A stretch of DNA of 64,000 nucleotides from Chlorops oryzae (taxonomy: Eukaryota > Arthropoda > Insecta > Diptera > Chloropidae): the NCBI GenBank assembly GCA_020466095.1, contig CM035808.1, positions 23,202,296 to 23,266,295 on the forward strand, written 5' to 3'. This document shows positions 1 through 64,000 of the stretch, one piece after another. The notes under the pieces are model-generated. The model had not been told where the DNA came from. It ran no database searches and worked only from the letters and a program-made list of their open reading frames with translations. The position numbers and the translations under genes were made by a program. Every line of letters begins with the position of its first letter. Position 1 is the stretch's first letter.

Positions 1-772
1 TGCACACAGATTGATTCGGGGTCATGGATATAGTTTGATTGGCATTGAATGTGATAATATGGGAGTTGTAGAGAAGCTCATGATCAATAATTTCAATTTA
101 TGTGTACGGATGTTAGCTAAGAAGCCTGTTAAGAATTTTGATGCCAACAACTAGAAATAGCCAGATAGAGACCAACTCAATAGACCCTCTAGATGGCATA
201 CTTTTCGGTCTTTAACTCGATTTAGGAGTTGAGGGCTGCACAGGTGACAAAAGAATTAAAAATAACTGGGGTGAGCCATTTCTTAAAAATCACAAATACA
301 TATCAACTATTTCAGTTTAGAAACTTTTAGGGCATATTCCCCTAGATGTTTCCTGAAATAGGAAAAGGACGAAATTGAGAAGATGTTTTAAAATACGATT
401 CAACCTCTTGTGGTGTCATTTTGCATTGGTGTACTACCAATAAATTTAAACAAAAAAGTCCTTTTTCACATTTGATCGGAGTTTCAGGATTTCATTGAAC
501 CCGCTGTAAATTGTTTTGCATTTTTTTTTTATACTAGAGCTTGGCGCAATGTCTTGATAAACCTCTTTCAGCAACGATTGCAGTCCTTAAAAGTTTTTGC
601 TTGTGTGCTTGAACCCTTTCCCCTATATATACATAGTAGTTATCTGACCTTTTGCGTTGTCTTTTTTTTTTTTATTATTGTTTAATGTAAATATGTAAAT
701 AGGAATAAACGTTGGCTAAAAGAATATTTCTAATATTTTGCGAATTTTTCGCTTTCATGTTTTTTTTTTTAG
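1..772 (+). other. sgg: intron of shaggy upstream of its kinase-tail exon
   Basis: This stretch precedes the splice acceptor of the first recognisable shaggy exon: a T-run, then AG at 771-772. It is AT-rich and holds no open frame that I recognise. I read it as intron because the exon that follows begins in the middle of the kinase domain, so earlier coding exons must lie to the left of the window. A T-tract near 661-673 and another at 761-770 are the only low-complexity features. Confidence 0.7.
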
Positions 773-1737
773 GTTTTTCGCATACGCACTCCGCCAGAAG
801 CTATAAACTTGGTATCTCAGCTACTCGAGTACACGCCCAGCGCACGAATTACACCATTGAAAGCGTGCTCCCATCCATTCTTTGACGAACTCCGTCAGGA
901 GGGTAATCACACATTGCCGAATGGACAGCCGATGCCCCCATTGTTTAATTTCACAGAACATGGTACGAATTGAATTGGAAGTTCATTATTATTATGATTA
1001 TCATTATTATTATGATTATCATTATTATTATTATATTCTCTTTTTGTTCGAAAATCATAGAACTTTCGATCCAGCCAAGTCTGATACCACAATTGTTGCC
1101 AAAGCACCTGCAAAATCGTGGCGAAGGCGCTGGTGGTTCGGCGGCGGCGGCGGCTTCAGGTACAGGCGCAGCAGGTTCGTCAGGCTCAATAATAAATGCA
1201 GCAGGCTCAGCCGGACCGGGCACGGGAACGGCAACAGGAACGGGAACACCGAATGCCCAGCCAGCAACGCAAGCTCCAGGTTAGTACCGCTCAAAATCGC
1301 CTTGTTGCCTTGTGTGTGTTTTTCCCTTCTTCCTGCACGCATCAAGGACGCGCGCATGTGTGTGTGTTTGTATGTATGTATGTATGTATGTATATTTAAT
1401 GAAAATATTGTCAGGTGCAGGTTATCTTCTAATACGGCATGAGATAATTCTCTATTACAATGTTAAATTGGTTCGTGCGTGCGTGTGAAAATGTGTTGCA
1501 TGCCATTTTTGTTTGATTTTATTTATGTTTTCGTTTTGTGTTAATTCCTTTGATTTTGATTTTGAATTTGTTTATTGCTTCTTTCTCTTCAATTTTTTTA
1601 TTTTTTTTATTTTGATTTCATTTTATTGTGGCGTTTATTAATTACACCTTCTTCTACTTCCTTTTTAGTTTTATTTTGTTGACATTTATCAATGTTTTTG
1701 TACTCTTTTTTTTTTTTTGTTTCTTACAGGCTCATAG
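773..1737 (+). CDS. sgg: Shaggy / glycogen synthase kinase-3 beta, 3' exons (short C-terminal form, partial)
   Basis: GSK-3 is the serine/threonine kinase that phosphorylates beta-catenin/Armadillo and many primed substrates in Wnt, Hedgehog and insulin signalling. The visible exons are 773-962, 1061-1279 and 1730-1737. The first encodes kinase subdomains X-XI, recognisable from [20 protein letters not shown], the conserved [15 protein letters not shown] segment with its Arg, and [16 protein letters not shown]. The Glu codon is split across the intron at 963-1060 and continues as [18 protein letters not shown], the GSK-3 signature after the catalytic core. A Gly/Ala/Ser-rich low-complexity tail follows. 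From the donor at 1280 this form splices to acceptor 1728-1729 and ends in Gly-Ser-stop. The N-terminal half, with ATP site and catalytic loop, lies outside the window. The first exon starts in phase 0 after a consensus acceptor. Confidence 0.93.
984..1035 (+). repeat. (ATT)n-like microsatellite in a shaggy intron
   Basis: Imperfect ATT/ATC trinucleotide repeats fill most of the 98-bp intron between the two kinase-tail exons. They create spurious Ile- and Asn-rich open frames on both strands. A second short tandem, (GTAT)n at about 1368-1391, lies in the next intron. Confidence 0.8.
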
Positions 1738-2830
1738 TGACCTAATTTAGTATAACAGAATACTTTTTCAAAAAAGAACTATAACCGTTAAATTCAATGA
1801 AAGAAAGAGAGAATAAAGAAAAAGAAGAAAAAACAGCCGCGCCGCAACTGATAAGAATAAAAACGAAATTTAGCAAAATTCATTCAAACAAACAGAAAAA
1901 TGTGTATGTATTTTCAAGAAAAAAAAAAAAAAAAAAAAAAAAGAAAAAGTAAATCCTCCATCAATTATCAATGATAAAAACTAAATAATTATCATTCATT
2001 CAATCATTCTCCATAAATTCGGAGATATCGCAATATTTTAGTTAATTTGTAAAAAAAAAAAAAGGGAAAATTGTGTTGTAAAAGTTTATTTTTTTTTTTA
2101 ATTTTGTGCTTTTTTATTTAAATACCCCCTCAAACCATTTTTTTTCTTTCTTTTTAAATTATACTACGCGATATAATATGTTTTTAATTTATCTGCAATA
2201 AAATTTTAAGACCCAGCAAGAAATGGATTTCAAAAACCATAAGAACGGATAAAGAAAAAAACTACCCAAAACTGAATTCTGTACTTCGTGTTAATTTTAT
2301 TTTAAATTATTAATAATTTAATTAAGTTCATTTATTAGAACCCACACACACGAATCGGCATATCAATTGAAATGAAAATCGTGCGTTAAGGATAAAAAAA
2401 AAAGATCCAAATTCAATTAACTCGTTCAAGCTTTTCTATAACATTTTAAATCAAAAAAGGAAATTCAAAAAAAAATGCATACGTTTTTTTTAAATTCTTC
2501 TTTAAAGCGTGCGTTTCATTTTTGTCGTAAAAATTAGTTTTCCCTTTTTTTATATATATATATATATATCGTAGCATTATTTGGTCAAACAAGTGAAAGC
2601 ATTATTATATATTTAATAAAAATAAAAATATATAGCACGAAGCTTCATAAAATGTAATAGAAAAAAAAAATACAACAACAAAAAACCTATTAAATTATTC
2701 GTTAAAACTATATACGCAAATGGCTTTAAATTATTTTAAGTGTAAAAATGAATGGATTATGTATAGTTAAACACTAATAACTCTTATGAATACAATAATT
2801 ATAATAAAAATTTTAATGAAAATTTTAACA
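1738..2830 (+). other. sgg: probable 3' UTR of the short shaggy mRNA
   Basis: After the Gly-Ser-stop exon the sequence is AT-rich, with many A- and T-runs (A-run 1921-1942) and a (TA)n tract near 2551-2570. An AATAAA polyadenylation signal lies at 2197-2202, and further AATAAAA motifs occur near 2613-2630. No coding frame is present. The real cleavage site cannot be chosen from sequence alone. Confidence 0.5.
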
Positions 2831-2839
2831 AACTTTGCG

Positions 2840-4300
2840 AAGTTGTCTTCTTCTTTCCGCTGTTTGAATTTATTTCTTTTGAATTATTTTTGTTTTATTT
2901 AAAAATTTTCATCGTTTTCTTTTTTTTTTTTTTTTTTTTTTTTTTAGCTGTTGTAGTTGATGTTTCTTGTGTGTACTTATTATAGAGTTTTTAGTTGATA
3001 TTAGTTGCTATCGATTTGATAAGATACTTTTAACTTTCCTGGTTATGGTTTGTAAATATTTAAACTGTTAAAGGAAGAGTGTTCTTTAAAAAACATAGAT
3101 TTTTTCGAATTTTTAGAATTCTTAGAACTTTTTCGTTTGGTGAGTAGAATTGTTTTTTTTAGTCTGCTATGTGTGTGGATCTTGTTGTTTAGAGAGAAAA
3201 CAAACTTTCACTTTCAGGGTCGTAGTCCTTAACTTGGTTTAAGAATGTCGAAAGTTTAAATTTTGGAATATATTCTTTTAGTCTTCATGCCACTTCAACT
3301 CAGTAAAATACCTTGCGTATTAAGATAGTATTTGAGTTCATACAATATTAGTAATTGTTTAAATCTTAAAGCTTTCAGATGATTCGGATTAACTGATTAA
3401 TCAATTTAACTAGAAGCTCGTAAAGTTTTCAAGATTTAAATGTTTAGTGTATCATTAGTCTTTCAAGCGAGTCTTAACGAATTAGTATATTATATCTAAT
3501 TGCACATCAAGTTTAACCAATCAGTTCATTTAAATCCTCAATATTCATGATCTCATTTCGTCGAAATTACAATTCCATTAAGTGTGGCTTCCAAATTAGA
3601 TTGGCCTTCAATATCTCAAACTTCATGTCGATTCCTGTGGACTTAAATTTTCAACGTAAACGACAAAAGAGCATGTTTTATATCATTAAGTCAACAAGTA
3701 TCCGAATAAAACGTTTTATATCAATTGGCACCACTAAAACCGGTAGATTTTTAAATCCCTAGAAAATATCTATTTTCGGTAGCGATGGAATGTGACGAGA
3801 TCCCTATGGGGGAAGTGTAGAAGAGGAATTTTGTTAAAACTTCTTTTGCGAAGCTTCTTCAATGGCAGGTTTTCGTGGGAAATCAGGAAAAATGGTTGAG
3901 AAAATTTATTGCGAATTTTAGTTAGATTGCTTGCTGAAATAGGTTTTTATAAACACTTTCTTTTTCGCAATATATGTGAACACTTATATTTTTAACTGCA
4001 CTCGATGTGTTTCGTGACACTCTGTATTGCATGTAAAACCAATAGAATCCCCCTCCAAAAAAACACATAACGGTTAGAACTAGAACTCTATACACATATC
4101 ACATGTACAAACCAAGGCAACAAATTTTAGTCAATCACATAACATTGAATCTCAATACATTATACAAAAAAAAAAAAAAACATAACATACAACTCATAAC
4201 AACATAACATAACAAAGAAGCATATAACATAAATTAACCAACAACTGAAATCACATTTTTACTCGTTCATTTTTCCCCCTTTCGAAAATATAAATCGCAG
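2840..4300 (+). other. sgg: intron before the alternative shaggy exon
   Basis: AT-rich sequence with a T-tract at about 2920-2945 and no recognisable gene. The 71-codon frame at 3547-3762 lacks any recognisable motif or flanking splice support. For the long isoform this whole interval is intronic (1280-4300). Confidence 0.6.
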
Positions 4301-4656
4301 GTGGCACTGCACAAACCAGCGCATCCGGTAGTAATAGCAACAATGGCGGCGCAACAGCAACAACAGCATCCTCGACAACAGCGACAGCAGTAACAACTGC
4401 ATCGGCAACGCAATCGCAATCACAAAACACATCCGGATCGGGAACAAGCGCAGTAGTTAGCGGCAGCGAAATGAACGCAACAGAGAGCAATAGCAGCACC
4501 ACCAGCAACAGTCAACAAGCGGCAGCTACCGTCGACAATGGTGCTGACACAGCAACAGCCGCAGCCGCAGCCGCAGCAGCAGCAGGAGTAAGCGGTAGCG
4601 GCAGTGGCATTGTTGGCAGCACACCAATTCAACAAGCAGCGACGACAATGGGTTAG
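4301..4656 (+). CDS. sgg: shaggy alternative long C-terminal exon
   Basis: A second terminal exon joins in phase to the same donor at 1279/1280: a single G left from the upstream exon plus GT gives Gly. It begins after a CAG acceptor at 4298-4300 and stays open for 117 codons to TAG at 4654-4656. It encodes a Thr/Ser/Ala/Gln/Asn-rich tail that starts GGTAQTSASGSNSNN and ends in IVGSTPIQQAATTMG, including a run of alanines encoded by (GCN)n near 4559-4588. Drosophila shaggy is known to make isoforms with a long, low-complexity Ala/Gly/Ser C-terminal tail, and this exon fits that role. What the tail does is not established. Minus-strand open frames here are shadows of the repetitive codons. Confidence 0.82.
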
Positions 4657-7600
4657 CATGCTTAAAAGCTTTCAAAAGAAAAAAAAAAAGGAAGAGAAAA
4701 AACACGGAGCTTTAGGAGCGTGATACCTAAAATCGGAGATATATAAGCTGACACTAGACAAAGCGGCTCGGCTCAGTACTCACTCAGACGACAGCCATAT
4801 GGCAAAAATATAAATATATTCACATACTTTATGAAATTTTTCGGAGTACATCTCTCACATGTCAATAACGGTTTATATGTCGTTGTACTCACCACGTCAT
4901 AGACGGTTGCTGCAATTGGGTCTTACAACTAAGAAAAATGAGAAGAAGAAGAGCATAAATAGAAAATGGAAGGAGATGTTAAAGAAAAGGTAAAAGAAAA
5001 AAGTTACATATAATTTATATTAAAACAAATCTATATATATATATATATATATATAAAAAGAACACTTCAATATAAATCTAATTTTTAAAACTAAAATTGT
5101 TTAAATAGCAAAAAAAAAAAAACATAACGCGATTAATTGAAAATATTGAAAAAAAAACAAACAAACAAACAAAAACAAGAAAAGAAGATAACTTGTAGAG
5201 AAAAAAGTAAAAAATAAACATGACTCGTTCTAACATGAAATTAAGCAGCGTAAAATAGTTAAAAAAAAAAAAGGAGAAAAGGAATAAAGCATAAACATTA
5301 CTATGAAAGGAATGAGAAAAAATTCGAGAAACAAAAAATTTAAATACTTCATTAGCATAAATATATAAATGAATATAGAAATTTAAGCATATATATAAAT
5401 ATATATTTGCGAACATAAATATAAATATAGTAAAAGAAGCTAACAGCTTAATCGTATAAGTCGATATATATTATATATATATATATATCTATAAATACAT
5501 ATGTATGTCCATTCATGTTCCCCCCTCCCCTCCACAATTGTTTCATTGTATCACTACGTCCGCCACACTTTCTATTTAAAATAAAATAATAAATAAAAAA
5601 CTAGTGCAACACGTTATATAAAATACAAATTGAGAAGTTTTCAAACAGAAGAGAGAAACAAAAAACAAAATACAAAAAACAAAAAACATAAAAAAATACA
5701 AAAAAAGTGTTAAAATTTTCAAAACAAGAAAAAAAGAAACGGAAATCAAATGGTTAGCTCTCAACGTTAGAAAATTGACATTTAACACAAGAAGTATTTA
5801 TCGTATATCCGTTTAACAAATCAGTATGGCGGTCCATCTATTTGAGGGGCGCGTTTTTAAGCATTTCACATACATTTAACAAAATCAGTCCTTAAAGTAG
5901 TGTGTGTGCAGCTTATTGTTCTATTCGGTGTGATAAAAATCAGTCGATAAAGCAGTGGAAATGGTTAAAGGGACTAAGAGGTTTTGATTAGTGCGAATGA
6001 GTTCATTTTTGAGTTCTTTGGATAGTAGAAAGATTTTTTTTTTTTTTTTTGGTATCAGTTAATTTCGAGCTCGCTTGGATCCAGGAGACAATTGGTTTGG
6101 AAACTTTTGACTTTATTATTAGTGAGGATACTTGCGCACTGCTGCCATGTGTGGCCTATTGTGCTATCCTGTGTTGGTTTTAACGCCAGTTCAGTTTTAG
6201 GCTTTTAATAAGTCCTAAGATCGATCTGGGGTTAAGTGTTTTCACCTTTTCAGTCTAAACGAAAGCGCTTAACAGCGATTGCCGGTCATTCGTGGAGCAG
6301 GTGCGCTGTGGTTTCACTCTGTTCTTCGCAGAATCGGCAGATAACTGTGTCAGATAGTTTTATCTTCTTTAGATATTTGACTTGGATTGTATCGACGTTA
6401 CTTTTTATTATTTATGTCTATATATAGGCTTAAAAATTCCTTTTAAATATCTTATTGAAGAACATTTTATTTAAATTGTAAGTCAATAAAAGCCAATTTG
6501 TTCACCTTAAAAGAATTTTGCGCAGTATTTTCTGATATCACTAATGACCCTAAGATCTTATTTTCTTTCACAATTTGCGTTAATTAAAACCGTTCTCACT
6601 CTCTTTAGGCATGTGTAAATGCTATAGTAGGACAATGTGAAATACATATATAAAATAAAATTATTAAAATGAATAGCAAACATATATATAATATATATAT
6701 TTATATATATATATATATATAAAAACCAACAAAAGAAGAACAAAAAACGATAAAGATCATCAAAAATTGTAGTTTCAATTAAAAAACTGTAATTGTAAAC
6801 ACCACAAAAAAAAAAAAAATCAAATTTCAGAATAAACTTTTTTGATTAAGTTCGAGAAGAATTGTTATATATGAAACAAAATGCATAAAATTAAAGAGAA
6901 ATCATATTTATTAAATACCTACGTACGGACGTGTTCGGTGCAATTCGAGTGCAACAAATCAAAATGGGCAATGTAAGTTAAAAACTTAAATATCACAATA
7001 TCCAGTGAAACTCCGATTTCATTCAAGAATTCTCCCATTAAAATAGAAGTTTTTTTTAAAAGAATTTAACTAAATTGCTTGCTGCTACTTTGATTGTATG
7101 GAACACAGCTGTACTTGAATTACCGTACTACTAAATATTGTATTTGCAGTAACTCTCTAAAATGTGGATTAGTTTAATTTCATGTAAATCTGTACGTCAT
7201 AGTGGTAATAGGGGTTTATTGTAATATCCATTAGGACCCTGTTTTATATATATATATATATATATAACTCTTATTTAACTTTTATTTTAATTGAAAATGT
7301 TATGAGCGCTCGACCTTGGTAAGAAGTCGTGATTGTTTCATAGACTTGGAGTTTTGTAGGTCCTTAACTGTTAGCATAAACGATAATTATTTAAATTTAA
7401 AAGAAAATCACAAACAAAAGGAAACATAAAAATTTAATAAATAAAATTGGCGTTTTTGGAAAAGGCGATAAAGCAAATCATAAAAATAAAACATTCACAA
7501 TAAGCTTAAATTTACACTTATGCAAAATTTAAATGACTTGTTTTTTTTTTTATAAATTGATGACGTCTTTTTTGTAATTTGATATATGAAACATAGTTAT

Positions 7601-8221
7601 AATTATTGTAAGAAATTTCACACTAAAATGAACACATTTAAACCATTGGAAACACATTCACACAACTCCTACCACAACCGTTTATTGATAAAAATACAAG
7701 TTTTTCCAAATTTAAATTTAAATAAATATATAAATGAAAACATGTACACATTTGTTAGCTTTTAACAGAAAAATAATCATCCTAATTACTTAAAAAAATA
7801 TATCTACTTATAAGGGGCTTTCTTTGAAATTTGGTATTTGTTAAGCTTTAAATTTGAATTTCCCCCCAAATGTTCATCGATTCTTGTTTCGCTCTCTTCA
7901 TTCTTTGAAGTACTTCAATATTATTTATCCGAAATAATTATTTATTTTTATTTAGTTATATTTTTCACTCTAAGAAATACTTTGAAATGCAATTCGATTT
8001 GTAATATAAAATCATATGAAAATGTTTGGAATAGAAAGCTTAATCGCAGAGAATGTTGCACTATGCGAAAGAAGAAAAAAGGAAAATATTGTAAAAAAAA
8101 AAAAAAAAAACAAACAACTATTTCTTTAAAATGCTGATTTAAAACATAAACATATATATATAAATAAAAAAGTAAATATAAATAAAAGAAATTTATCAAA
8201 TGTCAATACAAATAGTTTTGA
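4657..8221 (+). other. AT-rich region: probable long-isoform 3' UTR and intergenic DNA
   Basis: No convincing coding region. Poly-A and poly-T runs and (TA)n tracts (about 5033-5054, 5468-5487, 6684-6720, 7243-7264) are frequent. The many short open frames are AT-rich Phe/Ile/Lys/Tyr strings typical of non-coding DNA. The first 1-2 kb may be 3' UTR of the long shaggy transcript. One short possible exon (6964-6972) is listed separately. Confidence 0.5.
6964..6972 (+). other. candidate tiny first coding exon (Met-Gly-Asn) with consensus 5' splice site
   Basis: A Kozak-like CAAAATGGGC context starts ATG-GGC-AAT, followed immediately by the perfect donor GTAAGT at 6973. The preceding 60 bases are less AT-rich than their surroundings, as a 5' UTR would be. 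No matching downstream exon was identified, so this is only a candidate; chance occurrence is quite possible. Confidence 0.2.
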
Positions 8222-11200
8222 AGCGGGACCTAAGGAACCATATTAAAAAGAAAAGTTTTCAAAAACCCTGTAGGAAATGTCATAATGAGGCAGGTCAACA
8301 AAAAAAAGACTAAATTTTTAAAATATAACGGCTGTATTTTCCCGCCAAAAAATACTTCAAATAACTCCAAAAAAATAAAAAAAAAACCAAAATTTTCGAA
8401 ACCCGAAAATCCCCAGTAGTTTCCGAGATATCACTACTTGATATTTTGGCATCCACCTTCTACTTTTCCTGTTCGCCTAGTGAATCAGACAAATTTTTCA
8501 GAATTGAAATCCGCATTTCTTTGGCATAGGATTTTCTCGATAACTAAAGTCTTTTTTGAAACTTCGGCGGTAAGTATGCAATCTTTTGAGTCTCCATCAC
8601 ACTTTGCAATGAATAAAATTTTAATATTTCCACGGGTAAGGAAAATGCAAAAAGTGCTTCAAATAGTGGGAAAGCGTGGAATTTTCCAGGAATTTTCTCC
8701 ATGGGAATTTTCTTAGGATCTGAGGAACCATTTAGAAAAAAAAAATTTTCAAAAACCCTGTAGGAAATGTCATTTTGAGACAGTTGAACCCGAAAAAGAA
8801 ACCTTATTCAAAAACATATAACGGCTTTATTTTCCCGCCAAAATGAAAATTCCAAAAAAACTTCAAAAAATAACAAAAAAACCAAAAATTCCAAAATCCG
8901 AAAATTCCCAGTAGTTTCCGAGATATAAGCATTTGAAATTTTGGCATCCACCTTCTGTTTTTCCTGTTCGCCTAGTGAATCAGACGAATTTTTTGGAATT
9001 GAAATCCGCATTTCTTGGGCATAGGATTTTCTCGATAACTAAAGTCTTTTTTGAAACTTCGGCGGTAAGTATGCAATCTTTTGAGTCTCCATCACACTTT
9101 GCAATGAATAAAATTTTAATATTTCCCGGGTAAGGAAAATGCAAAAAGTGCTTCAAATAGGGGGAAAGCGTGGAATTTTCCAGGAATTTTCTCCATGGGA
9201 ATTTTCTTTGGATCTGAGGAACCATTTAGAAAAAAAAAATTTTCAAAAACCCTGTAGGAAATGTCATTTTGAGACAGTTGAACCCGAAAAAGAAACCTTA
9301 TTCAAAAACATATAACGGCTTTATTTTCCCGCCAAAATGAAAATTCCAAAAAAACTTCAAAAAATAACAAAAAAACCAAAATTTTCAAAATCCGAAAATT
9401 CCTAGTAGTTTCCGAGATATAAGCATTTGAAATTTTGGCATCCACCTTCTGTTTTTCCTGTTCGCCTAGTGAATCAGACGAATTTTTTGGAATTGAAATC
9501 CGCATTTCTTGGGCATAGGATTTTCTCGATAACTAAAGTCTTTTTTTGAAACTTCGGCGGTAAGTATGCAATCTTTTGAGTCTCCATCACACTTTGCAAT
9601 GAATAAAATTTTAATATTTCCACGGGTAAGGAAAATGCAAAAAGTGCTTCAAATAGGGGGAAAGCGTGGAATTTTCCAGGAATTTTCTCCATGGGAATTT
9701 TCTTTAGGATCTGAGGAACCATTTAGAAAAAAAAAATTTTCAAAACCCTGTAGGAAATGTCATTTTGAGACAGTTGAACCCGAAAAAGAAACCTTATTCA
9801 AAAAAATATAACGGCTTTATTTTCCCGCCAAAATGAAAATTCCAAAAAAAACTTCAAAAATAACAAAAAAAAAAAACCAAAATTTTCAAAATCCGAAAAT
9901 TCCCAGTAGTTTCCGAGATATAAGCATTTGAAATTTTGGCATCCACCTTCTGTTTTTCCTGTTCGCCTAGTGAATCAGACGAATTTTTTGGAATTGAAAT
10001 CCGCATTTTTGGGCATAGGATTTTCTCGATAACTAAAGTCTTTTTTGAAACTTCGGCGGTAAGTATGCAATCTTTTGAGTCTCCATCACACTTTGCAATG
10101 AATAAAATTTTAATATTTCCACGGGTAAGGAAAATGCAAAAAGTGCTTCAAATAGGGGGAAAGCGTGGAATTTTCCAGGAATTTTCTCCATGGGAATTTT
10201 CTTTAGGATCTGAGGAACCATTTAGAAAAAAAAAATTTTCAAAAACCCTGTAGGAAATGTCATTTTAAGACAGTTAAACCTGAAAAAAAACTTTATTCAA
10301 AAAATAAACGGCTTTATTTTCCCGCCAAAATGAAAATTCCAAAAAAACTTCAAAAAAACAAAAAAAAACCAAAATTTTCAAAATCCGAAAATTCCAGTAG
10401 TTTCCGAGAATAAGCATTTGAAATTTTGGCATCCACCTTCTGTTTTTCCTGTTCGCCTAGTGAATCAGACGAATTTTTTGGAATTGAAATCCGCATTTCT
10501 TGGGCATAGGATTTTCTCGATAACTAAAGTCTTTTTTGAAACTTCGGCGGTAAGTATGCAATCTTTTGAGTCTCCATCACACTTTGCAATGAATAAAATT
10601 TTAATATTTCCACGGGTAAGGAAAATGCAAAAAGTGCTTCAAATAGGGGGAAAGCGTGGAATTTTCCAGGAATTTTCTCCATGGGAATTTTCTTTAGGAT
10701 CTGAGGAACCATTTAGAAAAAAAAATTTTCAAAAACCCTGTAGGAAATGTCATTTTGAGACAGTTGAACCCGAAAAAGAAACCTTATTCAAAAACATATA
10801 ACGGCTTTATTTTCCCGCCAAAATGAAAATTCCAAAAAAACTTCAAAAAATAACAAAAAAACCAAAAATTCCAAAATCCGAAAATTCCCAGTAGTTTCCG
10901 AGATATAAGCATTTGAAATTTTGGCATCCACCTTCTGTTTTTCCTGTTCGCCTAGTGAATCAGACGAATTTTTTGGAATTGAAATCCGCATTTCTTGGGC
11001 ATAGGATTTTCTCGATAACTAAAGTCTTTTTTGAAACTTCGGCGGTAAGTATGCAATCTTTTGAGTCTCCATCACACTTTGCAATGAATAAAATTTTAAT
11101 ATTTCCACGGGTAAGGAAAATGCAAAAAGTGCTTCAAATAGGGGGAAAGCGTGGAATTTTCCAGGAATTTTCTCCATGGGAATTTTCTTTAGGATCTGAG

Positions 11201-13964
11201 GAACCATTTAGAAAAAAAAAAATTTTCAAAAACCCTGTAGGAAATGTCATTTTGAGACAGTTGAACCCGAAAAAGAAACCTTATTCAAAAACATATAACG
11301 GCTTTATTTTCCCGCCAAAATGAAAATTCCAAAAAAACTTCAAAAAATAACAAAAAAAACCAAAATTTTCAAAATCCGAAAATTCCCAGTAGTTTCCGAG
11401 ATATAAGCATTTGAAATTTTGGCATCCACCTTCTGTTTTTCCTGTTCGCCTAGTGAATCAGACGAATTTTTTGGAATTGAAATCCGCATTTCTTGGGCAT
11501 AGGATTTTCTCGATAACTAAAGTCTTTTTTGAAACTTCGGCGGTAAGTATGCAATCTTTTGAGTCTCCATCACACTTTGCAATGAATAAAATTTTAATAT
11601 TTCCACGGGTAAGGAAAATGCAAAAAGTGCTTCAAATAGGGGGAAAGCGTGGAATTTTCCAGGAATTTTCTCCATGGGAATTTTCTTTAGGATCTGAGGA
11701 ACCATTTAGAAAAAAAAAAATTTTCAAAAACCCTGTAGGAAATGTCATTTTGAGACAGTTGAACCCGAAAAAGAAACCTTATTCAAAAACATATAACGGC
11801 TTTATTTTCCCGCCAAAATGAAAATTCCAAAAAAACTTCAAAAAATAACAAAAAAACCAAAATTTTCAAAATCCGAAAATTCCCAGTAGTTTCCGAGATA
11901 TAAGCATTTGAAATTTTGGCATCCACCTTCTGTTTTTTGTTCGCCTAGTGAATCAGACGAATTTTTTGGAATTGAAATCCGCATTTCTTGGGCATAGGAT
12001 TTTCTCGATAACTAAAGTCTTTTTTGAAACTTCGGCGGTAAGTATGCAATCTTTTGAGTCTCCATCACACTTTGCAATGAATAAAATTTTAATATTTCCA
12101 CGGGTAAGGAAAATGCAAAAAGTGCTTCAAATAGGGGGAAAGCGTGGAATTTTCCAGGAATTTTCTCCATGGGAATTTTCTTTAGGATCTGAGGAACCAT
12201 TTAGAAAAAAAAATTTTTCAAAAACCCTGTAGGAAATGTCATTTTGAGACAGTTGAACCCGAAAAAGAAACCTTATTCAAAAACATATAACGGCTTTATT
12301 TTCCCGCCAAAAATGAAAATTCCAAAAAAACTTCAAAAAATAACAAAAAAACCAAATTTTCAAAATCCGAAAATTCCCAGTAGTTTCCGAGATATAAGCA
12401 TTTGAAATTTTGGCATCCACCTTCTGTTTTTCCTGTTCGCCTAGTGAATCAGACGAATTTTTTGGAATTGAAATCCGCATTTCTTGGGCATAGGATTTTC
12501 TCGATAACTAAAGTCTTTTTTGAAACTTCGGCGGTAAGTATGCAATCTTTTGAGTCTCCATCACACTTTGCAATGAATAAAATTTTAATATTTCCACGGG
12601 TAAGGAAAATGCAAAAAGTGCTTCAAATAGGGGGAAAGCGTGGAATTTTCCAGGAATTTTCTCCATGGGAATTTTCTTTAGGATCTGAGGAACCATTTAG
12701 AAAAAAAAAATTTTCAAAAACCCTGTAGGAAATGTCATTTTGAGACAGTTGAACCCGAAAAAGAAACCTTATTCAAAAACATATAACGGCTTTATTTTCC
12801 CGCCAAAATGAAAATTCCAAAAAAACTTAAAAAATAACAAAAAAAACCAAAATTTTCAAAATCCGAAAATTCCCAGTAGTTTCCGAGATATAAGCATTGG
12901 AAATTTTGGCATCCACCTTCTGTTTTTCCTGTTCGCCTAGTGAATCAGACGAATTTTTTGGAATTGAAATCCGCATTTCTTGGGCATAGGATTTTCTCGA
13001 TAACTAAAGTCTTTTTTGAAACTTCGGCGGTAAGTATGCAATCTTTTGAGTATCCGTCACACTTTGCAATGAATAAAATTTTAATATTTCCACGGGTAAG
13101 GAAAATGCAAAAAGTGCTTCAAATAGGGGGAAAGCGTGGAATTTTCCAGGAATTTTCTCCATGGGAATTTTCTTTAGGATCTGAGGAACCATTTAGAAAA
13201 AAAAAATTTTCAAAAACCCTGTAGGAAATGTCATTTTGAGACAGTTGAACCCGAAAAAGAAACCTTATTCAAAAACATATAACGGCTTTATTTTCCCGCC
13301 AAAATGAAAATTCCAAAAAAACTTCAAAAAATAACAAAAAAAACAAAATTTTCAAAATCCGAAAATTCCCAGTAGTTTCCGAGATATAAGCATTTGAAAT
13401 TTTGGCATCCACCTTCTGTTTTTCCTGTTCGCCTAGTGAATCAGACGAATTTTTTGGAATTGAAATCCGCATTTCTTGGGCATAGGATTTTCTCGATAAC
13501 TAAAGTTTTTTTGAAACTTCGGCGGTAAGTAAGCAATCTTTTGAGTCCCTCACACTTTGCAATGAATAAAATTTTAATATTTCCACGGGTAAGGAAAATG
13601 CAAAAAGTGCTTCAAATAGGGGGAAAGCGTGGAATTTTCCAGGAATTTTCTCCATGGGAATTTTCTTTAGGATCTGAGGAACCATTTAGAAAAAAAAAAA
13701 ATTCAAAAACCCTGTAGGAAATGTCATTTTGAGACAGTTGAACCCGAAAAAGAAACCTTATTCAAAAACATATAACGGCTTTATTTTCCCGCCAAAATGA
13801 AAATTCCAAAAAAAACTTCAAAAAATAACAAAAAAACCAAAATTTTCAAAATCCGAAAATTCCCAGTAGTTTCCGAGATATAAGCATTTGAAATTTTGGC
13901 ATCCACCTTCTGTTTTTCCTGTTCGCCTAGTGAATCAGACGAATTTTTTGGAATTGAAATCCGC
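8222..13964 (+). repeat. satellite array, left arm (about 11.6 monomers of ~495 bp, direct orientation)
   Basis: The motif CGGCGGTAAGTATGC recurs with its GTAAGT at about 8570, 9065, 9560, 10059, 10550, 11045, 11543, 12038, 12534, 13030 and 13525, so the monomer is 491-499 bp. Monomers are nearly identical; most differences are indels in A- or T-homopolymers. The first unit (8222-8700) is clearly more diverged, as expected at an array edge. The last unit is cut off after CCGC at 13964, where the 11-bp minisatellite begins. Every monomer carries open frames of 60-136 codons on both strands; these follow from sequence identity, not from demonstrated coding. No recognised protein motif is encoded. 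Confidence 0.95.
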
Positions 13965-13965
13965 T

Positions 13966-14800
13966 GCACGAAGGCTACACGAAGGCTACACGAAGGCTAT
14001 TCGAAGTTTATACGAAGGCTATACGAATGCCATACGAAGGCTGTACGAAGGCTATACGAAGGCGATACGCAGGCTATACGAAGGCTATACGAAAGCTATA
14101 CGAAGGCTATACGAAGGCTATACGAAGGCTATACGAAGGCTATACGAAGGCTATACAAGGCTATACGAAGGCTAACGAAGGCTATACGAAGGCTATAAAT
14201 TCGAAGGCTATACGAAGGCTTACGAAGGCTATACGAAGGCTTAAATATACGAAGGCTAACGAAGGCTATACGAAGGGCTTACGAAGGCTATACGAAGGCT
14301 ATACGAAGGCTATACGAAGGCTATACGAAGGCTATACGAAGGCTATACGAGGGCTATACGAAGGCTATACGAAGGTTATTCGAAGGCTATACGAAGGCTA
14401 TACGAAGGCTATACGAAGGCTATGCGAAGGCTACACGAAGGCTAACGAAGGCTACACGAAGGCTACACGAAGGCTACACGAAGGCTACACGAAGGCTACA
14501 CGAAGGCTACACGAAGGCTACACGAAGGCTACACGAAGGCTACACGAAGGCTACACGAAGGCTACACGAAGGCTACACGAAGGTTACACGGAGGCAAAAC
14601 GAAGGCTACACGAAGGCTACACGAAGGCTACACGAAGGCTACACGAAGGCTACACGAAGGCTACACGAAGGCTACACGAAGGCTACACAAGGCTACACGA
14701 AGGCCAGGGCTACACGAAGGCTACCGAAGGCTACACGAAGGCTACACGAAGGCTACACGAAGGCACACGAAGGGCTACCAAAGGCTACACGAAGGCTAAA
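13966..14800 (+). repeat. 11-bp minisatellite (consensus ACGAAGGCTAY, about 75 copies)
   Basis: A tandem of the 11-mer GAAGGCTATAC, which shifts after about 14420 to the variant GAAGGCTACAC. Units with 1-2 base indels are scattered through it, most near 14145-14280 and 14690-14790. Because 11 is not a multiple of three, each reading frame cycles through an 11-residue repeat (EGYTKAIRRLY or EGYTKATRRLH), and no frame of the consensus contains a stop. That is why a 329-codon frame runs across the tract. The tract sits exactly between two oppositely oriented satellite arms. Confidence 0.95.
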
Positions 14801-14805
14801 CACTT

Positions 14806-14811
14806 GTTGGT

Positions 14812-14868
<57 letters not shown>

Positions 14869-14941
14869 TGTTATTGTTTTTGTTGTTGTTGTTGTTGTTG
14901 TTTTTGTTGTTGTTGTTGTTGTTTTGTTTTGTTGTTGTTGT

Positions 14942-14980
<39 letters not shown>
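14806..14980 (+). repeat. (TTG)n microsatellite at the centre of the satellite inversion
   Basis: About 58 TTG repeats with a few TTTTG interruptions. The tract ends directly against the reversed satellite at 14981. Leu, Cys and Val homopolymers in the three forward frames, and Thr/Asn/Gln runs on the other strand, are artefacts of this repeat. Confidence 0.97.
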
Positions 14981-14981
<1 letters not shown>

Positions 14982-17900
14982 CATACTTACCGCCGAAGTT
15001 TCAAAAAAGACTTTAGTTATCGAGAAAATCCTATGCCCAAGAAATGCGGATTTCAATTCCAAAAAATTCGTCTGATTCACTAGGCGAACAGGAAAAACAG
15101 AAGGTGGATGCCAAAATTTCAAATGCTTATATCTCGGAAACTACTGGGAATTTTCGGATTTTGAAAATTTTGGTTTTTTGTTATTTTTTGAAGTTTTTTT
15201 GGAATTTTCATTTTGGCGGGAAAATAAAGCCGTTATATGTTTTTGAATAAGGTTTCTTTTTCGGGTTCAACTGTCTCAAAATGACATTTCCTACAGGGTT
15301 TTTGAAAATTTTTTTTTTCTAAATGGTTCCTCAGATCCTAAAGAAAATTCCCATGGAGAAAATTCCTGGAAAATTCCACGCTTTCCCCCTATTTGAAGCA
15401 CTTTTTGCATTTTCCTTACCCGTGGAAATATTAAAATTTTATTCATTGCAAAGTGTGATGGAGACTCAAAAGATTGCATACTTACCGCCGAAGTTTCAAA
15501 AAAGACTTTAGTTATCGAGAAAATCCTATGCCCAAGAAATGCGGATTTCAATTCCAAAAAATTCGTCTGATTCACTAGGCGAACAGGAAAAACAGAAGGT
15601 GGATGCCAAAATTTCAAATGCTTATATCTCGGAAACTACTGGGAATTTTCGGATTTTGAAAATTTTGGTTTTTTTTTATTTTTGAAGTTTTTTTGGAATT
15701 TTCATTTTGGCGGGAAAATAAAGCCGTTATATGTTTTTGAATAAGGTTTCTTTTTCGGGTTCAACTGTCTCAAAATGACATTTCCTACAGGGTTTTTGAG
15801 AATTTTTTTTTCTTAAATGGTTCCTCAGATCCTAAAGAAAATTCCCATGGAGAAAATTCCTGGAAAATTCCACGCTTTCCCCCTATTTGAAGCACTTTTT
15901 GAATTTTCCTTACCCGTGGAAATATTAAAATTTTATTCATTGCAAAGTGTGATGGAGACTCAAAAGATTGCATACTTACCGCCGAAGTTTCAAAAAAGAC
16001 TTTAGTTATCGAGAAAATCCTATGCCCAAGAAATGCGGATTTCAATTCCAAAAATTCGTCTGATTCACTAGGCGAACAGGAAAAACAGAAGGTGGATGCC
16101 AAAATTTCAAATGCTTATATCTCGGAAACTACTGGGAATTTTCGGATTTTGAAAATTTTGGTTTTTTTTGTTATTTTTTGAAGTTTTTTTGGAATTTTCA
16201 TTTTGGCGGGAAAATAAAGCCGTTATATGTTTTTGAATAAGGTTTCTTTTTCGGGTTCAACTGTCTCAAAATGACATTTCCTACAGGGTTTTTGAAAATT
16301 TTTTTTTCTAAATGGTTCCTCAGATCCTAAAGAAAATTCCCATGGAGAAAATTCCTGGAAAATTCCACGCTTTCCCCCTATTTGAAGCACTTTTTGCATT
16401 TTCCTTACCCGTGGAAATATTAAAATTTTATTCATTGCAAAGTGTGACGGAGACTCAAAAGATTGCATACTTACCGCCGAAGTTTCAAAAAAGACTTTAG
16501 TTATCGAGAAAATCCTATGCCCAAGAAATGCGGATTTCAATTCCAAAAAATTCGTCTGATTCACTAGGCGAACAGGAAAAACAGAAGGTGGATGCCAAAA
16601 TTTCAAATGCTTATATCTCGGAAACTACTGGGAATTTTCGGATTTTGAAAATTTTGGTTTTTTTGTTATTTTTTGAAGTTTTTTTGGAATTTTCATTTTG
16701 GCGGGAAAATAAAGCCGTTATATGTTTTTGAATAAGGTTTCTTTTTCGGGTTCAACTGTCTCAAAATGACATTTCCTACAGGGTTTTTGAAAATTTTTTT
16801 TTTTTCTAAATGGTTCCTCAGATCCTAAAGAAAATTCCCATGGAGAAAATTCCTGGAAAATTCCACGCTTTCCCCCTATTTGAAGCACTTTTTGCATTTT
16901 CCTTACCCGTGGAAATATTAAAATTTTATTCATTGCAAAGTGTGATGGAGACTCAAAAGATTGCATACTTACCGCCGAAGTTTCAAAAAAGACTTTAGTT
17001 ATCGAGAAAATCCTATGCCCAAGAAATGCGGATTTCAATTCCAAAAAATTCGTCTGATTCACTAGGCGAACAGGAAAAACAGAAGGTGGATGCCAAAATT
17101 TCAAATGCTTATATCTCGGAAACTACTGGGAATTTTCGGATTTTGAAAATTTTGGTTTTTTTGTTATTTTTTGAAGTTTTTTTGGAATTTTCATTTTGGC
17201 GGGAAAATAAAGCCGTTATATGTTTTTGAATAAGGTTTCTTTTTCGGGTTCAACTGTCTCAAAATGACATTTCCTACAGGGTTTTTGAAATTTTTTTTTT
17301 TCTAAATGGTTCCTCAGATCCTAAAGAAAATTCCCATGGAGAAAATTCCTGGAAAATTCCACGCTTTCCCCCTATTTGAAGCACTTTTTGCATTTTCCTT
17401 ACCCGTGGAAATATTAAAATTTTATTCATTGCAAAGTGTGATGGAGACTCAAAAGATTGCATACTTACCGCCGAAGTTTCAAAAAAGACTTTAGTTATCG
17501 AGAAAATCCTATGCCCAAGAAATGCGGATTTCAATTCCAAAAAATTCGTCTGATTCACTAGGCGAACAGGAAAAACAGAAGGTGGATGCCAAAATTTCAA
17601 ATGCTTATATCTCGGAAACTACTGGGAATTTTCGGATTTTGAAAATTTTGGTTTTTTTTGTTTTTTTTGAAGTTTTTTTGGAATTTTCATTTTGGCGGGA
17701 AAATAAAGCCGTTATATGTTTTTGAATAAGGTTTCTTTTTCGGGTTCAACTGTCTCAAAATGACATTTCCTACAGGGTTTTTGAAAATTTTTTTTTTCTA
17801 AATGGTTCCTCAGATCCTAAAGAAAATTCCCATGGAGAAAATTCCTGGAAAATTCCACGCTTTCCCCCTATTTGAAGCACTTTTTGCATTTTCCTTACCC

Positions 17901-19760
17901 GTGGGAAAAATATTAAAATTTTATTCATTGCAAAGTGTGATGGAGACTCAAAAGATTGCATACTTACCGCCGAAGTTTCAAAAAAGACTTTAGTTATCGA
18001 GAAAATCCTATGCCCAAGAAATGCGGATTTCAATTCCAAAAAATTCGTCTGATTCACTAGGCGAACAGGAAAAACAGAAGGTGGATGCCAAAATTTCAAA
18101 TGCTTATATCTCGGAAACTACTGGGAATTTTGGATTTTGAAAATTTTGGTTTTTTTTGTTATTTTTTGAAGTTTTTTTGGAATTTTCATTTTGGCGGGAA
18201 AATAAAGCCGTTATATGTTTTTGAATAAGGTTTCTTTTTCGGGTTCAACTGTCTCAAAATGACATTTCCTACAGGGTTTTTGAAAATTTTTTTTTCTAAA
18301 TGGTTCCTCAGATCCTAAAGAAAATTCCCATGGAGAAAATTCCTGGAAAATTCCACGCTTTCCCCCTATTTGAAGCACTTTTTGCATTTTCCTTACCCGT
18401 GGAAATATTAAAATTTTATTCATTGCAAAGTGTGATGGAGACTCAAAAGATTGCATACTTACCGCCGAAGTTTCAAAAAAGACTTTAGTTATCGAGAAAA
18501 TCCTATGCCCAAGAAATGCGGATTTCAATTCCAAAAAATTCGTCTGATTCACTAGGCGAACAGGAAAAACAGAAGGTGGATGCCAAAATTTCAAATGCTT
18601 ATATCTCGGAAACTACTGGGAATTTTCGGATTTTGAAAATTTTGGTTTTTTTTTGTTATTTTTTGAAGTTTTTTTGGAATTTTCATTTTGGCGGGAAAAT
18701 AAAGCCGTTATATGTTTTTGAATAAGGTTTCTTTTTCGGGTTCAACTGTCTCAAAATGACATTTCCTACAGGGTTTTTGAAAATTTTTTTTTTCTAAATG
18801 GTTCCTCAGATCCTAAAGAAAATTCCCATGGAGAAAATTCCTGGAAAATTCCACGCTTTCCCCCTATTTGAAGCACTTTTTGCATTTTCCTTACCCGTGG
18901 AAATATTAAAATTTTATTCATTGCAAAGTGTGATGGAGACTCAAAAGATTGCATACTTACCGCCGAAGTTTCAAAAAAGACTTTAGTTATCGAGAAAATC
19001 CTATGCCCAAGAAATGCGGATTTCAATTCCAAAAAATTCGTCTGATTCACTAGGCGAACAGGAAAAACAGAAGGTGGATGCCAAAATTTCAAATGCTTAT
19101 ATCTCGGAAACTACTGGGAATTTTCGGATTTTGAAAATTTTTTTTTTGTTATTTTTTTGAAGTTTTTTTGGAATTTTCATTTTTGGCGGGAAAATAAAGC
19201 CGTTATATGTTTTTGAATAAAGTTTCTTTTTCGGGTTCAACTGTCTCAAAATGACATTTCCTACAGGGTTTTTGAAAATTTTTTTTTTCTTAATGGTTCC
19301 TCAGATCCTAAAGAAAATTCCCATGGAGAAAATTCCTGGAAAATTACGCTTTCCCCCATTTGAAGCACTTTTTGCATTTTCCTTACCCGTGGAAATATTA
19401 AAATTTTATTCATTGCAAAGTGTGATGGAGACTCAAAAGATTGCATACTTACCGCCGAAGTTTCAAAAAAGACTTTAGTTATCGAGAAAATCCTATGCCC
19501 AAGAAATGCGGATTTCAATTCCAAAAAATTCGTCTGATTCACTAGGCGAACAGGAAAAACAGAAGGTGGATGCCAAAATTTCAAATGCTTATATGTCGGA
19601 AACTACTGGGCATTTTTGGGTTTTGAAAATTTTGGTTTTTTTAAATTATTTTTTGAAGTTTTTTTGGAATTTTCATTTTGGCGGGAAAATAAAGCCGTTA
19701 TACTTTTTTGAATAAAGTTTTTTTCGGGTTTAACTGTCTCAAAATGACATTTCCTACAGG
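14982..19760 (-). repeat. satellite array, right arm (about 9.6 monomers of ~495 bp, inverted orientation)
   Basis: The reverse complement of the left-arm monomer repeats with the CTTACCGCCG anchor at 14986, 15481, 15975, 16470, 16968, 17464, 17963, 18458, 18956 and 19448 (period 492-499). The arm opens at CATACTTACC, so it contains about 65 bp of the monomer that the last left-arm unit lacks. The junction is therefore not a simple hairpin. The outermost monomer (19450-19760) is more diverged, mirroring the left edge. Confidence 0.95.
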
Positions 19761-19803
19761 AGACAGTTTAACCCGCAAAACAAACTTTATTCAAAAAAGT
19801 ATA
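19699..19803. repeat. short fold-back closing the right end of the satellite
   Basis: The segment 19699-19740, ending CTGTCTC, is repeated in reverse complement at 19760-19803, starting GAGACAG. About 19 bases of satellite lie between. The match is imperfect but continuous through the TTTATTCAAAAAAGTATA end. The array therefore flips orientation once more for about 44 bp before unique sequence begins. Confidence 0.85.
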
Positions 19804-20079
19804 ACAGTATAATAATATATGTATAATAATAAGTATAATAAACAGCTTATCGGAAAAAAATTAGAGAATTCCCCTCTTTCCCCTATGGTTGCTACGGCAC
19901 TGTGATTGAGATTGTTTGCTTGCTGATTAAATCAAATGATTGAAATCGTTTGAATTTAAATCAAACGATTTCATTCAAATTTCAATCAATCGGATTTGTC
20001 AAAAATAATTAATAAATTTTATGAAATAAATCTTCAATGATTGAATCGCTACACAACAAGCAAAATAGAGAAATATGAC

Positions 20080-22200
20080 CAGCGTTAGGTCCATTCGACC
20101 TATTTTGGTTATACATTACCTTTTTTTGACCAAATTTCTGCCTTAAAAATGCCCTAACTTCAAAGTAAGTTGTACAAGGTCGAAATTACCTAAATTCGAC
20201 CTATGTTAGGGCTTAAAAGTCAATGTGACTTTAAAGAACATTTTATGTCGAAAATAAGTAAAACAGTAACTTTTAAATGCTCGAATAGTGCCATAACTTT
20301 GAATTCCAAATTAGGTAAATTTTTTAAGGCATATGTTTTTGTTGCCTTTCTGCCCAATTAGTCGAGATGCCTTGATTATTCCACTTTTACGTCGAAATAC
20401 CTATGAAGGAATAACCAATAAAGCTCAAAAAAACGTATGGCCTATTTTGACCTAAGATGATCAATATGTAAAGTACCTTTGAGAGCGTAAGAATTACGCG
20501 TTTCATAAACTTGTTGCAAAGTGCAAAAGTTTGAAAATGAATACAAATCCACTAAAACCACAAAAAACTGAAAACCGAAAGCAACGCAAAGAAGTGCGAT
20601 CTATCAGCGGATTTCTCGTTCAGCTGGGCAGATGGCTTGACACATACACAGAAAAGATTTTGTGCATAAATACAACCAATTTTTTAATCAATATAACAAT
20701 TTGGTTGTTAAAACTCAGCCTATCACACTTTTTGTTATATTAAACAAATCGTTTGGTTGGGACAATTAATGAAAGTATTCACACTCAACAAATATATTCA
20801 ATCAACGATTTGTTGTATCAACAACCAAAAGTATTCGCATTTAACAAACATTTTTAACTATTGATTTGTAATATCAACAATCAAAGGTATTAAAAATCAA
20901 CCAAAAATTTTAAATAAAAAAAAAAAAGGAAAAACTGCCTCATCTACATATTCCATAATAAATATTGGAGTCTGTAAAGTCAGTTTACGGACGATAATTA
21001 TAAATTATAACATCATGATTAATGAACATATGTCAGCTTATTCTTGATTATTTTGTCTCTTCTGGTACGTACGTCCGCATAAAGCTAATGAGAACTTTAG
21101 AAAAATATTTATATGCACTAATACTTTCATTAATTGATATAACAAAACAAGCAATCAAGGTTTTGTTGAGAATGAATACTTTTGGTTGTTGATAGAACAA
21201 ATCCTTAATTGAAAATGTTTGTTGAGTGTGAATATTTTCATTAATTGATACAACAAAACAATCAAAGAAAGTTTTGTTAAGTGTGAATACTTTTGGTGAT
21301 TGATATTACAAAACAGTCAAACAAAACATTGTTTAAAAATTCATATTACAAAATTTTTCCGAAATTGTTGATTTGTTTGAAATTTTTAATTGTGACAATT
21401 AAAATGCCAATGAATCGAGTTTAACAATCACCATTAATTGGAATTTTTCGTAGCCAGTTTTTCTGTGTATTGGTCGAAATATGTGCTATTAGGGCCATTT
21501 AAAGGCAATATGACCAATTAGGTCGAAATGCCCGCAGAATGCCCTAAATAGTTTAAATGCCTTATTAGAGCAAAAATAAGTAATAAATTCTTTAAAAGAG
21601 ATAATTTCAGGAAAAATAACTATATAGAAGGAATTGAAAGTCATTTTTCCCTATTAGGTTAGGAAATGAAGGAAATTCGACTTTGTGGCCCGATTTTACG
21701 TTCCGCCATGTTTTCAAATGGTTGCATGAGAATTCTTCTTCTGCATCTGTTTTTTCTATACGAAAAATAATTTTTTTTTCAAGAAAAATCTATTTAATTC
21801 ACATCAATGAGATGGCCTTTGAATAATGAAGAAGTACAAGGAACACTTTCACCATAAATCCAAGCTCGCATATACTTTAAGGTTTTATGTATCGCAAAAT
21901 ATTTTTTTATCAAGTCCATATTTTATTTATTATAAGTAAGTTTTATTTATAATATATAAAATAATATCTATTTATATATCTCTCTCCCTTTTTGTCGTTT
22001 CATTTTACGTTCGTTTTCGTTTTCGTTTCGTTCTTTTCATTTCATTCTATGTCCAATATAGGTTAACATTTGGTAATTTCGACTTCTTTTCGACCTATTT
22101 TTGGTCGAAATGCCTTCGCAATGCCCTAACTTTAAAGACGAAATGCCATATTATGCCCTATTATTACCGCCAAACGACCTTAAATAGGTAAAAAATTAAC
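20080..22200. repeat. repeat-rich block with scattered AGGTCGAAAT-type subrepeats
   Basis: Short related motifs (AGGTCGAAATGCC, TTCGACCTATTTT, ATGCCCTAACTT) recur in both orientations at about 20090-20240, 20390-20460, 21470-21580 and 22070-22190. The pattern suggests a degenerate transposon or subrepeat array interrupted by the inverted-repeat element at 20645-21469. No gene was found; the 70-codon frame at 20531-20743 has no recognisable motif and runs into that element. Confidence 0.5.
20645..21469. mobile_element. 825-bp non-autonomous inverted-repeat element (TACACAGAAAA termini)
   Basis: TACACAGAAAA at 20645-20655 is matched by TTTTCTGTGTA at 21459-21469. Inside, AACAAATC/GATTTGTT and GTATTCACACTCAACAAA-type segments are repeated in inverted order on the two sides (about 20740-20890 against 21110-21320), so the interior can fold back on itself. 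If the element proper starts at CACAG, it is flanked by TA on both sides. No coding capacity. Confidence 0.6.
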
Positions 22201-22339
22201 AATTTTGGAACTATTTTGCTAGTTGAGATTGTGATTTTGAAAAATTAATGCAATTAAAATATAATAAATCTCAAAGACTTATATAAATATTTTACAACTC
22301 TGTTGTTTATGTATATACATAACTAGTTTTTATGAAATA

Positions 22340-22492
22340 AAACGTCAAATAATTGTTTTGTCGTGCGTGCGTGTTCGTGCCGTGCTTTGAAAATTTTTGG
22401 CCGTGCGTGAGTAGTACCTACGTGTTTGGAAAAACTCAGTCGTGTCGTGTCGTGCCGAAAAAATTAGGCACGCGCCCATCTCTAAACTAGAG
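22340..22492. mobile_element. possible hAT-like terminus (GTGCGTG/CGTGTCG-rich end)
   Basis: The sequence is rich in CGTGC/CGTGTCG words and ends GGCACGCGCCCATCTCTA. On the opposite strand this reads TAGAGATGGGCGCGTGCC, a style of terminus seen in insect hAT elements. No partner end or 8-bp duplication was located, so the call is tentative. Confidence 0.3.
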
Positions 22493-22675
22493 TTTTTTTT
22501 CGAAACTTCGCCAGTAAGTATGCTATCTTTTGAAAATACAAAAGATGTTTCAAATGGGAGGAAATATTGAGTTTTCCAGGAATTTTCTCTGTGGGAATTT
22601 TCTTCAGGACCCAAGTTAGCATTTTAAAAAGAAAAGTTATCCAAACTCCTGAAGGAAATGTCATTGTGACACAGG
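22493..22675 (+). repeat. diverged orphan copy of the 495-bp satellite monomer
   Basis: From the TTTTTTTTCGAAACTTCG motif to GGAAATGTCATTGTGACACAGG, this follows the satellite monomer in order: CCAGTAAGTATGC, then CCAGGAATTTTCTC, then GGGAATTTTCTT, then GGAAATGTCATT. It carries many substitutions and deletions. It lies 2.7 kb beyond the array in direct (left-arm) orientation and probably represents an old single copy. Confidence 0.8.
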
Positions 22676-23088
22676 TTTCCGAAAGGTATTATTCCATGTG
22701 TGAATTATCTGCGCTTGTCTTTCTTCCTCATGCTTTCAAATAGTATTTTCGGAAAAATTTTCATACGTTTGACCCGGCATTTAACAACTTTAAGACATTC
22801 AGCATTACGAAGAAAACGGCTATACGAGTATTAATGAGTTTTATTTTTAAAAATTGCAAATTTTTGCTTTAATCACATTCAGTATAATATTTTCAAAAGG
22901 CACATTTACAAGGATATTGTAACTAAAAGAAAGCAATCATTACCTCTTAGAATTTTTCGTCGGTATCTAAGGTTTCTGGTTGCCGTGAGTCCATATCGCT
23001 GATATGCAAAGTTCTCTGGGAGTTTTCTTTGAAATATTTTGTTTTCATTGTTGCGGCTCTTTCCTTTGAGAAATCGAAATTATTTTGA
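22676..23088. other. spacer between orphan satellite copy and LRRC58-like gene
   Basis: I see no gene or repeat here beyond AT-rich sequence. The part adjacent to 23088 would be the 3' UTR of the minus-strand LRRC58-like gene. Confidence 0.5.
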
Positions 23089-26000
23089 TCATCCTAGAAG
23101 CACTTTTCGCATCATAAAGCCGCTGGCGTTGCCACTAGTCTGAGGACGGGGTTCTTCCGGTTGTATGCATTTTGATGAGCAAAGGTACTGCAGAAGTGGC
23201 ACACGGTATTTTCCGCAAAAGTCTACAAATTTTATATGCTCAACGCGATTGTCGAAGAAAACTCCCTTACAATTGGGATTTACACAGCAATTCGCACTTT
23301 CTAGATATTCGATAGTGGTGCGCGGTAAATCACCGGGCCCATATTTAAAGCCGTGCGATCTAACAGTGCGCGCTGCCAATTCCATAAGAGTTGGCGGATG
23401 TAAGGCCATGTCCTGCACAAAACGCACAACCAAAGGATTATCTCGCAGACTTAGCTGTAATGTGGAGAGAAAAACTTGAATCAATTGAGAAAATTTTAAT
23501 ATTTTTTATTGATGTTTTACACTCACCTCTGTTAGGTTCTTCAATGCGACAATGTCTTTCGGAAGATGTTTCAAGCGATTCTTGTGAAGAAGTAAGGATT
23601 TGAGATTCTTAAGCCGAGCAATGCTGTCCGGCAAGTGTTCAACGAGATTATCACATAAAGCCAATGCCTGTAACTGGCTGAGCATGCCAACGGCTTCAGG
23701 TACATCGGTGATTAAATTTCCACCCAACGAAAGAACTTGCAAACTGAAAGAGAACAAAAATTGTTCCATTTTATTTATAAGTATTATACATATATAAGTA
23801 AGTATATAAAATCTTGTGTCGCGGTGTTTCTAACGAAACGCCTGCAAAAATTTTTGAAAAAATTATGAAATTTTTTGTGCATGTTGCAGATCTCACAACC
23901 GGTTTACGTCCATTTTTCACTCAAAATTTTCAACATTTTCAACATTTGATTCCATCGAGCAGTTTTTGGTTTTAATACCCAACGTATGAGCAATGTTATT
24001 TGAGGAAAATGTAGCAGGCCGTTACATTACGTATACGTCTTATTTTCAAAATTATTGAACTGTTTTATTATATAGATAAAAATCTTACGTAATTAATGGA
24101 CTCATGCTCATTAACTTCCGTTAAAATAGTCCTTTGAGAGTACTTTCAAAAGCTAATTTATTTGTGTTTCAATGATTTTGGGAAATCAAAACATTCGTGC
24201 CGAAAGTGCTGTGACGTTCGTTACAAAAAACGGAAGTCGGTTTGGAGTCAAAATGAATTTCAATCTTTTTTAGCAAATTTTGCATAGTAACCATGAAAAT
24301 TTCCATAACGAAAAAGAAAGGAGAATATTCAAGGGTACTAAAATAGCTTTGAAAAGGATGATAAGTTTTAAGATTTATCTAAAAATTTGAATTTTGTGTG
24401 TGTCGCTCGTTACGTGACGGATGTTACATTTTTTCTTGCTGTCTAATATACAGGGTGATTCACAAGAGCTAGTACATCTGAAGCAGGATGATAGAGGATG
24501 TCAAGACGAACAAAAAATCTTTCGGAACGGGGGGCCGCAAATGCACCCCTGAGGAGTTATAGGGCGTTGAAGTTTTTAAGCAGGAAGCTGAGAAAAAAAA
24601 TTCTACCACAATAACGGCTTCTGGTAGAAAATAAACTGTGATGAGGTTTGGAAGCAAATTGTATGGGCTTTTAGGAAAAATTAAATTGTTGGTTAAAATT
24701 TGAGCCGTTGAGGGAAAAATAAACGGTCACAGTCAAAAAATCTGAAAAAAGGTCAATTTTTTACTTTTGGAGCCATTGTGGTATGAAAAAGGTCCTATTA
24801 GCACATGCTTTTCTAATTTTTTTTCCGAATCTGCAGTCGATTTCCTTTAAAAGCGTAGTACATATGCTATACCTTATTTGCAGTTTAACCATTGAAAACA
24901 TGGGATTTAAAAACGAATTTTAACTCCTAAGAATATATTTATTTTTAAATTGACTTCGACAGCCGTCGTAAAAGACGTTTATTCTATTAATATTTTTTGC
25001 AATAATTTTTAATTTTTTGCAATATTATTGTAATAAAGCAATAAACAGTTTTCTTATCATGAAAAAGTCCATCACTAACAATACAGAATGACTTAGCGCA
25101 AGTAAACAAAGTAACTTGTGAATAACTAAAATGAGCTGATTGAACCTCATTCTGATAGTTTAATATTTTGACCACAATTTTAGGGAATTGGCCAATTTAA
25201 AAATGCTAATCTGAAAACGAAGAGGTGTATTTAAAGAAAACATTTGCTATATTATTGTAAGATTTTTATCTATACTATGACACTAAAGAAATATTTTCTT
25301 TGTCTTTTTATTGATGAATAGGACGGGAAGCCTGGAAAGGGGCATGGCTGACTATCTCAATCACTTGCCCCACATACCCGTTTTACGCACCCTCTTTAAC
25401 CTTTCGAAAATATTATTTTCAATATATATCATTTTAGAGTACTTTCGTACCGTGACGGACGTTAAACAGTTTGTATACATATTTTCCATTAACCTTTTAT
25501 ATAAGTATGCATATTTTTTTTTTAATTTTAGGTTCACCATTAGCACTGTTTACAAAGGTAGTTAGGTTGAACAAAATTATAAAAATACAACCCGTTATAT
25601 TTTAAAAACCTCTTTTTTTATGACGCTCGTTACACATTTTGTGACCATATTTGCATAACATTATTTACATCTTTTGAACTTCATCCCAAGGTCATTTTTA
25701 CATTTCATTGTATACTATTAAATATGTATATTTTAAGTTTCTTACAGGATGGAACACATATGTGGTTGCTGTTCGGTTTTTATGACTAACTAAAAATTCT
25801 TCTTTTAGAAAAATAAATTAAAGTACTAGGTATGAAGTACGATATATCCCTGCCGATGTCGAATGGATCATCGCAAAACATAATCCTTCATATATTTTTA
25901 AGGCTGAATATATAGCCTATTACTCCATTAACATATATACTCAGTTTTGATAACTTTCAAATTTCGCGTTTGGTATTCATTTTTTCGGATTTTCCCATAT

Positions 26001-29000
26001 ACATAGATGCTCTCAGTACTAATATACAGTACAAATGTAAGGAAAATGGTAGAAAAACAAATCACGCGTACGAATAGAGTGCTTGAACTCCATACATTTC
26101 TTGGTAAATGATAATAGGAGTTCCCCTAGAGCACTGAAATTTTGCATGGACGTTTCATTGAAAATATCTATGAAATTAAAAAAAAATTTTTAGAAATCAA
26201 ACCACCCCAACCCGCTCCCCCATAAAAAGGGGTGGACCCAAATTCCACAATTTTGAACCCACAGTGTTGAACATACAATACAACAAGTGACACTTGGCAA
26301 TGGGGGGAAAAAACCACCGAGACGGGTGAGGGGAGGTGGAAAAATTCTATGGAACATGGACTTTCACCACACAGTTTGGACATTCAACAAAAGCAATACA
26401 GCCGCAAAAAAGTTAAGACTTCCACCAAAACGCGTGTACGTACAATGCCAGTATCACTAACACACAGTCAAGAACAAACTTCAACTCCCCTTGCAGTAAT
26501 GAGCCGGTCAGTTTTCTAAGAAGGACTGGCCTTTGACCGGTCAAAATCCTGCCGGTTATGGCAGTTCGCTCCATCGAATCAGGTTAGCCGGCGGTCGGTA
26601 ATAAAGGGGTTGGTTTAACCCTAGTCCTTATAACCAACTTTTACTACGAGAACGTATAACCAAGTACAGGTGTTGCCAGTAGGAATGTTTTGCAATTTAT
26701 TCATAATTAGTGGTTATTTCTTCAGGATTTCAACTACCTGTCATGAAGGAAATATATTCAACTAAGTGTGAGTAAAAATTGTCCAGTTCCGTTGGGTAGA
26801 ACAGCAATAAAAACCACTTTTCGAGAGAAGCAAAATGAGCGCAGAAGACGCACTCTTTACATGCAAACGTTACTCATGTAAACGGCCAATTTGTTTGCAG
26901 CATTCAAGCACTTTGTTTGTATGCGAAAATTGCAACAATAAAGAAAATAAAAAAATAGCTAAGTTATAAGAAATAATATATATAAATAGAAACATACATT
27001 TACATTATCTTATAACAAAAGAACATTGTTTTATTTATGTAGAAAACTTATCAAATCGCACTAAAAGATAGTGGCCACACCTGTACTTGGATATACGTTT
27101 ATGGGGGTAAGGACATCATAGCTCCTCAATGCCTTGACCCAGCACATCAGTTGAGGTGGCAGTCGTCGCGAATTACCGTAATCTTCCTACATCCGGATTT
27201 TTATAAAATTACATTAAGTGGTTTAGGAGGTACATCACTCCAAAGTGCCCACTGGCCACACTTGTACCCGGTTATAAGGACTAGGGTTAAGGGTAGTCTG
27301 TAAATGACACTTTCATCAACTTAGAATATATATAAGAAATTTTTTGTTTATTTTGATTTGACTATCCCATAAAACCAGACAAAATTACGACAATTGACCC
27401 AAAAAAACTGGCCTATGATTAGCCGTTTTGCGGACTAGTCCCTCCCCAAGGACAGGCCCATGTTAAAAAGGTCAGTTAAATACATTAAAAGTGGAATTAT
27501 GAGGGGACTAGTACTGGTAACATGAAGGACTGACCGAAGGCTACACTTGGGTCAGTCCATATTACTGCAGGATTCCCACAGCTATCAGTCGTTTTCAGTC
27601 GCACTTATATCGACTATTCGCTCTTATGTATTCTTATCAAACCCACAATCAAATTTTTTAAAAAAATGAGAGTGTCACTTGTAGTTTTGTATGGTGTTGA
27701 ATTTCGGAACATAGCTCAATTCAGTTAAAAAAAATGAGAGTTGTTTTTTCTACTTCAAAATTGAGAGCCTCATTTTTTCCACAATTCGTACCGTACCATC
27801 CACAATTTCAATCCGATCGCAATTTCAGCTTGGAGACCTAGTTTTACGAAGCACCTTCTAAGCCATATAGAAAGAATATTTTTAAAAAAATTCTCTCATG
27901 TCACAACAGGGCAAATAAACTCCGAAAATCGAGGAAAACTTGAAAATTTTCTCATTTTTCACAACTGCGAAGCACATTTCTCGAGAACTATAAGCTGAAT
28001 TTTCTTGAAAAATGCATCATTTGATAGATAGTGGTATTGGCTTTGATACGCAACCAGCCAACATCAGTTAATATCTGTTTTTTTTTTTCGTAAAAGTTAA
28101 ACAACTGAAGATTTTTCACAAAATCGAAGGTAGCGCCAAGACTAGAGCTGAGAAAAAATTTTCAAAAATATTCTTTATGTCACCAATACCATCCTAATCT
28201 AACACTCCTAACGAAATCGCGCCAACAAAACCACTGTAAACTAGTGTAATTATTCAATGAAAATGACTGAATGAAGCCATCTTATGTTTTGGGTTAGAAA
28301 CGCCCAATGAACAGAAATTTCTTCAAAAACCGAGAGCTCCCACTGTCCATTCGCATGTCAAGAGGACCAAATAAAGTAATTAAATTTTTAATTTCAATGC
28401 ACGCGCGCAAAACTAATCAACAAAAGCCAATTTTCGGCATGGGTCTTAAGAGATAAGATTCGCAGTCTTCTGTCTATTTTTAATTTTTTTTAAATATATT
28501 TTTAAGCAAACGGGACAGTTTTTGGTACTGATTAAAATTTCTTGCGTGCCAAATAGAAGAAATATTCGAGGCGCAATACCAAGATGGGGGCACACAAAAA
28601 ATTAACAAAATTGAACTTATGTTTTTATCTCGGCTATCGACCTCTCACAAAACTAATGAAAATAGATGGATCAAGTCAAATTTTATTTTTTAAGGAGGTA
28701 TAAAAAAGATACAGCTTTTTAGATTTTTCTTGAATTTTTAAAGAGGATGCGTCCCGTTAAGTCACCCATGTCAACTAAATTTCCTTAAAAATGACACTGG
28801 AAGCACGCATCGAAATGCCTCTTGAACAGTTTTAAAAGCTTTACGAATGAAGAAGGCTATAAACACAAATAAAGGTTGCAGTTCAATAAGACTGTGTAAC
28901 ACGTTAAATTAAACCAAAATTTTAATATAGTTTCTGAAAGTAACATACATGCTCGGTGAATATAGCAACGCCTCATATTTGGTTTAGTCAGAGTGGCTGC

Positions 29001-31581
29001 AGTATTTTTTTTTAAATCGCTTTTAAAAAGTGTAGCCGAGAATTAAGTTGCGCACTTATGGCTATATCTTGTAAGTTTATATTAGGCGACACAATTGGTT
29101 TGAGGGCGAAGGACGTTCGGGGATGGGGTATGTGTGCCTTTTTCTCTCTTCCCCGCGCATTGGTCGCCTAATATAATTGCCGATTAACCCATTCGATATT
29201 TTAATTTCCTATCTATGACAAAGTTTTAAGCCGGGATCCCACTATCTGCGCAATGCGCTGCTTTTTGCCGCAATCAATGCGCCGATAGTGTGAACGCAAT
29301 TTTTGCACTCTGATGCTGACAAGTGTAATCGTCTTGAACGATGTTTACCCCAATTTTATTGTAGGTCAACAGCCATTGTTGAGATTTTTTTCTGATCTGG
29401 ATTTGCGTAGATAGCTGGGATCCCGCTTTAGCCCTAGAATCGAAAAAATAGTTGTACTTACGAAATGATTCAAAGAAACTCCATTTAGTAGCAACACTAT
29501 CAACACGATTCTAAATATTCCCTGGGAATTTCTCCCTGGGGATTTGAAAAAAATTCCCTCATTTCAAACGCACTGGGAAGTAGGGCTGCCAACTTTCTAA
29601 GGGCAAAATAAAGTATAAGCTTATTTAGTAATTTAAAAAAAAGTATTTTACTAAAAAATAGAGTATTTTTAAATTCTGTTATAGAAAAACAGAACATATA
29701 AAATATTTAAAAAATATAAAAATAAATAGCTTGCTTTTATACTACCATATATTCAATTTAAATTATCTCTCACACTGAAATACTAGTAACTTACTAATAG
29801 TTAGTTCACTTTTGTTCTTTAATATACACTTTTTATTGCTTGCAGAACATTGTAGTTGGTCTATGATTTGTTTCACCTACTTATAATTGCAATTAACGCT
29901 ATATTTGAATAAATAAGTATGTACTTAAGTTGCCAAAATTGCGATTTTCGCGATTGAACATTTAGTCAATCTCAAAACCATCGAAACTCTCTATAATGAA
30001 TTTCAGTGGACCTGAAAAATAAAATCGTCGATGAGAGAATTTGTTGTTAGGAGAATAAAGGCAATATAATGTAGCAAAAAAGCCTTGAGAAGGTCCGCTA
30101 TAGAGAGAAATTTGGTTCAGAGGAGGTGGTTATAGAGTTTCTCAACTGTATTTATTTTGTTCAATGAACTTCATGATGTGTGTTTGGTAAAAACTGCTGT
30201 ATATATTAAAAATAAAGTATTTTAGGATACTTTATTGTTCTAAGAAAGTATAAAGTATATACATAGATCAGAAATAAAGTAGGATACTATATTATAAAGT
30301 ATGCTTGGTAACCCTACTGGGGAGGAAGTTTTACGGAAGTAAGTTTTCCGAAAACTTTTAAGCAAAGGTCATTACATTCTTTCTTTTGTTGACGCTTAGG
30401 ACCCATATATTTGGCATGGAGAAAAAGTTGTACGGAAAAATTTTCGGGGAAATATTTATTTAAGGATGATTGTAAAAATCTCAAAGATTTTACGATTTCT
30501 CACCTCTTTTTAACAGTTGCGGCAATTAGCTGCTAAATTTCATTATGGGAGCGAATATACCCTCTTGATTCCCACTTATCTATGTACGTCGCTGGCTAGA
30601 CTTATAAATTGTAAGAATTTCTGCTCCAATAGAACTGATGATGTAAATTTCAAAATAGATGAGCTTTTCAAATGAAATATTATCCATATGAAGCTTTGTT
30701 CTATTTATTGCTAAAAATGTATAAATAAAATTATTATTTGAAGAAAATTCGCTATTGTTTTCGCCGGAAGTTCGAATGAATTTCGCAATAATTTTGACAT
30801 GCGAAAAAATAAAAATAAAAATAGCATTGATACGAAGCTTCGACGTGACCCGAAATACACAGCTGAAAAACTCGCCCATGAAGCTGATTGTTACTAGCTT
30901 GAGGACTAACGAAATGCCATAGAAACTAAAATTCTCAAATATTTATTCAGATGAATAGAGGAATTATTTTTATTATTATTATTTTTTTTTTTTTTTTGCT
31001 ACGCTGATAATTCTCACTTGAATTGAATGCTATCGCTGAAGGCCCGCAATCAGTTTAGGTTACAGCCAATCATTGTACTCTACTCACCCTTGCATTTTCC
31101 AAATCTCTTTTGAAATTGTTGCCATCTTATTGCTGCCCAAGTAGAGATATTTCAATTGTCTTAATTGGACAACCTGTTCGGGGAAGTGTGTCAGGAAATT
31201 TCCACTCAAATTCAACTCTTTCAGGCACGAGCTCTTGTTCTTCATGATAAAAGTTTTCGGCAGAGATTTATTCGTTAAATTATTATTCTTGGCGATGAGC
31301 GATGTCAGCGGCAGAAGGGCCAGTGCTTCGGGTAATTCAGCGAGGCCATTCGAGCTGACGTCCAGTATTTTGAGATTGGCAAATTCCTTAATTGAAACTG
31401 GCAAACGCGAGATCCGATTATGATTTAGAAGCAGTGTTTCGATATCCTTTTTCTTTTTATGCGGTGCCTTCATTTCGATATCATCGTTCAATGTTATTTC
31501 GGTCAGATTCATTCGACCGAAATCCAATGTTTTCTGTTCCCGTGAGTCTGTATCGCTGCTATCCGAGGTGTAGACATCCAT
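23089..31581 (-). CDS. LRRC58: LRRC58-like leucine-rich repeat protein
   Basis: Three minus-strand exons join in phase: 31581-31088, 23743-23527 and 23454-23089, giving 358 residues, close to the usual ~370 of animal LRRC58. The N-terminus (MDVYTSDSSDTDSRE) is acidic and Ser-rich. About eight LRRs follow, for example LKYLYLGSNKMATISKEIW, then across the junction LQVLSLGGNLITDVPEAVG, then LQALALCDNLVEHLP. The C-terminal domain has clustered Cys residues (CCVNPNCKGVFFDN, FVDFCGKYRVPLLQYLCSSKC) and ends KVLLG, which is diagnostic for the family. The protein is expected to be a cytosolic interaction scaffold; its exact role is not shown here. The first intron (31087-23744) is 7.3 kb and packed with transposons, while the second is 72 bp. 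The start is the first ATG before the acidic segment. Confidence 0.9.
24450..24680. mobile_element. possible degenerate transposon end inside the LRRC58-like intron
   Basis: The stretch begins ATACAGGGTGATTCACAAGAG and continues with GAGGAGTTATAGGGCG. CAGGGTG-type ends followed by such text are common in arthropod DNA transposon and retroelement remnants. No partner terminus or coding frame was recognised. The flanks 23800-24450 and 24680-26070 are AT-rich intron with recurring GACGxxCGTTAC words and no gene. Confidence 0.3.
26074..26300 (+). mobile_element. decayed left-end fragment related to the Transib element at 36447
   Basis: From AGAGTGCTTGAACTCCATACA to about 26300 the sequence tracks the left end of the 36447-39001 element: CTCCATACATT, GGAGTT, TAGAGCA/CTGAAATTT, GCATGGA, CACCCCAACCC and GGACCCAAATTCC. 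The heptamer has decayed from CACAGTG to a form like TAGAGTG. No right end was found. Confidence 0.6.
26615..27290. mobile_element. piggyBac-like MITE with TTAA duplication (668 bp)
   Basis: A perfect 21-bp inverted repeat, TTAACCCTAGTCCTTATAAC(C) at 26615-26635 against its complement at 27270-27290, starts and ends with TTAA. The element proper (26619-27286) begins CCCTAG. TTAA target duplications and CCC-initial termini are the hallmark of piggyBac-type elements. No transposase frame is present, so it is non-autonomous. It lies within the LRRC58-like first intron. Outside it, GGTCAGT/ACTGGCC motifs on both sides (about 26505-26540 and 27410-27560) may be a further, older element. Confidence 0.75.
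27560..29076. other. intronic sequence without recognised feature
   Basis: AT-rich intron of the LRRC58-like gene. I see no gene, inverted repeat pair or tandem repeat that I can support here. Confidence 0.5.
29077..29176. mobile_element. 100-bp MITE with 14-bp perfect inverted ends
   Basis: TTATATTAGGCGAC at 29077-29090 is the exact complement of GTCGCCTAATATAA at 29163-29176. The interior is unusually GC-rich for this window. There is no coding capacity. Confidence 0.6.
29227..29430. mobile_element. 204-bp MITE with imperfect inverted ends (GGGATCCCA core)
   Basis: The left end TAAGCCGGGATCCCAC..TATC (29227-29247) pairs with GATAGCTGGGATCCCGCTTTA (to 29430), with a few mismatches and one gap. 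A GC-rich CGCAATGCGC segment follows the left end. It starts 50 bp from the preceding MITE, so the intron has received serial insertions. Confidence 0.6.
29507..30465. mobile_element. dispersed element copy 1 (GATTCTAAATATTCC end), interrupted by a hAT-like MITE
   Basis: The left end GATTCTAAATATTCCCTGGG and right part GGGGAAATATTTATTTAAGG (to ~30465) match the ends of a second copy at 32578-32789. Removing the insertion 29581-30316 restores a short element of about 220 bp, the size of copy 2. Confidence 0.6.
29581..30316. mobile_element. hAT-like MITE with 8-bp target duplication (736 bp)
   Basis: The ends TAGGGCTGCCAA and, reversed, TAGGGTTACCAA match at 10 of 12 positions. The 8 bases before the left end (CTGGGAAG, 29573-29580) and after the right end (CTGGGGAG, 30317-30324) match at 7 of 8. 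An 8-bp duplication with TAGGG-type termini is typical of hAT elements. No transposase. Its interior has AAAGTATA repeats near both ends and a pogo-like stretch (GAAACTCTATAACC on the minus strand near 30148). Confidence 0.72.
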
Positions 31582-32577
31582 GGCTTTTTGTTTTTTCTTT
31601 TTATTTATTTATTTATTTTTTTTTTTGTGTTAATTTTAAATTTTATTGAAATTGAAAAACTCGTTTCGATGAAACACAAAAGGAAAAATTGTCTCAAGGC
31701 TCTGTCTGAAATTTTTCGTTTTTCATAGCCGCGCTCACGGCGAGGTTCCTTCCTTTCTGGCAATCACTTGCTCGTCTTAGCAGTCGTTGATCGAATGACT
31801 GAGCCCAGCGCGTTGTTTCAAGACTTTGACAGACTTTGAAATCGCTGCGCCGCCGGCCGATACAGTCGATTTCGTTTTCCGAGTGCTCGCACGGTTCGGA
31901 TTTTTAAAACAGACTGATTTCTTAGTGCTTTGTTTGAATTTATTTTAATGATTGAATCAACCAAAAAATGAAAACAAAAAACTCATCCGAAACACATTTT
32001 ATTCAAATGTGATTGGCACTGATAAGCTCAATTCGATTTCGCAATTGCACACATTTCGTTCACACATATTTACTTAGTTAATAAATAATCCTCTTGAAGT
32101 TACGTAGGAATCTGCATTCATACGATACCCTGCATCAATGGCGAACAGTTCGGAGATATGCTCTTCCGAAAGTCTGCTTTTAATCGAAATAGAAGCAAAT
32201 TGCACCATATGATTTTAATCCGATATATCACATATCTCGTGATAAAGACCCCTTTACGGACGTTCTACACTCATAAAACTCTCGGGTGACCGTAAGAAAC
32301 TGAAAGGATAGATACCTAATTCCCTGGTCATTTTGTCTTTAGGGAGCTCTCGTTTCTTATATTCATACATATTTTAATCTTACTTATCTCAAGTTTAATA
32401 CCAGCGTTGCCAGATGATTTCTTACAAAGCAAGCAGTTTTCAACACTTGCTCGAAAAATGTGGGATTTAATTTTTTTAAAAATCCGAAATAAACTTCAGT
32501 TCATTTTCACAAAGAAAAAAGTTGAGTCTTTTCTCCCCCTACCGCTTATCAAATATATGTACAGCGCGATTCTAAAT
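31582..32577. other. upstream region of the LRRC58-like gene
   Basis: This stretch should contain the 5' UTR and promoter of the minus-strand LRRC58-like gene. Base composition from about 31680 to 31900 is distinctly more GC-rich than the surroundings, as expected near a start site. I cannot point to a definite core promoter motif, and I recognise no other gene. Confidence 0.45.
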
Positions 32578-32789
32578 ATTCCAGGGGAAACTTTCCGTTC
32601 GGATTTGAAAATAGTTCTGCCTTTCTAAGCGTATTGAGAAGAGAATATGTATAAGGGGATCAAGAAATTCGAACATTTTTAGCAAAGGTCATCACATTTT
32701 TTTTCGTTATTGATGCTTAGACCACTTCCTTTTTCCTCGGAGAAAGCTTTTTAGGGAAAAAATTCCCAGGGAATATTCATTTAGAATAG
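32578..32789. mobile_element. dispersed element copy 2 (~210 bp)
   Basis: It starts GATTCTAAATATTCCAGGGG and ends CAGGGAATATTCATTTAGAATA, so its ends are inverted repeats. Internal segments (GATTTGAAAATAGTTC, AGCAAAGGTCATCACATT, GCTTAGACC) match copy 1 at 29507-30465. Confidence 0.65.
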
Positions 32790-32998
32790 GTCATAACAAA
32801 TTTTAAACAGTGTTCGTATTTGAACACTAGCGTTCAGAACATGTACAAAATGAAAAGGCACGTGTCTACAATAAAATGCTCTATGCTCATGTGCAAAGTA
32901 TTCCGATACAGCATATGACACACAATGCGCATGATTATGTTTCGAAAATCTTATACATTGAACATGTTCGATCGGGAAGTGTTCAGTTCACACACTAA

Positions 32999-33117
32999 CC
33001 CCCTTATTCATCATAATCAAATTTTAAATTTAAAACATTGTTTAAATGTCAAATTTCCACACAAAAACTGAATTTAATCAATGATTTTAATTTAAAATTT
33101 GATTATGAATAAGGGGG
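32999..33117. mobile_element. 119-bp MITE with TAA duplication (PIF/Harbinger-like)
   Basis: The left arm CCCCCTTATTCATCATAATC and right arm GATTATGAATAAGGGGG pair over about 30 bp with one 3-base gap. TAA flanks both ends (32996-32998 and 33118-33120). A 3-bp TWA duplication is typical of PIF/Harbinger elements. Confidence 0.7.
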
Positions 33118-33120
33118 TAA

Positions 33121-34766
33121 ATGTTTATGTTCATGTACAATGATCGAACATGAGCAACACATATCGCACCCTTTCTACTAAATTGGCACAATTCAATATT
33201 TCGCATTTCTCAAAAATCATTTGATCTCTCATGAAACTAAGCAAAAATAATATTTTTTCTAAACTTATATTACTCTCAATCGACTTGTGCATCAGTCAAT
33301 ATAAGCCTCGATTCTCAAGGTCTTGGGTTTCATAGAGAAAAATTCAATCGAACATAAAAAAATTTATTAAAAAAATTTTGAATTGTGCCGATTTATTAGC
33401 AAGGGTGCGATATGTTCACATATTTTCAAATACGAATCCTGATTTTTTAATGGCTTGTTGCTCGTTTTCTGCGATTTTTATCACATTTTATGATTTTTTT
33501 GTTCGTATGTACTTTTGAACGCTTCCAAAAAATAGATTTTGTTATTGGAGTTTTGGGAAATTATAGACATACATTTTTTTTCTAATTTCGCAATATTGAT
33601 GAGCAAGGAAGGTACAAAGCATAAATATTTGCAAAAAAAAAAAAAAAAAAAATCGGTATATTTTATGTCCCGGAAAGGCATTCAAATACGAGATCAAAGA
33701 TGTCTGGCAACTCTAGTGTGTATACAAGAATTCATATTGGTATCAAAATATAGCTCAGAGAAAATTTTGAAGGAATCCCCAATCAAAAATTGGACTATTG
33801 AGAATCGAATTTAAAGTATTCCTTGAAAATCAAACTATATATACCTCCTAGAAAGTGTAGGTATACTCAGTTTGTTTGCCATCGAAAAAAAATCACTGTT
33901 GATAATTTGTGCCTCTAAGGCATCTAGCCCCAGTTTCACTGCAGGGAAATTTTTTCGGAACGACGACTTAAAATATCTGAGCTATAATCTGTGCTAGTTC
34001 TTCATTAGTTGCTTTGTAAGTGCCAAATGACAATCGTTTTTCAAAAGAATGCTAATAAGGACGAATGCCTTATTGACCCTAACCTGCTCAACGTCTTTAA
34101 GGTAGATTGAAATCGAAAGATATTAAATCTATTTCGACTTCAATATTGAGTGCCTTTAATTAATGTAAAAAATAATCACATGAATGCATTTTTGTAATCA
34201 ATTTATGTCGAAAATGAAGAGTCTCGGTTTGTTGAACCTGGGCGGTTTATCTTTGACCTTAAGTTGTAATATTCACAAAAAAGCGAGAAAAAAAATACGA
34301 ATTTCATCAGCTAAATGGTCCAAGATTTTTAATTTTTTCCCCCCCAATAACATTGTAAAAATAAAACAGTTTCTTGATATTGTTCCAAATTCCGAACCTC
34401 ATTAAAGAAACAAATAAATAATTCAAAAAATATAAATATCATCCACATTTTCTGTCTCGACATGTACAGATCTCAATATACACACAATAAGTAGTGGCCG
34501 AAGAGTGAAGTGCCTGCCATCTGTGCGAAAAATCTAGCGATAACAACTGCAGTATAGATTCGACGAAACACAAACGATTCAATAGCTATGTACGGATCTT
34601 AATTTTATTAAATTAAAGCGTAGAAAGCAGAAATCAATCACTTGACCGAATTAACTTTCAAGGTATGACAGAGCTCTCTCAGGAATCCGACTAGCCCATC
34701 CGAAAATCAATGATAAGGCTTAATAGTTTTGTACCGACAGCCGACACTGATTGCAAAACAATTCAA
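33121..34766. other. intergenic sequence without recognised gene
   Basis: AT-rich. The 91- and 66-codon frames near 33480-33814 and the 73-codon frame at 34184-34405 have no recognisable motif, no splice support and AT-driven composition. I see no repeat structure that I can support. Confidence 0.5.
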
Positions 34767-34768
34767 TA

Positions 34769-34927
34769 GGGGTATTCACAAAGGCGTCGGAAAATAGGAA
34801 AGTCGCGACATCGGAAATTTTAACTGCTTAAAAAGTTATGCAAGATACAAAAAGAGATTAAAAATTTTTTAATAAGTCGCAATTTTCCGACTTTCCAACG
34901 TTTTTAACACGCCTTTGTGAATACCCC
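34769..34927 (+). mobile_element. MITE copy A with GGGGTATTCACAAAGGCG ends (159 bp, TA duplication)
   Basis: An 18-bp perfect inverted repeat (34769-34786 against 34910-34927) flanked by TA on each side. The subterminal parts also pair (GTCGG..AAAGTCG). The same family occurs at 45280-45447 in the opposite orientation. Confidence 0.85.
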
Positions 34928-36446
34928 TAATATAAAATCCCAAATGACATATATCAATATTCAGTTAGTATTAAATTATCATAGGCTTGGTATACGTATC
35001 TTACGATAATTACTGGAGATTTTTATTCACAAGAATGTTTTGGACCCTTCCGAACCAACCAAGTGTTGGGTCGATCGTGCTATTAAGGCGACCTTCTGGT
35101 CTAGAGCACGAAAATTAAGGATATTTTCATAATTTTTTTTTGATATGAAACCAAATAAAAAACGGCTTTTTAAGTTTGCAGGATTATTGTTTTATTTATT
35201 GACAATCCGAAAAAAATATTGTATTTTTTTTCTATTTTGAAAATGGCGGCGAAATAGACCCTTTTTTATAAAGTAACCCATGGCGTACACGATTTCGTAA
35301 ATTCGGGTTATCCGAAGAAAAAAAAAAACAAAAATGTATTATTAATCAGAATGAATGCGGCCATATAGTAATATAGGGGCACTTACAACAACAACCGAAT
35401 TCCGTGGTGAACTAGTGATACTATAAGTTTTTGAGTATTCACTTAATTTTGTAACTAAACATACTTCCGATGAAATTTTTTATAGTTTTCTTTCTAATGT
35501 AAAACTTATGGAATTTTGTACCTTTTTCATTCAGAAGAGCTCCAAAAATATATAGTTTATGCATTCTATTTATCATGATATGTCATAAGTACTTGAGCCA
35601 CTAGTGATGTATCGAGCAATTTTAGATATGATATCACTGAATATTTCATATCAGCTGTTCTATAGTGGAATTCAAACTTTTTGATTATCGGTCATATTCG
35701 ACGCATGAGTACTCTGCTTTAGCGTTCCTCAATAATATGAGCAAAATTTACTCTAATTATTTTTAATTGGATAAAAATAACATATTTTGCTGTAAAGTAT
35801 AATGAGTTCTTATGAAAAACCTTTGATTAACACTTATATATATCTGATTTTTAACAAAAATTTTAGTTCATGTTACAAGATTATAAAATATTGGTTAGAC
35901 CGGAACCGGCATTTTCAGGGGGCGTGCTACGTTTTTTGACATATAGGACTATAGGTCTAACTCTTCTTCTTCCTAATCCCTGCAATGTGTTAGAGCTACG
36001 CTGCTTCAACATAGCATATAGCATGAGGAAAAGAGAAGCACGCTATGGCAGCGAAATCTTTAGCTCTGCTGTGGTGAAATGCATTGCCACTTGTATTTTT
36101 TAATTTTGGGCGATTTTCGGGTGCATTACATATAAAATATCTACCAAAATCATAAAATGCCATGAAAAGCTTGAAAAACATAAAACTAATCAAGGATTTC
36201 AATATTGAGGAGAAATAGAAATTGTTCTTTTAGTCCTACCTTGTCCACATAACTTTTTGATCACACTGTTTCAGCAAAAATACTAAATTCTATGTACAAT
36301 CAAATTCGTAGCCGTAGTCAAAAATGTATGTAAATTTATTACAAAATGAAAACATTCGCGCACATTGAGCAAAAACATATCGTAATATATTTATTAAAGT
36401 TTCAATTATGAACTTTTCAAGCAATATAAAAACCGAGCCGACGCCG

Positions 36447-39001
36447 CACAGTGTGCCGACTCCATACATTGCTTGGCCAAAAATAGAAGGAGTTGTCGTA
36501 GAGCAATGAAATTTGGCATGGAGGTTTATTTTTATAAAATTAAGAAATTTTAAAAAAATTGTAAAAATCCGACCACCCCAACCCCCACCCCCCATGTAAA
36601 GGGGGGACCCAAATTCCGCAATTTTAGTCCTACAGACTTGAAATTTGGAGCAGAGCTTAAATTCCTGCTCTAAAATTGGAAAAATTTAACTTGGGTGGGC
36701 TGCCACGCCCACTTTTTGTGCTACGCCTACTCAAAGTTGGGAGATACAGGGGCAATGAACCCCTGCAAATCGTATAAAACTTTTATAAAAATTGATGAAT
36801 TTCAATTTAATTGTAAAATTCAAACATGTTTTCAATAGAAAAATTTAAAAAGACCAGCCCAGCCTTGCCAAAGAAAAAAAAGCGAGGTGGAAAAAACAGT
36901 GAATTTCAATGTATAAATCCCATATATTTGATACTGACGCTTACGTTATTCTTGAATTGTAGAGCTTTTTTATTTGATAAATTTCAAAGGAATAACTCAC
37001 AATTAAATTTCTTTGCGTTTTTAACGTTCACATAAGGTGTAGTAAAAAGATATATAGCTTATTAAGCCATATAAAACTTGTAGTTATAATGCAAATATCA
37101 TCTAAATTAAAGAACAAAGTATTATTTGAAAGGTAATTAAGTTGAGTTTATTCCATTGGTTTTTTTTAAGAGATATTAAATTTTTACTTATGCTTTTTTA
37201 AGTGCAGCTATGTATACATATACATTTTTATTTAAATTTATTCTAAGATTTAATCATCTGAAGAGCTGCAGTTAGAATCTTCCGATAAAAAGTCTTCCAA
37301 ATCTATTTCTAAAGAAGAATCCGAATCCGTTTCATCGTTTTGTTCTACCAAAATATATGCTTTAATTTCTTCATTGGAGATCTTTCCTTTTTGCTTCAAT
37401 TTTCTATATTTTGAAATAAGTGGCTCCGAAGACAACAGTAAATTTAAAACGTCTCTGTTAGCTGCCTCTCTGGAACATTTACGGGCTTTTTGCAATCTAG
37501 GATATCTGAATTCCTTATGCCGAGCCTCTAGTGCATCTTCCGACAGCATACCGATTGGGAGGAGAAAATGCTTTATAATGTCAATGCCATGACACAGAAC
37601 TTTATGCACTTTAACTGGCATATAGTACCAGTCATACAGTGTGATATACAAACTATATGTATTGTTTAGCAAAATACTAAATGTTTTAATATTTATAGCT
37701 GCACCACATGACAACACTTTTAAAATTGAAGCGAAATTTTTTATTAAATTAATATCAATATCTGTAATTTTGGAAGAAATTTCAGCGTTATTGAAAAAAT
37801 TTCTTGCTGTATTTCCGTCATTTGAGGTTCCATATCCTGTTCTGACTTTATCCACAATCAAGCCCAACTCAGATCTGAATAGACTACAAATTTTACTCTT
37901 TTTGCGTTTTGTTTTTATACCATATTCTGCTATAGTTTTTATATATTGCTAAATACTTAATTATATTTAGTGTTGACAACCACCTTAAATTATAACTAAT
38001 AATGTAAAATAAGTTAAACTTCAACATTTTAGCCGTTGTGTTTGAATATACGCTTTCGAACTGTGTTCAATTGTTGGTAATTAGTGCATTTCCGCCTGTA
38101 TTTTGGACCTTTACGAAAACTTGTATAACTCCGAAATCGCAACGAATTTTAATATAATTTTTTTTTTTATTTTTAGAAGATATCATAGGCAATAAAATAT
38201 CAAAAATTTGAGGAGGTCATTTTTTTAAAATTTTTAAAAAATCTTTTGAAATTTGCATAGTTTTTGCATTTTTCCCAATATTTTTACCTATTTCACATGC
38301 ATATTTTTACATTGTTCAATAGAAACATTAACAAAAACAATATAAATTATTAAATTTTAGGGTTTTTTCTTTCATACAATATATATTTTGTATAAACTTA
38401 TTTGCAAAATTTCCTGGTATTTGTTTGTATGTGCAATTAATAATTTTATAACCTAATTTTAGTGCTCCATAACATGGAACATAAATCCGAAATCGCAACA
38501 AATTTGTTAAATTTTAACTTTTTTTTATGATAAGCGCCTATTACTTAATAACATATAAAAAAATTAGAGAGGTCATATTTCGCATAATTTTTTTTTTCAA
38601 TTTTGAAATTCTGTGAAATGTTCAATTTTTCAGTATTTCACATATTTTTTTAACAGTAATAATATTTTGTATATAATAATAATTTATATACACGAATACT
38701 TTTTTATGATTGTAAATAAGCTACACTTCAATTTGATATATGATACTTGGGTATTTATAGTTGTATACTTACTCTTTATTCGATTTGAACCCGCGCATAT
38801 GCAATAATTGTGCAAAACAACAAAAGTTCACATTTTGCATAAGACAACTTCAAAGGCGTGTTGTGATCGCAAAACTAAAGCTATCGGCAAGAAAATTTGG
38901 GAGTTTCTAATTCAATGTATTCTCTAAGAAGCCATAAAAAAAAATTATTCAAAATCTGCACTTTTATTTTTACTATTTTTGGCCGCACTCGGCACACTGT
39001 G
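36447..39001 (-). mobile_element. Transib transposon (2555 bp) with recombination-signal-like ends
   Basis: The element is bounded by CACAGTG at 36447-36453 and CACTGTG at 38995-39001. CGCCG is duplicated immediately outside at 36442-36446 and 39002-39006. A CACWRTG terminus with a 5-bp GC-rich duplication is the Transib hallmark. Past the heptamer the ends share TGCCGA and the nonamer CCAAAAATA, at 36477-36485 on the left and 38982-38974 read inward on the right. The spacer between heptamer and nonamer is 23 bp on the left and 12 bp on the right. The minus strand encodes the C-terminus of the transposase (37250-37948). The perfect duplication and matched ends indicate a comparatively young insertion; the missing 5' coding half indicates a non-autonomous, internally deleted copy. 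Confidence 0.88.
37250..37948 (-). pseudogene. Transib transposase, C-terminal fragment (RAG1-like catalytic domain)
   Basis: An open frame of about 233 codons, with no in-frame Met needed at its left limit because it is the remnant of a longer protein. It contains GYGTSNDGNTARNFF, then VHKVLCHGIDIIKHFLLPIG, then LSEDALEARHKEFR with KARKCSREA after it. This order corresponds to the RAG1 catalytic core around HKTLAHVPEII and the segment with the third acidic catalytic residue. The Glu of ALEARHK, at codon 37526-37528 on the minus strand, aligns with that catalytic Glu. An acidic Ser/Asp tail precedes the stop. The two upstream catalytic Asp regions are not found in 37950-38990, where no long minus-strand frame exists. 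A typical Transib transposase is several hundred residues longer. The remaining fragment cannot be an active transposase alone. Confidence 0.82.
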
Positions 39002-39351
39002 CGCCGTGTTTCTTTGATAATTTTCTTGCAAGTGGCATCATAGTGCCACTTTTTATCTGCCCGTATTGTTGTTGGTAGCTTTCTGGTGAATTTCTCGAAT
39101 TTGTTGAATTTCCTATTCCTGCTTAAGGTTTTTGTTGGTAGCTTTTGGTGAATATCCCCAATTTGTTGAATTTCCTATGCCTGCCTAATGGTGTATATTC
39201 TCATCGCGGCAGAGGCTTTTCGACGTCGACAGTTAGACCTACAGTCCTACATGGTTTTTGATTTTTCCATAAGAACGCATGCACAGGGGGCCTACTTCAA
39301 TTCAACATACACGTTTTTTGCCAAGTGCCAGCTATAGTACTATATGAATGC

Positions 39352-39522
39352 GGCTATCGGGTGAGCTACAACAAAAAAAAAAAAAAACCAACAAAAAAAT
39401 TGACAAAATGGCGCAATTTTTAATTTAACACATCAAAAAACGCCCTTTTTTTTGATTATTTTTTTAATGAAAAAATATGAGGTTCTTGAAATAAAATTTT
39501 GATTGTAGCTCACCCTATAGCC
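39352..39522. repeat. 171-bp inverted-repeat unit inside the TTAA-flanked element
   Basis: GGCTATCGGGTGAGCTACA (39352-39370) pairs with TGTAGCTCACCCTATAGCC (39504-39522) at 18 of 19 positions, with an AT-rich interior. It could be a small MITE or a subterminal repeat of the enclosing element. Confidence 0.5.
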
Positions 39523-40289
39523 ATCGATGTTGTGAATAACGTATTTAAAAATCAGACGAATCGGTTTGATGGTTTTTTTGTTTTCATGTACGCCAGGTCA
39601 AAAAAAGTAGTTTTGAGATAAACGCGTTCAAAGTTGCTTTGATCAAGCGCGCTGCCTGCTGTCTCCACCTACTAAAACAGCTGTAGCAAATAAAATATAG
39701 TCAATATCTTCACGAAACTTTGCCAGCATATTCTTAGAAGTCTATTCTTCCGAAATATATAAATACAAAAAAATCGATTTTCAAAAAATTCTAGACCAGA
39801 AGGTCCCCTTAATTCCACGAGTTTTATTCTCACATTCGACCTTTTTCTAAGATTGTCACTGTTTGTGGGGCTATGATAATCAGAAACACAACTAAAGCCT
39901 TGTGGACCTAATCCGCTCTTATATTTTTACAATCAATATTTTGAGTGAAAAAGTGGGTCCCGCTTTTGAATTCCCATTTCGAAATGCATTGGTTTTTAAA
40001 AAAATTATTCGAGATATTTCGCAGACCAATTGGTAGAACAGCTACAAACTATATCAGAACACTGATTGTCTTTTTTTTTTTAAAGAAACATTGAAAAATA
40101 TTTGAAAAATTTGGTGGTCAATACCGGATTCTATGTATTATTGAACTAAAATTTTCTGAGAACTCTTCATATAAGCTACACCATGGCTACAGATTCATCA
40201 TTATGTACTTATGACATTTTTCAATCGACTTAATCCCGAGTGTGGAGATCATATTTTAAGACATTGACACACTCCACTCACGGGAAGCC

Positions 40290-41115
40290 TTATTCTTGAA
40301 AGACGGTGTTCGGGTCTACGGTCCTCAATTGCCTTAAGTCCTCCTTGTTCCAATAGCCTTCCAATAGAGCTGTCCTAATAAATCTTGTTAGAATGAACAA
40401 GTCATCGCGACTAAATTCTAATTCTCTTTTCATTGATTTTTCCACTTCTTCGATTTCCTTAAAGCGCTCAAGAAGTGTTCTTTCGATTTCTCGAATATTT
40501 TTCAACAGAGATTTATTCAACTTTAGCAACACATCAACCCATTCTTGGTAAGTCACAAGTTTTACCTGGAAGTTCCAAAAATTTCGATACTTAAATTATT
40601 GCCTCTTCAAACCAAATAACACCCACCGATGTATTTCGTGGGGATTTCGTCTGGATCTCCATCAAGCGTTTAACATAGATACTATTCATTTTGTAGTGCA
40701 TGATTGCGACCGTTCCGGCATTTGGATCCTTATAGTCATGTTCCATCAAATCGCTGAAGTAATTTACCGGTATTTCACTATAATAGAGTCCCTTTTTAAG
40801 TAACGAATGTGCAGGATGTTCACAGTTTTCCATGGACTTTGCTAGATCCGGATTATTTTTCACATCCGTGGCATTTTCTACTTCTTCTGCTTCATCTTTT
40901 TCTTCGAAAACATATGTGACCAGCTCGAATAGCCTATATCGATCCGCAAAGGCGAGAGCTCTCTCCAAATAAGGTAAAAATAAATTCCTTAAATACACAA
41001 GGAAGCCCAATTGATCGTCTCGTTCGACCGCAGCGTCATGACTGTATACAGTGGCTCGCTCGCTTGCGCCTCTTGACCGGCTCGACGCACGAGATGTTCG
41101 CTGTGAAGCACTCAT
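40290..41115 (-). CDS. unrecognised two-exon protein (254 aa)
   Basis: Exons 41115-40627 and 40565-40290 join in phase 0 across a 61-bp intron: donor GTGGGT after TCG, acceptor TTCCAG before GTAAAACTT. The product is 254 residues. The first 25 residues are Ser/Arg-rich (MSASQRTSRASSRSRGASER). A middle part follows with FLVYLRNLFLPYLERALAFA and an acidic EEKDEAEEVE stretch. The C-terminal exon is a probable coiled coil or long helix (LLKLNKSLLKNIREIERTLL, RFKEIEEVEKSMKRELEF). There is no signal peptide or transmembrane segment. I do not recognise the family. The combination of a short Arg/Ser N-terminus and helical body would fit a cytoskeletal or germline-expressed protein, but that is only a guess. 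The long open frame, splice consensus and less AT-biased composition support a real gene. Confidence 0.72.
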
Positions 41116-41770
41116 TATAGTAGTTCAATGCCAGAGAATAATTTTAACCGAAAAATGAATAAGAATTTCGAACAAATATTTTGAAAGCTCAATTTTCAAT
41201 AAGAACTTTTATGGAAGGCATTTTGTTCAATACGGAATTTGAATGTAAATGACCAACTTCCCAGTGCCTACATAAGCGGCGTGTATGGGTATTTTTCGTG
41301 AGGCGCAAAAACAAGCCAAACATAATTGTTAAGACAATGTGATGGGGCAAATAACTTCGATTTATGACAGATCCATAAATTTTCCCAATTATTTTTACTT
41401 GATGCGACAGAGCGGTTTGCATAAGTGCCTTCTTCGATGCCTTATCAGCATACTAAAAGGTAGCAAAATTATGTTATCATTTTATTTTTAAAAAACCAAA
41501 ACCACAAAAAAAATTCAAAAGTTTTGGAATATAATCATGACATGCAAAAATGCTTGTCCACTGAAGACGAGGCTATAAAATGACAATGACTTATACAGTG
41601 TTCTCTTTATATAAGTATTTCTCGTTGAGCAACATGGAAAATATTATAATTCAGCTGTCCAAAGAGGCTGAAAATTTACGAAAAACCTTTGCGAATTTCA
41701 TAATGAAACTTGCAATAAAAGTTATAGCAGATCTCAATTTTATAGAAAAATCTGTTTCTATCTCTGCTAG

Positions 41771-42091
41771 TTTATCATTTGGCCCGATCTTGCGAGCAAT
41801 CATAACGCGAAGAAAACAACAGATTGGCACGCTAAGCAGAACATACCATTTGTTCCGAAAAATGATAACCCACCAAATTTTCGACAGGCACGTCCAATCG
41901 AAGATTTCTGGTCGATTCTTAACCGTAAAGTGTGCGACAGGGGCTGGGAAGCTAAAAATCAGCAACAATTAATTCGAAAGATAAAGAAAAAATTGAAAGA
42001 AGTTGACATATCTGTCAGCCAGAACATGATTTTAAAGGTTCTCACTATACTGCTAAAAATAGAAGATAGTGGACCTTTAAGTTTACTTTAA
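41771..42091 (+). pseudogene. Tc1/mariner-type transposase, C-terminal remnant (DD37E-like)
   Basis: An open frame of 106 codons to TAA at 42089-42091 encodes WPDLASNHNAKKTTDWHAKQ, then FVPKNDNPPNFRQARPIEDFW, then CDRGWEAKNQQQL. This is the second-Asp to third-acidic segment of Tc1/mariner-like transposases. Between the Asp of WPD and the Glu of PIED there are 37 residues, the DD37E spacing. A stop (TAG at 41768-41770) interrupts the frame just upstream, and the N-terminal DNA-binding half is not recognisable in 41130-41770, so the copy is dead. The larger frame at 41580-41972 is an out-of-frame shadow. Confidence 0.8.
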
Positions 42092-42186
42092 ATTAATTTT
42101 TTTTACAGATTATGAATTAAATTACGCACTTACAAAATCCGTTTCAATTCATTTAGTTTTTGTTGAAAAATCGGTAATTTAATTTT

Positions 42187-42710
42187 AGCATGTTTCCACA
42201 TAGTGCATTAACTATATGCATTAAATTTAACGCATATAGTTAATCACTGTCGTTTCCACTTGCGAACTGTGCATTAACTAATCAGCTGATTTCGTTGGAA
42301 GCTACTGTAAAGAAAGTGAAATATTGCCCTCTCTAAAATTTTGCTAGATATAAACGATATATATGTTTATTTTACAATCTTCATTTGATTTCAATGTGTG
42401 AAAAAGCTTAAATAAATTTACTTACGCCTTGGACTTTCCATTTTCAATTTGATTTTTATTTCAGCAGTTCTTTTAATTTCACAGAACGGTTGTTATTTTA
42501 CGTAGGTACTTTTACATTGAGGGTTGAAATTTTTTGTACTTTTTGCAAAAAAGTAGAAGTGCAACCATGCTCTTTTAACTGCGTTAAATTTTAATGCATG
42601 CATTATTGAGGTGATTAACTTGACATTTTTGTATGGGTAATCAAATTTTTAATCATGCGTTAACGAGTTAATGCAGGTAATTGAGTTAATGCACTATGTG
42701 GAAACATGCT
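42187..42710. mobile_element. MITE with 27-bp perfect inverted ends (524 bp, TA-flanked)
   Basis: AGCATGTTTCCACATAGTGC, extending ATTAACT to 42213, is the exact reverse complement of 42684-42710. Reading the element as starting GCATG, it is flanked by TA at 42186-42187 and 42710-42711. A secondary palindrome (AACTATATGCATT / AACGCATATAGTT) lies at about 42210-42241. It inserted about 95 bp beyond the Tc1/mariner remnant's stop. No coding capacity. Confidence 0.85.
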
Positions 42711-42711
42711 A

Positions 42712-43705
42712 TTAGTGACAAAGCCTTTCTGGACATATGTTATTCAACGACTATGGAAGTGAGAATAATATGCTATAAACTTATTTTGGAAATCTAGCGA
42801 AAAGAACTCAAAAATTTCGATAAGTTACGCTACATTCAAATCCAGACTAATTGATCCTTTATATCCACCCTCGACTTCCGCAGGAACATTTTTCGCAAGT
42901 GACAGATTTTGAGTCAAAAATTCTCCCATTCGGACACATCCGGTGCATAACTAACAACAACGCTCTCAAAAACAAAAACGGACATGCGCAATTCGTGAGC
43001 ATAAAATTCAAAAGAGAATTAAATCTGCTGCGAATCACAACGTTTTGTATGCATTTTAATTATTACTGAATAAAACTCACACTTATTTTTTTTTTTTTTT
43101 TTTTTTGTTTTTTGAATAAATAAGTATGAAGTTCTTCGAAGAATTGTCTTTTATTTTTCATATATTTTTTTTTATGATAATGTCAGCATTTTATTCAGCT
43201 GGAGAACAGAAGGAAGCGAACATAAGGAACGAACGTACTCTCATGAAATATTGATACAGATTTTCGATATCCTTTGTTTGTATTTTGGTACAAAATTCGG
43301 GCAGTTGAACTTCGGACGGCAGTGAAATCAGTCAAATTCCTTAAGAAAAAGGTACAAAAAAGTGCATTATTTATATTTAAACTGACTGCAAAATTAAAAA
43401 GAAAAAAAAAACAATAAGAAAAATGAAGGTTATATCCTTTACATCGCATTTATTTAAAAGAGAACACTCTTCTCCTTAAATTGTAAAAGTAAAAGTTTGT
43501 TCGAACAAGGACACAAGTAATTTTGATCCCCACTGCTTGTCGGTGATGCAAAAAATCGATAATCTTACTACGACCAATTTACGAGAGAGACCTTAATTAT
43601 TTAACGGGATCTAAATAAAAATAAAAAAAAAGCAATTACAATTTTTTCAAACAACAACAAATTAAGCTTGCATTTTTTTAATTTTTTAATTTCTTCAGCT
43701 TTAAA
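42712..43705. other. spacer upstream of the membrane-protein exons
   Basis: AT-rich, with poly-T at 43086-43106. No gene recognised. It may be an intron of the following gene, because the exon starting near 43690 follows a consensus TTTCTTCAG acceptor. Confidence 0.45.
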
Positions 43706-44862
43706 ATGTTTTCAAACTGCATTGGCAATTGTGCGGCCAATAGCCCACCGCCCGACTCAATTTTGTTAATGCCACCGCCTCCTTTGCCAGCGTTCTTGCT
43801 TCCGAAGGCAGCGCTTATCTCTACAAACGGAAACGATTCCTATCCTTGCTTTGCGACTTTTATGTGCGAGCCCAATCCGCATCCACGTGAAAGTGGCTTG
43901 CAATTTGTCGAGCTGACCGGCGGTAATTCGAAAGGCTTGGAAAATACATGGCTCTTTGTTTTGATCTCCTCATGTGTGGGTGTGCTCATCTTGGGTGGAC
44001 TACTCGCAGTTATTTTGCTCAAGTGTCGAGAGTAAGTTCTTTCGATTTAAGGATCGAATCTCCTCCTTTCATTTATTTTTTTTTTCTGCCAATTCAATTA
44101 ATTAATAAACATACATACATATGTATTTCTTAGAACTCTATTTTCGAGTTGTCACCTCACCTATCACGATTCGAATATAAAACAAAATACAATGACTGCC
44201 TTGGGAGACTCGTCGAAATCGAATCCATTCATGGCCGGTGGAATTCTATATCCTTGTGCTTCGCCAAGCAATCGCGATACTTTGCAAACACAATTGGCGA
44301 ATGATAGTCGACTCCTTTGGGCAACATTAACACCACATGGCACACGACATTTTATAACTGATTTCCCTGTTACCACCGGCCAGGATGGACACTACGAGGT
44401 AGTTGATTATCACTCAAACCCACTGAATTCAACTTATAGGGAATATGTTAAGCGCACTCCAATAAAGGTAAAAATATATAACATATAATGCAATTAACTC
44501 GATAAATTAATAGATATTTATCAAATTAACTTTAGTCGTTCGACAATAACGGATTCACTGACTTTGATTATGAGGATCCAAATCCATTAATGGACTCCTA
44601 TCATGACGATTTAGATTCTGGCTACCAGGAGCCACAAGAGGTAATTGGCACCTTGCAACGTGCATCGCCACGTCCAACTGTGTCGTCACCAACTCGTATC
44701 GATAATCCGAATATGGCACCATTAAACTATTATCCTTCTTATCGCTCAAACATGAATATAACCGGCAATCAGCAAAATCAAATTTCTACACTCAATCGTA
44801 AATCTACCATAAATCGTCGCATTAGTGATGCCTCCACTGGTTATGGTGGCTCAAATATGTAA
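43706..44862 (+). CDS. unrecognised single-pass membrane protein, 3' exons
   Basis: Exons 43706-44031, 44134-44467 and 44536-44862 join in phase to give 328 residues. Residues 1-80 are Pro- and Cys-containing ([19 protein letters not shown]). Residues 81-105 form one clear transmembrane helix ([20 protein letters not shown]) followed by KCRE. The remaining ~220 residues are cytoplasmic, polar and Tyr/Asn/Pro-rich ([36 protein letters not shown]), as in receptor tails with tyrosine docking sites. No signal peptide follows the first Met, and the exon is preceded by a TTTCTTCAG acceptor with an open frame. More ectodomain exons therefore probably lie upstream, and the Met at 43706 is likely internal. 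The stop ATG-TAA overlaps a perfect donor (AT/GTAAGT at 44859), so an alternative downstream exon is possible. I do not recognise the family. Confidence 0.75.
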
Positions 44863-45279
44863 GTCAGTGTTATTCGAATGCTTCTTTGAACAAGAGAATT
44901 TATAACGATTTTAGAGAACTTGACACAGTTATATAAATTTTTTATATACGCTTAAGATGAAAAGGATAAAAGCTGCCATTCAAGATATAGGTACATACAT
45001 ATTTCAGTTTTTCGAGTTAAGAAAGACTCAAGTATAATTAAGAAAACAGCTTTGATTTAATTCCTTTGATTTCAAGACACTTCTCGGAAGAAAAAAAGCA
45101 AAGAAAAAAGTTTCTATATCAAAAATTTTGTCCTTAAAAAAGTTTCACCTCGAGCAGACCTTTATCTGGGAATATTTAAAATGCTCCAATATGGGATGTG
45201 TAAACCGGGCTCTCAGCTTCTTTTCTCAAATCAATTTTTTATTAAATTGGAAGATCTTTAATGTCATGCATAGACAATA
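44863..45279 (+). other. probable 3' UTR of the membrane-protein gene
   Basis: AT-rich, with no open frame or repeat that I can support. It lies between the stop codon and the next MITE. Confidence 0.4.
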
Positions 45280-45447
45280 GGGGTATTCACAAAGGCGTGT
45301 TAAAAACGTTGGAAAGTCGGAATATCGGAAAATTTCGACTTCTTAAAACATTTTTAAACTTATTTTGTATCTTGCACAACTTTTTAAGGAGATAAAATTT
45401 TCCTATTTTCCGACTTTACTATTTTCCGACGCCTTTGTGAATACCCC
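45280..45447 (-). mobile_element. MITE copy B with GGGGTATTCACAAAGGCG ends (168 bp, TA duplication)
   Basis: The same 18-bp termini as the copy at 34769-34927 (45280-45297 against 45430-45447), flanked by TA. The interior matches copy A in reverse orientation: CGTGTTAAAAACGTTGGAAAGTCGG is on the left here and on the right there. Two copies in one window indicate an abundant family. Confidence 0.85.
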
Positions 45448-45911
45448 TATTGAGACTTGAATGAAACGAACGGTCAAATGTCTGATAAAAGAAATAAATT
45501 TTCATTTAAGTTTTATTTAAATAGCTTGATGAAATCGGGCCTAAGTCAGCTTATCCATTTAAGGACTGAGTTTAAAAAAAAAAAAAAGTTTCGCTTTTAA
45601 TGTTTTTGTTCCTGGTGGTAGGAGTGCAATATTTAGGGTTAACATTAATTTATCCCTTTATATTTGGTGCAACTTTTTAATGGGGAAAAATTTTCTGGGT
45701 GAAAGTTGGTTATTAAAGGGTTAATATAAATTTAGTCCATATTAAGGGATTTTAAAGACGAAAAAATTTTGTCCAATGAAAACAGCAAAACTATTCTTGC
45801 CGTTTTTTTTTTTTAGGAATATAAATAAAAAAATTTTAAATTAAATTTTATTGAAAATACTCACACGTAGAGGGCTTTCAAATGATCTCAATTTTATGCA
45901 TATGCCATGAC

Positions 45912-47480
45912 TTAAGCCAAGTGTCGACTATAGATTTATTTACGTAGAGATAGAGAAAAAACTCTCGTGTAGATACGTAGACAAGTGTATACACCCTGTA
46001 GAGCGCACTACACAAGCTCTCTACAAACTCTACTTGAGATAATTATTGGATACAAAAATCTATAGTGTATACATATTTTCATGTAGGGGGTAGAGAGATA
46101 TATCTGCTCTACACTCTATCAAACACGTTTGATAGTTTTTTTTAAATCTTAAGTAGAGATAGGAATTTGAAATTCAAATCAAACCTACTTCGATTTAAAG
46201 CGCTCCGTTTTTGTTCAACACAAATGTGTTTGATTTGCTATTTTGTGGAAAAATGGCACAACCTCAAAAAAAAAAGCTCCAGGAAAATGTGACTCCAAGT
46301 TGTGGACAAAAAAAAAAAAAAAAAAAATTGTCAATTGATTGACTTATACGCAACGCACAGCGATTTATGGAATACAACTAATGAGAGGTTCAACAATTTC
46401 AAGTAAAGAAGTTTACATCGGCTTAGCCGATATGTGTGCAACCTTTTCCTCTGCTTAAAATATATTAAAACATTACCCTAACAAAAAGTCCTATAGTTTT
46501 CATTGTTCTAGCTTGGAAATCTAGTTATACCTTATCTGTTCCTCGATTTAGCTTCTCAAACTCGAAATTATTATTAAGCACAAATATTCGCGAATGGTGG
46601 TCATGGTCAAATTTTAACCATTAGAGGACATTATATCTAGCTGCAAAATACTCAATTTCAAATAGTGAAAATCAATTTTTGCAAATTTCGCAAATGATGA
46701 TCATGGTCAAGTTTTAACCGTTGGAGAGTATTATATCTAGCTGTAAAAGACTCAATTCAAAACAGTGAAAATCAAATTTTTGCGAATTTCGCGGATGGTG
46801 GTCTTGATCAAATTTTAACCGTTAGAGGACATTTTGTCCAGCTGCGAAATACTCAATTCAAAATAGTGAAAATGATATTTTTGCGAATTTCGCGAATTGT
46901 GGTCATGGTCAAAATTTAACCGTTAGAGGACATTTTGTCTAGCTGCGAAATACTCAATTCAAAATAGTGAAAATGATATTTTTGCGAATTTCGCGAATTG
47001 TGGTCATGGTCAAAATAAAATAAAATAAAAATGACCATATTTAAAGCGATGTCTCAACTTTTTTTCAGCCAAAGCTTAAGCGATCGAGTCACGCTCCCAA
47101 CATTTTCTTTTAGTTCCTAGTTTTTCTTGAGTCAAAAGAACAAGGGCAGCAGAAACTTGGTTTTGGCGACGACTCATTTTAACGGAATGAATTTGAAAAA
47201 TTTTCTTTTAATTTTTGAAATTTTTGAAAATCTCAAAATTTATAGCCGAGCTATACGATTATGCTCTATTACACGATTCTATAGTAGAGAAAAATTCTTC
47301 TGCAGTGTAAACAGGCTGTAGAGCACATAGTAGAGCTCTACTCTAATTATGTCTACGGCAGCTCTACGTAGAGCTGTGGAATTGTAGAAACGGTCTACAG
47401 TGTATACAACAAACGTAGAGTCTCTACACACTACACTCTACTCTCTACCTCAAAAACTCTATAGCCGACACTTGGCTTAA
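45912..47480. mobile_element. TTAA-flanked inverted-repeat element (~0.9 kb) split by a DINE-like insertion
   Basis: TTAAGCCAAGTGTCGACTAT, to 45933, pairs with 47459-47480 at 21 of 22 positions, and each end carries TTAA. The inner flanks are built of CTACGTAGAG/CTCTAC words (45940-46165 and 47270-47455) that are complementary between the halves. The block 46401-47085 belongs to a different, mini-me/DINE-like family and interrupts it. Confidence 0.7.
46401..47085 (+). mobile_element. mini-me/DINE-like element, truncated, with ~101-bp internal tandem
   Basis: It starts AAGTAAAGAAGTTTACATCG GCTTAGCCGA, the same start as the fuller copy at 49221. It then carries five tandem units of about 101 bp; the TCATGGTCAA motif lies at about 46601, 46701, 46802, 46903 and 47004. 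It ends near the CAGCCAAAGCTTAAG motif and lacks the 3' (GACA)n/(TA)n part. Confidence 0.7.
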
Positions 47481-47521
47481 GGGCAAGCAAACTATGTCAT
47501 ATAGGAAAGTATTTATAAGTA

Positions 47522-47588
47522 ATGCCTGGTTTCCAATAGCGCAGGAATTGCTGCACACTGAAATTCCTGCACCATTGGAAACCAGGTA
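47522..47588. repeat. 67-bp palindromic unit
   Basis: TGCCTGGTTTCCAATAGCGC and the complementary half ending ACCATTGGAAACCAGGTA pair at about 24 of 27 positions around a short loop. It is probably a minimal MITE. The following 47590-48220 is AT-rich with no recognised gene, apart from what would be the 3' UTR of the minus-strand Tom22 gene. Confidence 0.55.
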
Positions 47589-48220
47589 TAAGAATAGAAA
47601 ATCAAAAAATTTTTAACAAGTGACTACTCTACAATAACTCATTTTATACTTAACGAATATCAAAAGAAAAAGAAAAACAAAAGAAAAAAAGAAAAACTAA
47701 TGTAAAACAAATATTCCTAATACACTCATGCAATATGCAAAGCAAACTTTAAAAATTTTCCTACTTGCTACAGTTAAAAACATAAATATTCAAACACTCG
47801 AATAAGTATATAAGATATGTACTCAAAAGCTCAACTGATAAGAAGTTTTACTTATAAGATATATGTATTATTATGCATTAAGATATAGAATATTAATCAG
47901 ATGTGAAAGAATATATTGTTTTGAAGCAATGGTTGTACTGATTTTATGTTTTCGTATTTTCTAGTTAAGCTAAGAATATATTGTTTTTTTGTTATATTTT
48001 TTGCAATATTTAATTTTGCTTTATTAAAAAAAAAAAAAAAAATCATAATTAAAATGAATAAACTACGCCGACGGGTATTGAATTTGGTATTCTATAAATG
48101 TATTCAATTCATTTCTCATAACAGCTTCTTTTCACATTTCCATTCAATTTGAGCTTAGAACAAAAGAAAACACTCTGCTTTCCATGGAAATCAATCGAAT
48201 GATTTTTCTCTTGAGGATTT

Positions 48221-48850
48221 TCAATGAACTGCACCACCACGTCCACTCACTCCGATTGGATTGGCTGACACTACCGCCGCTGGTCCAAGGAGCACGTGTT
48301 TTTGTTGGGATATTTGATTTTCTCGGATTTTCGCCCGTTCGGCTTCTAAAATGACCGGCGCGAATAGAATGACCGAACTGCTCGAGATAACCCAAATTAG
48401 ACGACACGAAGCCGCAAAGAATTTCTTAACTGCATCCGCCGTTATTTTTGTCATTTTCCCGGCATAATCACGCACTGGATCGGGAAACATTTCCGTTAGA
48501 CCCCATAGACGTTCGGCTATGGTTTCATCCGGTTCATCATCATAATTCTCCTCGATGACTCCCACTTGTGATGCTGTTGTTGTAGACGGTGCTGGACTCA
48601 CATCGGCCTTGATAGTTCTGGATTCAGCAATCTCTTCGCCTTCGCTCTCGCGCTCGCGCTCGCCTTCGCCATCACCCTCTCGCTCTTCTTGACTGTTTGC
48701 ATTTGTGTTTTCCTCGTCTGCGACTGCATTTATGTCCGAGTTCGAATTTGATGGATCCGGGCTTGCCTCATATTCATTGAGTACCGTAACCGTAACCGAT
48801 TGCTGCTCATCTTCGGTTGTACTCGGAGATGTATCAATGTCTTGGAGCAT
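48221..48850 (-). CDS. mge: Tom22 (maggie), mitochondrial outer-membrane import receptor
   Basis: Tom22 is the central receptor and organiser of the TOM complex, which imports nuclear-encoded proteins into mitochondria. The single-exon frame encodes 209 residues. The acidic, Glu/Ser-rich cytosolic N-terminus (about residues 44-75) matches the presequence-binding role. The family core ETIAERLWGLTEMFPDPVRD lies at 109-128. The segment KKFFAASCRLIWVISSSSVI then enters one transmembrane helix (about 149-168) ending in ILFAPVILE. A short intermembrane-space tail with QISQQKHVLLGP follows; LLGP is typical of animal Tom22. The N-terminal acidic region is longer than in vertebrates (~140 aa). The ATG at 48850 is the first in frame. 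No neighbour is functionally related. Confidence 0.93.
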   Translation of the reverse strand: MLQDIDTSPSTTEDEQQSVTVTVLNEYEASPDPSNSNSDINAVADEENTNANSQEEREGDGEGERERESEGEEIAESRTIKADVSPAPSTTTASQVGVIEENYDDEPDETIAERLWGLTEMFPDPVRDYAGKMTKITADAVKKFFAASCRLIWVISSSSVILFAPVILEAERAKIRENQISQQKHVLLGPAAVVSANPIGVSGRGGAVH

Positions 48851-49079
48851 ATTTTACTCTTTTGTTTTTTTTTTTTTTTCGTTTCTCGAGAATTATTCAA
48901 AAACGTAATTTCAAATACGTCTAAAGATTTTATTTTTACAACAAAGCCACGCGTTATGGTACTGCAACAGCAACTATTAAAGAAAACAATGAGTTTCAAA
49001 AAGGAAGTCCCGAAATTCGTAGTCGAAAATGCTGAACAACAAATGAAAAAAAATATGTAATACTCAAACTTGAACTCTC

Positions 49080-49220
49080 AATCAATTAATTTTTGGAGTC
49101 CTTGTTTCGATTTCTTGAATATGAAAGCATGATTTTTATTTCGAGGTGCTTTGAATCGAAAAAAAAAAAAACGGTATTCTCTGGGTAAAAGCAAAAAATA
49201 AATAAAAATCTTTAAAAAAC
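49080..49220. other. spacer between Tom22 upstream region and mini-me-like element
   Basis: AT-rich. The frames at 48800-49060 and 49078-49260 have no recognisable content. The Tom22 promoter is presumably within 48851-49100. Confidence 0.35.
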
Positions 49221-50103
49221 AAGTAAAGAAGTTTACATCGGCTAAGCCGATTGCACACATACCTTTTCCTCAGCCTTAAATATGTTGAAACATTACCTTA
49301 ACAAAAATTCCTGCCCTTTTCGTTGTTCTAGCTACACATTATCTGTACTTCGATTTAGCTTCAAAAACTCGAAATTATATTTAAGTACAAAGTTTTTTGC
49401 GAATGGTGGTCTTGATCAAATTTTAACCGTTAGAGGACATTTTGTTTAGCTGCGAAATACTCAATTCAAAATAGTGAAAATCAAATTTTCGCGAATTTCG
49501 CGAATGGTGGTCATGGTCAAATTTTAACCTTAAGTGACGACTTTATTTGGTGGCAAAATACACAATCGGAAGAAGCAAAAAAAAAAATCATTTTTGTATA
49601 CAGATATGAGAATAAGAGAAAGATTATTTTTTTCTAATGTGTAGGATGATGACCATAGTTATAGCGATGTCGCAATTTTTTTTCAGCGAAAGCTTAAGTC
49701 TACATGGTAGCTATACACACACCAAATTTCAATAAGCTAGGATGTATAGTAAAAAAGTTATCCAGGAAAAACCTTGAAAATCGTGATTTTTGAAACTTCT
49801 GAACCATTTCCCACGACCCAAGGAGGGACTACGAAAACAATTTGTATGCAGTTTTTCGGACATTACCTGGTTCAAGTCCATGCCAAATTTCAATATGATA
49901 TCTTTCATGGCTTAGGAGTAAATTACGAAAAACTAAAGTGTGACCGACAGACAGACAGACAGACAGACAGACATGGCTAGATCGACTCCTCTTGTCACCC
50001 TGATCTAGAATATATATATATGTCTATATCTATCGCGACTCCTTAGGTATGTTACATACTCCGAGCCAAACTTAATATACCCTTTCCTTCGGAAAAGGTA
50101 TAA
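49221..50103 (+). mobile_element. mini-me/DINE-like element with (GACA)n, core and (TA)n
   Basis: It begins AAGTAAAGAAGTTTACATCG and carries about two of the ~101-bp internal units (49400-49545). Then come (GACA)n at about 49949-49972, the core CATGGCTAGATCGACTCC, and (TA)n at 50010-50020. The end is a hairpin-forming segment, ATACCCTTTCC-TTCG-GAAAAGGTAT, at about 50079-50103. Paired (GTCY)n and (TA)n tracts around a conserved core are the published hallmark of dipteran mini-me elements, and the 3' hairpin agrees with a Helitron-related origin. Confidence 0.78.
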
Positions 50104-50822
50104 AAACACAAAATGTTGTATTCACTATGTATGTTTAATAAGGTGGATCGTTTTGTTCGACAAAAAAATTGAAAATTATCTGGAATCGTTTTCTCTGTAT
50201 ATAATATATATTTATTTGGTTTGCTTTAGGCTACGTGCCTTGATCTACTTGCCTCTAAAACACATTGAGATGAATTATTTACAAAAACATTTACAGCGGA
50301 AAAAATATTCTTTCCGCGGATTTTTAATAACACTGTGGTAGTTGAAAAAAATACAAGGCCGGTGATAACGGTTTCCCACTAATTCGGGCACGGTGAATCG
50401 AACTGCATCATTAGTAAATAATTCAAAATGATCACGAATTCTCTACAAAATTTCTACATACATTCGACTCTCGTTAATTCAAAAACTCGATCATTCGTTA
50501 TATTTTAAGAGTCCCTCGAGTTTCGAATTAACGAGAGTCGATTTTATATGCAAACTTTGAATATACTATTACTTTTAAGCTTATAGAAATTTTTTTGTAA
50601 CATTGCTAATTTCACGGAAATCGAGGAATTTTTAAATTGAACTAGAAAACACTTCAATTTATTGCAGCGTCTGTAACGCCAACTCCTTTAATTGTGATTT
50701 TCATATTAATTAAAGTTATAGGATAAAATCTATTAAAAAATTAACAAAATTGTAAGGCTCCATTCATGATACGACTCGCCTCCTCTTTCCCTTACCCTGA
50801 AAGACCTTTTCATTTCAAATGA
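50104..50822. other. intergenic, with a 78-bp palindromic MITE at 50464-50541
   Basis: TCGACTCTCGTTAATTC (50464-50480) is the exact complement of GAATTAACGAGAGTCGA (50525-50541), and the pairing continues inward through CTCGA. The remaining sequence is AT-rich with no recognised gene. Confidence 0.6.
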
Positions 50823-50965
50823 GTCCGGTTCTACATTAAGAGGCAAAACACGACTCACTGGAATGAAACACATGAAAGTGACAGAGACGAAAGACATTAA
50901 TTCTCCGTCCCTCTCATGTGTTTCTTTCCAGTGAGTCACGTTTTGCCTTTTAATGTAGAACCGCA
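50823..50965. mobile_element. 143-bp fold-back element just upstream of SWIP
   Basis: The first ~53 bases (GTCCGGTTCTACATTAAGAG onward) pair with the last ~53 (ending TAATGTAGAACCGCAC) at about 48 positions, leaving a short loop. It lies 36 bp before the proposed SWIP start codon, so it probably overlaps the 5' UTR or promoter. A transcript spanning it could form a long hairpin. Confidence 0.7.
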
Positions 50966-51001
50966 CTGAGCACACATCTCACAGAACAAGATTTCAGAGA
51001 A

Positions 51002-54000
51002 ATGCTCGAAAATGTTGGAGGGCGTAAAAGGGGACTAAGACCAAAAGGCAAGTCAGCTGTGTTTTATTTATTGAATTTGAATATTTATCTACTTATTCAT
51101 TTGTCCAATTTAAAAATGGATGAAAAAGCATTAAGTAAGAATAATAGATATAAATCTTTAAGTGTACTCATTGGATCTCTTTTACCCATTTCTTGACACT
51201 TCACACAGTCTACACAGCAGAAAAGCAATTGAAGAAATTTGGAACCTTCCTGGAAGATCACAGTCAAAGATTGGATGTAGTATTGAGTAGCAATCAACGA
51301 CTTGGAAGCAAAAATATCTTACCAGAACTAGAGAATCCAATAGTTGAAATTGGATATTCACTCAACCAAGAGCAACTGCCACTCATCAAACTATTAGATT
51401 GCGATAGAGAGCTCCACAAAATTTTTTTAACGTTCGGTCATTGTTGCGTCGAAATTAAGTCGCTGCTTCATGATGCCAAAAAGAAGCAATTGAAACTCCT
51501 TTATATCGATGAGGACTTGTTAAGTGATTCTTCCAAAATAATTGATGAGGATGGGACAAGTCGAGAAAGCAGTCAAGAAATCCTGTACAAAATGAGTTGT
51601 TCTATTGAATTCCTTTATAATGTACAGTTTTTAATACAACGAATGACAGTTTGTGGAGCTCATCTGCTCCATCAATGTGGAGCTGTGATGACAAATGGAT
51701 CACAGCAATTCCAAATTTTCGTAAGGAAAATCCATTCATTTCAATGAATAATTTTTAAATAAGATCATTCATGAATTATTTAATATTTTCAGGAAGTTTT
51801 GGAATATCTAAATGATCTTCTCGTTTCAATTGTCGTCTTTGATGAAATTCTGATCGGTAGTAATTTTCGCAGTTATTGGCCTCTGTATAAGAAAACTATT
51901 GACGCGCTTGCACATAATAAATTGAAATTGGAAGATTGTTCTGCGGCTGAAATGAGTGGGCTACAAAATAGTTTACAAAACTTAGAATTGCTTTTCGGTG
52001 GAAGTGTTTTCCAGGTGAGTTTTGAATTTCTTCTCTTCTGTTTTCTTCAATGTATTTGTATATTTTCATTTTGCTCTTTCAGTACTTCTTCGATAGTCTT
52101 TATTCATTGAAGGACCTCATTGGCCCAAAAGGTATGGGATTATTGAGCCAACAATTTAATGCATATATGAAACAGAACCTCACGACTTTCGAGAAATCAA
52201 GCGACATTGATTCATGCTATACTGATCCACATCCATTGTTGCGTTTAAATGTTTTTTGTGCAATGTTTCACAATTTCTGTGGGCAAGTCGATTCAAAGCA
52301 AGTCAAACGTTTGCTTGAATTGAATGCCAAGCATGCTGGAATTGTATTGATCGCTAATATTTCATGGTCCTCTCCGAAATTTCTCAAAAAACATGCCGAA
52401 ACTTTACTTAAGTCATATGAAAAGCTAGTGCACGATGCCACCAAGCAAATTGAAAACTATACTCAGACTGGCGTGCAAAGTTTACAGCGTGATTGGCGAA
52501 CGCATTTCGCACAAGTAACAGAATGGTCTCTTAAAATGTCATCATCTCTTGGTAATTTGAGGTCAGCTCCAAAATTGGAGAATTTTAAGGAGCTAATGGC
52601 GATTTTACTCTCCGGATTGAAATATGCTGGAAAAATTAGTTTTCTCATCAAAGGAGTTTTGAACGCTTTCATTGCACAACGCACCCCGCTACCCAAATAC
52701 ACGCTAATCTCGATTTGTAAGCTAATGGAGGCACTTAGGTAAATATCAGGTCTCTATGCAGTATCGCATCTCATTAAAACAATTTAGTACAAAATAAGCA
52801 TTTTTCTCTACAAAGCTTAGCACAAATGTAGCGTCTTAAATCCTATAGAAACTCAATGGCTTATGACTGTCCCTTCTTTTTTATAGCAGTACTAAAGAGT
52901 ACTAAAAAGTAAATTCTATTGCGATGCGATGCGATGCTGTGAGACGTTACTTACTATATTTTACTCCTTAAAAAAGCTTTTTGTAACCTTTGAATTCAAT
53001 TCCAGAGTGATTCAAAAGACATATCAAAAGTATGACCACGTTATAGCAAAGCTTTCGCAGAATATTTTACAATTTTTGCAACATAAAGTACTGAATTTAT
53101 TGAGTGCCTATAAGGTAAATTGAAATCAAATAAATCGTTCCTATATATTAGACCATTAGATCGTTTTCAATCAAATTTAGATGAGACTAACTTTTTTCGA
53201 GCTCGAGGTCATAATCAAAAGAATATTATATATATTATTTAATTTATTTCAATATTTCGCTCATTACATATGTATGCTCCAGATGATGCTCCGCAATGAT
53301 GAGCGAAATATGGAAAATAAATAAATAATATATATTATATTCTCGAAAAATCTAAAAATCATATAAAAGTTAATTTAAATTTATTGTTTAAACAATTTTT
53401 ATGTTAACATATATCACATTTCTCCAAAATAGAAAAAACTCATGTTAAACAAACTCAACGATCGCAACGTGGATGCATTGGCAGCAATCAAAGTAGCCGA
53501 AAAATGCATGATTGGACCGTCGAGCTACGTTCGTATCTTAGTCACAAAATTGGCCATAAAAACAACAAACTCAGAGAACCGCATAATGCCAACAGATCAA
53601 TTCAATAAATTTGAGTCTATTATGGATCGCATCGAGAAACTAGCGAATTTTCAACAAAGGCTCGCAGAGATTTGTGATACGTCCTTCATATACTGGCATC
53701 AATCGATATTGCTGATGTATTTAAAGCAAATAATTGAAAAAAGGATCGATTTTAACTCACTTCAGGTAATTTTCAATTGTGAATAGTCGTGTTGCAGCTT
53801 CTCAGTCATCGATTTTTAGTACTGTTTTCAACCGCTTTATCTTTTTTTGTACTATAACATTGAAATAAGTTTGAACAGCAAATAAATTGGTTTTTATTCG
53901 TCCTTTTTACAGTATATTATGTCATCAGCAAATGGCTTTAATAAGTCTCTCGAACAATTAGAACTAGGCGATTTGGAAATAGCGAAATCTTTTAGGCAAT

Positions 54001-55643
54001 CGAACTTCGAAAACATACGCTGTGAGATTATCAGTAAACTTTGTGCCAAAGTCGAAACTTTCCTTCGTCTGGAAGTTCATTCTAATTTGCAGTTGGATAA
54101 AATGAAGCCATTCGAACAAAGCATCAACGATTATCGGGATCTAATCAATACATGTCCGCTGGAAATAAATGGAAGCTACGTCGTCCTGAAGGATCATGTA
54201 GAGAACTATTTGAGTTGTATGTTTTATAATTTGACAACAATTTCTTTGCATGATTGGAGAACCTACGAAGAAATGAGTCAATTAGCTGATAATCGTTTAT
54301 TAATAAAACCAATCGATGGCTATCTGCCAAATCAGACACTAGAACAAGGCATTGATATATTGGAAATTATGCGAAAAATAAACGTCTTCGTTTCCAAATA
54401 TGTTTACAACATGAATTCTCAAGTTTTTATCGAACAACAGAGCCCGAACAAACATTTGGATACCATTGGTATTTCACATGTCGCCAATTCTTTGCGCACT
54501 CATGGAACTGGAGTCATCAATACGACAGTCAATTTCGCATATCAGTTCTTGAGACAGAAATTTTATACGTTCTCACAGTTTCTCTATGGTGAGTGAACGG
54601 GACATATGCAATAATGCCGATATTGATTATATTTTCCAGACGAGCAGATAAAGTCACGTTTGCTCAAAGAATTGCGTGCGTTCACAGAGCAAAAGCAGAG
54701 TGAAAAGATGCCATTGTATTCGTATGAACGTGCAGACTCTTTCAATAAAGATATAAGAAAATTGGGTCTATCGGCTGATGGGCAAACGTATATGGACCTT
54801 TTCAGGCAGGTTATAACACACGCGGGTAGGTATAGAATTAAAATCAATTTTAAGAGTGGATAATGATCATTAAAATAACATTTAAAGGCAACACTATGGC
54901 TTACATTCGATTGGTACGTTCGGGTAGCATGCATGCAAATTATGCTGCAACGCTTTATCTTCCAAGTTTTGATGATAATCAAAAATTTTCTGAAAAATGC
55001 AAAGAAGCATCAATGCAGGATGTTACAATAGAAGCAGCCGAGAATCTTCAATTTTGCATACGAAATTTGTGCAAAAGTTTCTCTGACAGCACAAATTACT
55101 TAAAGGTGAGTGAAAAATCAAGACGAAGAAGATTCACTAAATCATAAATTAAATACTTTTCGCTAACAGCTTCTTGTTGATGTCTTCGAGCCAATGCTTC
55201 AGAATTCGCACAATATTCACTTGAAAAATTTCTTCCTTATCGTTCCACCTCTTACACTTAACTTTGTTGAGCATATTCTTGCTGCTAAATCGAAAATTAA
55301 CAAAAAAGACACTTCCGAAACAATTCTGTTTGACGATGGTTTTGCTGTCGGCTTAGCGTATATCTTAAAGCTCTTAGATCAGTACACTCATTTCAATGCG
55401 TTGCAATGGTTTTCAACAGTGCGGGAAAAGTTTGACCTCGAACAACGCAAGATAAAGGAAATGCTCAAAGAAGCAATTGCGGCAAGTGATAATAAAAAAG
55501 GAAAGAACTCTGCTGCGCAGAAAGTTGAACACGAGAAACTACAACAGACCTTAGCGCTAACCGAACGTCGCATTCAAGCTCATCAAACTGAATTTAATTT
55601 ACTTTTTTATAATATAAGCAGTGCGAAGATATTCTTCCATTGA
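51002..55643 (+). CDS. SWIP: SWIP / WASHC4, WASH complex subunit (strumpellin- and WASH-interacting protein)
   Basis: SWIP is a core subunit of the WASH complex, which activates Arp2/3 on endosomes for cargo sorting. Ten exons join in phase: 51002-51023, 51209-51720, 51793-52014, 52083-52738, 53006-53114, 53433-53765, 53913-54588, 54640-54825, 54888-55105 and 55170-55643. The product is 1135 residues, against ~1170 in mammals. Family landmarks in order: EKQLKKFGTFLEDHS; LNGPS-like MIGPSSYVRI; LPNQTLEQGIDILEIMRKIN; RTHGTGVINTTVNFAYQFLR; IRKLGLSADGQTYMDLFRQV; NIHLKNFFLIVPPLTLNFVE; DDGFAVGLAYILKLLDQY. It ends with SSAKIFFH and lacks the longer acidic mammalian tail. The first exon is only 22 nt in this model and least certain: its donor (GGC/GTAAAA) gives the required phase, but an upstream start is possible since the frame stays open. 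Helical throughout, with no membrane segment. Confidence 0.92.
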
Positions 55644-57245
55644 ACATTCCTAAAAGTGCACTTAACTTTGTGTAGACATTTTAATTTTTCTTATTGAATT
55701 TCCCAAATAGACAAAATACAACATATTCGCATCATCTTGACATCATGCATGACTCAAACGATGCTGAAAGTATGTGTTGCTTATGAGGGACAAAATGTGC
55801 TCAACTTGAGAGCAAATTATGATTTCAGTATATGGTTACATATTGACCTCATACTCATATTATTCATTATTCATGTCATGATATGAGATCGTGCAATGAA
55901 GTCAATTTGATGTAGTTTTGAAAACATATTTTGAGGACTAGAATTGTTATCAAATTGTCGACAATTTTCATGCATCCCTTGAAATCATTGTATGAATATC
56001 ATAGCTGTCTATTTGGGTTGATTTCTAAATAAATGTTATAGCGATCTCGAAAAGCGCTTAGATGATCTGGAGCCCGATATTTAATACTGGAAAGAAAAAA
56101 ATAAATAGAATTTTTCTTTTCCAAGTTCGTTCAGGACTGGAAGAAATCGAAAGCTTCTGGGTAGTTTTTACCAAAGACCTTATAACTAACTATATAACTA
56201 GTTATAAGGTCTTTGTTTTTACTAGGGCACACAGAGCTTTTTTTAAGTTTGTTTTTTTGCTTTTAACAATCATTGCAGTTAAAACAATAATTTTCCCACA
56301 TAATAAATAGTTTATTGAAATAAGTGAAAAATTCCTAAAAGTAAAAATTCTTTATAAAAATGATCTTAAGAGTTTTAGAATTAAAAATTTTGCTAAAATA
56401 CATAGATAAAAATTGTTTTGTTAAGAACGAATCACGTATTTGTTAACATGCGATTACTTAAGTTCAGTAAAATGGAAGATAGACATATAAATTCACATCA
56501 AAATTAGTTCTAAAGGCACTCACGTATAAATAGTTATAAAAATAGACATAAACTCGTCAGAAATGGTTAAGTGTATAAAATTGTTGGAAGAGTTCGTTTG
56601 ATTGCATATAAATGCATTAGTTACTACAAAAGGTGATATGTAAAGGTTGTTTCAAAAAACATCTAATTAAACTAAAAATTTTGTTTCTCTGAAAAATTTA
56701 CTAAAAATATTCGCAAAAATTCCTTAAAGAGAACATCATTCATTCTTGGAACTTTAGTCTTAAGGTGCATCAGTGACGGTATAGCATAGCTCTGTCAGTT
56801 ATCCCATGCCGTGACTGATTGCAACTTTAGTAGACCACTACTACTGTTCTCTTTGCTTTTGCTCAAATTTTTATTATTATTTCAATAAATTGCAATTCCC
56901 ATAATCTGCTTTTCTGAATATAATTGTTCCAGTCAATTTAACTTCATTAGCAGACTTTCAAAGAACCAGCTTTCAGAATTGGTATCGAAATGGATCTGAA
57001 AAAACCATCTCACTTAAAAATGTTCTCAATATTTACCCACAATTGTTAGAAAATGTATTAGCTGCGATGGGCGTAAAATTTGCAGTTGTCTCTTTAACGA
57101 TTCAAGGTTTTTCTTATTAATGCAGAATGCAAATACACTCGTATCGCCTTCGCCTAAATCCTTTAAAATAATAAAATGGAGCATAACCTCATTTGAAAAA
57201 CTTCGGCATATGCAATTACTTCTTAATTGATCGTGTTTATGTTAC
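55644..57245. other. convergent intergenic region between SWIP and PLC-gamma, with two palindromes
   Basis: AT-rich, with no gene recognised. A perfect 16-bp inverted repeat (CAAAGACCTTATAACT at 56172-56187 against 56200-56215) has a 12-base loop. A second imperfect one pairs TGCATCAGTGACGGTATA (56766) with CATGCCGTGACTGATTGCA (to 56823). Both may be tiny MITEs. The 3' UTRs of the two converging genes must lie here. Confidence 0.5.
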
Positions 57246-60200
57246 TCATGCCACCGGGTTTTCATTGTTCATTGGCGTTTGTTTAATATCGATATGAACC
57301 AATAAAGAAGCCAATTCCAATTCTTCGCTGAATTTATTTCTTAATGTTACACTGCGATATCCCTTTCGAATGCAATTTACAGGATAACTTGCTTGCGCAA
57401 GGAAATGTGTCTCAGCAAACATATCCTCATCGAGTACCTCAAAACGTAGAATAGCCAAATGTGGTGATTTTACCGAAAAGACACAAGTTTCATTCCAAAT
57501 AGGATTGAATCCATTTTCACTAACTTTTGTTCGATGTTTAATACCTGAGTCGAAACCGGTTCCACATACTTCAATCACCACAAGGGGATTATTCGATTTT
57601 CCACCGCGAAATAGATGGCGAGCTGCAATTATACGTATTGTTAAAGTCTTCTCTTCGAACGTGTTCAACGATGCTGCATTATTTGGATCGAAGCCTTCAG
57701 TTTGCATAAATTTCGGTTTCAAAAGATAACCACATTGACCGTTATCACGGAATTTGGCCTGATTTAATTGCATGGCTTTATCGCCAGTTTGATAGTTCAG
57801 TGCTATCATTTGGGAACCGACATTCCAAAATGGTATCGGGTTGAAATTTGATGAGTCCAATCGCTGTCCTTTGGGATAAACGCGACTAATTTGATTTCGA
57901 TGATAAGAGATAATTAGAAACATATTTTGCTGAAGGAATAATTTCTCTGCTTTGGTTTCAGGAAAGCTAGACATTTCATAAAAGACCCATGAATGCTCTC
58001 GGAATGGTACACTTCGAAAATATATAATTAAATCAGACATTTCTTTTGCTACGCGTGCTGAGCGTTCTTTTTTGCGGCGTTCAGTTGCCAATTGATTGGC
58101 AATTTGCGCTGCCTCCTGTATGGCCTTAATCCATTCGTAGGCCAATTCCTGATTATCGAATCCGATAACGAAAGAATTTTGTGTTGTCGGTGTTTGAATT
58201 TCTAACGTCATCAATATATTTTGCTCATTCGATTCAAACAAGGATGCGATTGCCCCTTGAATTTCAATTGAATCTGTATGCGAATAGCTTTCACCGCTGT
58301 TCTCACTGTTAAAGGTGTTGTAATCATCGATAGCGCTGTCTATGACCTGCAACGTATAAATTAAAAATTTTTTTTTTTTTGTTTCTTCCATGAAATCCTT
58401 CTAATAGACGTCGTTTTTTTTTTAACAAAAAAAAAAATATGCATACCTTAACATAGTTCGCAGGAAAATGACGCTGAATCATGCCGCCATAGTCTCCACG
58501 CCACCACATAGTGCTATTTCTTTGGACATTCGTTATAATAGCATGTTTTGGGAATGATAACTCATCGGGCTTATCTGCTTTGTAGCTATATAACGCCTTG
58601 CAAGTAACTCGATCGTTCAGACATGGATCCATATAGCTTGATGCATCACCGAAGTCATTGCCGTTTTGATGCTCCAGCATTGCTTGACAAGCGAGTAATT
58701 TCTGCCGCAGCATTTCCTGCGAAACTGGATACAGAAGCTTAACATTACGATAGAGCGGAGTACGTGTATAATGATTGACCAACGATACTAATGATTCGAA
58801 TTGCGTTGTGTCGACTATATAAAGTCGACCTTCTTGTATAATGCGACAATGCTTGACTTTACGATTTATTGTGAATGAAATCACAAAAGCATTCGAGCTC
58901 TGTACCGATGGCCGCACAAGAAACGATCCAACATCTAGTTTTATGAGAACTTGTTCGGCTTGTTCTTTGGTTGTGTTCGGATGAAACCATTCTTGCGATT
59001 CATGTTTTTTTGGTTGAGGTACTGGCTCTTTCAATGTTATGGAGAACTCAGAGCTGCGTAACATATTTTTACGATAGTAAACTATAAGCGAGTAAAGCGA
59101 ATCGAAGACGAAATTATCAACTAAGTAATATTTTGTTGTGCCATTTTCATGTTTCAGTTTTATGCGACAATGATTCGGACGATTGCGACGCCAAAATGAA
59201 AGACTGTAATCGCCAACGAATGTTGCAGATTCACGAACAAGGAACGTTCCATCACCCAAATGTTTGTAGGCCTCTAGTAGCTCATCAGCTTCTTGCCGGC
59301 CACCTTCAAGACAATAAATTTTGCGTGATAATGAAAATAAACTATGAAGCATTATTGTATAAATGTGTCGGCACTGGCACTTAATGTCCATTGAAGAGAT
59401 CTGATGTTGAAGACAATAAAGCGTGAACTCACCTTCCAGTTTTCCGTGAAACCAATTTTCACCAAAATGCAGTTCATCATTAATTAAATGATCCTTTTGC
59501 TTTGGTAAGATCGCCGTCGAGAATGCGTTTTGTGCGTTGTTATCATCGTCGTCACGCTGATCTGCAGTTTCGGACGAGTAGATGAGTTGTTGCTGGGTTA
59601 ATACAAATTGATATAGATTCCATGTTTTATCCACTGGATCTTTAAAGTAAAGCATTCCTTTTTTCAGATAATTCCGTGCATTATCATTTTCGTCGCCAGC
59701 TCCGCCGCTTATAGACGAACGACTGCCTATGCTTAAAGATGACATGGCTGAACCGCTACTAATTGCTGAACTACCAGAATTGTCTTCGAATTCTGGCAGC
59801 TTTTTATGTTTAAGTATTATTTTATATCGCAGTTGATATGGTGACGGCAACTGCGTTTCTGTCCGATCGCAACGCTGAGTTAATAACATATCACCAAAAA
59901 CCTACAATAGAGTATAGTTTTTATTTATTTATTAAAAAGAAAAACTCCTGTCGTTTTTCACATATGTAGCATTGCTGCTGTAGTTCTCGTTTTACCTCAA
60001 TAAGTGCCTGCGCCATATTTCTCTGTTGTTCCAATGAGCAATTTTGTTCGATAGACAATATAACTGGATACTCCGATGTCACAAAAGCATGTTCCTTTAT
60101 TGTTTTAATAACGTCTTTGAATTTTATTTTCGACGTCATTGTATGTCCGTGAAATATATTGGGTAAATTATCTGGCCCATTCCAGCAGTCAAGCTCAATG

Positions 60201-61261
60201 CAACGGCAACCCATTCTTAGAGCGCGTGCATAAGCTTCACAAGAAGATTCGCTAGAGAATTGATCGCCCGTTAGATAAGTATTATGCGATGATGCGATCC
60301 AATACGATGACAATGATTGTTTCATATCCATATAGATACGATCGGAATTTGGATCCCAAACGTCGTTTTGTTTGGAGAAAAGAAAATCAAGGAATTCGCT
60401 CGAAGTCAGAAAAGGTTCTTCTACATCACGTTCGATGTCTTGTATAAAATCGCGTATAAAATTCGATACACTCGAAGCATCATCCCAAGTACTTAATTCA
60501 CGTTGTTCTTTTTGCAGAAAGCTTTGGAATTCATGCAGCGTTACTGTTTGCTTGCCATTGGAACAGGCAAATTCACCAGGAACATGCGAAATGTATGCTT
60601 CCAAGAAATTTGCTGGTAGTTCAAGCAATTTTCGATACAATCGTGAGAAGTCATCAAAGCGTAAATCATTTTTCCGACGAACATCATCTTCCGAGCAGTA
60701 TTCCATTACTTTACTAGTCGAGATTTTACAGCCCAGAGTCGAGATTAAAAATGACTTAAAGTCCTTTACGGTAACCTGACCGCCATCCTTTGGTGATTGT
60801 GTATTAGCGTTCTCAATGGAATAGAATTCTCGACGTAGCCAACGTTCCACCTGCAGTGGATAAGGTGCGTTTGTTGTGTCTTTAACCATGTAACGTAGGC
60901 CACGCACCCAGTTTTCTGCTTCAAGCTCAGACAGCGCAACGACGGAAAACGCTTTTAACTTGAAAGAACTGCCATGCAAGAGTACAAAGCATTTTCCAGC
61001 TTCAAAACGTTCGTCGGGACAGTTGCGGAATTCTTTGGAGTTTTTTCCAGTTCGTATTTCGCGGACTTCACGCAATTCCAGAGATCCTTCGAATTCCGTA
61101 CGCGGGTTAGCTGATAACGGCGACCACAACAGTTGCCTGGTTTCACGAATTAATATCAGTCTTCTTTGCTCTGGGCGACGTTGCTTCATTGTTGTGATGA
61201 TGGTGCCACGCTCCAGCAAGCAAATGGTCTGCTCCATCTCACTTAACGGTAGGAAATTCAT
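57246..61261 (-). CDS. sl: phospholipase C gamma (small wing)
   Basis: PLC-gamma hydrolyses PIP2 to IP3 and diacylglycerol downstream of receptor tyrosine kinases, at the plasma membrane. Four exons fit: 61261-59996, 59901-59433, 59303-58447 and 58346-57246, giving 1230 residues (fly PLC-gamma ~1236). Domain order: N-terminal PH (from about residue 10), EF-hand region, X-box with catalytic His in ASSHNTYLTGDQ (His about 326) and NIFHGHTMTS (about 371), split PH, N-SH2 (NWFHGKLEG then GTFLVRESATFVGDYSLSFW), C-SH2 (EWFHPNTTKEQAEQ, GSFLVRPS), SH3 (CKALYSYKADKPDELSFP, FPANYVK), second half of PH, Y-box (MSDLIIYFRSVPF), and C2 (LTIRIIAARHLFRGG, NPIWNETCVF). The intron at 59304-59432 has consensus splice sites but is 129 bp long and stop-free, so an unspliced reading also stays open; retention would insert 43 residues into N-SH2. 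Confidence 0.95.
59304..59432 (-). other. sl: 129-bp stop-free, frame-preserving intron inside the PLC-gamma N-SH2 domain
   Basis: On the minus strand the exon ends CTGGAAG at 59433, followed by donor GTGAGT. The acceptor TGTCTTGAAG ends at 59304, and coding resumes with GTGGCCGG at 59303. Splicing joins HGKLEG directly to GRQEADELL, which matches the SH2 pattern of the family. The 43 translated codons (Cys/His-rich, for example QCRHIYTIM) do not resemble any SH2 segment. Confidence 0.85.
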
Positions 61262-61743
61262 TTTAGGGCATTACTTTACGTCCGTTTTTTGGAGTTTCGC
61301 TGAAATTCTGTTTGTTTACGTAAAACGGCCTTCTAGTTCCAAAATTGCGACAATGCGAAAACACTGTGTGTACATTAGAGCTGCTGACAGTGCTGTCAGA
61401 CTCTTTAAAAGCGAAATCCCCCAATCTTGGAAAAATCCGTTTTTTTCATTAATTTTTCCCACGAAATTCCCTTACAAATCTTTGATTCGTTGAATTATTG
61501 AAAGTTCTATGGCCGCCATATAAAATAGGTCATAGCTAATATTTTTCAAAGCTTAGATCTCATATTTTATATGCGCCGTTTGCTCATAAAATTGAGTTTT
61601 TTTATGTGATTCGCTGGCGTAAATAAGCGAGATTTCGTTTATATGATTTCTCAGGCTATATATGTGCAAGAAAACGTGAATTTTTCGTCCACGAATATAA
61701 CGAGAAACCCCTATGATTCCGAAACAGTTTAATTCTTAAATAT
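61262..61743. other. upstream region of PLC-gamma
   Basis: This should contain the 5' UTR and promoter of the minus-strand PLC-gamma gene. No core promoter motif is clear, and no other gene is recognised. Confidence 0.4.
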
Positions 61744-62478
61744 TAGTGGTATTCAAGCAGGTGGTCATCTTGGGCATTTGGGCAAATTGGTTTGTATGGA
61801 AAATCGTTTCCGCAGCTGGGCAACTATTGCACATCGATTTTGATGTGCAACATTTGCCCGATTTTGTGTGCAAATGAGTGCTTTGGCGACCCTACAGTGT
61901 CAAATAAGTATGAATGTATGAAGAAATACAAAAACCATGATTTATAAAGTTCAATAAGTGAAATTGAATGAATGCCATGCATCTATTTCATAATACGACT
62001 ATCGTTTTTACAAATAAATATATTTTTTCCAAAAAATTTTTACATCTTAATTTTTTGATATCAATTATATCTGCGTAATATATGTAAATGTGAAGGACCA
62101 AACATGTTTGACTGTCCGTATGGAGCTTAAAAGCAAACAGCTGTTATCGTTGAATTTGTGCACTCGTTCTTCAGAGGCATATATTACTATATATGTCACT
62201 CTCATAGATTTTGGGCGGGACATTTCGCGCCAGTTAGAAAGAGATGTTACTCGGCAGGCAAAAAAAGAGCGAGAGAGAAATACTTTTGGTGAGTACCTAA
62301 GTGAAAAATGCTCATTTTGGTGGGTACCCAAGACCGTGTTGAAAAGAGTCAAAATAGAAACGGCTCCTGAGTGACATATATAGTTATATATGTTCAGAGG
62401 GTTGTTCATGCAAAAGTGCAAAATTTGCTAGTGCAAAATTTGCCCACTCCAATTGCCCCATCTGCTTGAATACCACTA
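61744..62478. mobile_element. 735-bp inverted-repeat element between PLC-gamma and mRpS6
   Basis: TAGTGGTATTCAAGCAG at 61744-61760 is the exact complement of CTGCTTGAATACCACTA at 62462-62478, with looser pairing continuing inward (GGGCAAATTGG against CCAATTGCCCC). If the element starts GTGGTATTC, it is flanked by TA. The 118- and 94-codon frames inside have no recognisable motif. The subsequent 62479-62910 has no gene and should include the mRpS6 promoter. Confidence 0.7.
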
Positions 62479-62910
62479 TTATTGTTATTATTTGGTAAGG
62501 GTTCGAAGACTAATTTTTCGTGGCACTGCGATCACTAGAGGAACAATTTCTTAAATTCATAAATAAGAGCTCATCATTAAAGTTTCGATAATTTTAAGGA
62601 TTGTTCCAAAAAATATCTAACTATTGGTAATTTCTTGGGCAAAAATTTTTTTTCCTCCAATGGATATTGAATTGAAAATTTTTGAGAGCTTGCAGTTCTA
62701 AAGAAAATTCAAAGTTTTTCTTTTATCAGTAAAAAAAAAATCCCTTTCTTTGTTCAAGGTGGCTAAAATAAAACCGTTTCCCATTTAGCCGTAAATTTTG
62801 TCAAAAAATACCACAAAAGGGGAAAAATACCACAATCTGACAGCACTGTTTTAAGTTATGAAATTGGTTTATAATATTCCACTAACTTCTTTTGAAAACT
62901 AACGAGCACT

Positions 62911-63414
62911 ATGCCTTCCTATGAATTAAACTTAGTCCTGCGGCAAATGACACGTGTAAGTATGAATTCACTCTTCTATCGAACAACGTTTCTTCAAGTC
63001 TATATTCCTTTGTAGCCGCAACTGATTTCAGTTCTCAAACGTACAACAGAATCGCTTTTGGATAAAGGAGGATTAATACGAAAGCTGGAAAATCTGGGCA
63101 CTCGTGCTTTGCCCTTTAAGATAAGCGAACATGGTTTGGTGCATCGTGAAGGATCATATTTTAATGTTTACTTTGACATAAGTCCATCAAAAATTGAAGT
63201 TCTATGGGAGGAATTCGGAAGAGATATTGACATAATAAGGAAGCACTTCTATAAGTTGCAAGAAAAGGAGAAGTTCGAATGTACATTACACGAAGAATTA
63301 TTGCCGCCCGCGTACCGTAAAGATGTCCAGGAAATGATCGAAATAGCAAAGCGTAAACAAAAGCCAAAGTACAATTATAATTCTGGACTGGATTACTATC
63401 CTTTTCAGAAATAG
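62911..63414 (+). CDS. mRpS6: mitochondrial small ribosomal subunit protein bS6m
   Basis: A component of the mitochondrial ribosome small subunit. Exon 1 (62911-62955) encodes MPSYELNLVLRQMTR and is followed by the donor GTAAGT. Exon 2 (63016-63414) continues PQLISVLKRTTESLLDKGG. The total is 147 residues, slightly longer than the ~125 of mammalian MRPS6. The S6 fold is recognisable from the first beta strand (YELNLVLR), GGLIRKLENLGTRALPFKI, and the HREGSYFNVYFDI strand; the C-terminus is Lys-rich (IAKRKQKPKYNYNSG). The frame used continuously from 63058 is only part of exon 2; the real start is the ATG at 62911, supported by the exon-1 peptide. It converges tail-to-tail with IntS7, 81 bp between stops. 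Confidence 0.92.
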
Positions 63415-63441
63415 TTTCCACAGATTGTTTTTTTTTTCCTT

Positions 63442-63485
63442 TTTATTCGATTATTAATAGCTTTTGGATATGGAATTGTAATAAA
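63442..63485. terminator. overlapping polyadenylation signals of convergent mRpS6 and IntS7
   Basis: AATAAA lies on the plus strand at 63480-63485, 66 bp past the mRpS6 stop. The complement TTTATT at 63442-63447 gives AATAAA on the minus strand, about 50 bp past the IntS7 stop. Since the stops are only 81 bp apart, the plus-strand signal lies within the minus-strand gene's 3' end, and the transcripts should overlap. Confidence 0.5.
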
Positions 63486-63495
63486 TGAATGACAT

Positions 63496-64000
63496 TCAAA
63501 ATCGCCGTGGTTGCAGAGCTGTATTCGCTGTATTTGTTGTTGCTTTCGAAGGATCGTCCAATACTCGTACGAGCATGGAACTCTTGGGACCAGTACACCA
63601 AGTAATACCGTTTTCATCCGTTACGAAAGTCTCCAAAGTGACTTGAAACTGACCGCCATTCGAAATGGGTAGTAAAAAGCTTCCCGAAAGGAAATCTCTT
63701 TGAGGCTTAACACTTTGAGTGAGCGTAACTGTGTCGTTGGGAAATTGTGCTTTATTTGCTTCGGCAACTGGACGTGGCGTTATCAGTTGAGATGTTAAGC
63801 TAAGCTGTACCATTTCTACGCCGCGGAAGAGTGAACGCTTCTTTCCATAATGCTGTATAACGCCTTCGACTTTGATAACTAAATTACTTCCAGATTGTAC
63901 GGAAATTGGTTCGCCCGGACTACGTGGCTGTGGACTCACGCTCAATTTGATTTGTGTTGATTGCAATGTTTGGAAGAAATAACGTGGCAGGCATATTGGC
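63496..64000 (-). CDS. IntS7: Integrator complex subunit 7 (deflated), C-terminal part, partial
   Basis: IntS7 belongs to the Integrator complex, which cleaves snRNA and other nascent RNAs in the nucleus. The visible C-terminal 167 residues run off the right edge and remain open there. They read PRYFFQTLQSTQIKLSVSPQ, then PGEPISVQSGSNLVIKVEGV, then FVTDENGITWCTGPKSSMLVRV, a beta-rich segment characteristic of the IntS7 C-terminus. The stop is at 63496. The first Met-like position inside is not the true start. It is convergent with mRpS6. Confidence 0.88.
   Translation of the reverse strand, partial: PICLPRYFFQTLQSTQIKLSVSPQPRSPGEPISVQSGSNLVIKVEGVIQHYGKKRSLFRGVEMVQLSLTSQLITPRPVAEANKAQFPNDTVTLTQSVKPQRDFLSGSFLLPISNGGQFQVTLETFVTDENGITWCTGPKSSMLVRVLDDPSKATTNTANTALQPRRF

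What the first reader, a model, noticed from the sequence alone, without database searches (positions are those of the whole stretch)
36447..39001. Transib element whose two ends reproduce the 12/23 recombination-signal layout
Seen: CGCCG duplicated on both sides; heptamer CACAGTG at both ends; identical nonamer CCAAAAATA at both ends; spacer exactly 23 bp on the left (36454-36476) and exactly 12 bp on the right (38983-38994). Known: Transib is the family from which RAG1 and V(D)J recombination signals are thought to derive; CACAGTG is the consensus RSS heptamer and the RSS nonamer is also A-rich. Inference: an asymmetric 12/23 terminus in an insect transposon bears on whether the 12/23 rule predates adaptive immunity. 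The nonamer matches the RSS consensus at only 6 of 9 positions, and asymmetric spacing may already be known for some Transib families.
Basis: partly seen in the sequence, partly recalled or inferred. Interest (0 to 1): 0.88.

Follow-up and report, generated by a model that had tools for sequence, protein, structure and literature searches.

The report
Insect Transib transposon with 12/23 ends
A jumping gene in an insect genome carries at its two ends the same lopsided short-and-long DNA signal layout that our immune cells use to cut and paste antibody genes; the layout is real and shared by other copies and by some sister families, but this kind of end was already described in fruit fly and mosquito elements.

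Summary
The element (36447-39001, duplications CGCCG) is an internally deleted Transib keeping only the C-terminal part of its transposase. In its own genome, a pattern allowing any gap of 0-30 between the two shared end blocks matched 68 sites: 38 with spacer 23, 30 with spacer 12, no other. In the copies read, the left end had 23 bp in 40 of 40, the right end 12 bp in 40 of 41, and duplications were identical in 29 of 32 copies with both ends. Four sister families, one copy each, with long open transposase frames (36-55% identical to one another) also have 12/23 ends, always 12 at the transposase's 5' end; a fifth family with both ends found does not. The family's transposase had a GRPR motif that aligns, weakly, with the start of RAG1's nonamer-binding domain. 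The kind is known: 12/23 ends in Transib (2005, read second-hand) and the GRP domain (2022). New here are this family, the copy counts and the shared polarity. Whether the enzyme demands 12/23 pairs is untested.

The parts
36442..36446 (.). left target-site duplication CGCCG
   Evidence: 29 of 32 both-ended copies have identical 5-bp duplications
36447..36453 (+). heptamer CACAGTG of the 23-spacer end (3' of the transposase)
36454..36476 (+). 23-bp spacer TGCCGACTCCATACATTGCTTGG
   Evidence: length 23 in 40 of 40 copies, window included
36477..36485 (+). nonamer-like block CCAAAAATA
   Evidence: identical in 38 of 40 left ends, one mismatch in 2
36486..36513 (+). block just inside the 23 end (GAAGGAGTTGTCGTAGAGCAATGAAATT), alike in six families, no counterpart seen inside the 12 end
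   Evidence: mean pairwise identity 0.81 against 0.53 for the stretch inside the 12 end; a later stretch of the 23 end (positions 101-150) is also fairly alike, 0.70
36447..39001 (-). whole internally deleted Transib copy (2555 bp); the transposase reads on the - strand, so the right end is its 5' end and the left end its 3' end
37250..37948 (-). C-terminal remnant of the Transib transposase (232-aa stretch between stops), aligned to HzTransib chain positions 306-462 plus an acidic tail; the two catalytic aspartates lie in the missing part
   Evidence: catalytic D126, D225, E436 from a passage of PMC6941560; the offset between chain and protein numbering is my inference
38974..38982 (-). nonamer-like block CCAAAAATA of the 12-spacer end (5' of the transposase)
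38983..38994 (-). 12-bp spacer TGCCGAGTGCGG
   Evidence: exactly 12 in 40 of 41 right ends
38995..39001 (-). heptamer CACAGTG of the 12-spacer end
39002..39006 (.). right target-site duplication CGCCG
26075..26271 (+). older copy of the 23-type end (77% identical over 26087-26271): degraded heptamer TAGAGTG, 23 bp, then TAAATGATA

Best explanation
It is a non-autonomous, internally deleted member of a Transib DNA-transposon family whose two ends are fixed as a 12-type end (5' of the transposase gene) and a 23-type end (3'). SHOWN: the layout, its fixation across the copies read, 5-bp GC-rich duplications, the same polarity in four sister families, and a GRPR motif in the family's transposase. 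INFERRED: a transposase dimer holds the two heptamers with its catalytic core and the A-tract 'nonamers' with a mobile N-terminal GRPR module; one 12 and one 23 end make a productive pair; it cuts next to CAC with hairpins on the flanking DNA and inserts the ends with a 5-bp stagger. This copy makes no working enzyme and would have to be moved in trans.
For: 68 of 68 open-gap pattern matches have spacer 12 or 23, reversed control 0; 40 of 40 left ends 23, 40 of 41 right ends 12; identical duplications in 29 of 32 both-ended copies, 35 distinct left flanks among 40 copies; transposase match to 6pqn; four sister families with 12/23 ends, 12 at 5' and 23 at 3' in each; copy L014 joins KPSTSRGRPRTAYDESSERSKRRKVNEI to the window's C-terminal tail, one residue different; a profile of ten Transib N-termini aligns GRP with GGRPR of RAG1 chains, best E 0.0045, mouse RAG1 0.034; GRP in the longest open stretch of 7 of 9 sister loci. 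Hairpin formation by a Transib enzyme is from PMC6941560 (passage).
Against: Pairing was not tested. Family L056 has CACAGTG at both ends, identical duplications and a GRPR motif, but no clear nonamer at 12 or 23. The 12-end nonamer is weak in L051 (CAGAAATTC), and the second element in L017 is 23/11 if both nonamers are put in one register. The RAG1 match is borderline: RAG1 chains range from E 0.0045 to 0.067, one (4wwx_B) at 0.99 without the GRP part, and unrelated importins reach 0.038. No intact copy of this very family was seen: in the listed part, matches of 90% or more to the remnant have open frames of at most 235 aa. PMC8289069 (passage) says that most Transib families have symmetric ends, HzTransib's with little or no nonamer.
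Confidence: 0.78

Rival explanations
1. Asymmetric ends without a 12/23 rule: each end keeps its own spacing because each has its own protein-binding sites, inherited by the families from one ancestor; the transposase does not require unlike partners, and 12 and 23 resemble RSS spacers only because spacings one helical turn apart suit many two-part sites.
For: The 23 end carries a further conserved block that the 12 end lacks, so the ends differ by more than spacing; 23-bp spacers are partly alike in sequence (12-19 of 23 identical between families); L056 lacks the layout; RAG1 without RAG2 shows no preference for 12/23 according to PMC8355894 (section 6).
Against: In the window's family and four sister families the A-tract or its position falls at 12 and 23, and 12-end spacers keep their length with only 3-10 of 12 bases shared.
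Confidence: 0.5
2. The CCAAAAATA blocks are not nonamers but the inner half of a plain inverted repeat in AT-rich DNA, and the 12/23 values are a choice of register.
For: Only 6 of 9 match the RSS nonamer; the shared block is really GGCCAAAAATAG, two bases longer towards the heptamer; the 26-kb copy keeps the spacer (17 of 23) better than the nonamer (5 of 9).
Against: The register is set by aligning one C and five A with the RSS nonamer, not by fitting the spacer; between six families the nonamer block is more alike than the spacer at both ends (0.87 against 0.64 at the 23 end, 0.66 against 0.50 at the 12 end).
Confidence: 0.2
3. Private deletion or chance in a single decayed copy.
For: The 12 end could be derived from the 23 end by removing 11 bp (inspection of the sequences).
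Against: Other copies.
Confidence: 0.01

Closest known systems
Transib families with 12/23 ends (Transib5 of D. melanogaster; Transib2, N1, N2, N3 of An. gambiae; Kapitonov and Jurka 2005 as reported in PMC8355894)
   Same: Transib superfamily, CAC heptamer, A-rich nonamer-like block, spacers 12 and 23 within 1 bp
   Different: Their sequences could not be compared (the 2005 paper and repeat libraries are not held), so whether this is one of those families or a new one is not known; that it is a further family is presumed
HzTransib of Helicoverpa zea (PDB 6pqn and related entries)
   Same: Homologous transposase (E 8.7e-40)
   Different: Symmetric ends with little or no nonamer (PMC8289069 passage); the solved chain matches only downstream of the GRPR region, whether the full protein lacks that region was not seen
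Vertebrate RAG1/RAG2 with 12/23 recombination signals
   Same: Heptamer CACAGTG identical, spacers 12 and 23, A-tract nonamer, GRPR motif upstream of the dimerisation region
   Different: Ends of a transposon, not gene-segment signals; nonamer 6 of 9; pairing rule untested; no RAG2-like gene recognised in the element
ProtoRAG of amphioxus
   Same: Asymmetric ends with two conserved elements each (PMC8289069)
   Different: 27/31 spacers and a RAG2-like partner gene

Membership tests
Transib superfamily | transposase homologous to Transib | tested here: met
   6pqn E 8.7e-40; no Pfam family matched
Transib superfamily | ends begin with CAC (heptamer-like) | tested here: met
   CACAGTG in 39 of 40 left ends (L039 CACTGTG) and 40 of 41 right ends (L026 TACAGTG)
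Transib superfamily | 5-bp GC-rich target duplications | tested here: met
   identical in 29 of 32; 78% GC in 26 distinct-site duplications against 34% for the window
Transib superfamily | full DDE catalytic triad | tested here: not met
   in this copy only the C-terminal part is left, so it counts as a deleted, non-autonomous copy of a Transib, not as a working one; sister loci have long open frames, their catalytic residues were not checked one by one
RSS-like 12/23 signal pair | spacers of 12 and 23 bp | tested here: met
RSS-like 12/23 signal pair | nonamer ACAAAAACC | tested here: inconclusive
   6 of 9 at both ends
RSS-like 12/23 signal pair | only unlike pairs are cut efficiently | not testable with these tools
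   needs a cleavage or transposition assay
RAG1-type nonamer-binding domain in the transposase | GGRPR-like motif upstream of the dimerisation region, with recognisable similarity to RAG1 | tested here: inconclusive
   motif met: in the family's own derivative L014 and in relatives; similarity to RAG1 borderline, E 0.0045-0.067 with importins at 0.038
RAGL / ProtoRAG transposons | RAG2-like gene beside the RAG1-like gene | tested here: inconclusive
   one search lists open frames of 50 aa or more and only one is recognisable, but the copy is deleted, the other frames were not searched and neither was the genome for RAG2-like genes

The most novel reading that the evidence does not exclude
The 12/23 restriction itself, not just the layout, is a property of Transib transposases with a GRPR nonamer-binding module and works without RAG2: the enzyme needs one 12 and one 23 end, 12 always at the gene's 5' side, and this has been kept across families about 36-55% identical in protein. 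Jawed vertebrates would then have inherited the rule with the enzyme.
Probability: 0.25. Interest if true: 0.85.

Novelty: new member of a known kind. Interest (0 to 1): 0.45.

Why it matters
Whether the 12/23 rule came with the transposon or arose in vertebrates is an old question. This genome holds many copies of one Transib family with exact 12/23 ends, and sister families (one copy each read) that have such ends together with long open transposase frames, so the question can be put to an enzyme without RAG2 and with its own natural ends. Family L056, which has the heptamers and a GRPR motif but no clear 12/23 nonamers, offers a natural contrast.

Tried and rejected
Private deletion and chance: rejected by other copies. 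A second full element at 26 kb in the window: only a 23-type end was recognised; after it comes another inverted-repeat element, and no clear Transib sequence was found beyond. Relatives in viral contigs by protein and by end pattern: none (that collection may leave out the window's own genome). Kapitonov and Jurka 2005: not held, so its family list is second-hand. Structure prediction and fold search were not used. Not counted as 12/23 families: L052 and L053 (only a 3' end found, 23-24 bp), L055 and L057 (no ends found), L054 (second copy of the L048 family, only its 23 end in the stretch), and the second element in L017 (1808 bp, duplication GGGCG; 23/12 with nonamers AAAAAAATA and AAAAAATAG, or 23/11 in one register). 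A search for more copies of that L017 element did not complete. 8 of the 40 left-end copies have no right end in the stretches held. Biases: copies were chosen by likeness to the window's ends (40 scored of 1985 candidates for the left, 40 of 117 for the right; 15 of the right-end places were newly fetched, most of the rest lie in copies already read); the pattern leaves the gap free but demands exact blocks. Ends of L049-L051 and L056 were found by requiring like duplications and like heptamers, so their identical duplications are not independent evidence; spacer length was not a criterion there. For L048 the 23 end was found alone and the duplication at the far end then agreed. Six right ends were joined to left ends 6-17 kb away by position and orientation; duplications agree in five of these six.

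Full report
What is there. The element spans 36447-39001 with CGCCG on both sides; all coordinates in the finding are exact. Both ends share CACAGTGTGCCGA and GGCCAAAAATAG; the second block lies 11 bp further in on the left, which gives spacers 23 and 12 when the nonamer is aligned to ACAAAAACC (6 of 9). One coding remnant is recognisable between the ends, 37250-37948 on the - strand, the C-terminal part of a Transib transposase (6pqn, E 8.7e-40, chain 306-462; no Pfam family matched). Neither 37 related proteins nor long relatives and the sister frames found other transposase coding in the window; their next best matches had E 0.085 or worse. The catalytic aspartates (D126 and D225 of HzTransib by a passage of PMC6941560) lie outside the remnant. 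So the copy is non-autonomous, with the 12 end 5' and the 23 end 3' of the transposase.

Is it private to this copy? No. The left end was sought in the window's own genome (442,144,510 bp, 1044 contigs): of 1985 first-look candidates 40 were scored, all matching at 96-100%. I fetched stretches for the 39 other copies. All 40 left ends have a 23-bp spacer; 26 of 40 had a right end in the stretch held, all 26 with 12 bp. A search from the right end scored 40 of 117 candidates; 15 right ends not yet read were fetched: 14 have 12 bp, one reads 13 in the best-matching register because its A-tract has one more A. Together 40 of 41 right ends are exactly 12. Six of the 15 lie 6-17 kb from left ends already read, in the right orientation, so 32 of 40 copies have both ends; 29 of 32 have identical 5-bp duplications, L045 and L046 (which share a flank) differ by one base, and L017 is shifted. 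Flank comparison groups the 40 copies into 35 left-flank sites and the first 26 both-ended ones into 23 right-flank sites. The freest test was a pattern with the two blocks and any gap of 0-30 (spacers 8-38): 68 matches, of which I count from the listing 38 with spacer 23 and 30 with spacer 12, none other; the reversed control gave 0. Duplications prefer C/T-G-N-C-G and are 78% GC (26 distinct sites; window 34%), in line with the GC bias described for Transib and RAG in PMC8289069 (passage).

Is it kept across families? A long Transib protein (P0040) gave 95 matches in this genome, many in open frames of 551-730 aa without stops (81 of 1330 candidates scored). I read the surroundings of ten such loci, L048-L057, two of them (L048, L054) of one family. 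Four families have both ends with 12/23 spacing and identical duplications: L048 with L058 (CGACA), L049 (TGTCG), L050 (GGCCG), L051 (CGTCG). The ends of L049-L051 were found by requiring like duplications and heptamers, not by spacer. In all four, as in the window, 12 is at the transposase's 5' end and 23 at its 3' end. These transposases are 36-55% identical to each other. Against: L056 (715-aa frame) has CACAGTG at both ends and duplication CTCTG but no clear nonamer at 12 or 23; L051's 12-end nonamer is weak; L052 and L053 gave only a 3' end, 23-24 bp; L055 and L057 gave no ends. A second element inside L017 (GGGCG twice) is 23/12, or 23/11 in one register. An older copy of the 23 end in the window itself, 77% identical, keeps 23 bp between a degraded heptamer and a degraded nonamer.

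How it may work. The catalytic core is Transib. Among 152 transposase relatives held (one search listed only 120 of 610), 38 contain the KWGFDG motif around the first catalytic aspartate; 16 of these have at least 140 residues before it, and 11 of the 16 carry GRP there, about 130-175 residues upstream. GRP is in the longest open stretch of 7 of 9 sister loci, not in L055 and L057. Copy L014, a different deletion of this very family, still encodes KPSTSRGRPRTAYDESSERSKRRKVNEI fused to the window's C-terminal tail with one residue different. A profile of ten of the twelve GRP-bearing N-termini aligns GRP with GGRPR of RAG1 chains (E 0.0045 to 0.067; one RAG1 chain at 0.99 without that part; importins reach 0.038, so this alone is weak) and matches HzTransib only downstream of it. 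PMC9435367 (passage) had already reported an equivalent nonamer-binding domain with GRP in both Transib subgroups. I therefore think that the A-tracts are read by this module and the heptamers by the core, as in RAG1; this is inference. Just inside the 23 end lies a block alike in six families (identity 0.81; the following stretch 68-100 is 0.56, but 101-150 is 0.70) with no counterpart inside the 12 end (0.53); it may be a further transposase site or something else.

What is known. PMC8355894 (passages and section 6) cites Kapitonov and Jurka 2005 for 12/23 ends in five Transib families; that paper is not held and was not read. PMC8289069 (passages) says most Transib families have symmetric ends. 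PMC9435367 (passages) describes asymmetric ends as general in one subgroup and present in the other. PMC7204232, PMC4411706, PMC6941560 and PMC11844651 were seen as passages only. Seven library searches were answered; in their listings and in the passages seen I met no report of a shared 12-at-5', 23-at-3' polarity, but none was aimed at that alone and the library lacks most subscription papers, so this is a weak statement.

Verdict. A true and well-kept 12/23 layout in an insect Transib family and at least four sister families; a new member of a known kind, useful as a test bed for the origin of the 12/23 rule.

Noticed in passing
G000 (own genome), places listed: Many Transib frames of 551-730 aa without stops, in several families; six matches of 550-569 aa (L051 family) have almost equal scores and may be near-identical copies (not aligned). 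Transib looks recently active here.
   Followed up: partly
window 36486-36513 and the 3' ends of L048, L049, L050, L051 and the second element of L017: Conserved block GAAGGAGTnGTCGnAGAGCAnnGAAATT just inside the 23 end only; function unknown.
   Followed up: partly
window 26272-27693: Inverted-repeat arms (CATACAATACAACAAGTGACACT and its near-complement, 91%) directly after the older Transib end: probably another element inserted there.
   Followed up: no
window 8226-19760: Two arrays of a 495-496-bp unit (11.6 and 9.6 copies), with their open frames on opposite strands, separated by an 11-bp array ACGAAGGCTAT (about 77 copies) and a TTG run: it looks like a large inverted satellite.
   Followed up: no
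window 46587-47014: 101-bp tandem repeat, 4.2 copies.
   Followed up: no
window 59921-61270 (-): Part of a PLC-gamma gene (best named hit Anopheles maculatus, 58%); neighbouring open frames at 57246-59901 may be further exons (not searched).
   Followed up: partly
L009 (G000:C1:92949300-92954900) and window: Two copies share flanks (86-95%) and duplication CGCCG but differ in length (3720 and 2555 bp): perhaps a host repeat that carried the Transib along.
   Followed up: no
L056, ends at 696 and 3471: Transib family with CACAGTG at both ends, duplication CTCTG and a GRPR motif but no clear 12/23 nonamers.
   Followed up: partly
   Followed up: no
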